A stretch of DNA of 64,000 bases from Mytilus galloprovincialis. Taxonomy: Eukaryota; Mollusca; Bivalvia; Mytilida; Mytilidae. The notes beneath the pieces were generated by a model. It was not told the origin of the DNA and ran no database searches. It worked only from the letters and a program-made list of their open reading frames with translations. The stretch is taken from contig NC_134845.1 in assembly GCF_965363235.1 (NCBI RefSeq), forward strand, positions 20,276,524 through 20,340,523, given 5' to 3'. The position numbers and the translations under genes were made by a program. This document shows positions 1-64,000 of the stretch, piece by piece; position 1 is the stretch's first letter, and each line of letters starts with the position of its first letter.

Positions 1-110
1 TGAATACTTGGCTGGTAATATCCTCGGAGACGAAACGTCCATCAGCAGTGGCATCGACCCAGTAATGTAAATAGTCAAAGGTACCAGGATTATAATTTAA
101 TTATAAAATG
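1..110 (+). repeat. Composite dispersed repeat (right part)
   Basis: The stretch contains GACGAAACGTCCATCAGCAG, then 'GGCATCGACCCAGTAATGTAA', then 'AAAGGTACCAGGATTATAAT'. The same order recurs at 33731-33840, and with flanking parts at 33487-33730 and 60715-61170. The window begins inside this repeat. It is a dispersed family element and does not code for protein. Confidence 0.75.
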
Positions 111-2750
111 ACTTAGTGCATGTGGTATGTATGGCGTATTTTCTTTGTTCTTACTTTCCATTTGATAAAAAGATATTTGTCAGTCCTAATAACTGCAATG
201 AAACTTATGAACAACTGCTGACTTGTCTGTACAATGTATTTCATTTCTCATAATCAGTTACTCTACCATGACTTCCTCGGTCTGCGATGCACCCAATCCA
301 GGTGATCTGAATTGTACTACCACTTATAAATTGTGAAACATGTTAAACATATTATTTGTAAACTGATCAACAATTTATCACCCAGCAATGTTTTCGAAAT
401 TGAAAAAGAGTTTTACTATTTACACTTAATACACACACTCCAATATACTCCAAAATAAGGATAAAATGAAATTAAATACAAGGTGTTGTGTTCAAAATGA
501 ACAATCTTCATGGAATGAATTATTCATAAACATTTTTTGGCGACGATATGTAAGCTTGTATAATGATATGATAGGAATATATGTTATCGATAAAGAAATT
601 AAGGCAACAGTAGTTAATGATCTATCCTTGTGTAGATAGATATATTCACAATCGATTTGGCGAAAACGAATGCGAGTAAGAAAACCAAAAACGAGGGAAA
701 CATATCATAGAATACATACTTTTCTCTTGACAAAATCCTCCAGCTACAACTTGATCACAATTCATAGGAATAAATTCGTATTTGTCAGGAGAGTCGGTAG
801 TGCATAGGAAAACACATAATTTACTTGTATTGTAGTTACCTAAAACAATAAGGTGTTCATCAATAATAAATTCAAGTCTGACACACAGCTAAAATTTTCA
901 GTTTGTAACACAATATAACAAGATAAGAAGCGTAAATGTATGCTATTCGTTAAATCTAACTTTAAGAATTAATTTTAACATGTAAATCACCTTTTACATT
1001 AAAACCAATAAGTTCTCTTCTAATCTGAAATCATACAATGTAATGAGTATTTCCAAGACAGTATCGATTATATTGGACATACATAGCAAAAATATATCGT
1101 TCCTTGTATTTCAAAGTCAATGGTCAATATTATGAAAACAATAACTTATCGTATTATATGGTGAAAAATAATTTCTTTTTGGTGTAGACATGGCAACAAT
1201 CTGCATTTATTTAATACACAATATTTCATAAAGTGGGTAAAAATGTCAAACAGTTTCGTCCAATTGAGAATTTCAAGTCATTAAAGTCATAAAATTTCTG
1301 ACACCTTAGACATGTATCTATTGAGAGGTCCAAACGAATCATACATTTCTGCTCCTTTTTTCATCAAATTGAATTGAAAAAATCGAGGGTTAAATCTTTT
1401 TGAAAAACACTACAAGAATTTCTGGACCCATGGACTTGAACATGTGGACAGTCAAATAGAAAAATGTCATATACAACACGAACAAAACAAAATTGATGTC
1501 GATATAACCCACTTGGAAGGCTATATTATTCTTTCACTATCAAGAATTAAAGTCATATGAAACCTCAAATTAAAAAAACAATATACATATGGGTTTTTTT
1601 TATAACAAAATGGATAGTTTTCATTATTAAACGTATGTACATATACATTTTCTGAAGAAAATTCGTTAATTTGTCCACATTTAGAAGAAGTTTACTTTTT
1701 TGTAATTTCTTGCTTCCAGGAAGCAATTCGTCGACATATTTTCCGTATGCAAAGTGACCTTAGCGTGAACCTTCTCGTAAAAATGCGGTGATCGCAATAC
1801 GCATGGGTCTGTAACTGAAATAAACTATTATCTGATTGTACATGTTAAACACGTGCTAACTATCCATACTTTTTTGTTGATTGTTTACTTTAAGGTGACA
1901 ACCGGTAAACCTCGGAATCAAAACACGGCATTTAATGAGCTGCCATATTTGTTAAAACATAACAGACAGAGAGAAAAACATTGACGAGTATATGATATAT
2001 TTGCGTAAAAATGATAAAATCGTGCACAGAGGACCAATTTTATGATATATACATGCATAGGTTCAAGAATTGGATAAACATTATTTTCCAATAGTCACTC
2101 ATTTCATATGACCTTAAAATGTATTGGACAAAGACTTTCGATTTTAAAAAATCTTTTTAATAAATTTCTGTGTTCTAGCTGGAATGAGCAAATTGGCCTG
2201 CTAATTTTGAAAATTTGTTCATAATAAACATTTTATGAAAGGTTCATCAGTAAGATATAAAATTATTCTTTTCTTGACATGTGGTATTGAAACTGAATTT
2301 ATAATCTTGCTCGTTATACAAATTATCGCGAATCAATGCGCTGGTAACTTTTTTCAATATTGATGTTTGGAAGGAGGAATAAATTTCTTAAAACTGTAAT
2401 AGTCCTGCACTGAAGACTGAATCACTAGAAACAAATGATGGTAGGTACCAATTCTATTTTTTTCATAAAAGCTCTCAGGGGAAACTTTCCTTAACCCTCT
2501 TATCCAAAACTTTACAGAGCAAATCTTTTACATACCCCTTAACCAACCCTTGTTGTGGTCTATAATAGTGATAGTAATTTTTTTTGCCCGGAGGATCTCA
2601 AATTACGACTTACGAGGATTCGGGCTTGCATGTGTAGTCACTTCAATAACCGTGCATGCGGTTTTTTTTTTGTTGAAATTGAGGCCTTCATTTACAAAAA
2701 AAAACTGTATATAATTCATCTTGATATCAGCGCAAAAAATGTTAAATCTG
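111..2750. other. Non-coding stretch, probably intronic
   Basis: No exon, RNA gene or recognisable transposon was found here. The sequence is AT-rich and aligns closely with 33841-36690 in copy B, which lies in the intron between exons 4 and 5 of gene 2. By position it is the equivalent intron of gene 1, whose next exon should lie left of the window. Copy B carries about 170 extra bases here, near 34908-35085. Confidence 0.6.
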
Positions 2751-2756
2751 TAAATT

Positions 2757-3090
2757 CTACCATTTTGTTCTTCCCTCGACTGGACTCGAACTCTTGCTAC
2801 TGATATATCGTGGCACCAAATCGCCTTGCACTATGGCCGACTCGCCAATTACAATAAAAATACATGTATAATTCGACGTGATATCAGCCCAACGATGTTT
2901 AATCTGTAAATGTGCAGAAGCAAATTGTTTTGTTCTTGTGTAGCCGAGACTCGCACTGATGCTGATGAGATATCGTGGCATCAAATCCTCTGCACTTTGC
3001 CCGACGCGGGCGACAACCAAGGTTATACAATAATAAAGCTTTCAATGCCCGGGTAGTACCTTTCCTCGTCAGGTATAATCTAGCGTCGTT
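2757..3090 (-). repeat. tRNA-like SINE units, two in tandem
   Basis: On the minus strand two related units of about 85 bp follow one another. Each carries an A-box-like stretch (GAGTCGGCC, or GTCGCCCGCGTCG in the other), the shared core 'GATTTGATGCCACGATATC', and a B-box-like GTGCGAGTC or GTTCGAGTC. This is the layout of a tRNA-derived SINE head. The pair recurs at 36690-37020 in copy B. No functional tRNA fold was demonstrated, and the cognate tRNA is not identified. Confidence 0.5.
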
Positions 3091-3185
3091 ACACAATATA
3101 TGATATGTTTAATATATATATAAATTAAACAGCTTAATGCCAACTGCTAGAAAAAAAACATAACACCTGAATTATCTGTACGTAC

Positions 3186-3375
3186 CATTTTCATTTTTCA
3201 TTCTAATTGGCGATGTGACATACACATTGAAAATATTTGTATGTTTGGTACTTCCACAATCATTTGGGAACGAATCGATATCATGCCGTTTTATTTTTCG
3301 ACATTTTCCATCACATTGCTTTGGTGACAAACCATTTTTTTCCGGGATTTTACCCAAACACAAACACATATTATT
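3186..3375 (-). CDS. Gene 1 exon 4, WSC domain second half
   Basis: The exon is 190 nt and starts in phase 0 after TTGTAG. It encodes NNMCLCLGKIPEKNG, CDGKC and DCGSTKHTNIFNVY, the usual cysteine spacing of the second half of a WSC domain. It ends in phase 1 at G|GTACGT. Confidence 0.85.
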
Positions 3376-6300
3376 CTACAATAAGAGAGGATAAATATAA
3401 GGTGGGTCATTATTATATTTTTGTTAGTTATTAAGTTACGACTATACATTTCGATAGAACAATTTGTTTATTGTCGTCATTGACACGAAGTAGAAAACTT
3501 TTATTTTAAAAAAAAACATGCAAATATTGGCATTCATTTAATAGTAATTAACAGTTCTGTTATGAAAAACATTTATGTAGTGACAATTACCTGGATGGAA
3601 AATGCAAACACATTGACCGGTAAACAACTTTCTTGGCATAATCCTAATGAAGGCGTTGGCAAAGGAAGCCTACGCCGTATGCCTGAATTATCCTTCAAGT
3701 AGTTCAAACTGTAACATCCTTTAAAAAAAGTAATGAAATGAAAAAAAAATAATTGTTTGCTGTTGTCGTAAGAGATGAATATTTCATGCAATTTCCGTAT
3801 GAAAAGTCTTCACAATCCGAAGGTAAACCTTATTTAAATTGTTACGATTCTTGAGAAACAAACTAAAGAAAGGCATATCAAACTCATTTGTGCGAACAAT
3901 AGTGTTCTTTTCCGAAGCTTGTCTTTATGAATATTTACTGTTTAATATATTTATTGTTATGTCAATTTGACGTGGCTCGATACTTCTCTTCCCGTCATTG
4001 AGTTGTTTTGTTATAGTGAATTTTCGTAATCTTGTATTTCGTTTTTGCTGGTGTGATGTGCCTTTGTTGGGTTTCTTTGTTGACATATTTGATGGTTTTT
4101 TTTATTAAGATTATAACACAATGTAGACTACTGTACCTCATTTTTTACATTTTTACCTTTTATGTCTGTAGGTTTTTTTTCATACAACTAAGAGGTTTAG
4201 CTAGCTTAAAAACCAGGTTTTATCCACCGTTTTCTACATTAGAAAATTTGTATACCTAGTCAGGAGTATGATAGTTGTTATCCATTCTTTTGAGGTGTTT
4301 TAGATTTTGATTTTGCCATTTGATTAGAAACATTTGGTTTGAATTTTCCTTAGAGTTCGGTATTTTTATTTTTTTACTTTTCAAATATTTTGATCGTTAA
4401 TGTATATAAAAAGAATATAACATTACCTATAATATGTATCCAGGGAGACAACCTCTGATATTCTCCTGTCCAGTACTTCCCGCGAACATATTGTGATTGT
4501 CCTTGAATTAAGGAACTGTTTCTTTCACTACAAAACAATTGTGCGTCCATCCATGTCAGCTTAGATTCAGATGTAAATTCACTTACTCCTAATAGTAGAA
4601 AATAATAAGCAATGTAAATAACCATTTGTCATCCATTGTTAACTATTTATACATGTTGTGTTGACTTCGACAGACATGATTCATTCAAAGACATTGATAA
4701 TCCATGAATAAGACAGACGTGTGTATCAATTGTTAATTGGTGTGGTTTTTATTTATTTTAAGTAGATTTGTTACGATAATCTCTTCAAAACACAATTTTT
4801 GTATACAGTAAAAGCAGGTTTCATCAAATTGTTTTTAATTGATGTTAATAGCACTGATTTTAGTCTTATCTTATGCAGAAATACTTGATTACATAACTTT
4901 AAATTAAATGTACGAGGTGTTTTATCCATTATTACATTTTCAATTCGTTGCTGTTTCCATTGGAACGTCGTCCATTTCATGCATTTTGAAAGCCTCGAAA
5001 ACATGTGACATGTCAGTTATTTAACTGGAATTAATTCATTTCAAAATTTGTAAGAAAATGATACTTTGACGTATTATCCCATATACGAGAATTGACATGA
5101 AACGATATTTGTTAAACCTATTTATCTTATGGTCAACATTTCCATTTTGTTGAATTAGAAATCCCGCGAATCGTTGATCTAGTCTTTTAACATACCGGTA
5201 TGACATCATATTTTTTCCGGCGTCAAACTTTAACATCAGGCATTTTAAAACATTTCGCAGGCTTCAAAGTGTAATAAAAAATTGACAAAATGATAACTTT
5301 TAGGTGCAAGGTGTGAGGGTTGTGAATATTATTGAAGAAATCACATTGGCTCGTTTCCAAGGACGAAATGTAAATCGTCATAACCTATGAAATCTATCAG
5401 TGACCTATAGAATATCCAATGGAAATGTCGTAATATCGTCTCACGACACTAACAAGCCAATCAAATTTTCATATCACGTTTTCGTTTAACACTCCGTACA
5501 GTATGATCCTATACATATCTCTTCATGCAAAAAAATTGATAACAGGCCGCAGCCTTAAGAGAAAACACTGTTAACCTTAAACAAATTGAGGTTTGAAGTT
5601 TTTTTTTTTATATAATTAGACTGTTTCCTTTGTCACGGTGGCTATTTTTAAAATTTCATTGCCACCATCTTGAAAATATTAAACCCCCAATGCATATCTC
5701 CACAGGGGAGTGCACATTATGGTGAGTGTTATCAAATGTTTTTCAAGTCATCTTCGAGAAATAAGTTGGACAAAAATGTTCAAAATGTATAATCGAAGAA
5801 TATACATCCCCTTACCAAGGACATACAAAATATATTGCTTCTATCATGTGTTACCTCCAAACACAATATAATGGTCAGGTAGCGCCAAGGACTTAAAAAG
5901 CTGATAAAAGTTAATCAGAAATCTTTAATTGATATTTATAGCGGTTTATAAAGTGGATGTTAACAGGTTTAACGTTTTGTGTTATGGGAATTAAATGTAT
6001 TTGCTTTCTTGAATATAATGAGGTCGTCCAGTTTGAATTGCTCACGGATTCCATATTTTTAAATAATCGGTCATCAATTAACTGTAAGTATCTCTACAAC
6101 ACGATTGTTTGCCGACCCATATAAAATGGGAGTCAAATGTTAAATCACTTAAATATACTTTTTTATAAAGAACATAAAGTTGTACCCAACAATTGTCATC
6201 ACCTGATGGCATCATCTTACTATTCTTGTATTCCCTTTCTACATGTATGTTCAGAAAGTAAATAAATTTATTCATATGTCAAAAATGCACTAGAGATGCA

Positions 6301-6752
6301 AATACTATGATGACCTTTAATTCCGTAGACTTAAAGTTCAGACTCAAAGAAGCAAGCAAACCAGTGAGTGACGGTACTGATATTTGTTTTGTCTTCATAA
6401 TCACTGTAACATAATACTAAAGGGCACATGAAATTGCTAAATATATGTCTTTCTTTTTAACATTTTTAAAAGACTTGGAGATATTAGGAGACAAGCCGAA
6501 TTGATTATTTACAATAAACATAAACTTTGAATTCCTATGTTTTTAAGATGATAAGTTATAGACAAATAGTGATTGTTTTGGTTTTTTTAAACCTGGATAA
6601 TTTTACCATCAACACAAATTTTAATGTTTCTTTGAAAATCAACACACGTAATCAAATCATTGTTTTTTAGCATGATAAAGTTTTAATCAATGTGAGTACT
6701 CACCTTGTTTAGCAATTAAAAGTATACAAATGCATATTTGAAAACTTCCCAT
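3186..6752 (-). CDS. Gene 1: WSC-domain type I membrane protein, 5' part
   Basis: This is the copy A paralogue of gene 2. Four exons are visible: 6704-6752, 4427-4588, 3591-3718 and 3186-3375. Their intron phases agree (1, 1, 0, 1). They encode about 176 residues: a signal peptide, a half C-type-lectin-like segment with TWMDAQLFC and YWTGEY, and a complete WSC domain that starts at IIGCY and ends at CGSTKHTNIFNVY. In gene 2 the next exon lies 4.0 kb further downstream, so here it would fall left of base 1. WSC domains are known carbohydrate-binding modules, so extracellular glycan recognition is plausible but inferred. Intron 2 holds a fragment of a retroelement tail (3960-4330). All four exons are open, so nothing visible marks this as a pseudogene. 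Confidence 0.8.
3591..3718 (-). CDS. Gene 1 exon 3, WSC domain first half
   Basis: The exon is 128 nt. It opens with the Gly-Cys-Tyr that starts WSC domains (the Gly is split across the intron) and contains LGLCQESC and FAFSIQ, which fit the WSC pattern of C-x3-C followed by an aromatic strand. The donor is CAG|GTAATT. The copy B exon at 37509-37636 has the same length. Confidence 0.85.
3960..4330 (+). mobile_element. Retroelement 3'-tail fragment (family R1)
   Basis: The stretch carries GAGGTTTAGCTAGCTTAAAA, 'AACCAGGTTTTATCCACCG' and a run related to 'TACCTAGTCAGGAGTATGA'. Relatives occur at 37880-38242 (same strand) and at 27337-27850 and 43790-44690 (opposite strand). At 44690-44975 the tail directly follows a reverse-transcriptase-associated fragment, which links the family to a retroelement. 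It is a short old fragment lying in an intron of gene 1. Confidence 0.55.
4427..4588 (-). CDS. Gene 1 exon 2, half C-type-lectin-like segment
   Basis: The exon is 162 nt long and runs from phase 1 to phase 1. It encodes TWMDAQLFC near the start and YWTGEYQRLSPWIHII at the end, a pattern like the N-terminal half of a C-type lectin fold running into a WSC domain. The acceptor is TTTTCTACTATTAG. The frame stays open through the polypyrimidine tract to an ATG at 4625 (MVIYIAYYFLLLG), which offers a possible alternative N-terminus. Confidence 0.8.
4640..6690. other. Intron 1 of gene 1, no gene seen
   Basis: The sequence lies between the signal-peptide exon and exon 2 and aligns with 40905-42830 in copy B. 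It has about 310 bases (4769-5080) that are missing or replaced in copy B, and it lacks the 75-bp module inserted in copy B at 42048-42122. The TATAATG at 6014-6020 is the empty site of that insertion. No exon was found. Confidence 0.6.
6704..6752 (-). CDS. Gene 1 exon 1, signal peptide
   Basis: The coding part reads MGSFQICICILLIAKQ and then one base, ending at a strong donor (G|GTGAGT). The same exon is conserved in copy B (42835-42883) with only two residue changes. The leftover base G joins the GA that opens exon 2 to make Gly. A TATATAAA lies about 25 bp upstream of the ATG. That is very close if this ATG is used, so the start site is uncertain. Confidence 0.65.
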
Positions 6753-6759
6753 TGTTTAG

Positions 6760-9440
6760 AAATACATGTCGTCTTTATATACAGCAAAACTTCCAATTGT
6801 ATTTTGATAAAGTGCGGATAATAATAGTCAAATGAATGACATATCAAATTTAAGAGTTAACTGTGCACATGGCGAGTGCTCTCTTGATAACCAAAATTGT
6901 TTTCTCATTTTATCTAAATGATTTAACGTATCACCAATTAACCTAGTGTCCATATGGTGCATAAAAAAGTACAATGCAATAACCGGAAACCAATTCACTG
7001 ACAGGAAATTAATTCGACACCAAAATAACCTTTGCAACTAGAATTCTACCCAATCGAAAAATAAATTCTTCGATCATTTACTAATAAACTGAGGTATTAT
7101 TGCATAATTTATAAACTAATATGAACATACAGCTTAGTGTTGTTTAAATAATGATAGGAAACAATACAAGGTATTAAACATGTTCAATGTTGGATATCAA
7201 CAGACTTCGTGTTCACCTTTTGGTCATTTTGTAATATTTGTTTTTTCCGTAGTGATACTAGATTTCCGTTAATTGTAGGATTGGTGTTACATAAAAGTTC
7301 AGTTTTTATTTTCATCTGGTTTTAAGTCACTGCGTTATTTTGGCTTCAACTTATCTTATGCCCTTGACTATCTTATTTAACAACAATATAAACAAAAGAA
7401 ATATTCGTTTGCCAAATAAGTCAAATTTTCGAAATTTTCCGTCCAGGTAGAACATTTGACCTACTCAAAATTTTCCATTGAGATAGAACATTTGTCCGTT
7501 GCAAAACATTCAAATTATAAGTTACACCCCTCAATTCAAGAATCGACTAAGCTCTCCATCAGAATATTTATACTTGGCGGAAACCTGGTGACGAGGGAAG
7601 TTTTACAGAAAGATTATATGCTTCACAAAAAAAAGTAAGGGGGATGGTAGTAGGAACTACCCCATGTTCAACCTGAAATTACAAGAGCGGGAACCAGATG
7701 AAGGGGATAGGAAACAAGCGATAGTTGACCCAAATTTTACAATTTTATTGATAGTAGTACTTTTAACTCTCAACCAAACATCGCACAAACTATTATTGAG
7801 TATATTGCATGATTAAAGATTTCAGCTGTATACATTTTATACGCCAGTGTTTTAAGACGGATCAAATTATGATATACTGTTGTCTGATCGTCTGTCTGAC
7901 ATCATGAGGTGGTACACTAACTACATCCTGCTGTCACCATTTCACAAGAAGCTTTGATGAACATTTTATAAATAAATTGTTTATCAATATCTATTGATGT
8001 AAGCTCCCTGTCGATTTTGAGGAATTTCGGGTTTAATGTTTTGGATAAAAAAAAAGGTAGTGTTGCAGTTTTCAGACTATAGCTCAAAAACACTTTCATC
8101 AATACCTATGAAACTTTGGTGAAAGTGTTTAAGGTTCATCATAACAAATGGACAAATATAGCCATATTTTCACCTTAAAAACTACTCTGTGTACAGACGT
8201 ACCTGTGCTGTTTGGAAAGTTTAACTGCCTATCATCCACTACTTATATAAAAGTTAAATGCATTTTGTGTTTAAGAAAGATAAAATCTTTCTCGGTTTTT
8301 GCTGGGCATTTTTTTCCCTTTCTGCAGAAGGTGTAAAATAAACAAACACCTGAATTACTTTGATACTGTCAACTCACTGACTCAGATAAACTCTTTAACT
8401 CACATATAGTTGTGAAGATACCTCTTGTCCATGTCAATTAAGGACAATCAAAACAATGCAAACCGGTTTTTTACCTGAGAGAGCATCTCATAGTTGTACC
8501 ACAACTTAGTTAATTTTCACATCTTTTTCATAAAGGAAAAAAATGCCTATCAAAATCCAAAAGAGATTTTATCTTTCTGAAACACAAAATGCATTTAACT
8601 TTATTATATCTAGTGGATGCCAGGCATTAAAACTTTTCCAACTTCACAGGTAAGTCTGTACTCAGAGTAGTTTTTGGCATGTAAATACAGCCATATTTGT
8701 CCGCTTGTTATGATGAACCTCAAGTCTGCTGGTGTAAGGTCCCTTCTTATTTATTTTAACTTCAAATTGTACGTGTGGATAATGTATTGGACTTTATATA
8801 GATTCACAAAAAAGGGGAGGATTTAACCAATTTGACATAAAGCTCAGTTCCTTTTTAACCTTACTATTATTTGCTGTGTCCTACCATATGTCCCATTCAA
8901 ATGTATTGATCGTTCTAACAAGGGGGTTAAAAAAAGAGGTTCCAACCCACGGAGGTACAAAACACTACATGACTGATGTGTCATATTAAAAATATTTTCA
9001 ACTTTGTATGGTTTCAGAGGATTTGCGGCTCAATGAAATTGGTCTCTTACTTAGTTGTATATATCTCATGTCATATTAACAAAAAATTGGAATCGACAGA
9101 AGAAAGATCTCTTTCGTTTTGAAAATGAAATGTGTTTCCTGTGAAAAAAAGATTATTTCAAAGAAAAGTTTAGGAAGAAAAAAACTCTACGTTTATACGT
9201 CATATCACAAATATTTTTCACTTTATATGGTTTCAGAGAAGTTTAATGAAATCGATTTCTTCCACTCATTATTTGAACGCTTATTCGTGTCACACGTTAT
9301 TATAAGAAAATAAATTACATGTTATTTATCAGTATGGACTTTTGACAAGGTCAGTACTTTATATATGGACCTGTTCAGATTAAATTGTTATTTAAAGAAG
9401 TATATATATAGATATATATACCTTTATTATTAATTGTTTC
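6760..9440. other. Intergenic stretch, no gene seen
   Basis: The first part (to about 7260) aligns with the region upstream of gene 2 at 42890-43385 and is the likely upstream region of gene 1. From 7260 to 9440 the sequence has no visible counterpart in copy B and no convincing gene. The inverted stretches near 8140-8340 and 8470-8720 share GTACAGAC and ATTTTGTGTTT motifs in opposite orientation, suggesting an old fold-back repeat. Confidence 0.5.
7105..7345 (+). repeat. Gene-upstream block with three copies
   Basis: The block contains AACATACAGCTTAGTGTTG, GATAGGAAACAATACAAGG and 'GTAGTGATACTAGATTTCCG'. It is present again at 43230-43395 in copy B and, in more diverged form, at 45615-45845. 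It lies upstream of the signal-peptide exons and may hold shared regulatory sequence, but no specific sites can be named. Confidence 0.55.
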
Positions 9441-9533
9441 ACAGATAACCGAAATCGTTTTAACTTTTTATTGCGAGTCACATGTCTTTACCATATAGTG
9501 CTATTTACGCGGTACAAATAAAATTATACAAGA

Positions 9534-9990
9534 GTTCCAAATGCTTAAGTTGAAATCATCCCTTCGTAAATTTTACGAACGCCATTACGAGTTGGTTGAC
9601 CGTTGGAACAACCGTTATACAGATGATATTGGATATGTTCCTTATGTCTTAACTACAATCCACTTCCCTTTTCACTACGAAAGTGACCTACCGAATTATA
9701 CTCTTTACCAGGTTCGTAATAACATAAGCAATATGATGGATGCCACATGTGGAGCAGGATCTGCTTACCCTTCCGGAGAACCTGAGATTAACCCCAGTTT
9801 GTTGTCGTGTTCGTGTTGCGTAGTCTTTAAAGTCCTACGTTGTGTTTTTTTGTTCTATTATTTTTCTGTTTGTCTTTTTAGGCATGACGTTGTCAGTTTA
9901 TTTTCGATTCATGAGTATGACTGTTCCTCTGGTATCTTTCGCTCCTTTTTTATAACGATTTTTCCGATGTCGTTTGTTGCTGTCTGCCAA
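9534..9990 (+). mobile_element. Retroelement fragment, RT-associated C-terminus and 3' region
   Basis: The stretch encodes a short relic with KLKSSLRKFYERHYELVDR, the C-terminal signature of a reverse-transcriptase-type protein that is abundant in marine invertebrates. A 3' untranslated part containing GGATCTGCTTACCCTTCCGG follows. Related pieces occur at 48055-48455 and 57420-57955, and a more distant one at 44690-44975. It is an old, broken, 5'-truncated copy. The class of retroelement is not certain. Confidence 0.6.
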
Positions 9991-10512
9991 GGTAATTTTT
10001 AGTTTATGTTTATATAAATTAAGCCGATAGATTTTTTTTTAACAAAAGTCTCACATTTACAAATTCTTGAGTCGTTTGTACATAACCATACAACATGAGA
10101 TATGATCATTGTTAAAACGATATATACCTTGACTGGTTTTTTCATAACTTTTTCTTTTGTTTTTTTAAAAGAATAATCAACAAACAAACAAATATTTTGT
10201 CTTCGAAGGGATAAAGGTATCTGTAAAAACAAATTACTTACCAATTTATGTTGTTGCAATAATTTAGAACACAATATAAAAAAAACATTTATTAATTTGG
10301 CGCCATAAAAAAAGTGCTAAAGATTCATAATTATCAATTCAATTAAAAAGAAATATGAAATAGTAGTAGAGTTTTGTTCAAATAACTATTTGTGTCCGAT
10401 TTTGTTTTTGTAGTGCAAGAAGCATTTGATTGATATATTACTATATGGTTGTTTGTAAAAATATATAACCGATATGGTTGCAGTGTTCTAATAGCAAATT
10501 TTATCTTATATA

Positions 10513-11085
10513 CAAAAAAAGATGTCGTATGATTGTCAATGAAACAACTCTCCACAAGAGACCAAAATGACACAGAAATTAACAGTTATAGGTCACTGTA
10601 TGGTCTTCAACAATATGCAAAGCCCATTCCGCATATTCAGCTATAAAAGGCCACGAAATAACAATGTAAAACAATTCAAACGAAAAAACTAACGGCCTTA
10701 TTTATGTACAAAAAATGAACGAAAAACAAATATGTTACACATTAAAAAACGTAAAACACTAAATAACAGGCTCCTGACTTGAGACATGCACATACATACA
10801 GAATTTGGCGGGGTTAAACATGATAGCGGGATTCAAACCCTTCTCAAACATAGACAGTGGCATAACAGTACAACATAAGAACGATTATAAGATTATTTGA
10901 AAAAGGCTTAACTCATCAGATGGACAATAGTACATGTGGACGTGGCCGGGTACTTGTACATCTCAACAATAAAAATACACTAGGTACAGATCTGAGAGTA
11001 CTCGCAGTTTACTGACAGCTAGTTCAAACCCACCAACAACTATTACAACATCAAGCATCTAAGACTAAATTATTTTACCGATGTT
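10513..11085 (+). repeat. R3 dispersed repeat (near full length)
   Basis: The family begins with GATGTCGTATGATTGTCAAT and continues with CTCTCCACAAGAGACCAAAA, GGTCACTGTATGGTCTTCAA and 'GGCTCCTGACTTGAGACATG'. At least ten pieces occur in the window on both strands. A second shorter variant follows at 11100-11210. There is no coding capacity. The copy B counterpart is 48704-49265. Confidence 0.8.
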
Positions 11086-11499
11086 CCAAGTTTAAAGATA
11101 TAAAAAGATGTGGTATGAGTACTAGTGCCAATAAGACGAATCTCCACTCAAGCCATAATTTGTAAAAGAACAAAATGTTTATGTCGTTGTATGGTCTTTT
11201 GTTAAGTCAAGTACAAAAAGTAACTTAGTTTGGATCAACGAAATTTATAATATATATTTGGTTTACAGTTTGATTCAGAAGAAACACCGACATAGCTAGA
11301 TAACGATTTAAATATCTAATTGCTACCAAAATTTGATATAAATAAGTATTGTAATTCTCATTGTTATAAAATAAATGTTTTATCAGTCTTACAAATCTAA
11401 TCTTGAATTCTATCCTAATTCTATCTTTTTTTGGGGGAATTTTTTTTTAGAAATTTAAATGTGATGTCACCAAGTGCGTTGATGGCTTTCGCTAATTGG

Positions 11500-12410
11500 G
11501 CTGTGTATTTTTAATTTGCTGAGTTAAGTTGTTTTATGTAATGTATTCGTTTTTATTCTGTATATCTATTATATAGTCATTTTATAAAAGTTTTTTAAAG
11601 TATAAATTATTCTTAATAATAAGGATGTTCTTATTCCAGGCAGAAAGCTTTAGCCGTATTGGTCACAACATTTTGGAACTTTTGGTCTTCAGCGCACTTC
11701 AAATTTGTACTTGTTTTGGCCTTCGAACTTTTTTCATCTGAGAGTCACTGCTAAGACTTCTGTGGGCGAAACGCACGTCTAGCGTATTAACTTTTAAACC
11801 TGATACCTTTTGTTAGTCATTATTCGTGTGTTTCTCTGTCCTATATTTTCTCCCATTTATTTGAATTGTAGTCCTGTCATGTAATGTTGTCATTTTAATG
11901 TTATATTTAACATTGCCATTAAAGCGGGAGGTTTGGCATGCCACAAAACTAGGTTCTACCCACCATTTTTTTTCTTAAATGTCCTGTACCAAGTCAGGGA
12001 AATTGCCATTGTTATATTATATATAAAAGGAAGATGTGGTATGATTGCCAATGAGACACTTGTCCACGAGAGACCAAACTGACACAGAAATTAACAACTG
12101 TAGGTCACCGTATGGCCTTCAACAATGAGCAAAGCCCATACCGCATAGTCAGCAATAAAAGCCTCCGAAATGGCAATGTAAAACAATCCAAACGAGAAAA
12201 CTAATGGCCGTATTTATATATAAAAGAAAATGAACGAAAATTATAGTTTGTTTCTGGGTGTGTTACATTTTAATGTTGTGTTTTTGTTGTGTCGTAGTTT
12301 TCCTCTTGTATTCGATGTGTTTCCCTCAGCTTTAGTTTGTAACCCGGATTTTTTTTCTCAATCGATTTATGAATTTCGAACAGCGGTATACTACTGTTGC
12401 CTTTATTTTT
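11500..12410 (+). repeat. R2 dispersed repeat, interrupted
   Basis: The stretch contains GGATGTTCTTATTCCAGGCA, the core GACGTGCGTTTCGCC in inverse form, GGGAGGTTTGGCATGCCAC and 'GAATTTCGAACAGCGGTATA'. Other copies are 22560-23260, 29080-29400, 49640-50335 and 61195-61285. A 218-bp R3 insertion splits this copy at 12022-12239. The core 'ACCAGGTT..ACCCACC' resembles the R1 tail family, so R2 may also be a retroelement tail. Confidence 0.7.
12022..12239 (+). mobile_element. R3 insertion nested in R2, with target duplication
   Basis: Compared with the uninterrupted copy at 50141-50170, this 218-bp R3 segment has been inserted into R2. It is flanked by ATTATA at 12016-12021 and again at 12240-12245. 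The insertion is absent from copy B, so it happened after the segmental duplication or was lost there. It shows that R3 is, or recently was, mobile. Confidence 0.75.
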
Positions 12411-12839
12411 GTATCACAGCAAATGCAATTGCAGATGAAAAAAGAATGAAAACTTCATAGAACTCTACAAGTAAATTTATTCTACGCTAAATATAGTATT
12501 CGACAGTGTTCGGTATATAAATAACTGTAATGGTTGGAATGAATACAAAGAGGGGAAATTATAAAACTTCAACTTACATTGAAAATAAATTATGTTGACG
12601 TTATTCCATATGCTATTGAGACTTCAATAATGTACCAATATCAGCAAGAGACATTTTGATAAAATGTATCTGGATTATCTTTTATATAATCTTTATCTTA
12701 TTGATAATGTTAAATATAATCTATATTTATGGTTCTAAAATATTGTCATGAACGTTACTTCAACTACAGGGTACTATGATTTATACTGGAACACTTTCTC
12801 CACAATAAGGGATCTATTTAGAGATGAAAATAAATTTGA

Positions 12840-13070
12840 CATTTGTGTTACGATTTAAAAAGCTATCAATGTATTAATTTAAGTTACAGTATAAAAACAA
12901 TAACAGGTCAATGTCATAAAAATATCAACTTGTTTGTACTTGGCGCAAAACTGGGGAAATGCTCGAAAGCTCGCCCTTCCCCAGTTTCTCGGCATCATAG
13001 AAAAAAGTTTATATATTCCTGACATTGAACTAATATTGTATTTAAGAATTGAATGCTCTTTTTTGTAACT
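12840..13070. repeat. Fold-back element, decayed copy
   Basis: The stretch contains AAAGCTATCAATGTATTAAT on the left, an inner CAAAACTGGGGAAATGCTCG facing CGCCCTTCCCCAGTTTCTCG, and a degraded right arm. The counterpart at 51004-51227 has perfectly matching 57-bp arms. No transposase is present. Confidence 0.7.
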
Positions 13071-13080
13071 GCATTGGGGT

Positions 13081-13163
13081 GTAAAAGCGTCGACCGAAGT
13101 ACATTTTGTATGAAGCGCAGAAGCGCTTCATTCTAAAAATGTGTGCACGGTCAACGCTTTTAC
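13081..13163. repeat. Long hairpin
   Basis: GTAAAAGCGTCGACCGAAGT at the left pairs imperfectly with ACGGTCAACGCTTTTAC at the right. The centre is GAAGCGCAGAAGCGCTTC. The whole stretch folds into one hairpin of about 40-bp arms. It is present in copy A only, which suggests a small fold-back insertion. Confidence 0.65.
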
Positions 13164-13611
13164 AACCCTATGAAGTTAAAAAAAAAGAAGCATATAAACA
13201 CAGGTGACTATAACCCAACGTAAAATAGTGGGTAGTCCCAGGTGCCTTGAGATGGTACATTGTAACCAGACCCTGGGCACCATGTGGTACCCGTTATCTT
13301 AACTCGTTGATAAGTCTAGTTGGTGCTGTCATATTCGACGAAAAAGGGTGTATTGTTTTTGTAATAAGGTTTTCCCTAATTAATTGTATTAATTGTATTT
13401 GGTGGAATCGGGAAAACCTTATTACAAAAACTATCTCCCCCTCCATAGGAATAGTGGTTTTGACAATATAAACATATCGTTAAGTATGTTATATGGGATT
13501 TTATATTTTGAATATTTAAATCCGAGGTGACGATGTTTGACGATGCATCATCATATATTATGTGCATCACTTTAATAGCAATATACGTACACACACTTTG
13601 AAACATATTAA

Positions 13612-14222
13612 AATAAAAGTGAGAATGGAAATGGGGAATGTGTCAAAGAGACAACAAACCGACCAAATAAAAAACAACAGCAGAAGGTCACCAACAGGTC
13701 TTCAATGTAGCAAGAAATTCCCGCACCCGGAGGTGTCCTTCAGTTGGCCCCTAAATACTAGTCCAGTGATAATGAACGCCGTACTAATTTCCAAATTGTA
13801 CACAAGAAACTAAAATTAAAATAATACAAGCCTAACAAAGGCCAGAGGCTCCTGACTTGGGACAGGCGCAAAAATGCGGCGGGGTTAAACATGTTTATGA
13901 GATCTCAACCCTCCCCCTATACCTTTAACCAATGTAGAAAAGTAAACGCATAACAATACGCACATTAAAATTCAGTTCAAGAGAAGTCCGAGTCCGATGT
14001 CAGAAGATGTAACCAAAAATAATAAACAAAATGACAATAATACATAAATAACAACAGACTACTAGCAGTTAACTGACATGCCAGCTCCAGACTTCAATTA
14101 AACTGACTGAAAGATTATGATTTCATCATATGAACATCAGGCACAATCCTTCCCGTTAGGGGTTTAGTATCATACCATCATAACATATATGAGAAGAACA
14201 TAACCCGTGTCATGCCAACAAC
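13612..14222 (+). repeat. R4 dispersed repeat, 610 bp
   Basis: The stretch begins near GAGAATGGAAATGGGGAATG and contains CAGAAGGTCACCAACAGGTC, CCAGAGGCTCCTGACTTGGG and 'TGACATGCCAGCTCCAGACT'. Inverted partial copies lie at 15335-15716 and 22385-22490. It shares the segment 'GGCTCCTGACTTGGGACAGG' with R3. It occupies almost exactly the site that in copy B received the TTAA MITE at 52477-52751. Confidence 0.75.
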
Positions 14223-14331
14223 TGTTTATTTAGATTTCTTATAAAAATGTACACTTTAATTGTTCAGTTTTTGTACAAGGTGATATATGTGTATGTAATC
14301 ATCATACTTGTTAAGCACAATACTTCAGTAG

Positions 14332-14337
14332 TTTATT
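14332..14337 (-). promoter_or_regulatory. Candidate polyadenylation signal of the relic gene
   Basis: AATAAA on the minus strand lies about 590 bp past the tail-exon stop. The equivalent signal at 52865-52870 in copy B is about 205 bp past its stop, and the sequence around it (GTAGTTTATTCTG) is identical. Use of the site is inferred. Confidence 0.35.
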
Positions 14338-14927
14338 CTGTATCAACATGATGTTTTGACGTTACTTTAGGAAGAACTTATGTGAGGTTTTGGATTAAAT
14401 GCTAAATGTTCGGACTCCTTGGTGTTTTTCCATACGATACAAGGTAAAATATTTTGCCCCATAACACCTATCTATCTTTTAACATAAGACTTAATAGCAC
14501 ATAAAAGGTCATTTGACAAAATTTAAGGAGAATCTTGATTTTCTTTCTTTTGATTTGAGACCAAAATAATAACAATGCAAATATAAGGTAAAAGTCCGAG
14601 TCAGCCAAATATCTCTATAAGGAGCTTAATGACCTATCAATATTTTTAGCTTATTTTGATCCTTAACTAATACTCTTCCAGCTTTAAGTATAAATTTTGA
14701 TTTCTTGATTTATTTAATTCTACCTTAGATCACCTAAGTACATCCTTAATAACTTCACATTAAATGTTACCCGTATAATCATGATAATAGAGTTATAATT
14801 AAGATACAAAATATTAACTTAAATCGGATGTTGGTCGCATTTGAAGACTGCTACATGAGATTATACATCGGAGAAACTATTCCTTTACTGTTAGGATATG
14901 GAAGTATGTGGTTTATCGTCACATTTT

Positions 14928-15745
14928 CTACCAATGAATACTAGAACATGGTGAGGAATCTTTGACACTGCTTCCTGTCTCTGTGTTTTTCTTTGTTCTT
15001 CTACAAAAAAAGAACCAATATAAGCAGCGATGTTTTATCCATAAAAAGGTTATATAAACGAAACAAAGATAAAGTAAGTAAACAATTCCTTTCATATCCG
15101 TTCATACAATGTCACTTTGAGGTTGAACAAATTAACAACTCTATTATGTTTTGAACGTTTTTTTAATGTACAGTTTACTTTGTACAAAATGTAGCAATAG
15201 ATTAATATTGTTGTTATTTGTAATGTGTATTTTAAGTTGTACTTAAGTCGTAATCAAAATATGTATAGAACAGAAATAAATATTAAAATATTTTTTTTCA
15301 AAATATTATTGATGTTTTTTGTCTAATATATATATCAGTTTAATTGAGGTCTGGAGCTGGCATGTCAGTAAACTGTTGTAGTCTGTTGTTATTAATGTAT
15401 TATTGTCATTTCATTTATTTTCTTTTGTTACATCTTCTGACATCGGACTCGGACTTCTCTTGAACTGAATTTTAATGTGCGTATTGTTATGCGTTTACTT
15501 TTCTACATTAGCTAATGGTATCGTGGAGGGTTGAGATCTCGTAAACATGTTTAACCCCGCTGCAATTTTGCGCCTGTCCCAAGTAAGGAGCACATGGCCT
15601 TTGTTAGTCTTGTATGATTTTTAATTATAGTTTTTTATGTATAATTCGGAGTTTGGTATGACGTCCATTATCACTGCACTAGTATACATATTTTTTATGG
15701 GGCCAGCTGAAGGACGCCTACGGTCAATGCATTGTCAATTGCACT
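14928..15745 (-). pseudogene. Relic of the gene 3 type membrane anchor (copy A)
   Basis: The tail exon at 14928-15000 is intact: after TTTTTTTGTAG it encodes RRTKKNTETGSSVKDSSPCS and a stop, close to the gene 3 tail at 53074-53149. The transmembrane exon is not intact. Only its first bases survive near 15718-15745, its acceptor is altered, and the rest has been replaced by an inverted R4 repeat (15335-15716). Without that exon the tail cannot be joined to a membrane span. No ectodomain exons matching this relic are seen upstream in copy A. Confidence 0.7.
15335..15716 (-). repeat. R4 repeat, inverted partial copy
   Basis: This is the reverse complement of much of 13690-14100. It includes GGTCTGGAGCTGGCATGTCA, CATCGGACTCGGACTTCTCT and 'GGGGCCAGCTGAAGGACGCC'. 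It sits where copy B has the gene 3 transmembrane exon. The two R4 copies form an inverted pair around the surviving tail exon. Confidence 0.75.
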
Positions 15746-16976
15746 TCTTGAAATATCATTTGTAGGTTTTTAATTAGTTCATAAAAGCCTTTCATTTGTT
15801 TCTACAATTTCAAAGCAAAAAACATTGATAAACATTTATGTTAAGTAAAAAATGAGGTATATCAGAAATCGTCAATAATAATGCAACGTATGACAAAACA
15901 CATTTAAAACCATCATTCAAATCCTGTGGGAAAAATAACAAATAAACAAGAACGAACAACATATGGTACCTATAGCCTGTCTTTGAGAGGTAGAATATTT
16001 TATGAGGTTTAACCAGATATATGTGTACTCCATTCCTTTCCTCTTTTGATTTTATGGCCGCGTATGTCATAAAAGTAACACAAGCAATAACAAAGCACTT
16101 CAGTATAACGATCAAATTAATGCCTACTAACTTCAGCACGATTATCACTATTCAGCACAAAATTCTAAAATCGGTGCCCATATCAGCTCGCAACAACAAT
16201 TTTAGCTTGGAAAGATAGCTACAGTTAATGATTTGAAAAAATAGATACAAAATCAACGAGTCCATAACGCTAGCTGCAGTCCCTGCCGTTCAAATAGTTT
16301 CATAGTTTCCCTAAACCAATTAAAGTTAAGTAGCAGATACTATGAAAGTTGACAAAAACATAGTTTTTTATCTAAAAAATTATTCAAATAAATTTATCAT
16401 AGATATCAGGATTAACATTTTATATTTATGCCGGACGCGCTTTTTGTATTTAAAAGACTCATCAGTGATGCTCGAATAAAAAAAGGTTGAAAAGGCCAAA
16501 TAAAGTACGAAGGTCGAGTAGGATCGAGGACCAAAATTAACCCTTTTAGAGTTTTCTTTTAATTACCAATAGACTTTTTTATATTGCCGACTTTTGACTT
16601 CCGATTATATAATCGACAGGCTACATTTTATGTGGTAGAACATCTTGGTACTCAGTCCAGTAAGAGCCATTAAAATAAGTAAACCCAAGCATATAATCAG
16701 TGTATTTTAAGGGGAAAGTGATTTTTTCCTGTGAATTTGTCGTGTAAAGATTATAATACGCAATTATTTTTCCCAAAAAATTGTACCGATTTAAAGCTTC
16801 AATTTACTTCTTTACGTTGCTCGTACGTGACATGGTACTAGAATGTCTTATTGCAGAGTAGGTAACTTGTCGAAGTCAAAAGTCGCTTATATGAAAAAAG
16901 TATAATGTGAATTTATCAGATATCAAAATGCCATAGTAATACTTTTTAATTGTTTTCGTAGGTCCAGCAAGCTTAA
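15746..16976. other. Conserved non-coding block plus module repeat
   Basis: The block aligns with 53560-54893 in copy B. A 112-codon frame on the minus strand (15810-16148) is not kept in copy B and is rejected as a gene. The segment at 16410-16520 is a diverged copy of the GACGAAACGCGCGTC module (here GGACGCGCTTTTTGTATTT followed by GACTCATCAGTGATGCTCGA), shared with 54340-54450. Confidence 0.55.
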
Positions 16977-18319
16977 AGGGAAATCACACTATTGTTTATA
17001 CGCATCGCTCTCGGCGCCGCCATAGTGTCGTAACTGTATTATGACGTCGCCGTTTTCGATTCCGCCGTAAAGGTTGCTAACTTATGAAAAAGCGAACGCT
17101 CGAAGGGATGTTCCACTAAAGCAGGAGAAATGATAATGGACATATCATATTTTTTACAACTGATATGTTGTACTAGCGAGTTTCTAGATTGTATTGGGGT
17201 TTACCTGCGGAATACAAAATAATGGGCAAATACTGCAGAATAAAAGGCAAAAAAAAAAGATTGAATGATGAGGTGCTAAAATATAGAGAATAAAAAATAT
17301 TGGAAACACAAAATATACATTAATAAATGAATGACCCACTATCCAGACCATTATGATAAAAAGGATCTACCAATACAAAACACATAATCATCATGCATAA
17401 TCAACACTAAGAACGTTGGAATTTCATAGCATATTCAATGTAACTTAGTACCCCCTCCGACCATTTTCTCGATAACGAAGTCGGTGACATATAATTTTTT
17501 TTTAATTTTCTAATGTATATGTTCAATATCTAATTGAATTCTAAATTTCCAAAAATATTATGGACTCATCTTGACCTTAAGTGCAAAAATGAAAATGCTA
17601 CTCGAAATGGACAAAATGTATGGCAAAAAAAATAGCCCAAAGTGGTCATGATGAAATGGCACAACTTTGGCAGCGTATGTAGGGTTCAGCGTATAATTTT
17701 TTTTTATTTTTTTTTTTTGGGGGGGGGGTACAAATAGACCAAGAGTACCAGCAGGTTAGCGTATAGCTATCGGAATCTGTAGTTTTCTGTTCAAAAGAGG
17801 GTTGTAAATAAGAACAATGAGTTTCAACTTACAGTTTTCTCATATCACATGCATGCAACGTCATAACTATTATAGTCTTCTATACTACATGTATAAATAA
17901 TTCATTAAACATCTCATTTCATATAAGTATTTATCCGGCTCAGCCTGTTGGATTTTTACAAAGCAGAGTCAAATTCATATGTTCTAATCTAGTTTTGAAT
18001 ATGCATTAAACTTGCCAATGGACGTAAATGTGTGAAGTCCTATTTTAAATCGTTATTTATTTCACATGTGACGACAGAAATGATCTAAGTGTCGTCCATC
18101 TTTCCCAAATGTTCCTTTGATATCTAACGCCTCTGAACCCTGAACAGTTTGGGCAAGTTTGGATACAATATTGAAGCTTGATACGGTCTAAATTTGGATT
18201 GTGATAAAATTTTTGACATAATATAGGTTTCTGACACAAAATAAATGTGGTCAAAGGTATTAAAAATCTATTGTGCAATACTGTGCAATTGGAGATTTCT
18301 TTTTGAGATATTTCGAATA

Positions 18320-18910
18320 ATTTGCAAAAAAATAGAATAAAACGCCACCCCCTCCCCTCTTGGGGTAATTACTGGCCGACCACCAAACTCAATCCCAGCC
18401 TTCCCTGTGTGGTATGGAACCTTGTAGTACAATTTTAGATAGATCCATACACTTAAACACAAGTTATTGTAAAATAGTAATTTTAGTAAAATGCTTGTTT
18501 GTGGCTCCTAATTCCTGAACGTTTTGAGCAATTACATGTACCCTTTAAATCAATTTCAGCCTTTCATTTGTGATATGGAACCTTGTGGTACAATTTCAGA
18601 AAGATTCATTACTTCTCAATGTCATATTAGAAATTTATGAAAATCAAAAGGGTATTTACATCAACAGATATAAACAATTTATCAAAGTTGTATGAAAATT
18701 GATGAAAGCGATATTGAGTTATAATTGTCCGAAAACTTGAAAATCCCCCCTTTTTAATGGATAAAACCCTATAACTCGAAAACGTAAAATCAAAATTTAT
18801 AAAAAAAAAAAAGAAAGGGAGCTCACGTCAATAGATATAAACAATGTCCGACATGTTGACGACGGACGGACGGACAGATGTATACCATAATACGTCCCGT
18901 AACCGGGCGT
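18320..18910. repeat. Degenerate direct repeat and invertebrate-type repeat end
   Basis: The motif 'GGTATGGAACCTTGTAGTACAA' at about 18411 recurs as 'GATATGGAACCTTGTGGTACAA' at about 18574. The right end has GACGGACGGACGGACAG and TACGTCCCGTAACCGGGCGT, a sequence type common in mollusc genomes. It is nested inside the TTAA element. No coding capacity is seen. Confidence 0.5.
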
Positions 18911-18969
18911 ATACTAATTCAACACGTACTATACATTTGGCTTTACCAGTCTCCAACAAGAGAAATATC

Positions 18970-18970
<1 letters not shown>

Positions 18971-19000
<30 letters not shown>
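18971..19000. repeat. CA dinucleotide microsatellite
   Basis: About fifteen AC units in a row, within the TTAA element. Confidence 0.95.
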
Positions 19001-19004
<4 letters not shown>

Positions 19005-19406
19005 TTTATGTAGAGATATATACATGTCTCACAGAGTACTGCTAAACTAACAAACACATTAATGGTCCGTCTGGTGAAAGAATATTCCACTCATATAGAC
19101 AAATGTTTTGTGCTGATGTTCATGTAATATTTGCCACTGAAAGTTTTGCAAAAACAAGAAAACAATGGTAAAAAAAAATAAAAAATAGTAATAAAAGTTC
19201 AGATGTAGGTTCGAGTTTAGATCACTCAATGTGATCACTGTCGACAGTGATTAAGGGATATTGTCGGAGACCGTGACTGAAAAGGACATCCAATTTTTTT
19301 ACTCTTTATTCTTTGGTTCTTTAAACAAAAATAGCCAACATGGTATAGCAGAGAGTGCTTAAATATTGGCACACAAATTCAATTAATTATTTTCAAATTA
19401 ACTATC

Positions 19407-20130
19407 ATTAATGAGGGGTGGGGTGGGGGGGGGGAGGTCAGAAGAGTCCTGATCCCGAAATCCCGGGCTTAAAATTAAGAAATTATTCCTTCATGTCATG
19501 CTCTATGCTCATTTTAACATGGGTAGGCATTATATTTGTCGATATTTTACACTGAGCGTTAGCGAGGTGTGAAATGTGGTCAAATATAATGCCTACCCAT
19601 GTTGAAATGAGCATAGAGCATGACATGAAGGAATTATTTCGATTCTAATAGGACAAATACAGTATTTTCATAGGTCGAAGCGTACGAAAATACCATAAAA
19701 ATGTTTGGCTTTTCCCATTTCCTCCCCGAGGAGTCTGTGCATTACATTTCATATTTGATAAGTTTAAAAATTACAAGCAAGGTAAATATATGTTGTTTTA
19801 TAAAAAAATATATAATAAAAGTTTATGTTAGCTGCTTAAATGTATATATTTTAAAGGATAACGATGGAAATAACGTTAATATACACAGTAAATTCGTGAG
19901 CATGTGTCAAACATATTTTGTGCTCATTAGAACACGGCTTTGTTCACAAAGCGTAATAAGGACGTTATATTAGAATAAAAACATAAAATCCCGAGGTCCA
20001 GAATTTAAAAAAAAAAAATCCTGACATCCCGAACATCGAAAAAAGAAATCCCGGATCCTGAGCTTAAAAACACTTGATCCCGACGTCCCGAAAAAGGTCC
20101 TGCCCCCCCCCCCCCCCCCCCCTCATTAAT
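19407..20130. mobile_element. Nested fold-back element with G/C-tract ends
   Basis: The left end ATTAATGAGGGG leads into a long G tract and the right end is a C tract closing in CCCCTCATTAAT, so the ends are inverted repeats. Inside, 19483-19560 and 19561-19642 form a hairpin with arms of roughly 75-80 bp (CATGTCATGCTCTATGCTCA against TGAGCATAGAGCATGACATG). Repeated 'ATCCCG' and 'TCCCGAAA' words lie near both ends. No coding capacity is seen. Confidence 0.65.
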
Positions 20131-22384
20131 CAGTATTGGCAAAAATAGGTGCATTTACCACAATGAAAGATAAATGTGATAAAAGAATATACATTCAAAC
20201 AAAAAGAGGTGCACCAACAGAAAATAGAAACCACATTCTTACTCTTAATTTCATCGGATCTCAAAATTTAAACTCTTACCAGAATTTTTTACTCTATCTA
20301 ACAGTATAACTCAAGAAGTTTCTAAGTGTAACTTGAGCTTAAACTAGAAATCTTACTGGAAAAAATATTCGAAATCAAAATAAAACTTGAACTTTCACTC
20401 AAAATTTAACTGGAACTCGAACTTAATTTGTGTCGATTATGGATCCCGGAGCGTTGTGTAATAACAGAAATGTTAGCCAATTTTAAATTTCTTCCGAAAA
20501 CGGTGTCATTGGGGGCTTTTTTTTAAAGTGCCGAGTTTGTGGCTTTTTAAACACGGCATTTCGGGTTTTATCTTCCCGGTGCAATGGACAAGTTAGTGAA
20601 TTTATTCTGTTTGTAGTCTAAATGGAACGTGTTACTTTTCAGCCCAGATACCCTCAATCTTCCGAAGTAGAAGATTCTAAATCTGCAAGCCGTAAATTAA
20701 TTCTTTAATACGGAATGAGGCACACATTAGTTTTTCATATACAACAAATGCAATTAAAAAATTTAGATGACTCCAACTTTGACAATTACTTTTTAATAAA
20801 CTGTTACTGTATGTTTAATAATGAATAATCAAAATACCTTAAAAAAATATTATTATATAAAAAAAAGGTTTAACCCAATAGTTCCAAGCATTGCAAGAAA
20901 TGCTGCTATGCTAGCAACGTCGTTCTATATATAGATAACGTTAAGAGTAAAAAGTTATAATTCCCGCCAAAAATTGATATAAGATTATTTCCACTGTAGC
21001 GGATTTAAAACATTGGTGACCCCCCGTTTTTATTTATGCTTTTAAAATCTCCCCTGAAGCTGCAACTAATGCAGAAGTTTGAAGGAAAAAACATTAGTAG
21101 ATTTTTTTTATTTCAAGAAAAATCTATAATAAACGGTAATTAAAAATGGCGGGAAATGTAAAAAGGCTTTAAAAAATAAGGAAACTGAGAAAAATAAATG
21201 TGTATAAGATATAAGTTACAATTGACTGTTTCGGTTAAACCAGTTAAACATCATTTTTCAATAATTTTGCCTTCTTTTAGCATTTTTGAGCGCTATTTCC
21301 ATATTACGGTATAACGCAATTCTTTACTTATTGATGACGTCATATCTCGAAAACAACATCGGTAACCCCAATTTTTTTTTCGCCTAAAATATTGAAATAA
21401 GTATGATCTGTCTACATGCAAAATTTTAATGAATTATTATTAGTAGTTTAAATAGTGTGATTTCCCTTTAAGCGATTCAAATATTAATAACATTCTTTAA
21501 GTTATTGTCCAGATTCGACTATACCTAAAGTCCATTTTGTGTTATTTACATTGAATATTTTATTAAAACATATTTTTCTCATCATGCTCATTATAATATT
21601 CAAAATCTCTGAAAAGAAAAATATCTGGTGTTTATAAAAGAGTTTAAAATTCTGATTATCTTTTTTTTTTTAATGTTATGTCAAAATCATGTTTCTATAT
21701 TTCATGTTTGCAGAATAATGTTTTAAATTATAAATGTCATTGGCTTTGTTTATATCATACCATTAGAATGTATTTGAGGTACTGGTTTGCTAGATCAAAT
21801 GTTGTTGTGAATCTTATTGGTAGTCATTGTCTTTGTAGAAATTGGTTTTTATGGGGAAATGAAAGCCTGAGTGTATTGTCCTGTCCGGATTGTAGTTGTG
21901 TAGAAACTAGTTGACGTCTGGTATGTCGAAAGCGAGTTCCCCTTTATCTACAATTTAAAAGTACATGTTCCCTTGTTAATAATACTTTGTTTGTGAATGC
22001 ACACTGTTTAATAATGGCTTAATTGTATTAATTTATTCAACTGAACTCAAACAGTTTTATTGTATTTTATAAACATAAATAAATCTTCACTTAATGATTC
22101 AGTACAAGCGTTAACGTTATTTGTTATAATTTATTCGGCGGATTTTAAAACATTTTGATACATATCCGAATAGTTATCTTTGATTTCAGAATTGATTTAA
22201 AAGTTTTTGATGTCGGTAAAACTATATGCCTCTTATAAAGTCGGCTATACATATTTTGTTTTATTACAATTCAATCTAATGACTTTCTAAACTTTGATTT
22301 TAACTTCATTCAACTGCAATGCTGATAAGCTGTTCCTTTGACATCAACTACCTCTATTTGTGAACACTCTGACTTTTATCAATA

Positions 22385-22490
22385 GAAACACATGAATGTG
22401 TTCATAGTTGGTGACCTTCTGCTGTTGTTTTTTCTATGGTCGGGTTGTTGTCTCTTTGGCATATTCCCCATTTCCATTCTCAATTTTATA
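22385..22490 (-). repeat. R4 repeat fragment
   Basis: The stretch contains TTGGTGACCTTCTGCTGTTG, CTCTTTGGCATATTCCCCAT and TCCATTCTCAATT. This is the reverse complement of the start of the R4 copy at 13612. Confidence 0.65.
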
Positions 22491-22559
22491 GTACACGGAT
22501 GCTCCACTCGCACTATCATTTTCCATGTTCTGTGGCCCATGAAATTGGGGTCATAACTT

Positions 22560-23260
22560 TAATTTGGAATTTTTGTGTTTTATCTGTTTTTGTTCTGTAG
22601 CTAGTCACCACTTCAGTTTTATCATGTATATCTATTGTATAGTCATTTTATAAAATTTACAGTTTGCAAAGGTATGTTTTATTCTATATTCTAAATTATA
22701 TTAAGGATGTTGTTGTCCCAGGTGGATAACCCTGGCCGTGTTGGTCGAGACTTTTTAAACTTTTGGTCCTCGATGCTTTTTAGCTTTGTACTTGTTTTGG
22801 CTCTTAAACTTTTTTCATCTGGGCGTCGCTGGTTAGTATTATGTGGACGTGGCGCACGTCTGACGTATTAAATTGATAAAAAAGTCCTCTTTTGTTGGCT
22901 ATTAATCATTTGTTCCTCTGTCCTATATTTTCTCCCATTTATTTGTATTGTAGTCCTGTCATGTAATGTTGTCATTTTAATGTTATGATTAACATTGTCA
23001 TTAATGCGGGAGGTTTGGCATGCCATAAAACCAGATTCAACCCACCATTTTTATCTTTAAATGCCCTGTACCAAGTTAGGGAAATGGTCATAGCTATATT
23101 ATCGTATATGTGTGTGTTACATTTTAATGATGTTTTTCTTTTGTGTCGCAGTTCTGTTCTATTTGATGCGTCACCCTCAGTTTTAATTTGTAACTCGGAT
23201 TTGTTTTTTCTTTATCAATTTATGAATTTCGAACAGCGGTATACTACTGTCAAGTGAAAT
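22560..23260 (+). repeat. R2 dispersed repeat
   Basis: The stretch contains ATTAATGCGGGAGGTTTGGC, CAAGTTAGGGAAATGG and GAATTTCGAACAGCGGTATA in the same order as the copies at 11500-12410 and 49640-50335. A 90-codon frame (22985-23257) overlaps it. A similar phrase (GLA..KTRF.PPF..L..LY) can be read in the R1 tail at 4190-4259, so a trace of old coding sequence is possible. Confidence 0.65.
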
Positions 23261-23800
23261 AAATGAAGTAATAGCTGTTTTTATAAAGGATTTCTTAAAT
23301 CTTTGAAATTATATTTTATACAATTTATGTAGTTTAATTTAAATAAAGTATATAAAATAACATTAACATTTACTCAATCAACGGTTTTATTTCGAATTCG
23401 CTGTAATAATGCCGACGTGTTCGCAATTTCATCCCGTTCATATACTATACACAAATCAGACAAAACAACCGTGCTTACATCTCTGCATTTTGCATACACA
23501 AAATCGACATAACTCTGGAATCTTGTTACACAGTATGATATGCTAATGTTTTCCTTCCGAGTAATGTGAGAAAAAAAATCACATAGTTTACCTACTTTAA
23601 ATTAACCTTTTTTTCACATTCTAGTAACTAAAGTTCATTTTGAGACATTCACACAACATGTACTTCCAGTTAGCAAAATGGCAGACGCCACTTCTTGATC
23701 AGGAGGATCTTAAAGAGCAACTGATATCTTTTCCATTTGTGTGAAGTTAATGTTGCACATGCGTAATTTTTCTATTTAGTAATATGTTACTGTGCTTATC
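23260..23800. other. No gene seen
   Basis: AT-rich sequence with no exon, repeat family or hairpin that I recognise. Confidence 0.5.
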
Positions 23801-24615
23801 CAGTAACCTTTGAGGTATCACAACAGCAGTTGCTTGAACATTATAACAAATTGCAGTTAGATTTATTCTCTAACTAACTGATCGATTAGTAACATAGTTT
23901 AGCAGATTGCTCAAGTGAAAGGTTGTAAGTATGAAGTGAGTGCTGTGAAATGAAAATTAATACTAACAATTCAGTTCCAGTTAGATGATGTCTGTCATGA
24001 ATTTCAAACAAAATAATGACTTATCATAAAATGTGTCACTAATTCAGAAGGTCTAGCTTTTACAAGAAAACATTCATCATAAATAGATTTGATAGAATAA
24101 TAGTTCAAAACTTGTTTTGTAGGTCAATATTTTATAGCTTTGTTTTCTAAGATGACGTATTAAAGTATTTGTGATTTGGATAAAATTTTCGTTAAGACTT
24201 ACTGATCTGCTGGAATTAAGGGGGAATACTTTTTATTGAGTCCTTATATATTAAAAAAATATAGAATAACACCAGGCTTATGAGTTTGCTTACAAAAGAT
24301 TCATCAAGACGACTTGAATAAAAAAAAATGAACTGCAAATTAGTACAGTTTTACAGCATTGAGAACAAAAAAAAATAAGAAAGGTTTTGACAAATAATGC
24401 TTATACTTGTTATATAATTCTGGGTAGTAAAAACTCATAAGGAGTAAATTGAATAATTTAAAGTTTTACAAAACAGTTAATCTATAATACTACCATACCA
24501 ATAAAATACATGTCAATAAAGATTTGGTGACTTTAGGCAGGACAATACCTACTTACTTTATAAAGGAATTTGAAATATTCATAGAACTTTGAATGTGTTC
24601 CACAAAATTATTTAA

Positions 24616-25207
24616 GGTAGATTCATGGTATGCCGCAATCTTGGATTGTACAATCACAGTACAAAATCGGTCTAGTTATTTGCCCAAATCAGCAAATTTG
24701 GAAACAGATTTGCAATTTAATGGTTAGACTGTTTATTTATATAAAGAAAACTTGCTAATTTATTGTATAATTCAAAATATTTTAACAAATATCAACCTTT
24801 TTGGTTTTTAAAATCATTTTTTTTCAAATGAGCCATTTAAGGGGAGATAACTCTTTTAGCACAAAATTTATACTGGGCTAATAGGGAAATTTTTTATTTT
24901 TACTTGTGGCAAGAAAACAAGTTCGGTGACACCATGTTTTCTTTTTATTTTCTTAAAACATATTATAAAACCTATCTTCTCACAATTTTTTTCAAAATTC
25001 TATCTCATAGAATTTTTTTATTCAGTGTTATGTGTTTTTTAATGAACAAACTAACCAAATTTAGGCAATTTTCAACGACTCATAGCTTGAAAAATAGCAC
25101 GGTGACCCATACTTTTTATTATATTTTTGAAAACAGCATAGGAAAATCTTCATTTTGTCAAATTATAAGAAAATTCTGTCTCAAAAAACATTTACTTATG
25201 ATCTACC
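24616..25207. mobile_element. TTAA MITE of 592 bp
   Basis: The ends are GGTAGATT and, inverted, GGTAGATC, flanked by TTAA (24612-24615 and 25208-25211). The sequence around it is duplicated just downstream: TTTGAATGTGTTCCACA and ATATAAACAATAAATTA occur near 24590 and 25219, and again near 25327 and 25380 without the element. That second copy is an empty-site relative. A 105-codon frame inside (24904-25221) looks like AT-rich chance sequence. Confidence 0.7.
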
Positions 25208-25609
25208 TTAAGCAATTTTAATCATATAAACAATAAATTACAGTGTTCTTTTAAGAAGAAAGGATAATAGCTACATGTAGTTTAATAATCAGGGAAATAA
25301 TGTAATTTGAAATATTCATAGAACTTTGAATGTGTTCCACATAATCATTTAATCAGTTTTGTTTTCCAAATTTTAACCATATAAACAATAAATTATAGTG
25401 TTCTTTTAAGAACAAAGGATAATAGCTAGTTTAATAATCAGGGAAATAATGTAACAAACAAATTACTTATAAAATGACAATAGTTGATATTTGTTAGATA
25501 GAACAATATTTTGCTGATTTGATGGTAATCAATATTAGTAGCAGATTAAAACAATTGCAATTACGCACAACTTGGTGTAGGAAAACGGAGCTATAAATTA
25601 TAGACTTAC

Positions 25610-25800
25610 AAAACAACGTTTGAACTAATAAAATTACCGGTACCAATTTTCTAGCACCAGATGCGCATTTCGACAATACATGTCTCTTCAGTGATGCTCG
25701 TGGCCAAAATATTTGAAATCCAAAGCTTATATAAAAGATGAAGAGCTATAATCCAAAAGGTCCAAAAAGTATAGCCAAATTCGTGAAAGGAATCAGAGCT
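25610..25800 (-). repeat. Copy of the GACGAAACGCGCGTC module
   Basis: The stretch contains ACCGGTACCAATTTTCTAGC, CACCAGATGCGCATTTCGAC and CTCTTCAGTGATGCTCGTGG, a diverged inverted copy of the module found intact at 42048-42122. Confidence 0.6.
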
Positions 25801-26464
25801 TTGCATGAGGGAGATACATTCCTTATTATCTTTTTGATCTATTTGTGATAAGTTTACATGTCACAGTATGACCTTCTAAATCAGCGACTTATATTATGAT
25901 AAGTCATCATTTGGTTTGAAATTCATGACAAAAACATCATCTAACTAGATCTGGATGCTAAGTATTAATTCTTATTTCATACTAACACCCTTTCAATTGA
26001 GCAATCTGCTAAAATAATTTACCAGTTGATCAGTTAGTTGGAGAAAAAATCTAACTGCAATTTGATAAACTGTTTTAGACATTGCTATTGTGTTACCACA
26101 AAGGTTACAATGAGCTCTTTAACTTGTTTGGTTTGTTTTTTTGTTGTTTACCGTAATTAGTCATAGTGATATGGTTAGTTTCTACTTTAAGCTTCGAATG
26201 GTCCTTAGGTAATCTATGCTTCTTTTTTTTTCTACCTATTTGTAAAAATCATTTTCATAACATATGTCGTCAATTGAATCAAACTCAACGAAGACAATAA
26301 TGTTGGCCTATACAGGTACATTAACGAATTACTAACGTTTGAAAACACTTAAATTTGTCATTTTAAAATTATTTTATTTAAACTTACAAAGCAAACAACT
26401 ATAATGACAAGTATGCGGCACCAAAGGAAATAATTGAAATTTTTAATATAGTTATTTGTCAATG

Positions 26465-26470
26465 TTTATT
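26465..26470 (-). promoter_or_regulatory. Candidate polyadenylation signal of gene 2
   Basis: AATAAA on the minus strand, about 390 bp past the stop codon of gene 2 and beyond the pogo-like MITE. It is the first clear signal downstream, but its use is inferred. Confidence 0.35.
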
Positions 26471-26663
26471 ATCACACTTTGCACCATTGTATATGTTTAG
26501 ATCTGATAGATATATATTTATAATGACGCACTCAAACTATTTAATTATCAATTGACTGAATATGATTGATATTATCAGTTTACAACAAGAAAAAAATTTT
26601 CAAAGTCAATCCATAAGCAAGAAATCATTGGTAAATGTTATAATCGAATCATATTTACGATTA

Positions 26664-26841
26664 CAGTGCAACCTGGCTTATACGACACCTGAGTATTCCA
26701 ACATCCTGCTTTAACCGACACATTTTCTTGGTACCAAAATCTGTATATCATTACAGAAAAAAAACTGTTTATCCAACAACCTGCTTAATACGACATTTTG
26801 TTTCTGGTCCCCCAGTGTGTCGGATAAGACAGGTTACACTG
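26664..26841. mobile_element. pogo/Tc-like MITE in the gene 2 3' UTR
   Basis: The ends CAGTGCAACCTGGCTTATAC and, inverted, CAGTGTAACCTGTCTTATCC are flanked by TA on both sides (26662-26663 and 26842-26843). This is the end type and TA target of pogo/Tigger-related elements. It is 178 bp long and non-coding. Its edge lies about 15 bp from the gene 2 stop codon, so it should be part of the transcript. Confidence 0.75.
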
Positions 26842-26856
26842 TATTTACATTCCTTT

Positions 26857-27067
26857 TCAATAAGATCTATTTTTGAACAAATTTACGACTGTTACAACAG
26901 ACGATACATCTGAGAAATTATCTTGACTGTTTGGTGTGTCATTCCAAAAGCTTAGTTTGCTGGTGATAATTGCCTTTAGACTGTGAATGCTTCTAGGACT
27001 ATTTGTATATTGTGAGGCATGGCTGGTACTGGCGCTGTCTTTATCTGTTTTCATCCCTTTTCGTCGC
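26857..27067 (-). CDS. Gene 2 exon 8, cytoplasmic tail
   Basis: After the acceptor TAATTTTCAG the exon completes the split Arg codon left by exon 7 and encodes RRKGMKTDKDSASTSHASQ. It ends in NLFKNRSY and TGA. The basic cluster directly after the membrane span is a typical stop-transfer signal. The tail is rich in Ser, Asn and Thr. No ITAM or ITIM motif is seen. Confidence 0.75.
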
Positions 27068-30000
27068 CTGAAAATTAGTGTGATGAATTACTCATTATAT
27101 TCATGCGTAACAAATATTTTAGTTACGGAAGTATTGGCAAATATGATAAATGGGCCATTGTCAATACCAAAGGTGGTTTCGTTGGACGATTGATCTAAGT
27201 AGTTCAACTACAGTATCGTTAGTATGTCAACACAGAGTTTGATAGCTGTGCTGCACCTCAAACCGTAGTTGTATGGCCGAATTTAAAAGGTACGTTTCGG
27301 GTTCTTCGCCAATAAAAACTAATTGAAACGAGATTAGTGCCGACCGTGGCTTTGAACAACAGTCAATTAATGAATAATTTAATCAATTGTCAATATCATG
27401 TTGACTATCATTTTAATAGCTATGAATCGAAACAACATATAAAAAGTAAAATTATAAAGATACTGAACTTTAAGGAAAATTCAAAACGGAAAGCCCTTTA
27501 TCAAAAGATCAAACACATCAAAGGAATGGATAACAACTTTCGCATACCTGACATGGTACAGGCATATGTTAAAAATGACGGATTAAACCTGGTTTTATAG
27601 CTAGCTAAACCTTTCACGTGTATGACAGTCGCATCCAATTACACTATATTGACAACGATGTGTGAACAAAACAAACACATGTAATACGTAAAAATGTCAA
27701 AAATAGTGGTCAGGATCGTGTAATAATCTTAACCACTGTAAAACAAACAAATATGTTACAAAAATGCACTAAAATGCATAGAGACAAAGCACTTACATTA
27801 GAAAAAAATAAAGACAAGAATACAAACTTACCATAGAACAATAACACAATGCCGAGATGTATAAGTATTTATTTTATATCCTATACATTTCTCGGAATGT
27901 GATTAGTTAAAAGCGTCCTTGTGGAGACCGTGTATATTTGATATTAGGTTAGTAGGGAGGCGGGGCTTATCTCATACACGGTTAGTAGTGGTGTTACGTC
28001 CCTTTATATTCCATATAAGGTAGTAAGCAGGCGGGGCTTATTTCATTCACGGTTAGTAGTGGTGTTACGTCCCTTTATTAAAACAAAACTACTGATGATT
28101 AAGATTGAAATAAATCAATTAAAAACATTTAAACCTAACAAGTTGCTATTGTTTGTTGGTATCTGATTTTGTAAGATCAGTGGAAGTAGTTTCTTAATGC
28201 TAACAGTATTGAAGACTTGCTCATTTAGATAGGTCTAAATTTTGCACGCTAAGATAGTCGGTAAGATAAATTCGTTACATAGTGTGCTAGTGACCTACTA
28301 CGGTATATATGGGATCAGTAAATTCCATATGATCCCATATACACCGTATTAGGTCACTAGCACACTATGTAGCTAATAATATTCTTCGTTCCTCTATTAA
28401 AATTGATTTGTTTTATTTTACATTTTCCTAATGTTAATTGGTTGGGGTTTTTTTGGAGAGGGGGGGGGGGTATGTGACTGACCAAAATGTGTATAGAATA
28501 GTTGAAACAAATTCATCACGAGTTTTATCATTGACGTAAATTAATGAATTGCTAGAAGGATACACATAATACCTGGTGTAGCATACTGCTAACGTTACCA
28601 AGCTTATGACAATAAAACATCCGATTAGAGGAAGGATAATTACTATGGTGTTAGTCTTGGTATCTGAAAATAATATAGAAATTGTAAATAAAAAAGAATA
28701 TATTGTGCAGTAGAAATCTATATTAATACACAATTATTCGTTAATCGTTGTCCTTAAATGTAAATGATAAACACATACTAGAATTTCAGTTACTACCAGT
28801 TTAAAAAGCAATTTATATTCAAATTCATAAATTATTGTTTTAGCTTGTCGTTCGACATACAAACTTAGGTTCGATAGGATATCAAAATGTTGTTTGAAAA
28901 CGTGTATAGTGACTTGAATTCAGAAGTTAACTCATAGCCAAAGCTAAATTTTAAGACACAGACGTGTATTAATCTGTAAAATACCTGCTGTTTTCATTGT
29001 TGTTGTTCTTCGGTTTGCATGTTTTGTCGACTTTTATATTATTTGTTTGTGCGTTCCATTTGTGTTTTTGTTGTATTGCTCTCATGTAGTGTAATCATAT
29101 AAGCGAATGTTTTTAACATTGTCATAAAAGATGGAGGTTTGACTATATAAAACCAGTTTCAACTCATCATTTTTTTTTTCTAAAAATGTCCTTTTTCAAG
29201 TCAGGAATATAGCAGTTGTTACCAAAAAGATCGATTATATGTATGTTGGCGTTTGTTTTTGTGGCAGCTTAGTCTTCCTGTTATTCCTTTGTTTTCGTCT
29301 TTAAATTGATGTGTTTCTCTGGGTTTCAGTTTGTGACCCGGATTTGTTTACTCCCAAATCGATTAATGACTTTTGAACAGCGGTATACTTTATTTATGCA
29401 TCTAGTTCTAGCAACCTTCCTTACAGTAGCATACGTTTATATACAACAAGGGTTTATAAACACTCCTACCATCTTTGGTGGGTTTTGGTTGACGCTGATC
29501 ACTGCTACATACAGCCAATAGTTGTTCATTCTGATTATCACAATCAGACGTCAAATAACAACGTGACCCGTGACACTTCTTACACTGAATTACCGACTTG
29601 GTGTCAACAGATATTCCTGTCACAGATTGAAAAGAATAATCATGTTATTCGTCTGGGTTTTTTATTCAATATTGTGAAAATGAACAAAAGGTACATGCAT
29701 ATTTGTATCAAAAATTTGAATCATCCAAATTATATATCATTATACGACTAAAGGTTAGCCTTATGAAATGATGAGTTAAACTTACTTGTTTTTTTTTTTT
29801 TTTTTTTTATTACTATTATTTTATGCTTCAACCACCTTAATACCACTCACCTTGAATATGATTAGATAATATGTCTACAATCATTTGACAAAGAGCAAAG
29901 CCCATACCGCATAGTCATCCATAAAAGGCCCCGATAAGACAATATAAAACAATTCAAACGAGAAAACTAACGGCCTTATTTATATGAAAAAAATGAACGA

Positions 30001-33000
30001 AAAACAAATATGTAATACATAAACAAAAGACAACCACTGAACTACATATTGTACAGGCTCCTGACTGACTTGGGACAGACACATACATAAATAATTTGGC
30101 GTTTGGTTAAACATGTTAGCGGAATCCCAACTCACCCCCTAACCTGGGACAGTGGTATAACAGTACAACATAAGTTTTTATTTGGAATTTGATCGATTTT
30201 CCCATTGTCCATCCCGTTTTTCAAATATTTTCTTAAATAAGTAATTTTATTGTGTTTTTTTTTAATATACTGGGTGATTTGTTTTGACTAACAAGGCTAT
30301 TTTGTGCTTAGCTTAGTTGACCCCTTTTCTAGGCCAAGCTATTGTATTATGTTATATATTATGTAATATGTTATTATAGTGTCTATGTATTTCATTCATT
30401 ATTATCGTGTTGTACAGATGTATAATATATATTTTGTATTTTGATATGAAAGATTTTGTAACAAATAAGTAAAAATTCTGAAATTTACTTTCTAGGTTCT
30501 CCGTTCATATATACATTGCACATACGATATAAAAAAAAACTACTAGTCGGATTCTGACACTTACAACATATCAGATGGTTTGTTACGGTTGTAGGAAGAT
30601 TGCATAAATATTTATATTTCAATTGTTCTTCAATAGATCTAGTTATTATGACAGAAGTGCCATCATCAGGGGTGCAACCGTCAATTTTATGTTAAAGTCT
30701 TTAATTTTGATCTATTAAGCATTCTAGTATCTTCTATACTCTTATGTTGGATATACGCCACTATTAGTTCTGTATTGAATAATTTGAAAATGGACGTCGT
30801 ACTAAATGTCAAATCATCTATACTATTAAACGAGAAGACCTCATTTTTGGTGTCGCTTTTCTTATTTCCACAATAAATTAATCAACACGACTCTGTGTCC
30901 TATATATACAGTGCATAGTCGCATTTGTCATCCATTCATATGAATATTCAGATTGAGTTATTTTGGGAGAAAAACGAGAAAAAAGGCATCCGGATATTGT
31001 CTCGTCATTGGACGAAATTTTAAGTCAGATTATACTTCCGGTTTGCGTTTTTCTGTATACTTTGAACAAACAAATAGTACGAATAAAGTGTATTTTAATT
31101 CTGTTCAGAGTTTATTAAATGGAGAGGGTCTGTATACTATGTCAATTGACCACCATGGATCGATTACTAAACTAAGAATTGAAAGTGAATACACTTTATT
31201 TATATAGTAATATACAGATAAGCGCTAAAATCATTCATGTGAACTTTTGATACCTTTTCTGAAATTCTCCTTTCATTAAATATTTTACAAAATTCATTGA
31301 TTACAAAAAAATGATGTGGTATGATTGCCATGTTGAGACAACTCTCCACAAGAGACCAAAATGACACAGACATTTACGACTATAGGTCACCGTACGGCCT
31401 TCTACAACGAGCAAAGCCCATACCGCATACTCAGCTTTAAAAGGCCCCGAAATGACGATGTAAAAAAATTCAAACGAGAAAACTAGCGGCCTTATTTATG
31501 TACAAAAAAGGAACGAAAAACAAATATGTAACACACAAACAAACGACAACCACTGAACTACAGGCTCCTTACTTAAATGTTCATAACATACTAAATGTAT
31601 GTTCATATTGAAATTGATAGAAAACCAAAAATTGGGAATTTTGGAAATGAAGGAGAAGGTATACAACTTCTAACAACACTTTACATACTTTTTAACTCCG
31701 CTCTGAATGCCCGCGATTTCGCGGGTGTGTTCTAGTATAATTAAACTAAAGAGTTGATATCACACAAAAAAAAAATAGAACTAGGATTGGTCGTAAGTCA
31801 TGAACAATTCAGTATACTTAGTAAGTTTTTTTGTGAAACCGACTCCAGTTCGTTTACATAATTGTTTTTTTTTAAATCGTGTCAATATATTCCGATAAGA
31901 TTGTAAGATGATAGTCTTACTTTTTGTTTTGCAACTCAAAAATAGGCCTAAAAAATACGACTATTTGAAATGATATCAATACCTAACCCATTAAGGTGAA
32001 GCATTTAACTTCTTAATGTACTGTTTAGTAATACTATCAATCATATCCTTAATTGGACAGGCATGTTGTCTACAAAATAAGTTTTCAGCATGCCACATTT
32101 GGTATGAAAAAGCTTATTTTAGACATTATTTTGTTCTCTTCTTGAATTTGTATGAAATATTCCTCACTAGACGTACCATCATACAAATAATTCAAAAAAC
32201 AATTCCAATGGTCCATCATGCAATTCAAAAACCATTAACTGGTATTCAATGCAAATATTAACAATAATAGAGGCGGTAATTAGCAAAACAGAATTTGTAG
32301 CGGAAAGGCCGATTTAAGTGCCATATAAAAAAAAGTAAATTAAACAACGGAAATTCCAAAACTGACAGATGGCAAATTCAAAATCTCACACACATTTGAC
32401 AGATGGAAAATAACAGTCATATTTCTGACTTTGTACTAGCAATTCCTTATGAAGACAATGGTGGATGGAAATTGTAGTTTGTAAATTATTGGTTTATATA
32501 GGGGGCATGTTATGGCATCTACCTAAAACTAAAGCTCCAGTTGTGGTAAGCAACCATCCGTCTCAGTAAATCAAGTCGTACGGTAACCTATAGTTGTTTA
32601 TTTCTGTGTCATTTGGTCTCTTGTGGAGAGTTGTCTCATAGGCAATCATACCACATTTTCTTTTTTTACATTTGTCAGATAGCTATTCTTCTGCATTTAA
32701 TAATCCTATCAATTGCTATTTTGTTTTATTGTTATTCGTTTTAATTGTTTGATATGTTATTGAAAAACCAAAGATTTAAATGTGTGCAACCACGCAAATA
32801 AGTAAACTCGAAGTAAAGCAAATTTTCATCGGTATTTTAAGGTACCTGTAACTGATTGTAAATAAATTAATACCTGTGTCTGATGATAGATAAATTTGTC
32901 TTGCTACACCAATCCAATGCCAGAGGCTGGTTTTCCCTTTAAATGTAGATCTATTGATCATTTTCTCGGCTTCTATTATAGTAGAAATGTTTCCATACAG

Positions 33001-36000
33001 GTAAGAGTCCATATCTCTTTTGCATCTATCAAGTGAATCGCTCCATGTGCCATATTCTTTTAATTTGACGAATTCATTCTTGTCTTCTTAAAAAAGATAA
33101 ACATTTTTTATCATTATACTAATTATAAGTTTTAGCGTTCTTGCTTACTAAAATTCTAATTAGTATAAATGTAATCATAGTTCAGTATAATGTCAAAAGT
33201 GTTTCACCTATTTAAAATTTCCCCAATATTTTTAAATAAAAACAAAACACTCACGTTTTGTCCAAATGTTGCATTGGAAAAAAGTCGCAATCAAAGCAGG
33301 AATGTATGTGGACTGCGTGCAATCCTATCGAGTACGTGCATGAATCTGTTGGATCTTTTATATTTCAAAATTAAGAATTTGTAAATACAAATTGGAGTAG
33401 TCGTTTGTAATATAATAAAATTTTATTATTTTGAGTTCTTAAAAAACAAATGTCGTTAGAAATTATCGTCAATAGTACAGCTTCTGTACGGTATCTAGTT
33501 AGTTATCAAAGGTACCCGGATTATAATTCAGTACGCCAGGCGCGCGTTTCAAGCAATACAATAACAAAGTTGAAGAGCATTGAGGATCCAAAATTCCAAA
33601 AAATTGTTCCAGATACGGCTAAGCTTATCTATGCCTGTGATAAGAAAATCCTGAGTTTTTCGAAAAATTCAAAGTTTTTGTAAACAGGATATTTATAAAA
33701 ATGACCACAGTATTAATATCCATGGAGTGTTGAATACTTGGCTGGTAATATCCTCGGGGACGAAACGTCCATCAGCAGTGGCATCGACCCAGTAATGTAA
33801 ATAGTCAAAGGTACCAGGATTATAGTTTAATTATAAAATGACTTAGTGCACGTGACATGTATGGCGTATTTTCTGTGTTGATTATTTTCATTGAATGTTA
33901 GTACTTTCCATTTGATAAAAAGATATTTGTCAGTCCTAAGAACTGCAATGAACCTTATGAACAACTGCTGACTTGTCTGTACAATGTATTTCATTTCTCA
34001 TAATCAGTTACTGTACCATGACTTCCTCGGTCTGCGATGCACGCAATCCAGGTGATCTGAATTGTACTACCACTAATAAATTGTGAAACATGTTAAACAT
34101 ATTATTTGTAAACTGATCAACAATTTATCGACCAGCAATGTTATCGAAATTGAAAAAGAGTTTTACTATTTACACTTAGTACACACACTCCAATATACTC
34201 CCGAATAAAGATAAAATTAAATTAAATACAAAGTGTTGTGTTCAAAATGAACAATCTTCATGGAATGAATTATTCATAAACATTTTTTGGCGACGATGTG
34301 TAAGCTTGTATAATGATATGATAGGAATATATGTTATCGATAAAGAAATTAAGGCAACAGTAGTTAATGATCTATCCTTGTGAAGATACATTCACAATCG
34401 ATTAGGCGAAAACGAATCCGAGTATAATAAGAAAACCAAAACCGAGGGAAACATATCATAGAATACATACTTTTCTCTTGACAAATTCCTCCATGTAAAA
34501 CGTTATCACAATTCATAGGAATAAACTCGTATTTGTCAGGAGAGTCGGTAGTCCATAGGAAAACACATAATTTACTTTTTATGTAGTTACCTAAAACAGT
34601 AAGGTGTTCGTCGTTAATAAATTCAAGGCTGACACACTGCTCAAATTTTCAGTTTGTAACACAATATAACAAGATAAGAAGCGTTGATGTATGCTATTCG
34701 TTAAATTTAACTTTAAAAATTAAGTTTAACATGTAAATCACCTTTTACATTAAAACCAATAAGTTCTCTTCTAATCTGAAGTCATACAATGTAATGAGTA
34801 TTTCCAAGACAGTGTCGATTATATTGGAAATACATAGCAACAATATATCGTTCCTTATATTTCAAAGTCAATGTTCAATATAATGAAAACAATAACTTAT
34901 CGTAGATTTGATAATAAGGGACAGTATTTAGGTAGCAATACACAGTTAAGAAAAAGTACCTAAAATTGACACACCCTTTTCACCACCCTATTTGCTTGCA
35001 AATAGATAAGGCTTTATATTTGTGTTATGCATGTGTTATATATATGGAAAAAGCATCTTCCATACATTTTGATTTCCAATAGATAAAATGGTGAAATATA
35101 ATTTCTTTTTGGTGTAGACATGGCAACAATCTGCATTTATTCAATACACGATAGTGCATAAAGTGGGTAAAAATGTCAAACAGTTTCGTCCAATTGAGAA
35201 TTTCAAGTCATTAGAGTGATAAAATTCCTGACACCTTAGACATGTATCTATTGAGAGACCCAAACGAATCATACGTTGCTGCTCCCTTTTTTCATCAAAT
35301 TGAATTGAAAAAATCGAGGGCTAAATCTTTTTGAAAAACACTACAAGAATTTCTGGACCTTCGGACATGAACATGTGGACAATCAAATAGAAAAATGTCA
35401 TAATCAACACGAACAAACAATATTGATGTTCATGTAAACTCACTTGGAAGGCTATATTACTCTTGAACTATCAAGAATTAAAGTCATATGAAACATCAAA
35501 TTAAAAAACAATATACATATGGGTTTTTTATAACAAAATGAATAGTTGTCATTATTAAACATATGAACATATACTTTTTTCTGAAGAAAATTCTTTAATT
35601 TGTCCACATTTAGAAGAAGTCTACTTTTTTTAATTGCTTGCTTCCAGGAAGCAATTCGTCGACATATTTTTCGTATGCAAAGTGACCTTAGCGTGAACCT
35701 TCTCGTAAAAGTCCGGTGATCGCAGTACGCATGGGTCTGTCATTTTAATAAACTATTATCTGATTGTACATGTTAAACATGTGCTCCTATTCATACTTTT
35801 TTGTTGATTGTTTACTATAAGGTGACAACCGGTAAACCTCAGAATCAAAACACGGCATTTAATGAGCTGCCATATTTGTTAAACCATAACAGACAGAGAG
35901 AATAAAATTGACGATTATACGATATATTAGCGTAAAAAATTATAAAATCGTGCACAGAGGACCAAGTTTATGATAAATGCATGCATTGGTTCAAGAATTG

Positions 36001-39000
36001 GATAAACATAATTTTCCAATAGTCACTTGTTTCATATGACCTTCAATTTTATTGGACAAAGACTTTCATATTTCAAAAATCTTTTTAATAAACTTCTGTG
36101 TTCTAGCTGGAATGAGCAAATTGGCCTGCTAGTTTTGAAAATTTGTTCATAATAAACATTGTATGAAAGGTTCATCAGTAAGATACAAAATTATTAATCT
36201 TTATTTGACATGTGGTAGTGAAACTGAAATTATAATCTTGCTCGTTATACAAATTATCACGAATCAATGCGCTGGTAACTTTTTTCAATATTGATGTTTG
36301 GAAGGAGGAATACATTTCCTAAAACTGTAAAAGTCCTGTACTGAAGACTGAGTCAATGGAAGCAAATGATGGTAGGTACCAACTCTATTTTTTTTTTCAT
36401 AAAAGCTGTCAGGGGAAACTTTCCTTAACCCTCTTATCCAAAACTTTACAGAGCAAATCTCTTACATACCCCTTTACCAACCCTTATTGTGGTCTATGAT
36501 AGTGATAGTAAGTTTTTTTGCCCAGGTGATCTCAATTGACGAATAATTTGGATTCAGGCTTGCATGCGTAGTCACTTCCATAACCATGCATGCGAGTTTT
36601 GGTTTAAATAAAGACCATCATTTACAAAAGAAACTATATATAATTCGTCTTGATATCGTCGCAACAGTGTTAGATCTGTAAATTCTACAATTTTGTACTT
36701 CCCTGGCCAGGAATCGAACTCATGTTACTGATATATCGTGGCACCAAATCGCCTTGCACTATGGCCGACTCGCCAATCACAATAAAAAAACACATGTATA
36801 ATTCGACTTGACATCAGCCCAACAATGTTTAATCTGTAAATTTGCAGAAGCAAATTGTTTTGTTCTTCCGTGGCCGGGACTCGCACTGATGCTAATGAGA
36901 TATCGTGGCATCAAATCCTCTGCACTATGACCGACGCGCTCGACCACCAAGGTTCTACAATAATAAAGCTTTCAATGCCCGGGTGGTACCTTTCCTCGTC
37001 AGGTATAATCTAGCATCGTAACACAATAATACATGATATGTTATATATATATATAAATTAAACAGCTTAATGCCAACTGCTAGAAAATAAAACATAACAC
37101 CTGAATTATCTGTACGTACCATAGTCATTTTTCATTCTAATTGGCGATGTGGCATACACATTGAAAATATTTGTATGTTTTGTACTTCCACAATCATTTG
37201 GGAACGAATCGATATCATGCTGTTTTATTTCTCGACATTTTCCATCACATTTCTTTGGTGACAAACCATTTTTTTCCGGGATTTTACCCAAACACAAACA
37301 CATATTATTCTACAATAAGAGAGGATTAATATAATGTGTGTCATTATTATATTAGTTATTAAGTTACGACTATACATTTCGATAGAACAATTTGTTTATT
37401 GTCGTCATTGACACGAAGTAGAAAACTTTTATTATTTTTTAAACTTGCAAATATGGGCAATAATTTAATAGTTATTATTATGAAAAACATTCGTGTAGTG
37501 ACAATTACCTGGATGGAAAATGCAAACACATTGACCGGCAAACAACTTTCTTGGCATAATCCTAAACAAGGCGCCGCCAAAGGGAGTCTACGCCGTATGT
37601 CTGTATTATCCTCCAAGTAGTTCAAACTGTAACATCCTTTGAAAAAACGATTCATGAAATGAAAAAAATATCTGTTTGCTGTTGTCGTAAGAGATAAAGA
37701 TTTCATGCAATGTCCGTATGAAAAGTCTACACAATCCTATATTAAACCTTATTCAATTTGTTACGATTCTTGGAAAACAAACTAAAGAATGGCATACCAA
37801 ACTCATTTGTGCGAACAATAGTGTTCTTTTCCTTGTCTTAATGAATATTACTTTAGTGTTTAATATATTTTGTGTTTTGCTATAGTGAATTTTCGTATTC
37901 TTGTCTTTCGTTTTTGCTGGTGTGATGTGCCTTTTTGGGGTTTCTTTGTTGACATATTTGGGTTTTGTTTTCATTAAGATTATAACACAATGTAGACTAC
38001 TGTACCCCATTTTTTTACATTTTTACCTTTTATGTCTGTAGTTTTTGTTCACACATTGTTGTACATATAATGACATTTCATGCGCCTGGTATACAACTAA
38101 GAGGTTTAGCTAGCTTAAAAACCAGGTTTTATCCACCGTTTTTTACATTACAAAATGTCTATACCTAGTCATGAGTATGACAGTTGTTATTCCTTCATTC
38201 GTTTGATGTGTTTTAGATTTTGATTTTGCCATTTGATTAGGACAGACCTGATTTTGATGTAAAAAAAAAAAAAAGCTGAAATATAATTATATTGAGACAG
38301 ACTGGGTCGCGAAGCGACCCAAACCACCTCGCGCAGCGAGGTGGCCTTCACGGTCGGGGGTCTGGGGGCCGCTTAAGGCCCCCAGAAAATTTTGGGATAA
38401 ATGGTGCAAAATTATGCAATCTGGGCTATTCCTGGCACTTAAATTTAGTTTTAAAAAACATTGTTTTTATATAAGATTTTTCCCCATTTTTCAAAAAAAC
38501 GTTCAATATGATATAACTTCTATCATTTTTAGATTTTAAGAAGAGAAAAAACATACTTTCTCAATTGCTGACAACTTCTGATAATAAATAGGAAAAGGAA
38601 ATAATTAATATTTAATAAGGGTAAACATTTATGGTGTATAAATAATTTATAATGGCAATTTCATTTCCATAATTCATTGATTTCAGTGTCAATAGTGTCC
38701 TTTTGTCTTTTGAGAAGCTGAGGTAATGTGTCCGAATCTTGCTCTTTTGGCTGCTTTTTCAATCAATTCTTTTGCTTTTCTCTTGGAAACTGTTTTTTCC
38801 TGCGATTTGATTTGTAAGTTTGCTTTTTTTCCTCATTGATTAATTTCTTTTTGAGCAGTTCTTCCTTGTACTGCTTACAAGCAGTTTTCATATTTTTACA
38901 CAGGTGAGGATCTATCTTTTCATGTAATACATCTTTTTTCTTGTAGTACTCTACAGCTGTTTTCTCAGTTGCTTTCAAACTGTATTTTGTATTCTGAATA

Positions 39001-42000
39001 GCATTGTATGTTGAAATGTTATGACGTTGCATGAATCCATTAAGATTGATGTCAAGTTTTTCCATGGTATGTCATTTTTTTCAAATACATCCACAACTTT
39101 TGTATACAGAGCTTCACTGTTCACAGTAACACATGTCAGGGAAGATAAATGCCTGACCACTACTTTGTTTGAGATTTTACAGAAATAACTAGCAAGTATA
39201 GTTAGCACCTTTTGATAGTTAGAACTTGTGCTTTCATCCATATTCAAGGAAAAGCAACCTGTCTTCAAACATCTTATAAGATCTTCTTCAAAAGTTTTTC
39301 CAACGCCAAAACGGGTCTTATATGAAGCAGTGGTTCTGTTCATAGTGATGGAGTCCAAAGCCTTTTTATCATCAGATAAAGTTTTTGCCAATTCAAGCAT
39401 TTTTGGCACAAGGGAAAAAGATAGAGAGTTTTCGGAAGTAAATGCCACTACCATAAATTCCATATTTGTTACCCTATCCTGAAATGATGTAAGTGAAGCT
39501 GGTGCAGGTTGTTTTAGTTCTGCAGATGACTTGAACATTGGATGTAATCCATATATACCTTGGTGAGTATCTAATTTTGCTCCAAATGCACCTAAAAATA
39601 AAACAAGTTAAGTATTACAACAACAAGTCAATCTAGTTAAAAGAGACTTGAGATGCATTTTGACAAAATGTCTGACTACAGCATTAAAATGTTTTTATAT
39701 TGTAGATTAAGTGGTAATTATTGCTTTTGTCAGGTTGGGACATTTAAGGGATATCCCTCTTTAGGGATTGTTCCCAACCTGTGTGTTGGTGTTTATCCCT
39801 TTGACTTATACATCATTTGAAGAAATATTTGCAGAAAAAACTAAGTCCAGACCTACAAAAAATTTGGGCATAGTAGCCCCTAGAAATTAAGAATTTATAC
39901 CCCCCTATCCCCAATTTCCCAGGCCTTAAAGTTTGGTCAAAGAAAGAAAAGCAAAGAGAGTAGGACAGTTCTCCTTATCCTAAAAGAACATACCCCATTG
40001 CTTAAAAGATAGATACACAACATTTAGACAAATAAATAAAGAAATTTCAACGTACCAGACAGGCTGTGGTTTGTTTTTCTCATTTTCAAATTGTCCAGGT
40101 GAAGTTTTTTGGTTAAGTGTTGCTCCAAACGTCTCCAGCCTCTTCCAGCGTAATTGATGTCTTTTTGACATAACTCACATCTGGCAATTCCTCTTGAGTT
40201 AATTTTCCTAATAAACTGGCCTACTGGGTTGCCATAAACCGAACGTTCAACCCAATCCCATTTCCAACAGTTTTTGACACCTTTGTCAACTTCCAAATTG
40301 TATGAGTCCCTCTGAAGTACAACCTTTCATCTTGACTTTGAAATCTCGACCAATCACGTTCGTCCTTTTATTAAAACATAGCTATGGCCAATCAAAAATG
40401 AGCTTATTTCCGCTTTTGGAAGTTTTTTTTATATAATTTTTATCGGATTCGGAGAAGAGCGGAAAATTATCCGGTTTTGCCGTGATAAATAAAAAAACGG
40501 AATTCAAAGCAAGAAATCGGAAAGAAGTCGAGCGGAAAGCGGAATTCCGCTAAAAAACGGAAGAAAATCAGGTCTGTTAGGAACATGATGGACTTTTCGT
40601 TTTGAATTTTCCTTTGAGTTCGGTATTTTTGTTTTTTTACTTTTTCAAATATTATGATCGTTAATGTATTTAAAAAAATATAACATGTACCTATAATATG
40701 CATCCAGCGAGACAACCTCTCATATTCTCCTGTCCAGTACTTCCCGCGAACATATTGTGATTGTCCTCGTATTAGGAAACTGTTTCTTTTACTACAATAC
40801 AATTGTGCGTCCATCCATGTCAGCTTAGATTCTGATGTAAATTCACTAAGTCCTAATAGTAGAAAATAATAAGCAATGTTAATAACCATTTGTAATTCAT
40901 TGTTAACTATTTAGACATGTTGTGTTGACTTCGAAAGAAATGATTCATTTTATTCAAAGACATAAATAATCCATGAATTAGACAGACGTGTGTATCAATT
41001 GTTACTTGGTATAGTTTTTATTTATTTTAAGTAGATTTGTTACGATAAGGTTTAATTTAATTACGAGAATTGACATGAAGCGATATCAAATTCTAACAAT
41101 TTGTTAAACCTATTTATATAATGGCCAACATTTCATTTGTGTTGAAAAAGAAATCCCGCGAATCGTTGATCTAGTCTTTTAACATACCGGTATGACGTCA
41201 TATTTTTTTCCGGCGTCAAACTATAACATTAGGCATTTTAAAACATTTCGTAGGCTTCAAAGTGTAATAAAATTTGACAAAATGATAACTTTAAGGTGAA
41301 AAGTGTAAGGGTCGTGAATATTATTGAAGAAATCACATTCGCTCGTTTCAAAGGACGAAATGTAAATCGTCATAACCTATGAAAGCTATCAGTGACCTAT
41401 CGAATATCCAATGGAAATGTCGAAATATCGTCTCATGACGATGATTAAGCCAATCAAATTTTCATATCACTTTTTCGTATAATACTCCGTACAGTATGAT
41501 CTAATAAATATATCTGCATGCAAGAAATAGATAACAGGCCACAACTATAAGAGAAAACACTTTTAACCTTAAACAAATTGAGGTTTGAAGGGTTATTATT
41601 TTTTTTATCTTATTGGACTATTTCCTTTGTGACGGTGACTATTTTAAAAATTTTAATGACTAGTTATATTTGTTGAAAATTTCATTGCCACCATCTCGAA
41701 AATGTCAAACCTCTAATGCACATCTCCACAGGGTAATGCACATTATGGTGAGTGTTATCAAATGTTTTTCAAGTCATCTTCGAGAATTTGGACAAAAATG
41801 TTCAAAATGTATAATCGAAGAATATACCTCCCCTAACCAAGAACATGCAAAATATATTGCTTCTATCATGTGTTATCTCCAAACACAATATAATGGTCAG
41901 TTACCGCCAAGGACTTAAAAAGGTGATAAAAGTTAATTAGAAATCTTTCATTGATATTTATGAGGGTTTACAAAGTGGATATTAACACGTTTAACGTTTT

Positions 42001-42883
42001 ATGTTATGTTATGGGAATTAAATGTATTTGCTTACTTGAATATAATGTCGCTGATGAGTTGTGAAGACGAAACGCGCGTCTGGCGTCTTTAATTATAATC
42101 CTGGTACCTTTGATAACTATTTTATAATGAGTTCGACCAGGTTGAATTGCTCACATATTCCATATTTTTAAATAATCGGTCATCAATTAGCTAAGTATCT
42201 CTACAACACGATTGTTTGCCGAACCATATAAAATGAGAGTCAAATGTTAAGTCACTTTAATATGCTTTTTTGTAAAGACCATAAAGTTGTACCCAACAAT
42301 TGCCATCACCTGATGGCATCATCTTACTATTCCTGTATTCCCTTTCTATTTTCAGAAAGTACATAAATTTACTCATATTTCAAAAATGCACTAGAGATGC
42401 AAATATTATGATGACCTTTAATTCCGTAGACTTAAAGTTGAGACTTAAAAGACTAACGTATGCGAATCAAAGAGGCAAGCAAACCAGTGAGTGACGGTAC
42501 TGATATTTGCTTTGTGTTCATAATCACTGTAACAAAATGATTACTCGTTAGGGCACACAAAATTGCTAAATATATGTCTTTCTTTTAACGTTTCTAAAAG
42601 ACTTGGAGATATTAGGAGACAAGCCGAATTGATTATTTACAATAAACATAAACCTTAAATTCCTATAATTTCTATGTTTTTAAGATGACAAGTAATAGAC
42701 AAATAGTGATGGTTTTTTTTTCAAAAAAAACCTGGATTATTTTACCATAAACACAAATTTTATGGTTTCTCTGATAATCAACACACGTAATTGTTTTTTA
42801 GCATGATAAAGTTTTAATCAATGTGAGTACTCACCTTCTTTAGCAGTTAAAAGTATACAAATGCATATTTGAAAACTTCCCAT
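26857..42883 (-). CDS. Gene 2: half-CTLD/WSC/half-CTLD type I membrane protein (complete)
   Basis: Eight exons join in frame: 42835-42883, 40691-40852, 37509-37636, 37120-37309, 32874-33086, 29470-29616, 28573-28663 and 26857-27067. All have GT/AG borders and matching phases (1,1,0,1,1,1,2). They total 1191 nt, or 396 residues. In order: signal peptide (1 to about 18), half C-type-lectin-like segment (about 24-70), WSC domain (71 to about 170), second half C-type-lectin-like segment (about 177-247), Cys-rich stalk (about 248-296), transmembrane helix (about 302-325), and a cytoplasmic tail of 70 residues that begins RRRKGMK. WSC domains bind glycans in other proteins, so a surface receptor or adhesion role is a reasonable inference. 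No catalytic or signalling domain is visible. A hAT-like element, a Helitron and several repeats sit in its introns. Confidence 0.85.
27337..27850 (-). mobile_element. Retroelement 3'-tail fragment (R1)
   Basis: The stretch carries GATTAAACCTGGTTTTATAG followed by CTAGCTAAACC, the R1 words in opposite orientation to 3960-4330. An 87-codon frame on the plus strand (27337-27600) runs across it. The same region at 43801-43980 is similar in sequence, so the frame belongs to the repeat and not to a host gene. It lies in intron 7 of gene 2. Confidence 0.6.
27958..28080 (+). repeat. Tandem repeat, two units of 71 bp
   Basis: GGCGGGGCTTATCTCATACA at 27959 and GGCGGGGCTTATTTCATTCA at 28030 each lead into ACGGTTAGTAGTGGTGTTAC and GTCCCTTTAT. 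The units are almost identical and more GC-rich than the surroundings. They lie in intron 7 of gene 2. Confidence 0.85.
28276..28371. repeat. Near-perfect palindrome, 42-nt arms
   Basis: Arms 28276-28317 and 28330-28371 are reverse complements with two mismatches and a 12-nt loop. The left arm begins TACATAGTGTGCTAGTGACC and ends in GGGATCA. It lies about 200 bp downstream of the transmembrane exon of gene 2. It may be a compact fold-back element. Confidence 0.85.
28573..28663 (-). CDS. Gene 2 exon 7, transmembrane helix
   Basis: The exon is 91 nt, with acceptor ATTATTTTCAG and donor CAG|GTATTA. It encodes TIVIILPLIGCFIVISLVTL and AVCYT, an uninterrupted hydrophobic span of about 24 residues. 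Phase in is 1 and phase out is 2, the same as the gene 3 exon at 53472-53568. Confidence 0.85.
29080..29400 (+). repeat. R2/R1-related repeat fragment
   Basis: The stretch contains ATGGAGGTTTGACTATATAA, 'AAAACCAGTTTCAACTCATC' and TTTTGAACAGCGGTATAC, the R2 order with R1-like spelling. It lies between exons 6 and 7 of gene 2. Confidence 0.6.
29470..29616 (-). CDS. Gene 2 exon 6, Cys-rich stalk
   Basis: The exon is 147 nt, phase 1 to phase 1. It encodes a compact Cys cluster, IQCKKCHGSRCYLTSDC, followed by LLAVC and a Lys/Pro-rich linker before the membrane span. The gene 3 exon at 58008-58144 has the same cysteine order (VQCNLC..C..C..FAVC), which supports both as coding. Confidence 0.85.
29888..30178 (+). 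repeat. R3 repeat, 5'-truncated
   Basis: The copy starts at GAGCAAAGCCCATACCGCAT and runs through ACTAACGGCCTTATTTATAT to AACAGTACAACATAAG. It lies in intron 5 of gene 2. Confidence 0.75.
30953..31207 (+). CDS. Unidentified 84-codon frame inside the Helitron
   Basis: The frame encodes a basic start (GRKTRKKASGYC) and then a soluble-looking stretch ending in LRIESEYTLFI. I do not recognise it. It could be captured sequence, part of an ancestral element protein, or chance. No promoter or splice context supports it as a gene. Confidence 0.2.
   Translation: MSYFGRKTRKKASGYCLVIGRNFKSDYTSGLRFSVYFEQTNSTNKVYFNSVQSLLNGEGLYTMSIDHHGSITKLRIESEYTLFI
31304..31580 (+). repeat. R3 repeat nested in the Helitron
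   Basis: The copy starts AAATGATGTGGTATGATTGC and continues with GGTCACCGTACGGCCTTCTA and GAAAACTAGCGGCCTTATTT. It stops abruptly after CTACAGGCTCCTTACTT. Confidence 0.75.
32578..32668 (-). repeat. R3 repeat, short inverted fragment
   Basis: The stretch contains TGTCATTTGGTCTCTTGTGG and AGTTGTCTCATAGGCAATCA, then CATACCACATTTTC. It is the reverse complement of the R3 head. Confidence 0.75.
32874..33086 (-). CDS. Gene 2 exon 5, second half C-type-lectin-like segment
   Basis: The exon is 213 nt, phase 1 to phase 1, and follows the WSC exons. It encodes GTWSDSLDRC, SYLYGNIST and WHWIGVARQIYL, the order of the N-terminal half of a C-type-lectin-like fold. The C-terminal half with its second disulphide is not seen. 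The gene 3 exon at 58720-58917 is a clear relative (SYLYGNIT and KWLGAARQFYL). Confidence 0.85.
33487..33840 (+). repeat. Composite repeat at the duplication junction
   Basis: The stretch contains a GGTACCCGGATTATAATTCA head, the module word CAGGCGCGCGTTTC, TTGAAGAGCATTGAGGATCC, then GTGTTGAATACTTGGCTGG and CGGGGACGAAACGTCC. The same order is present at 60715-61170. Base 33731 is where similarity to base 1 of the window begins, so this repeat spans the visible junction of copies A and B. Confidence 0.75.
36690..37020 (-). repeat. tRNA-like SINE units (copy B)
   Basis: This is the counterpart of 2757-3090. On the minus strand it contains GTGGTCGAGCGCGTCGGTCA and AGTGCGAGTCCCGGCCACGG around the core 'GATTTGATGCCACGATATC'. 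The A-box-like and B-box-like words are clearer here than in copy A. Confidence 0.5.
37120..37309 (-). CDS. Gene 2 exon 4, WSC domain second half
   Basis: The exon is 190 nt, phase 0 to phase 1. It encodes NNMCLCLGKIPEKNG, CDGKC and DCGSTKHTNIFNVY, as in gene 1. It joins exon 5 with a split Glu codon. Confidence 0.85.
37509..37636 (-). CDS. Gene 2 exon 3, WSC domain first half
   Basis: The exon is 128 nt, phase 1 to phase 0. It encodes (G)CYSLNYLEDN, LGLCQESC and FAFSIQ. The changes from gene 1 are scattered and keep the cysteines. One additional Cys appears (APCLGLC, where gene 1 has TPSLGLC). Confidence 0.85.
37880..38242 (+). mobile_element. Retroelement 3'-tail fragment (R1), split by hAT insertion
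   Basis: This is the counterpart of 3960-4330, with GAGGTTTAGCTAGCTTAAAA and 'ACCAGGTTTTATCCACCG'. Sequence similar to copy A resumes after the hAT-like element at 40577. It is an old fragment in intron 2 of gene 2. Confidence 0.6.
38304..38385. repeat. Three consecutive GC-rich hairpins in the hAT-like element
   Basis: GGGTCGC-GAA-GCGACCC (38304-38320), CCACCTCGC-GCA-GCGAGGTGG (38324-38344), and CTGGGGGCC (38362-38370) pairing with GGCCCCCAG (38377-38385). All stems are perfect. They may be subterminal transposase-binding or structural sites. Their sequence composition is unlike the rest of the window. Confidence 0.9.
38763..39591 (-). CDS. hAT-like transposase, middle part (exon 2, degraded end)
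   Basis: After the acceptor TTTATTTTTAG the frame encodes AFGAKLDTHQGIYG, FTSENSLSFSLVPKMLELAK, CFSLNMDESTS and a region ending in TSILMDSCNV. This matches the pattern of hAT-like catalytic cores, with an acidic residue in NMDES. The frame then stops at 38975. A Lys-rich stretch in another frame (38763-39000, with YYKKKDVLHEKIDPHLCKN) may be a displaced C-terminal part. Compared with full transposases of this type, a large segment is missing. Confidence 0.6.
40056..40296 (-). CDS. hAT-like transposase exon 1, BED-type zinc finger
   Basis: The exon encodes WKWDWVERS, then ARCELCQKDINYAGRGW and LEQHLTKKLH. This Cys-x2-Cys...His-x4-5-His arrangement is that of BED fingers that bind transposon ends. 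It ends in phase 1 at a TCTG|GTACGT donor and joins 39591 in frame. Confidence 0.7.
40691..40852 (-). CDS. Gene 2 exon 2, half C-type-lectin-like segment
   Basis: The exon is 162 nt, as in gene 1. It encodes TWMDAQLYC and YWTGEYERLSRWMHII and joins the WSC exon at the Gly of GCY. The open frame again extends upstream through the acceptor tract to an ATG at 40889 (MVINIAYYFLLLG), a possible alternative start. Confidence 0.8.
42048..42122 (+). mobile_element. 75-bp insertion of the GACGAAACGCGCGTC module
   Basis: Copy A at 6014-6022 reads TATAATGAG without interruption. Copy B reads TATAATG (42041-42047), then 75 bp, then TATAATG (42123-42129) and AG. The inserted unit has CGCTGATGAG, AGACGAAACGCGCGTCTGGC and CCTGGTACCTTTGATAACTA. 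The word GACGAAACGCGCGTC is itself partly palindromic. The same module appears in many places in the window, so this is a direct view of one insertion event. Its mechanism is not known to me. Confidence 0.8.
42835..42883 (-). CDS. Gene 2 exon 1, signal peptide
   Basis: The exon encodes MGSFQICICILLTAKE plus one base, ending at G|GTGAGT. It matches the gene 1 exon with two residue changes. It provides the hydrophobic leader for secretion. A TATATAAA lies about 25 bp upstream of the ATG. Confidence 0.65.
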
Positions 42884-43789
42884 TGTTTAGAAATACATGT
42901 CGTCTTTATATATAGCAAAATTCCAACTGTATTTTGAAAAGGTGCGGATTATTATAGTCAAATGAATGTCATATCAAGTTTAAGAATTAACTGTGCTCAT
43001 GATAAATGTTCTCTTCAAAACCAAAATTGTTTTCTCATTTTATCTAAATAATGGAACGTAACACCAATTAACCTGGTATCCATATGGTGCATAACAAAGT
43101 ACAAGGCAACAACCGGAAACCAATTTACTGTCAGGAAATTAATTCGAAATAAAATACCCTTTGAACAATAATTCTGTCCAATCGAAAAATAAATTGTTCA
43201 ATCATTTACTTATAAAGTATGGTATTATTGTATAATTAATAACTAGTATGAGCATACAGCTTAGTGTTGTTTAAATAATGATAGGAAACAATACAAAGTA
43301 TTAAACATGTTCAATATTCGAAATTAACAGACTTCGTTTTCACCTTCTGGTCATTTGTTAATAATTGTTCTTTCCGTAGTGATACTAAATTTATCTTAAC
43401 ACTATTTTCCTACATCTTTTTTAAAAAAATAGATGTAATAGAATCGGTACATGTAAGGGATGTTGTTTTATATTAAACTATATATTTCTTGTTCCTTGAC
43501 CAACCATTTTTGTGATATTGCTTTCATTTCACAACAATTAATTAAAGTCATTTTGGAAAATATGGATCAGATACAGAATAATGTTATTAATACTTCGTTA
43601 ATTTTATACATGTTGCATTTTATCTTTATTTAAAACATATTGAATACGTTACATTTTAAAACCGATTAATCGATAAACGAAATCGTTTTAATATTTAATT
43701 GCGGTTCACATGTCTTAACTATTTAGTGCTATTTACGCGATACAAATAAAATTATGCACAAAAAAGGGTAAATTTACAAAAAATATTTA

Positions 43790-44975
43790 CCCAAACTCTA
43801 GTAAAAAGTAAAATCACAAAAATACTGAACTTAGAGGAAAATCAATTCGGAAAGTACATAATCTCATGGCAAAATCAAATAACAAAACGCATCAAAAACG
43901 AATTAACAAGAGCTTTCATATTCCTGACTTGGCACAGGTATTTTCAAATGTAGAAAATGGTAGATTAAACCTGGTTTTATAGCGCTAACCCCCTCATTGA
44001 TGACAGTCTCATCAATTTCCGTTATATTTACATTGATGCGTTAACAATACATAAAATAGTCAGAATATGGGTACATCAGTCATCATCGTATAACAATTTT
44101 AAAAGGAACAATTTAACAGAACACAAAAACATCTATCTACAAACACATGCATTCATTTGTGTGTCTGACGTCAGAAAATTTTATACGTCACATAGATTTG
44201 TCGTTCAATGTGCATACAAACAATTTTAAAATTTACCTAGGCAATGTTAGCATGCAGGGTTACAAAAATTATGTAAGAATAAATTTCAGAAATAGACCGA
44301 GATTTAAACTAGCCCAAAAGTTATATGTAGAGTTTATAAGAATCCACAAATAGTTAATTCCACTACGCGATTGAACGATTTTGACGTTTGTGGTTCAACG
44401 TATATTGTCATTCATAATATAACAATATTATACTGACGGGATCTTTTAAAGTACAGAGTCACGTTATAAGAACCAAAGAAATACAAAAAGTCGCATATAC
44501 AAAACACACCACCAAAAAATGAAAGACGATACAAACACATTGACGAGATGTATAAGTACCGAGCCACGTCAACCGAATATCACATAAAACCATTAACAGT
44601 AAAAGTAATATTAATAATAGAACAAAGACAAATGAAAGAACTATAAAACACGTTGTTAAGATGATAAACAACATCAGTACGCAGAATCTATACATCAAGA
44701 CCATCGTGTATTATTTGTGAAGTTGATACGGAATATTTATTAACAAGGTCTTGGTACCTTCCGATGAACTTTTTTAGAAAAAGGACGAGACGTTCTTTGA
44801 CATACCCCTGGTTCATCAACTTTCTACTCAGACACGGATGACGTTTTACAAAGTCTGAGTAGGAGCTGCAAGTAATTGATAGCTTACAAACTTTGTAAAT
44901 TCCTTTCAAATGAGAAATTAATTTGCATCTTAAAAATCTTTGATTCCTTGCTTAGATTTGGCTATATTTGAAAAA
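43790..44975 (-). mobile_element. Retroelement relic: RT-associated fragment plus R1 tail
   Basis: On the minus strand 44975-44690 encodes SYSDFVKRHPCLSRKLMNQG and FIGRYQDLVNKYSVS, related to the fragment at 57446-57652. The R1 tail family follows down to 43790. This physical link is the reason R1 is called a retroelement tail. It is an old, 5'-truncated, broken copy. The class is uncertain. Confidence 0.6.
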
Positions 44976-45339
44976 CTTTTTGGTTCTATCAGCTCCGTAT
45001 TGTTTGTATTATGCTTGATGTTTGAAAATGTCAGGACCGCAGGCGTCACTGGAGGAACAATAATAGTCGAATGCCGTCTGGAGCAGTTAACATTTACTTT
45101 TGTTTCAATGATATCGGATGAATAAACATAATCAATATTAACTAAAACTGCTTAAGAACAAGAGTGTAGGTAAAACCATTGACAAAGTCTATTTGAAACA
45201 ACTACAGGAAAGAAAAGGGGAGAAATCTATGATTGTAATTTATTCAGAGTGAAACGATTTTTAAACAAAAACAACATTGAAATCCATCAACTTTAAATTT
45301 GTACTGTACCGCTTTCTTATCTTTTAGAAAAATTATCGT

Positions 45340-45850
45340 TTGTATTAAGATTAAGATTTAAATTCCTTTAATTTGTATGTTTTTTTAGATTACAAGAATT
45401 AAAATATTGATGTTATTTTTTTAATTAATCCTCGCTATTATTACAATAAACAAAGATGAATAGTTCAAAAGTATATATACGCTAAATTAAATTAAAATGT
45501 CATAGCCGGAATGCAATTTGCTGTCGGAAATGGATTCGTAACCAAAATACCCTTTGCAATTCGAAAATTTTTCTTCAATCCTTTCCCAGGAAATTGTGGT
45601 GGTATTTTAAAACTAATATGAGCATACGGCTTAGTGTTGTTTAAATAATGATAGGAAACAATACAAATTATTAAACATGTTCAATATTAGATGTCCACTA
45701 ATTTCAATTTCACCTTCTGGTCATTTGTTTATATTTGTTATTTCCGAAGTGATACTGAATTTTCGTTAATTGTAAGATTCATGTTATGTAATTAGCTAAA
45801 GTTCAGTTTAACTGTTTCTCTGATTTTCAACCACTGCGTTATTAATCCTT
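45340..45850 (+). repeat. Third, diverged copy of the gene-upstream region
   Basis: The stretch aligns loosely with 42640-43395: AAATTCCTTTAATTTGTATG, 'AAAATACCCTTTGCAATTCG' and AATATGAGCATACGGCTTAG appear in the same order. The signal-peptide exon that should lie in the middle is missing. It suggests a small local duplication inside copy B before or after the large one. Confidence 0.55.
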
Positions 45851-45899
45851 AAACCTTTTCAATTGATCCTGAATATTTGTTATTTTGGTATATGAAACA

Positions 45900-46310
45900 A
45901 ATTGATGACCAGATGATGCGTATCTCGACAACCAATGTCTCTTCAGTGATGCTTGATGCCCAAATTTTTATAATACTAAACTTTTTTTAACAGATGTGGA
46001 GCGTCTAAAAAGAAAAGGACAAAAATATAGCAAAAGTCGGGCAAAGAAATTCAAGATTTGCACGAGGGAGATACATTCCTCAATTTGAAATAATTTCAAA
46101 CACTTTGTTATAGCAAATTTGATTTTCATACCAGTACCGCAGTGCTGGCTATTGAGGTAGTGATACCCTCGAGGACTATCAGTAAACCAGCAGAAGCATC
46201 GACCCAGTAGTAGTACTTTCATCAACGGTACTAGTTTTTCTGCACCAGACGCCCATTTAGACAATTAATCAATTATCATAGGTGCTCGATGCAAAAGTAT
46301 GTGCAAGTTT
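45900..46310. repeat. Composite module repeat, diverged
   Basis: The stretch contains CCAATGTCTCTTCAGTGATG, TTGCACGAGGGAGATACATT, GTGATACCCTCGAGGACTAT and CACCAGACGCCCATTTAGAC. These are parts of the composite repeat seen at 33487-33840 and 60715-61170. Confidence 0.6.
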
Positions 46311-46319
46311 AATGAAAGT

Positions 46320-48050
46320 TATCTTTAAACAAGCTGAATTTACAAATCACTCCATAAAGTCAACAGGCCAATCATACCACATCTTCTTTTTTAATACTGT
46401 CCAAGATGTGAACTAATTTTCTGATCGTGACATTATAAGGTTGTCATGACACAGATCAGAAACTTCAAATACAATTATACAGGAAAGGTCATAACTAAAA
46501 GAAATAAGTCGTGCGCTATGCATATCTGTTATAAATACATGTACTGAAGATATTGTTGAAATTACCCTCTTACAGTAACAAAGTGAAGCTAACTTGATGA
46601 AGATATGTGAAACCAATGCCACCGTTCGAACATTAGAAACAACTTCTGTCAGCGTCTAAATTCATGTTCTTGCAGATCATGAATTAATACCAACTCCTTT
46701 GTTCTACCAGGGTTGATCTGAGCCGGGTAATCCCTACCAGATCACCCCAGTTTGAGTTTCTCTGTTTTGCATGCTTTCCTTTGTTTTGTAACGTTTTAAC
46801 GGGAATGCCTAATCTACAATAAAAATTAAAATTAGTTATTCAAAATATACACACTTTCAAAATTTATGTAGAAAAAATCCATTGTCTATGCTGGGAGCTT
46901 TAGCATATCAACCCACGACACATACCCCTACACGAGGACGACTGGGTACCAACTCTCATGTTATTGAATATATTTAAAGGAAGCAAGATATTTTCATAAT
47001 TGGAATTTTTATACTTTCCATAATTAAGGCGAGTCGTAAGACTGATTGTTCAATGGTATTCTCTACCCTTTTTATAAGAGAGGCAGGTTGATAAAAAAAA
47101 GGGGAGCGATTATTTTAGAAAGTGGCGTTTAAGTGTGGGCCGATTAGCCAGTTGGGCGAGTTGACATGGTTTCATAAATACAAATCGTGTTCCGAGGTCA
47201 TAAAGGGTATATATTATATAGTAATATATAAAGTATGTTATAATGGTTGTGTTGTGTTCTATACTAGATTTTATGAATTATAAATGTTTTCTCGTCTAAT
47301 ATAAAACAGCTTGGATGTAAAATAGTAATCCCATTCGGACTTGGTGTGTCAGTGTCAGATCACCCCGATGGCCGGAGGCATTTACACACCAAGTCCGAAT
47401 GGGATACCTATTACGAATAACCTGTCGGTATGTCAAACTTGTGCAAACTGTCGACAAATAACTTCATTGATAATGGGGTCAAACCACTAGATAACGTACC
47501 ATTTACACCCATGACACCAAATACAATAAAGCATTCATGGCATGGAAATGTCATGTTCAAGTGAAACATTATTATAGTTACTTCCGTCTTGGGCAGTTTG
47601 TTTGAATTTGATTAATTTTGAATAATAGCTAGTTAAATAAATACTACTTTCAAAAAAGTTTCCCTTTAACTATGAGTGTGTCAAATAAAACACAATTTGT
47701 AATAACACTGAAACAGATATTCATCAAGTGCAAATACCGTTTGTTCGCTGAAATAAACAATTGTGACTCTTTTAGCGGGGAATATAAAAAAGGTCAATCC
47801 AAGAATAATTTCTGTTCGCGCTTTGCCCTCAGAGAAAACAAAATTTAAAGGTTGTCTATTTTGTATATTCACCTTCCTCAGGACCATATTTTAAAATATC
47901 TACATATTCGCAAAGCAAAAACATTTGCAATTGTGATATAAATACCGACACTGTCTTTGACGTCTTTATCTTAGGTAATAAACAATAATAATATATATTG
48001 AATCAGTAGAAGACGATCAACTATTGACACTCACAAGGAAGATATTAAAC
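46320..48050. other. Copy B-specific stretch without genes
   Basis: No exon is seen. A tiny inverted R3 piece lies at 46361-46390 (AATCATACCACATCTTC). An inverted repeat lies at 47328-47405. The rest is unremarkable AT-rich sequence. The right edge joins a retroelement relic at 48055. Confidence 0.5.
47328..47405. repeat. Perfect 22-bp inverted repeat around a GC-rich loop
   Basis: ATCCCATTCGGACTTGGTGT and two further bases (47328-47349) are exactly complementary to 47384-47405. The 34-nt loop is GC-rich for this window (CACCCCGATGGCCGGAGG). It is absent from copy A. Confidence 0.9.
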
Positions 48051-48054
48051 AAAG

Positions 48055-48455
48055 TGTTCCAAATGTTAAGTTGAAATCATCTCTTCGTAAATTTTACGGA
48101 TGCCATCACGAGTTTGTTGACCGTTGGAATAACGGTTTTACAGATGATATTTGATATGTTCCTTTTGTCGTAACAACAATTCACTTCCCTTTCACCACGA
48201 AAGTGACCTACCGAATTATACTATTTACCGGGTTTGTGATAACATAAGCAACACGACGGATGCTTCATGTTGATGTTCGTGTTGCTTAGTCTTTAGTTTT
48301 CTATGTTGTGTTTTTTGTACTATTATTTGTCTGTTGTCTTTTCATTTTTAGCCATGATGATGTCAGTTTTTTTTTTCGATATATGAGTCTGACTGTCCCT
48401 CTGGTTCTTTCGCTTCTCTTTTATAACGATTTTTCCGATGTCGTTTGCTGCTGTC
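48055..48455 (+). mobile_element. Retroelement fragment, RT-associated 3' part
   Basis: This is the counterpart of 9534-9990 in copy A, with TCGTAAATTTTACGGATGCC and CATAAGCAACACGACGGATG. It is old and broken. Confidence 0.6.
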
Positions 48456-48703
48456 TGCCAAGGTAATTTATAGTTTATTTTTATATAAATTAAGCCGATA
48501 GATTTTTTTTTACAAAAGTCTCACATTTACAAATTCTTGAGTCTTTTGTACATAACTATACAATATGTTCCAAGAACTATTTGTGTCCGAATTTTTGTGT
48601 AGTGCAAGAAGCATTTGACTGATATATTACTATAAGGTTGTTTATAAAAAAGTGAAACCGATATGGTTGCAGTGTTCTAATAGAAAATTGTATCTAATAT
48701 AAC

Positions 48704-49265
48704 CAAAAAAAAAGATGTCTTATGATTGTCAATGAAACAACTCTCCACAGGAGACTAAAATGACACAGAAATTAACAGTTATAGGTCACTGTATGGTCTT
48801 CAAAAATGAACAAAGCCCATCCCTGCATAGTCAGCTATAAAAGGCCCCGAAATGACAATGTAAAACAATTCAAACGAGAAAACTAACGGCCTTATGTACG
48901 TTCAATAAACGAACAAAAACAAATATGTTACACATTAACAAACGACAACCACTGAATAACAGGCTCCTGACTTGGGACAGGCACATACATACAGAATGTG
49001 GCGGGGTTAAACATGCTAGTGGTATCCGAACTCTCCCCTTAGCAGGGACAGTGTTATAACAGTACAACTTAAGAACGATCTATATAAAACATTTGGAAAA
49101 GTCTTAACTCATCAGATGGACAATGATACATGAGGACGTGGCCGGGTACTTGTACATCTCAACAATAAAAAGACAATAGGTACATATCTGAGAGTACTCA
49201 CAGTTAACTGACAGCTTGTTCAAAGCCATTAACAACTAATACAAATATCAAGCATATCAGAATAA
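48704..49265 (+). repeat. R3 dispersed repeat (copy B)
   Basis: This is the counterpart of 10513-11085, starting GATGTCTTATGATTGTCAAT and running through GGCTCCTGACTTGGGACAGG to the 'CTGACAGCTTGTTC' end. A short variant follows at 49300-49420. Confidence 0.8.
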
Positions 49266-49639
49266 TTTATTTTACCTTTGTTCCAAGTTTTTGAATTCAA
49301 AAAGATGTGGTATGAGTACTAGTGTCAATGAGACAAATCTCAACTCAGGTCATAATTTGTATAAGAAAAACCTTTATATGTCGTAGTACGGTCTTTTGTT
49401 AAGTCTTGTACACAAAACAACTTAGTTTGGATCAACGAAACTTATACTACATACTTGGTGTACACCGACATAGCTAGATTATGTAATTAATTATCTAATC
49501 ACTACCACAATTTGATATTAATAAGTATTGTAATTTTCATTGCTATAAATAAATGTTTTATCAGTCTTACAAATCTAATCTTGACTTTTATGTGACGTCA
49601 ACAAGTGCGTTGATTGCTTTGGCTAACTCGGCTGTGTAT

Positions 49640-50335
49640 TTGTATGTGCTGGTTTAAGTTGTTTTATGAAATGTAACCGTTTTTATTCAGTAGTTAGTCA
49701 CCACTTCAGTTTTATCATATTATATACTAATTTTATAAATTTTACTGTCGGCAAAGGTATGAATTATTCTCAATAATAAGGATGTTCTTATCCCAGGCAG
49801 AAAAGGTCACAACTTTTTGGAACTTTTGGTCTTCAGTGCTCTTCAACTTTGTACTCGTTTTGGCTTTCGAACTTTTTTTCATCTGAGCGTCACTGGCTAG
49901 TCTTGTGTGGACGAAACGCACGTCTAGCGTATTAACTTTTAGTAAACCTATTACCTTTTGTTAGCTATTATTAGTGCGTTTCTCTGTCCTATATGTTCTC
50001 TCATTTATTTGTATTGTAGTCCTGTCAAGTAATGTTGTCATTTTATTTTACATTGCCATAAAAGCGGGAGGTTTGGCATGCCACAAAACCAGGTTCAACC
50101 CACCAATTTTTCTTTAAATGTCCTGTACCAAGTCAAGGAAATGGCCATTGTTATATTATAGTTCGTTTCTGTACGTGTTACATTTTAATGTTGTGTTTTT
50201 GTTGTGTCGTAGATCCCCTCTTATGATTGATGCGTTTCCCTCAGTTTTAGTTTGTAACCAGGATTTGTTTATTTTTTCTTAATTGATTTATAAATTTCGA
50301 ACAGCGGTATACTATTGTTGCCTTTATTTTTGTAT
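49640..50335 (+). repeat. R2 dispersed repeat (copy B, uninterrupted)
   Basis: The same sequence order as at 11500-12410, but without the nested R3 insertion: the site reads GTTATATTATAGTTCGTTTC. It carries an intact module word, GACGAAACGCACGTCTAGCG, at about 49911. Confidence 0.75.
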
Positions 50336-50614
50336 TACAGCAAATGCAATTGCAGATGAAAAAAGAATAAAAACTTCATAGAACTCTTCAAGTAAATTTA
50401 TTCTACGCCAAATAAAGTACACAACAGTTTTCAGTGTCAACATGACTGTAATCGTTGGAATGAATACAAAGAGGGGAAATGATTAAACTTCAACTTTACA
50501 TTGAAAATAAATTATGTTGACGTTATTCTGAATGCTACTGTTGAGACTTCTATAAAGTATTGATATCAGCAAGAGACATTTTGATAAAAAGATGTATCTA
50601 GATTATCTTTTATA

Positions 50615-50760
50615 TAATTTGTCCTCAATGCTCTTCAACTTCGTACTTTATTTGGCTTTTTAAACATTTTTTTATTCGAGTGTCACTGATGATTCTTTTG
50701 TAGACGAAACGCGCGTCTGACGTACTATAAAATTATAATCCAGGTATCTATGATGAGTTT
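50615..50760 (+). repeat. Copy B-specific module insertion
   Basis: Copy A near 12690 runs from TTATCTTTTATATAATCTTT to GATAATG without interruption. Copy B has about 145 extra bases, including TCCTCAATGCTCTTCAACTT, GTGTCACTGATGATTCTTTT and GACGAAACGCGCGTCTGACG. It is another member of the module family, longer than the 75-bp unit. Confidence 0.6.
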
Positions 50761-51003
50761 AATAATTTTGTTTCATGATGATAAGGTTGAATATAATCTA
50801 TATTAATGGTTCTTCAATATTGTCATGAACGTTACTTCAACTACAGGGTACTATGATTTATACTGCAACTAGCTGTGTTTATTTCTTAAATATAGTAACA
50901 TAGCTATATTTTGTATAATGTCAATTTCATCATGGAACACTTTCTCCACAATCAGGTGTCCATTCAGGAATGAAAATAAGTTTGACATTTGTATAACGAT
51001 TTA

Positions 51004-51227
51004 AAAAGCTATCAATGTATTAATTTAAGTTGCAGTATAAAAACAATATTAGGTCAATGTCATAAAAATAAATACTTTTTTATACTCGTCGCAAAACTGG
51101 TGAAGGGCTCGGTAAAACCTTGCCCTTCCCCAGTTTCTCAGCGTCATACAAAAACAAATATATTTTTCTTACATTGACCTAATATTGTTTTTATACTGCA
51201 ACTTAAATTAATACATTGATAGCTTTT
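51004..51227. mobile_element. Fold-back MITE with perfect 57-bp arms
   Basis: Arms 51004-51060 and 51171-51227 are exact reverse complements (the left arm starts AAAAGCTATCAATGTATTAA). The spacer folds further: CAAAACTGGTGAAGGGC faces GCCCTTCCCCAGTTTC. The whole is one hairpin of 224 nt. The copy A version (12840-13070) has a decayed right arm. Confidence 0.85.
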
Positions 51228-51734
51228 CGTATATTTCTATAGTTGTTGGTAAAAATATTCAGTCATTATAAAATGTTATATATAATGTTGATTGCAAATC
51301 TTTGTTCTGCCTTTTTGTTTTTCTCAATGAAGTTCACTCTAAATTTTCGTCTGTTCTCTTTATTTGCCAAACATTAACATTGCCAAGGTTTTATTTCTAG
51401 AACAGTGTGTGATCTTATTTTAAAATGCATTATATTTTCAGTACAATTTAAATTATTTACAAGAGACATGTTTTGACAAAACTGTTGTCATAACTTTCAA
51501 GATGATCAGTTTGCTTTCATTTTTTGACGCACATATTGTTTGTACTTGATAAAAAGAAAAATCCCACGTAAAACAGAGGCAAATATACCAAAGGATATTC
51601 AAACATATAAGTCGATAACAAAATTATAACATGTATCCCATAGTTGCAAAAAACGAAAAACCGACCCAAAATTAACACCAGTAAAACACAAAACACAAAC
51701 TAAAGAATAAAGAATAAACACCACTATAGATGTC

Positions 51735-52140
51735 AGAAGATGTGGTATCAGTGCCAATGAGACTCTCCTTCCAAGTCACAATTTGTAAAAGTTAACCCTT
51801 ATAGGTCAATGTACGGTCTTCAACATAGAGCCTTAGCTCACAACAGCAACATATAAAGGGCCACAAACATGACTAGTGTATCATCATTCAAACGGGAAAA
51901 CCAACAGTCTGATCTCTATAAAAAGCGAAAAATAAAAAAACACTTACTACATGTAGTATGAAATACACCAACAAACGACAACTACTGAACATCAGAGTCC
52001 TACATTAGGCGCAAACAAATGCCGCGGGTTTAAACGTTTAAATATGTACCATCCTTTGACCCTTACCTTAAACAATAGTGTAACATTACAACATAGAAAG
52101 ACATACATAAAATATCTATTGAAATGGCTTAACTCAATCA
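51735..52140 (+). repeat. R3-related repeat, diverged
   Basis: The stretch contains AGATGTGGTATCAGTGCCAA, GGTCAATGTACGGTCTTCAA and CAAACGACAACTACTGAACA. It follows the R3 plan with a distinct spelling, also seen at 55212-55570 and 56920-57195, so this is a subfamily. Confidence 0.65.
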
Positions 52141-52476
52141 AAAGACATACTAACACAAGTAACTATTACCCAACGTAAAATAGTGGGTGGTCCCAGGTGC
52201 CATGAGATAGCAACCAGACCCTGGGTAACATGTGTTACCCGTTATCTTGTTCATTCTAGTACTAACTCGGTTATAAGTCTATTCGGTACTGTCATAGTCG
52301 AAGAAAAAAGGGCGGAATAGTGGGTTTGACAGTATGAACATATTGTAGAGTATATAATATGAGATTTTATATTTTGAACATTTAAATCCGTGGAGACGAT
52401 GTTTGACGATGCAACATTATAATTATGTACTTCGCTTAAATAGCAATCTACGTACACACACTTTGAAACATATTAA

Positions 52477-52751
52477 GTTGGTACATGTACCTAACACTAC
52501 AGTGAGATAACTCTGTGAAATAAGCTACATGATTGTTTTGTTAATGATGTATTGTTAAGGAAATATTAAGCTTCTAAATGATCGAAATCAGTGTATGTCA
52601 AACTGTTATGTATCAAACCAATTTTTTCAAAGAAAGTGATTGGTTCAAGTTTTTTTGATTTTCTTTGATTTTTTTAAAGTAAATATTTTGTCAAAATTTG
52701 AAGAAAACTAAATGATCCAAATTAATTTTAGTCAAAGTGTTGGGTACCACC
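52477..52751. mobile_element. TTAA MITE, 275 bp
   Basis: The ends GTTGGTAC... and the inverted GGTGGTACC are flanked by TTAA (52473-52476 and 52752-52755). The left interior contains CTAACACTACAGTGAGATAA. It is a short non-coding element of a kind common in bivalves. Copy A has no such element but carries the R4 repeat at the same place. Confidence 0.75.
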
Positions 52752-52864
52752 TTAAAAGTTTATTCAGATTTCTAATAAAAATTTACACTAAAATTGTTCA
52801 GTTATTGTATGAGGTGAAATATGTGTATGTATTCATCATACTATTATGCAAAATACTCCAGTAG

Positions 52865-52870
52865 TTTATT
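52865..52870 (-). promoter_or_regulatory. Candidate polyadenylation signal of gene 3
   Basis: AATAAA on the minus strand, about 205 bp beyond the stop codon at 53074, within a stretch conserved in copy A. Confidence 0.4.
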
Positions 52871-53073
52871 CTGTATCAACATGATGCTTCGACGTTACTT
52901 AATAACTTCACATTGAATGTTACCAGTGTTATCAAATTATAATTAACATACTAAATATTGACTTAAATCGGATCTATTTTGTCGCATTTGAAGACTGCTA
53001 CATGAGATTATACATCGGAGAAATTATTCCTTTACTTTGAGTATATGGAAATATGTGGTATATCGTCACATGT

Positions 53074-53149
53074 TTACAAATGACTACTAGAACATGGTGA
53101 TGAATCATTAACACTGCTTCCAGTCTCTTTGTTTTCCTTTTTTCTTCTA
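53074..53149 (-). CDS. Gene 3 last exon, short cytoplasmic tail
   Basis: After the acceptor TTCTTTTTTGTAG the exon completes a split Ser codon and encodes RRKKENKETGSSVNDSSPCS and SSHL, then TAA. The basic run after the membrane span is a stop-transfer signal. The tail is about 25 residues, much shorter than the 70 residues of gene 2 and of unrelated sequence. Copy A has a matching exon (14928-15000). Confidence 0.8.
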
Positions 53150-53471
53150 CTACAAAAAAGAACCATTATAAGCGATGTTTTATCAATACAAATCTTATAT
53201 AAACAAAACAAAGATAAAATAAGTAAACAATTCCTTTCATATGCGTTAAACTTCAGACTATGTAACTGTGAGGTTAAAAAAATTAGCACCTCTATAATGT
53301 TTTGAATTGGGGTTTTTTAATGTACAGTTTACTTTGAAGCTATAGAATAATTTGTTGTTATTTGTATTGTGTAATCAAAATATGTTTAGAACAGAAATAC
53401 ATATTAAAATATCTGTTTTCAAAGATTTATTGTTGTTTATTTGTCTAAAGTATACAATATAATCAAATTAC

Positions 53472-53568
53472 CTGACACACCAGACTGTTAACACAATTAT
53501 AATAATTGCACATCCGAAGAGAGAAGGGGGAATAACTTCTAAGAGTAATGCATTGTCAATTGCACTTC
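53472..53568 (-). CDS. Gene 3 transmembrane exon
   Basis: The exon is 97 nt with acceptor ATATTTCAG and donor CAG|GTAATT. It encodes SAIDNALLLEVIPPSLFGCA and IIIIVLTVWCV, one membrane span. Phases in (1) and out (2) match gene 2 exon 7. In copy A this exon has been largely replaced by a repeat. Confidence 0.8.
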
Positions 53569-53689
53569 CTGAAATATCATTTGAAGATTTTCAATTAGTT
53601 AATTAAAACCTTTCATTTGTTACAATTATACCATTTCAAACCAAAAAACGTTTATAAACTTTCATGTTAAGTAAAACATGAGGGATATC

Positions 53690-55200
53690 AGAAATCCTCA
53701 ATAATAATACAAAGTATTACAAAAAAATTAAAGCTAACATTCAAATCCTCCGGGGAAAATGACAAACAAGATCGAACAACATATGGTACCGATAACCTGT
53801 CTTTGAGAGGTAAAATATGTTTTGAGGTTAAACCAGATATACATGTACTCCAGCCCTTTCCTCTTTTGTTTTTTTTTACCCAGATGTCATTAAACTTACA
53901 CAAGCAATAACAAAGTTCTTCAGTATAACGATCAACATAATGCCTACTAACTTCAGCACGATCTTCACAAATCGGCACATAATTATAAAATCAGTGCCCA
54001 TATCAGCTCGCAACAACATTTAGCTCGGAAAGATGGCTACAGTTATTGGTTTGATACTGCTTCAAAATATAACAACAAAAATAGATACAGTTTCACTAGA
54101 TTGCATAATAAATCTTTTTGAAATCAATAATATTTGCGAGGATTACTGTAACATACAGTATCTTGATTTTCTTTGTAAATCAACGTGTCGATCACGCTAA
54201 CTGCAGTCCCTACTGTTCAGAAGTTTCGTAAATTTAGCTAAGTCAATTTAAGTCAAGTAGAAGTACAATAAAATGTGACAGAAAACTTAGTTTTGTATTT
54301 AAAAAGTTATTCATATAAACTCATCATAGATACCAGAATTGAAATTATACATTTACGCCAGGCACGCGTTTTGTCTACAAAAGACTCATCAGTGACGCTC
54401 GAATTAAAAAATGTTAAAAAGGCCTAATTAAGTACGAAGTTGAGGAGGATTGAGGATTAAAAATATCCCCTTTTTAGCGTTTTCCTTTAATTACCATAGA
54501 CTTTTTTTATATTGCCGAATTTGTCTTCGGATTATATTATCGACATTATACATTTTATGTGGTAGGACATCCTGGTACTGAGCCATTACAATAAGTAAAA
54601 CCAAGCATATTTATTAGGGTATTTTGAGGGGAAAGTTAATTTTTTCCTGTTAATTTAATTTGTCGTGTAAAGATAATAGAAAGCGATTAATTTACCCAAA
54701 AGTTGGTACCGATTGAAAGCTTGAATTTGCTTTTTTACATAGCTCTTACGTGATATGGTACCAGAATGTCTTATCGCCGAGTAGAAATCAACAGTCGCTT
54801 ATATGAAAAGGGTCGAATGTGCATTTATCAGATATCAAAATACCATAGTAATACGTTTTAGTTGTTTTCGTAGGTCCAGCAAGCTTGTGCGCTTCAAATA
54901 TTAATAATATTCTTTGAAATATTGAGTATTTCATATCATTTTATTAAATAAATCAATTTTACGTCAAGATTTTGTTATGTCACAGTATTTCATAAACATC
55001 CATTACAGGTCGAAACGTCCGCAATCTGAACAGCGTTTTATAATTAATTAATACATAAATTAGGCATTCCAATAACTAATACATACTTTAGATGATGCTC
55101 GAGTCAAAATATGTTTAAATAAAACGTTCAATGCCAATAACACAAACAGGACCTAAAGCATAGTCGAATCTGAACAATTACTTAGAGCTTTGCATGCTAA
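53690..55200. other. Conserved non-coding block
   Basis: The block aligns with 15810-16976 and 21468 onward in copy A. A candidate leader exon on the minus strand (54000-53880, with KIVLKLVGIMLIVIL and a TTGT|GTAAGT donor) is considered but fits neither phase nor neighbours. The module copy at 54340-54450 (GGCACGCGTTTTGTCTACAA) is shared with 16410-16520. Confidence 0.5.
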
Positions 55201-55211
55201 AGATAGATATA

Positions 55212-55570
55212 GGAAGATGTGGTGTGAATGCAAATGAGACAACTCTCCATCCAAATAACAATTTATAAAAGTATACCATTATAGGTTAATGGACGGAGCC
55301 TTGGCTCACCCGAACAACAAGCTATAAAAGGCCCCAAAATATTTAGTGTAAAACCATTCAAACAGGAAAACCAACGGTCTATTCTATATAAAATGCGAGA
55401 AACGAAAAACACGTATAAATTACATAAACAAACGACAACTACTGTACATCAGATTCTTGACTTAGGACCGGTGCAAACATTTGCAGCAGGATTAAACGTT
55501 TTAATGGTACCAAACCTTCTCCCTTTTTCTGAAACAATAGAATAACATCACAACATAGAAAAACACACGA
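55212..55570 (+). repeat. R3-related repeat, diverged
   Basis: The stretch contains GGAAGATGTGGTGTGAATGC, CAACTCTCCATCCAAATAAC and ACAAACGACAACTACTGTAC. It belongs to the same subfamily as 51735-52140. Confidence 0.65.
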
Positions 55571-55620
55571 TAAAATATCAATTGGAAGGATAGATGCATA
55601 TCTTACTATATTTAAATTTT

Positions 55621-56206
55621 CAAAGAAGTAGGTCCGGTAAGGGCCGATTTTGGCCTCTAATTTCAAGTTCATCTAACGAAAGTTTTTGGACACTTTTTAA
55701 ACACTTAAGTGTCTATTTCAATTGATTCGATTAGTTTATGTGAAAGATTTTAACTGATTTAGTCAATAAAAACGCTCTGATTCAAGCTTAAATATGAAAA
55801 ATCTATCAAATATGCCAAAAAACGTCACTTTTCAGATGGTTTTTGTCAAAAATGAATGTGGCCGCATCCGTGTTCATCCTCAACCTTTATATATGTTTTG
55901 TATTATCATCAAATACAACTTACATTTCAATATTATGAATGAACACGAATGCGGCCACTTTCATTTTAGACGGAAACCGTCTAAAAAATGACCAAAATGG
56001 TAAAATTTTGAAGATTTCAGTAATTTAGCATGACTTAATGATGCTAAAACGCGATATTTGTGCATTGTATCGTCAAGAACAGCTCATATTTATGTAGCAG
56101 AAGCATTTTACTTTCCAAAATATAGCTTAAAGATTACATTTTCACAATTTTCTAAAACTGCTATATTTTGGGGCCAAAAAGGGGTCTTAGTGAACCTACT
56201 CCTTTG
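55621..56206. mobile_element. MITE with ~33-bp inverted ends
   Basis: CAAAGAAGTAGGTCCGGTAA at the left and, inverted, CAAAGGAGTAGGTTCACTAA at the right mark the ends. TTTT on both sides may be a 4-bp target duplication, though it is low-complexity. Inside are a 20-bp inverted repeat (55858-55877 against 55939-55958, one mismatch) and a 10-bp-stem hairpin TTTTAGACGG-AAA-CCGTCTAAAA (55964-55986). A 65-codon frame spans these structures and is probably chance. Confidence 0.75.
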
Positions 56207-56850
56207 TTTTAACTTCAACTAGGATTCAAACAATATCAGTATTTTCATTTTAGTACCGACGTGTTGTCAACTTGTACATCACGTTCGTCAAATAGAAAGG
56301 TAAAACTGAAATTAAAACAATATCTGTATAAATTACTTCTCTGATAGTTACTTGTGTTGCAGTAACACATTAAAATAAAAAAATATTTGCAAAAATTAAT
56401 TACTTTATAATATTCAAAATTTCTGAAAAGAAAAATAAATGTTTCAAAGAAGTTTGAATTTGATGGTAGTTTTCTTATAAGGGTCTATATTATGTGTTGA
56501 ATCTAATTCAATATATTAAAGCCATAGAAGTTGTTCATATTATACCTTTAGGTTGTGTTTGATGTATTTGTTTTCTAGACATAGTCTTGTTGTGAACCTC
56601 ACGGGTAGTCATTTTCTTTGTAGAATTAGGTTTTTCTATGGAAATTGAAGCTGGAGTATATTGTTCTGTCAGTTTTGTGGTTTGGTGAAAACCGTTTGAT
56701 GTTTGATATGTCGATAGCGAGTTCTCTTTTACCTAAAATAAAAAAATGCATGTACACATTTAAATTAAAGTAAATCTTGAAAAAAGCATTATATGTAGCA
56801 ATAGCTTAATCTTTCAAATTTTGTCGACAGAAAATCTGTCTATAAACGAG
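56207..56850. other. Copy B end, no gene seen
   Basis: The sequence aligns with 21560-22000 in copy A (GTTGTGAACCTCACGGGTAG against GTTGTGAATCTTATTGGTAG, and GATATGTCGATAGCGAGTTC). No frame is conserved between the two. After about 56770 the copies can no longer be aligned by eye. Confidence 0.5.
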
Positions 56851-56919
56851 TATTTTTGTATTTCATGAAAAGTTACGTTCCCTCAATGCATGATAAAGTG
56901 AAAATGTTCGCGTTATATA

Positions 56920-57195
56920 AAAAAGAGAATGTGATAACAATGCCAATGAGACACCTGTCCATCAAGGTCACAATGTGTAAAAAGTGCTCACTTAAAGGTC
57001 AAAGTACGGTTTTCAACATGGAGCCTTGTCTCACACCAAACAGCAAGCTTTACAGGACCCTAAAGCTACTAGTGAGAAAAAAATTCAAACAGGAAAACCA
57101 ATGGTCTAATCTTTGGATAACATGAAACGAGAAACCACTGAACAGGCTAATGACTTAGTAGAGGTTCATACAAATGCAGCCGATTTAAACGTTTG
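56920..57195 (+). repeat. R3-related repeat, diverged
   Basis: The stretch contains AGAGAATGTGATAACAATGC, CAAAGTACGGTTTTCAACAT and CAGGAAAACCAATGGTCTAA. It belongs to the subfamily of 51735 and 55212. Confidence 0.6.
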
Positions 57196-57419
57196 ATTGA
57201 TTTCATTTTAGGCGTTTCGGTGTTGGACTAGTCTATACTTTTTATTTAGGTTAACGTCGTTTGGAATCAATATTTCAATGTAATCTAAATAGTAATATAA
57301 TATATAAATATACACATTTTTACAACATCAATATTAATTACCCCAGGAACTAATTTGTCGCTAAAATTTACCTGATATGATTTCTTTTTAAAAGTACGCA
57401 AATCAAATTCCAGCAGCAC

Positions 57420-57955
57420 TTGCATACGGGGTATATATCTCCCAATTGATACGATATTCCCGTGCTTGCATTTCCTATCATGATTTTCTTGATAGAGGGT
57501 TGCTGCTCACAAGGAAGCTATTAAACCAAGAGTTCCAAATGGTGAAGTTGAAATCATCCCTTCGTAAATTTTACGGACGCCATCACGAGTTGGTTGACCG
57601 TTATGGAATAACCGTATCACAAATGATATCGGATATGTTCCTTACGTCGTAACTACAATCCCCTTCCCTTTCCTGAATGTGACCTACCGAATTAGACTAT
57701 TTACCGGATTTGTTATCACATAAGCAACACGACGGGTGCCGCATGTGGAGCAGGATCTGCTCACCCTTCCGGAGCACCTGAGATCACCCCTAGTTTTTTG
57801 GTGGGGTTCGTGTTGTTTATTCTTTAGTTTTCTATGTTGTGTCGTGTGTGCTGTTGTTTGTTTGTCTTTTTCATTTTTAGCCATGTTGTTGTCAGTTTGT
57901 TTTAGATTTATGAGTTTGACTGTCCCTTTGGTATCTTTCGTCCCTCTTTTAATTG
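57420..57955 (+). mobile_element. Retroelement fragment, best-preserved RT-associated end
   Basis: The stretch encodes AYGVYISQLIRYSRACISY and KLKSSLRKFYGRHHELVDRY, the C-terminal signature of a reverse-transcriptase-like protein family common in marine invertebrates. The family 3' region follows, with CATGTGGAGCAGGATCTGCT. It is a 5'-truncated old copy. It ends about 50 bp from the donor of the gene 3 exon at 58008. Confidence 0.65.
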
Positions 57956-58007
57956 TATACATAGAGTTTAAAGAAATGGTTAAATATTTAAACAGCTTCT
58001 TAATCAC

Positions 58008-58144
58008 CTGAAAATTATCCTTATTTTCCTTGCAAACGGCAAACGCAATACTTTTCCGATCATCACATCCAATAGTATAATCACATGTAGAATCTTTACT
58101 ACAGAGATTGCATTGCACAATCTCACTTGGATTAACGTCTTGGC
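58008..58144 (-). CDS. Gene 3 Cys-rich stalk exon
   Basis: The acceptor is TTTTTATATAG. The exon encodes IVQCNLCSKDSTCDYTIGC and FAVCKENK, with the cysteine order of gene 2 exon 6. The donor CAG|GTGATT leaves phase 0, whereas the transmembrane exon at 53472-53568 needs phase 1. Either an extra exon lies between them, another donor is used, or the gene is damaged. The frame also stays open past the donor into the adjoining retroelement sequence for about 100 codons. Confidence 0.7.
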
Positions 58145-58719
58145 CTATATAAAAATAAGCAGATATGAATAATGAGATATTAATTTATTTGTTAATTGTG
58201 TACTGATAAATAAAACATCGTCATCATTACAAGAAGTAACAGAAAACAATGTTTCGACACAACATGATTGTATAAAAATGTACCATTCAGGCCTTTTTAA
58301 AACGAGTGATAGGATTAATGAAACTATGATATTCAAAGGACTGAACAAAACACCATGAACTTTGTTGCAATGCATTTAAAAGGGGGTAAAAGAAAGAAAA
58401 AAATTCAACAGAAGTGGAATTTAAAACTTCGAATGACATTTTGACCGTTTCTTATTTATTTTTTACACTCTGTGACTCTCAGAAAAAACGTGAAGTTTGT
58501 AATGAGAAAAAAAGAAATCATACTTTTGATTAATACTAAATTCGGAATACATTGATTACTCATGATATATATAGCGCATGCTGAAAATTAATCATGAACA
58601 ATTCAGCGATAACTGGACATTAATGAAATCATCGTTTAGCAGTGAATTCTTTTGTTAGAAATAGTAATTTTAAACTAATAGGCAAATGAAAATTGCAAAT
58701 TCTGTTATTTTAAAGTTAC

Positions 58720-58917
58720 CCCTATCCACTGTCAGATAGAATTGACGAGCTGCACCTAACCACTTCATTTTTTCCCAATCAATCACATCATACCGCTTCC
58801 TTATATGTTTAGCCTGATTAGTGGATGTTATATTGCCGTACAGATAACTTTTTCTGTTTCTACCAATTTCAACAGTGGCTTCCCAGGAAGTCTCGCAATG
58901 AGAAGTATACATGTTTC
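58720..58917 (-). CDS. Gene 3 second half C-type-lectin-like exon
   Basis: The exon is 198 nt, phase 1 to phase 1. It encodes SWEATVEIG, SYLYGNITSTNQA and MKWLGAARQFYLTVDRG, clearly related to gene 2 exon 5. The cysteine found in gene 2 (SDSLDRC) is replaced by Ile here, although another Cys lies just upstream (SHCETSW). The WSC exons expected next upstream are not found up to 64000. Confidence 0.75.
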
Positions 58918-59063
58918 CTGTTGATAAATGTTTTTTTTTTTATAGAAACAAAGACAATACAGCTAATTGGACTTAATAGTAAATACTGTACACATTTTCG
59001 AGGAGCTCGACTATATTTGCATTTAGTTGAAACAAAATGACGACTTTTAAATTAAATCAATAA

Positions 59064-59241
59064 AAGTAAAACCACATATTTTCGTGGCGAGTAAAGTTCG
59101 CCATTCTCATATTTTTAGATGTAGTTCTATAAGGAAAGTTCCAAGTATTTTAAGTTCGCAACGACTTGTATTCGCGGTTTTTATTCTCGCAAAAATCACA
59201 AAAATCAGTCGATCGCCCAAAAAAATACTTGTTTTACAGTA
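59064..59241. mobile_element. Probable MITE with degenerate inverted ends
   Basis: AGTAAAACCACATATTTTCG at the left resembles the reverse complement of the right end, TGTAAAACAAGTATTTTT. Inside, GGCGAGTAAAGTTCGCC and 'GTTCGCAACGACTTGTATTCGC' are typical words of a mollusc MITE family that I recognise. No coding capacity is seen. Confidence 0.45.
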
Positions 59242-59829
59242 AACTATGAAACGACATTTCAAACACGGTAAAAACCAAACCAAATACATCAAGGATAATC
59301 CGGATACAAATAAACCCGGTTGTTGACGAGTTTGAAGCAAAAAATATGACAGCATTTTGTATTATAATACATGTGTATGCCTTTCTAGCACTCATATCAG
59401 TATAGAACAATACTTATATAAGTATATATCAATATGAACACGAACTTGGGAGTTCTAATCAATCACAAAATTGTTGCAAGTTTTCGATTTTAAATAAACG
59501 TTTGGTAAAACTCCTAAATGCAAAACAAGATTTTTCTACGTTTTATAAGCCGTTTTATAAGCATAAGGTTAACAATTTACTTGGCAATTATTTAAGCACT
59601 AATAAATAATTACACGTTCAATTTTCACGTGTCTTCAAATGTTCCCTGAAACTCAGAATATAAATGATAATATATTACAGCCAATAAGACTGCAATATCT
59701 CTTACTTTCTCAACTGTGGGTCTCCTAGCTGTCGGTCTAAGTTGATCGTAGCGTATGTCTTTTTTCATACAGTTAAAACAGTTAAAACATGTTTAAAACT
59801 GTTAACTTCCAGTTAAAAACATTTTCTGG

Positions 59830-60095
59830 AGCCTGTTATTCAGTGGTTGTCGTTGGTTTGTGTGTTACATATTTGTTTTTCGTTCATTTTTTGTACATAA
59901 ATTAGGCCGTTATTTTTCTCGTTCGAATTGTTTTACATTTTCATTTCGGGGCCTTTTATAGCTGACTGACTATGCGGTATGAGCTTTGCTCATTGTTGAA
60001 GATCGTACGGTGAATTATAATTGTAAATTTCTGTGTCATTTGGTTTCTGGTGGAGAGTTTTTCATTGGCAATCATACCACATCTTTTTTTTTATA
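59830..60095 (-). repeat. R3 dispersed repeat, inverted
   Basis: The stretch contains GCCTGTTATTCAGTGGTTGT, 'GGGGCCTTTTATAGCTGACT' and GGCAATCATACCACATC. It is the reverse complement of the R3 head and middle. Confidence 0.8.
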
Positions 60096-60450
60096 TTTTC
60101 ACATATCGTGCTGACAATTCTAAGAATGGCAGATATTTTGGAAGTCAAATTTATTATGTTTTTAAATGCTTACACATGTTACAGTTGTTGTCTTTGTTTA
60201 TGTTGGTTTTTTAATTCGCCAGATATAAAGACACAAACTTTAACCTTAAGTAATAGATAACTCGGGCTTATCTATTCCGACTTATATAACAATGAAGAAA
60301 CAGTCTATTAACGTTTTTTTAAAGAAATGTGATCAAAGACAAAAGAAATCAAAATTAGATTTAAGTCATGAGCCTATAATTCATTGGTTGCTGTCTAATA
60401 TGTATTGATTGCCTTCATTCCTTGTTTAAGAACAAATAAGGCCTCTTAAT

Positions 60451-60678
60451 TTATAAATAAGTTCTTGTTTCGTCATCTCTTTCAGTATGAAATTTTCTAA
60501 TTGCTGAATGGCGTACGGTAACTTTAAACAAAATGCTATCAAATTCTAGTAGGCAGTCGTACGCGCCTATCTGTCTAATATCTGAATTTGTCAAGCGATT
60601 GTATTTTCTAACCAACTTACACTTTAAAATAGTGAAACTTCTTCCATGTACACAACAACACCTCAATGTGTACTTCAA
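60451..60678 (-). CDS. Unidentified 75-codon frame
   Basis: The frame encodes KYTLRCCCVHGRSF, then NSDIRQIGAYDCLLEFDSIL and FHTERDDETRTYL. The composition is charged and looks more coding-like than most chance frames here, and it stays open upstream of the ATG. I do not recognise it. It could be an exon, a relic of a mobile element, or chance. Confidence 0.25.
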   Translation of the reverse strand: MKYTLRCCCVHGRSFTILKCKLVRKYNRLTNSDIRQIGAYDCLLEFDSILFKVTVRHSAIRKFHTERDDETRTYL

Positions 60679-60714
60679 CTTTACAATGGAGTTTATATGT
60701 TGGCTGATGGTAGT

Positions 60715-61170
60715 TAATAGTTATCAAAGGTACCAGGATTATAATTTAATACGCCTGACGCGCGTTTCGGCTCCATAAGACCCATCACTGACGCTCAGAT
60801 CAAATTAGTTATAAGGCCAAACAAGTACAAAGTTGAAGAGCATTGAGGACCCAAAACTCAAAAACAATGTACCAAAGACGGCCAAAGTAATCTATTCCTG
60901 GGATAAGAAAATCCTTAGTTATTCGAAAATTTAAACGTTTTGTAACAGTAAATTTAAAAACATGACCATATAATTGATATTCATGTCAACACCGAAGTGC
61001 TGAATATTGCGCTGGTGATACCCTCGGGGACGAAAGGTCCACCAGAAATGGCATCGACCCAGTGGTGTAAATAGTTATCAAAGGTACCAGGATTATAATG
61101 TAATACGCCAGACGCTCGTTTCGTCTACATAAGACTCATCAGTGACGCGCTCAGATCAAAATAGTTAAAT
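60715..61170 (+). repeat. Composite module repeat, more than one unit
   Basis: The stretch contains CTGACGCGCGTTTCGGCTCC, TTGAAGAGCATTGAGGACCC, GTGATACCCTCGGGGACGAA and GGCATCGACCCAGTGGTGTA, then a second GGTACCAGGATTATAATG and CAGACGCTCGTTTCGTCTAC. About one and a quarter units of the composite repeat are present. It is the most complete example in the window. Confidence 0.8.
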
Positions 61171-61194
61171 GTTTTTTTAACATGTTTATTGATA

Positions 61195-61285
61195 TCAGTT
61201 TTAGTTTGTAACCCGAATTTTGTTTTTTTCTCAATCGATTTATGAATTTCGAACAGCGGTATACTACTGTTGTCTTTATTTATTG
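61195..61285 (+). repeat. R2 repeat end fragment
   Basis: The stretch contains TTTTAGTTTGTAACCCGAAT and GAATTTCGAACAGCGGTATA, the last part of R2, directly following the composite repeat. Confidence 0.7.
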
Positions 61286-61289
61286 ATAC

Positions 61290-64000
61290 CAACATACACA
61301 AAACTTTTTGTAATACATTATTGTTGCAATGAATTGTACGCCATTATAAATTATTTGAAAAACACATAACTTTAAACCATTATTAATTTGTTATGTTTAA
61401 ATGATGATATTTTCAAAAAGTGTATGTTTTTAAAAAAAACAACATTATCTACAGAAAATTTATAATTATTTAAAAGGTAAATATACTTTTATCAGTGGCA
61501 AGATCGTGCGTTATTAATATTTGACTTTGAAAATACCAAGTATTTAAGACAAAGTGCAGTTATTTATGACTTTTACTGCAAAGGATATCAGAGGGAAAAT
61601 ATATTGGTCTTTCCTTGAAAGTGTAATTTATCCTCTGTCTGAATTTAGTTGAACACTGTGTGTTCGATTTGATTGCCTCATCGTCTGCATTTGTTTGATC
61701 AGCGTTAAACGAAGTGAAATATGTCAATTGCAACTAACAGTATTTGATAAGTGACAGGTGTTTTAGTTTTTAGCAAGGAACTGAATCACCATTAGTATAC
61801 GACAAACCTAATAAACAATCAATATGAAGTACATTTTTGTAACATATTTCTAGATTTTCAATTTTTGCGAAGATTCATTTCTGTCGTTTCGCTGATCTCA
61901 ATCAATAGAATAATACAGGTTAAAAAAGAGTTTAATATCAATATAAAACAGTTTCAGCTCTTTTGCCACAGCAGTGCAAAACACCTGTAGATCATTACCA
62001 TATATCTTTCCGTTTGTAGACAATAATGTTTCTCTTCAAACATTAAAGTGCTTCATGAATGTAAATTGCTCGACATTGAACGTGAAAATAATTCAAAATG
62101 ACATGACATTTGAATATTTGTCATAATTCTCCTTTTTTTATTCAGTCACGTTTGAAACGGATATACCCTTTATTAAAAAACAAAAAGAAGTATAAATTAA
62201 TAAGAATTTTTAAAAGATTGAAATTAGAATAATAGACGGAAATCAGATATAGTTTTTATACAATTAAATGTTATACTTGTACGTTAGAACAAGCTTAAGT
62301 CACCACAGACGTTTTGAGATCAAAATGATATTACAGATCGACTAAGCCTTGATCACTTTTACGAATTTTGATCAAACACACCTACCAAGACATTCAAGGT
62401 TTGTTATAATATTTTTCATGTCATGTAAATTAATTATATGCATCTACATGTGAAATAAAATAATCCTGGATTCTAAGTTGCCGACTGCAAAAGTAATGCG
62501 ACTTAGCTTGGGAGTAGGGATTGATGAATATCTTTATTTAAGCATAAGAATTATTTGATCTAATGTTGGTTAATGATTACAGAATACCCTAGATCGCCCA
62601 TTTGACGTTATTTCTTGTGAATGTGGGCAATACTTTAGATATAACCAGATAACAGTTGTTGATATAAGTATAAGGAATTTTGTTTCTTTGCAACAACACA
62701 TCTTATACAATTATGAACATTTAGCTGTTTAATTTTTTTTCAATATTGATATTTCGTCCCAAACTTTTATGAAGAATCAACATGAAATAAAAATAACGAT
62801 GTAACCTCTTTAAAGATAAGGCAACCACTTTTTCCTTACTAAACATCGTCAACAATTGTCTAACCCTACATTTGAGAACAACTACGACAGCTGAGATGTA
62901 AGGGTTCATCTGTAAAATAAAATTTAAAAAAATAGTAATGATCGCATATAATTATTTTAATTGCCAATGTCACCTCTATCCACCAACACTCACATGTATA
63001 AAAGCAATTGTTGTGTTCCGTAATCTCTTTTGTTTATTAAATAATGTTTACCAAAATTAAACTTATGTGTGAATTGACAAAGAAGAAAAGGAACTACATA
63101 ATATTTCATTTTTTTCAGACGTCAAGTTGAAAATGAACAACTAATTGAAAAAAAAAGCCCAGTTTTTGTAGTAGATGTTTGATTAATCAATGTTTTATAT
63201 CTGTTGACTATATAGGATGATAAATGGTTTTACAATGTGTTTTTTTTACTTTTGTCTTACAAATACACACAATGGATCAAATAAACCAACCATTCATAAT
63301 TACCGCAAAGTCTGCATTTTGGTTAAAACCTTAAAAAAAGGAAATAAATTTACCATTTTCAATCCATAAAGGAACAAGGCATAACGTCAAAATATGAAAT
63401 TGTAAACTAAAAGTTATCTGGTGACAAAATCTTACCAATTGCAATGACCAACGTGTTCAGGAATTGTTTAAGGCGCATAGAGCATGCAGTAGATCTAAAA
63501 CCTACCCAATGTATGGTCAGAGATGAAATTTAAAAACCATTTTGCATGCATGGAAAAACAGAAAACGGTAGAAAACCAAAACTATGTCCTTAAGACGAGA
63601 AGGGTAAGCAGTTCTCCCTTCTTGTACGACACACGAAGGTAAATTTTTCAGTAACAGGAAAGTAATCTACGACAAAGGGGAAAATGTGTTGTATTTTGAG
63701 CCACGGGTAACCTTTACCGGTTAATCAGTATCGGCACTGTCCAAAAGGACAAAGTATGATAACAAGCTCTAATGAGATATACCATACGCATCCCTGAAGA
63801 AAAATACATTTTAAAAATGACCATGTGGCGCAGAACAAAAGGGCCGTTAATATGTCCGGTTCATTTAGGGAACATCTCAATTTCTACATGGTATCTTCAA
63901 GCGGGAAAACATAGTAAACTAAATTATCGATGTGATCTTTTCTTTTGACCTTTAAACAAATATAAAGCTTTAAGCGGTCCAAAAATGTTAATATGTAAAA
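61290..64000. other. Stretch with no confident gene
   Basis: AT-rich sequence with no repeat family I recognise. A minus-strand acceptor TTATTTTACAG at about 62910 opens a short frame (62721-62909, NPYISAVVVVLKC), but nothing supports it as an exon. The only item worth noting is a possible leader exon at 63436-63478. Confidence 0.5.
63436..63478 (-). CDS. Possible signal-peptide exon of another family member
   Basis: The frame encodes MRLKQFLNTLVIAI plus G and ends at a consensus donor, G|GTAAGA, in phase 1. This is the same design as the leader exons of genes 1 and 2. It could be the start of gene 3, but no WSC exons lie between it and 58917. The call is weak because the sequence is short. 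Confidence 0.3.

Follow-up and report, generated by a model that had tools for sequence, protein, structure and literature searches.

Calcium-dependent, sugar-binding C-type lectins carry an EPN or QPD motif plus WND in their binding loop. EPN and WND are also named in the available sections of PMC12842671, and those of PMC9024836 describe WSC domains in proteins that bind glucans as well as in Kremen, a receptor whose partners are proteins, and give the WSC disulphide scheme. Bivalve proteins with a WSC and a C-type lectin-like domain (CTLD) have already been published, WSC plus C-type lectin domain being listed among the architectures unique to bivalves (PMC10140915, running text), and human PKD1 has both domains as well (PMC1934368, available sections). 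Nesting of a WSC domain within a CTLD is undescribed in the literature searched, the reach of which stopped short of figures and most subscription papers.

In a 64,000-nucleotide window of the Mytilus galloprovincialis genome (the whole stretch of DNA analysed; positions below are counted from its first base), exon reconstruction revealed a minus-strand gene, gene A, that runs in nine exons from an ATG at 42883 to a stop codon at 26857 and encodes 436 aa in a 1311-nt frame. The extent, the GT/AG borders and the phase agreement described in an earlier note were confirmed across all exons. Its count of eight exons and 1191 nt had to be revised: among nine computed single-exon omissions, dropping E5 (34471-34590, 120 nt, flanked by phase-1 introns) yields 1191 nt, and a counterpart of E5 with GT/AG borders and phases 1/1 sits between E4 and E6 in all six modules of the cluster described below. 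E5 is most likely the exon absent from the earlier model, as judged from length arithmetic, that model having come with no exon list. The exons of gene A are:

E1, 42835..42883, minus strand: short hydrophobic exon that holds the start codon and resembles a signal peptide, MGSFQICICILLTAKE; DNA 96% identical to that of paralogue B; read from sequence
E2, 40691..40852, minus strand: N-terminal half of CTLD1, TWMDAQLYC...YWTG...RWMHIIG; phase 1/1
E3, 37509..37636, minus strand: first half of WSC; phase 1/0, the same phases as ordinary WSC exons
E4, 37120..37309, minus strand: second half of WSC with CLC, CDGKC, DCGS and IFNVY; phase 0/1
E5, 34471..34590, minus strand: proposed C-terminal half of CTLD1, LCV...NC...GICQ; phase 1/1; putative CTLD identity
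E6, 32874..33086, minus strand: N-terminal half of CTLD2, TWSDSLDRC...WHWIG; phase 1/1; Lectin_C matches of modules D, E and F span this stretch
E7, 29470..29616, minus strand: proposed C-terminal half of CTLD2, formerly the 'Cys-rich stalk'; phase 1/1; the Lectin_C match of module F extends into it
E8, 28573..28663, minus strand: membrane-span exon, TNTIVIILPLIGCFIVISLVTLAVCY; read from sequence; paralogue B 97% identical over 29 aa
E9, 26857..27067, minus strand: RRRKGMK, cytoplasmic tail and stop codon; 47% identical at the protein level to the tail exon of gene EF

Gene A is very probably a genuine membrane-receptor gene and a member of a tandem family. Its product would be a type I single-pass receptor, with a predicted signal peptide in the hydrophobic E1, the membrane span in E8, RRRKGMK on the inner side and a cytoplasmic tail of about 70 residues. 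The earlier picture of a protein that crosses the membrane once and carries a WSC-type domain flanked by lectin-like segments stands, whereas its incomplete CTLDs and separate Cys-rich stalk find no support: the best reading is that E5 completes CTLD1 at its C-terminal end and that the 'stalk' E7 does the same for CTLD2, although the sequence falls short of proving it.

Exons E2–E7, E5 included, were found in six of six homologous modules (A–F) with GT/AG borders, chosen by eye and then checked by script, and equal internal phases. Besides correcting the gene model, the nine-exon reconstruction places gene A in a family that has two-module members and a second array with the same architecture on C12 (relatives G and H). 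Paralogue B retains an intact 1311-nt frame in nine exons, equal in length to those of gene A. Further family exons are:

Paralogue B, E1, 6704..6752, minus strand
Paralogue B, E2, 4427..4588, minus strand
Paralogue B, E3, 3591..3718, minus strand
Paralogue B, E4, 3186..3375, minus strand
Paralogue B, E5, 720..839, minus strand
Paralogue B, E6–E9, C8:20275878-20270582, beyond the window
Gene DC, second module (C), E6, 58720..58917, minus strand
Gene DC, second module (C), E7, 58008..58144, minus strand: ends in phase 0
Gene DC, probable membrane-span exon E8, 53472..53568, minus strand: starts in phase 1, not matched to the end of E7; borders by eye
Gene DC, shortened tail exon E9 with early stop, 53074..53149, minus strand: borders by eye

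Because a Pfam profile search with gene A alone returned neither a WSC nor a Lectin_C match, the six-module family was needed for the domain calls. WSC (PF01822) matched five of the six isolated module regions at 22.3-25.6 bits (E 1.4e-5 to 1.5e-4), all below Pfam's curated cut-off of 27.8 bits; the profile hit on which the earlier note had staked its WSC call is thus missing from gene A itself and present in five modules, and the WSC identity appears to hold at the family level only. Each of the six aligned modules retains all eight WSC cysteines, spaced as C-x3-C, C-x-C and C-x3-C, and CGS replaces the CGG motif in every module. Compared by hhalign with four WSC domains of the same genome, the family WSC reached a probability of 45-55% (E 1.2e-4 to 2.3e-4; 0.5% for the reversed family). 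PDB profile searches returned no WSC structure, the best hits being Muskelin (E 0.28) and, over the N-terminal half, CLEC10A (E 0.078). E3 and E4 show phases 1-0-1 in six of six modules, as do the genomic WSC cassettes L005 and L006 (both of the two cassettes read), whose internal intron lies, by eye, within ~1 residue of the E3/E4 intron; being near-identical copies on two chromosomes, these two are hardly independent. Other WSC matches in the genome (L001-L004) are single-exon. Of the eight cysteines, the C12 relatives G and H retain about six, and neither gave a WSC profile match.

E2 and E5 are best read as a whole CTLD1 split by the WSC cassette (E3 and E4) in a phase-1 intron, and E6 and E7 as a whole CTLD2. 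Lectin_C (PF00059) scored 23.3 bits in module D and 23.7 in E, over the curated cut-off of 22.6 bits, and 21.3 in F, with no match in A, B or C. When a six-module E2+E5 profile was aligned by hhalign with CTLDs of this genome, the match was confined to E2 (probability 79%, E 1.6e-5). On C13, an exon of an ordinary CTLD carries a phase-1 donor directly after WRWIDG that aligns with the one after RWMHIIG in E2 (one gene, by eye). The C-terminal halves are proposed from cysteines, position and intron phase. As E2 and E6 each hold one cysteine in six of six modules, and E5 (five of six) and E7 (six of six) an odd number, the joined halves have even totals (E2+E5 in five of six, E6+E7 in six of six); exactly four cysteines occur in CTLD1 of three modules and in CTLD2 of one, the other five having six. 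Module C has its E6 cysteine off the usual place and has lost the last E5 cysteine. When E2 of G and H was joined to E5 without the WSC, the Lectin_C profile was matched over positions 2-105 and 2-106 of 107, below the cut-off (G: 13.0 bits, E 0.17; H: 15.4 bits, E 0.033); none of eight controls (six with E5 shuffled, two with E2 alone) gave a Lectin_C match.

Other searches with the C-terminal halves were negative or mixed. Joined E2+E5 of A, C and E and joined E6+E7 of A, G and H gave no Lectin_C match, and appending E5 to E2 or E7 to E6 lifted profile–profile scores no higher than shuffled columns did (39/40 and 30/40 shuffles as good). Against a narrow profile of the CTLD C-terminal half, 23, 353, 434 and 778 of 1000 shuffles were as good as E5 of modules A–F (two modules without a score), and 195 to 966 of 1000 as good as E7; repeated with G and H, the test gave 9 (E7 of H), 50 (E5 of E), 192 (E5 of H), 288 (E5 of G) and 410 (E7 of G) of 2000 shuffles. 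A motif search found EPN, QPD and WND absent from the ectodomains of all six modules. A and B have WND in the tail only, and A has WSD near the start of CTLD2.

How much of this architecture could be otherwise explained? The earlier eight-exon model, in which two true half-CTLDs flank the WSC, the Cys-rich stalk is separate and no lectin fold is completed, draws on the fact that the frame survives without E5 (phase 1 to 1, 1191 nt) and that E5 and E7 of A–F are unrecognisable as CTLD halves by sequence. It would, however, leave one unpaired cysteine in E2, and E5 is open and GT/AG-bordered in six of six modules, its dN/dS being 0.43-0.66 in each of the six pairs except C-F, where it is 1.22; together with the near-full-length, if sub-threshold, CTLD1 matches of the joined C12 halves, this makes the model distinctly unlikely in our view. 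Nor do we expect gene A (and B) to be a recent duplicate drifting towards a pseudogene, an unlikely reading given that neither 1311-nt frame is interrupted and every splice border is retained. Their coding exons differ by no indel, as opposed to 18 indel events in 2776 aligned bases of the compared, mostly non-coding stretch (120 of these bases being exon E5), the Poisson expectation of zero indels in 1311 nt being about 2e-4. What speaks for such drift is an A-B dN/dS of 0.88-1.06, substitutions about as frequent in exons as outside (7%), and early stops in the tail exon of the sister gene DC. Positive selection between A and B is unsupported (Fisher p 0.88 for the whole, 0.21 for CTLD2, 0.69 for E5). 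Across the family, dN/dS is 0.30-0.45 in the six divergent, non-saturated pairs (A-D, A-E, B-D, B-E, D-E and C-F), the other eight module pairs being saturated.

Two further alternatives concern the inserted domain. It might be better named a PAN/Apple relative grown WSC-like, in line with the missing cysteines and WSC match of G and H and with CGS for CGG; yet five of six C8 modules match WSC, PAN families are absent from the Pfam listing, and cysteine spacing and exon phases suit WSC, so that we consider this renaming very unlikely. Alternatively, the same nested protein could use its WSC to bind a protein partner, as Kremen does in Wnt signalling, and act as a co-receptor or adhesion molecule instead of a glycan receptor. 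According to the available sections of PMC9024836, the PAN/Apple fold of WSC is said to mediate both protein–protein and protein–carbohydrate contacts. The ectodomain CTLDs, moreover, are missing the canonical sugar motifs. Two tandem arrays would, as a matter of argument only, fit varied ligands better than one fixed partner, and we see protein binding as a possibility to be kept in mind, against which we lean.

The preferred reading, which we think rather likely from the sequence, is that gene A consists of a CTLD1 whose long-loop region is replaced by a whole WSC, followed by CTLD2, span and tail, and that it arose by shuffling of a two-exon cassette into a CTLD phase-1 intron. The cassette, with phase-1 ends, would have entered the intron that splits the CTLD just after its W-x-x-x-x-G stretch, and at this insertion point the WSC would therefore project from the place that the sugar site occupies in a classical C-type lectin. 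The CTLD pair, with E2+E5 and E6+E7 each presumably folding as one domain and CTLD2 compact, may form a disulphide-stapled scaffold in the predicted membrane topology. The WSC would supply the binding face, its most likely targets being glycans on microbes or food particles, such putative glycan recognition applying to the gene A family, and receptor clustering could lead to signalling via the tail. Tandem duplication and divergence would then have produced a receptor repertoire. We give roughly even chances to the wider proposition that an entire second recognition domain, the WSC, took the place of a CTLD's sugar-binding loop when its exon cassette entered the phase-1 intron where that loop begins, and that tandem expansion, in the C8 and C12 arrays at least, then yielded a diversified repertoire of surface receptors. 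If true, an immune-type fold that gained a whole domain in its ligand loop by exon shuffling would be a clear, datable case of how recognition diversity is built in invertebrates, which lack antibodies. The nested architecture hints at a filter feeder building new surface recognition receptors, and raises the direct question of whether the inserted module carries specificity.

Elsewhere in the genome, among the matches listed (at least 129 WSC and at least 150 Lectin_C, compared by eye), only C8:69.45-69.49 Mb has both domains within 50 kb; this comparison misses diverged cases, as neither list contains gene A's C8 cluster or the C12 array. The C8:69.45-69.49 Mb locus was rejected as a further nested case, the stretches examined there holding WSC exons of the ordinary type and, likewise ordinary, a CTLD exon with WND. 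Among described proteins, Polycystin-1 and sea urchin REJ are very large and multi-domain, with WSC and lectin domains named as distinct and no nesting described in the available sections of PMC1934368; for the bivalve proteins of PMC10140915, order and nesting are undescribed in its running text, figures aside. Compared with the CTLD (PF00059), the mussel family shares TW-x-x-A-x2-x-C and W-x-G of the N-terminal half and a phase-1 intron at the position seen in one ordinary CTLD gene of this mussel; it differs in being without the long-loop sugar/calcium motifs, in C-terminal halves (A–F) unrecognisable by sequence alone, and in a CTLD1 split by a WSC. With the WSC domain (PF01822; yeast Wsc1, human Kremen1) it shares the eight cysteines, C-x3-C/C-x-C/C-x3-C spacing, a GCY close to the start, a VY close to the end and the two-exon cassette build of two further WSC genes in the genome, but departs from it in having CGS instead of CGG, in its sub-cut-off scores and in its position between the halves of another domain.

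Gene A, on the minus strand, was reconstructed as nine exons with GT/AG borders, spanning 1311 nt and encoding 436 aa. The earlier note had proposed a GT/AG-bordered gene of eight exons and 1191 nt; the gene itself stood, its exon count and length were not confirmed. As gene A without E5 alone measures 1191 nt, the exon missing from that model was most likely E5.

Exons of gene A, with the proposed layout
42835-42883, minus strand, E1
40691-40852, minus strand, E2 (half of CTLD1)
37509-37636, minus strand, E3 (WSC)
37120-37309, minus strand, E4 (WSC)
34471-34590, minus strand, E5 (half of CTLD1)
32874-33086, minus strand, E6 (CTLD2)
29470-29616, minus strand, E7 (CTLD2)
28573-28663, minus strand, E8 (membrane span)
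26857-27067, minus strand, E9 (tail)

The window corresponds to C8:20276524-20340523 in a genome of 1.38 Gb. All 33 matches to gene A in this genome (E <= 0.01) fell on the minus strand of C8:20.231-20.357 Mb, and at E <= 1 module E placed 30 of its 31 matches, and module F 27 of 28, inside this cluster. Six homologous modules (A-F) were reconstructed there, identical in the order, borders and internal phases of E2-E7. A and B are full nine-exon genes with one module each; the D+C and E+F junctions are phase-compatible (0/0), and from their sequence we read these pairs as two putative genes, DC and EF, of two modules apiece. The similar dS of D-E (0.96) and C-F (0.87) is what duplication of a single entire two-module gene would produce. 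In modules C (58008-58144 and 53472-53568) and F (L044, L045), a phase-0 end of E7 meets a phase-1 start of the likely E8, a gap not present in A and B; a small unfound exon or an alternative donor may account for this mismatch. The tail exon of DC (53074-53149) has an early stop, with remnants of a longer tail and more stops downstream.

Paralogues B and A are carried by a long direct duplication (~1-16200 and 33750-54020, offset 34-38 kb; ~93% identity in compared blocks). The E2-E3 intron of gene A holds a transposon-like insert (38243-40576), missing from B, with inverted ends CAGACCTGATTTT flanked on both sides by TTAGGA (by eye) and a BED zinc-finger piece under the Pfam cut-off; the insert looks hAT-like. 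A MITE-like, near-perfect inverted repeat (28276-28372; arms ~45 nt, by eye) lies in the E8-E9 intron, and copies of a dispersed repeat (62-86% identity to the reference copy) occur at 10540-10780, 12052-12292, 29818-30058, 31334-31574, 48733-48973 and, inverted, 59825-59965.

Silent sites were saturated in 8 of 15 module pairs, and six divergent non-saturated pairs (A-D, A-E, B-D, B-E, D-E, C-F) gave dN/dS of 0.30-0.45. For A-B, dN/dS was near 1, making this pair uninformative on constraint except for its indels: none in 1311 coding bases vs. 18 in 2776 aligned, nearly all non-coding, bases of the duplicated stretch.

The proposed WSC domain held at the level of the family, where five of six isolated regions scanned singly matched WSC (22.3-25.6 bits, all under the cut-off of 27.8), and found no profile match in gene A itself in the Pfam scan; whole-module scans matched in three of six. 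All six modules keep, without exception, eight cysteines in the WSC spacing, which fit the Wsc1 disulphide scheme as presented in PMC9024836, with the WSC motif CGG replaced by CGS. Two near-identical WSC cassettes elsewhere in the genome share the exon phases of E3/E4 (1|0|1), their internal intron lying ~1 residue from that between E3 and E4. Genome-wide, at least 129 WSC matches were obtained; clusters of WSC exons lie elsewhere, at C3:78.2-78.5, C5:70.9-71.0 and 82.1-82.2, C9:90.96 and C13:67.1-67.6 Mb.

For the CTLDs, Lectin_C scored over the cut-off in modules D and E and just under it in F, and was absent from A, B and C in the Pfam scan. Against CTLDs of the genome, the E2+E5 family profile aligned over E2 only (probability 79%), and that of E6+E7 covered both exons at a probability of just 8%. 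The C-terminal halves E5 and E7 alone were, as a set, no better than shuffles, and joining them to the N-terminal halves brought no score gain. Their assignment as CTLD C-halves draws on cysteine counts (one each in E2 and E6 in all six modules; odd in E5 in five of six and in E7 in all; although module C has its E6 cysteine out of place and lacks the last one of E5), on a phase-1 intron following W-x-x-x-x-G, for which one ordinary CTLD exon (C13) offers a parallel, and on relatives on C12.

The latter were reached through one marginal match (E 0.066), which led to C12:55.21 Mb. Gene G, at this place, runs CTLD-N, WSC-like halves 1 and 2, CTLD-C, CTLD2-N, CTLD2-C and membrane span, with the internal phases of the C8 modules; the 5' end of its first exon is provisional. 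All 25 matches to G (E <= 0.1), including ten E2-like exons, lay in C12:54.70-55.24 Mb. H has the same exon set and K an E2 followed by a WSC-like exon (open frames, borders unchecked in both); L075 and L077 hold one family exon each (2-3 kb read per locus). Joined E2+E5 of G and H gave a sub-cut-off Lectin_C match spanning almost the whole profile, absent in all eight controls; joined E6+E7 gave no Lectin_C match and the WSC-like pieces no WSC match. The region (L062-L077) forms a second array of the same architecture; in G and H the WSC-like domains are reduced, with some six cysteines left.

Exon shuffling would be the simplest account of the nested arrangement: a phase-1 WSC cassette may have entered the first of two CTLDs through its phase-1 intron, at the position that the long loop takes up in classical lectins. 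EPN, QPD and WND motifs are lacking from all six ectodomains, so any sugar binding would fall to the WSC domain; the cytoplasmic tail may signal.

In the literature as far as accessible, we found no description of a WSC nested in a CTLD; the available main text of a 2025 review leaves WSC unmentioned (PMC12842671), and mussel gill RNA includes a 'WSC domain-containing protein 2' (PMC4581086), not tied to gene A. The combination as such is already known, both domains having been reported together: a bivalve C-type lectin survey terms WSC carbohydrate-binding and counts it among partners of the C-type lectin domain in bivalve-specific architectures (PMC10140915), and Polycystin-1 carries both (PMC1934368).
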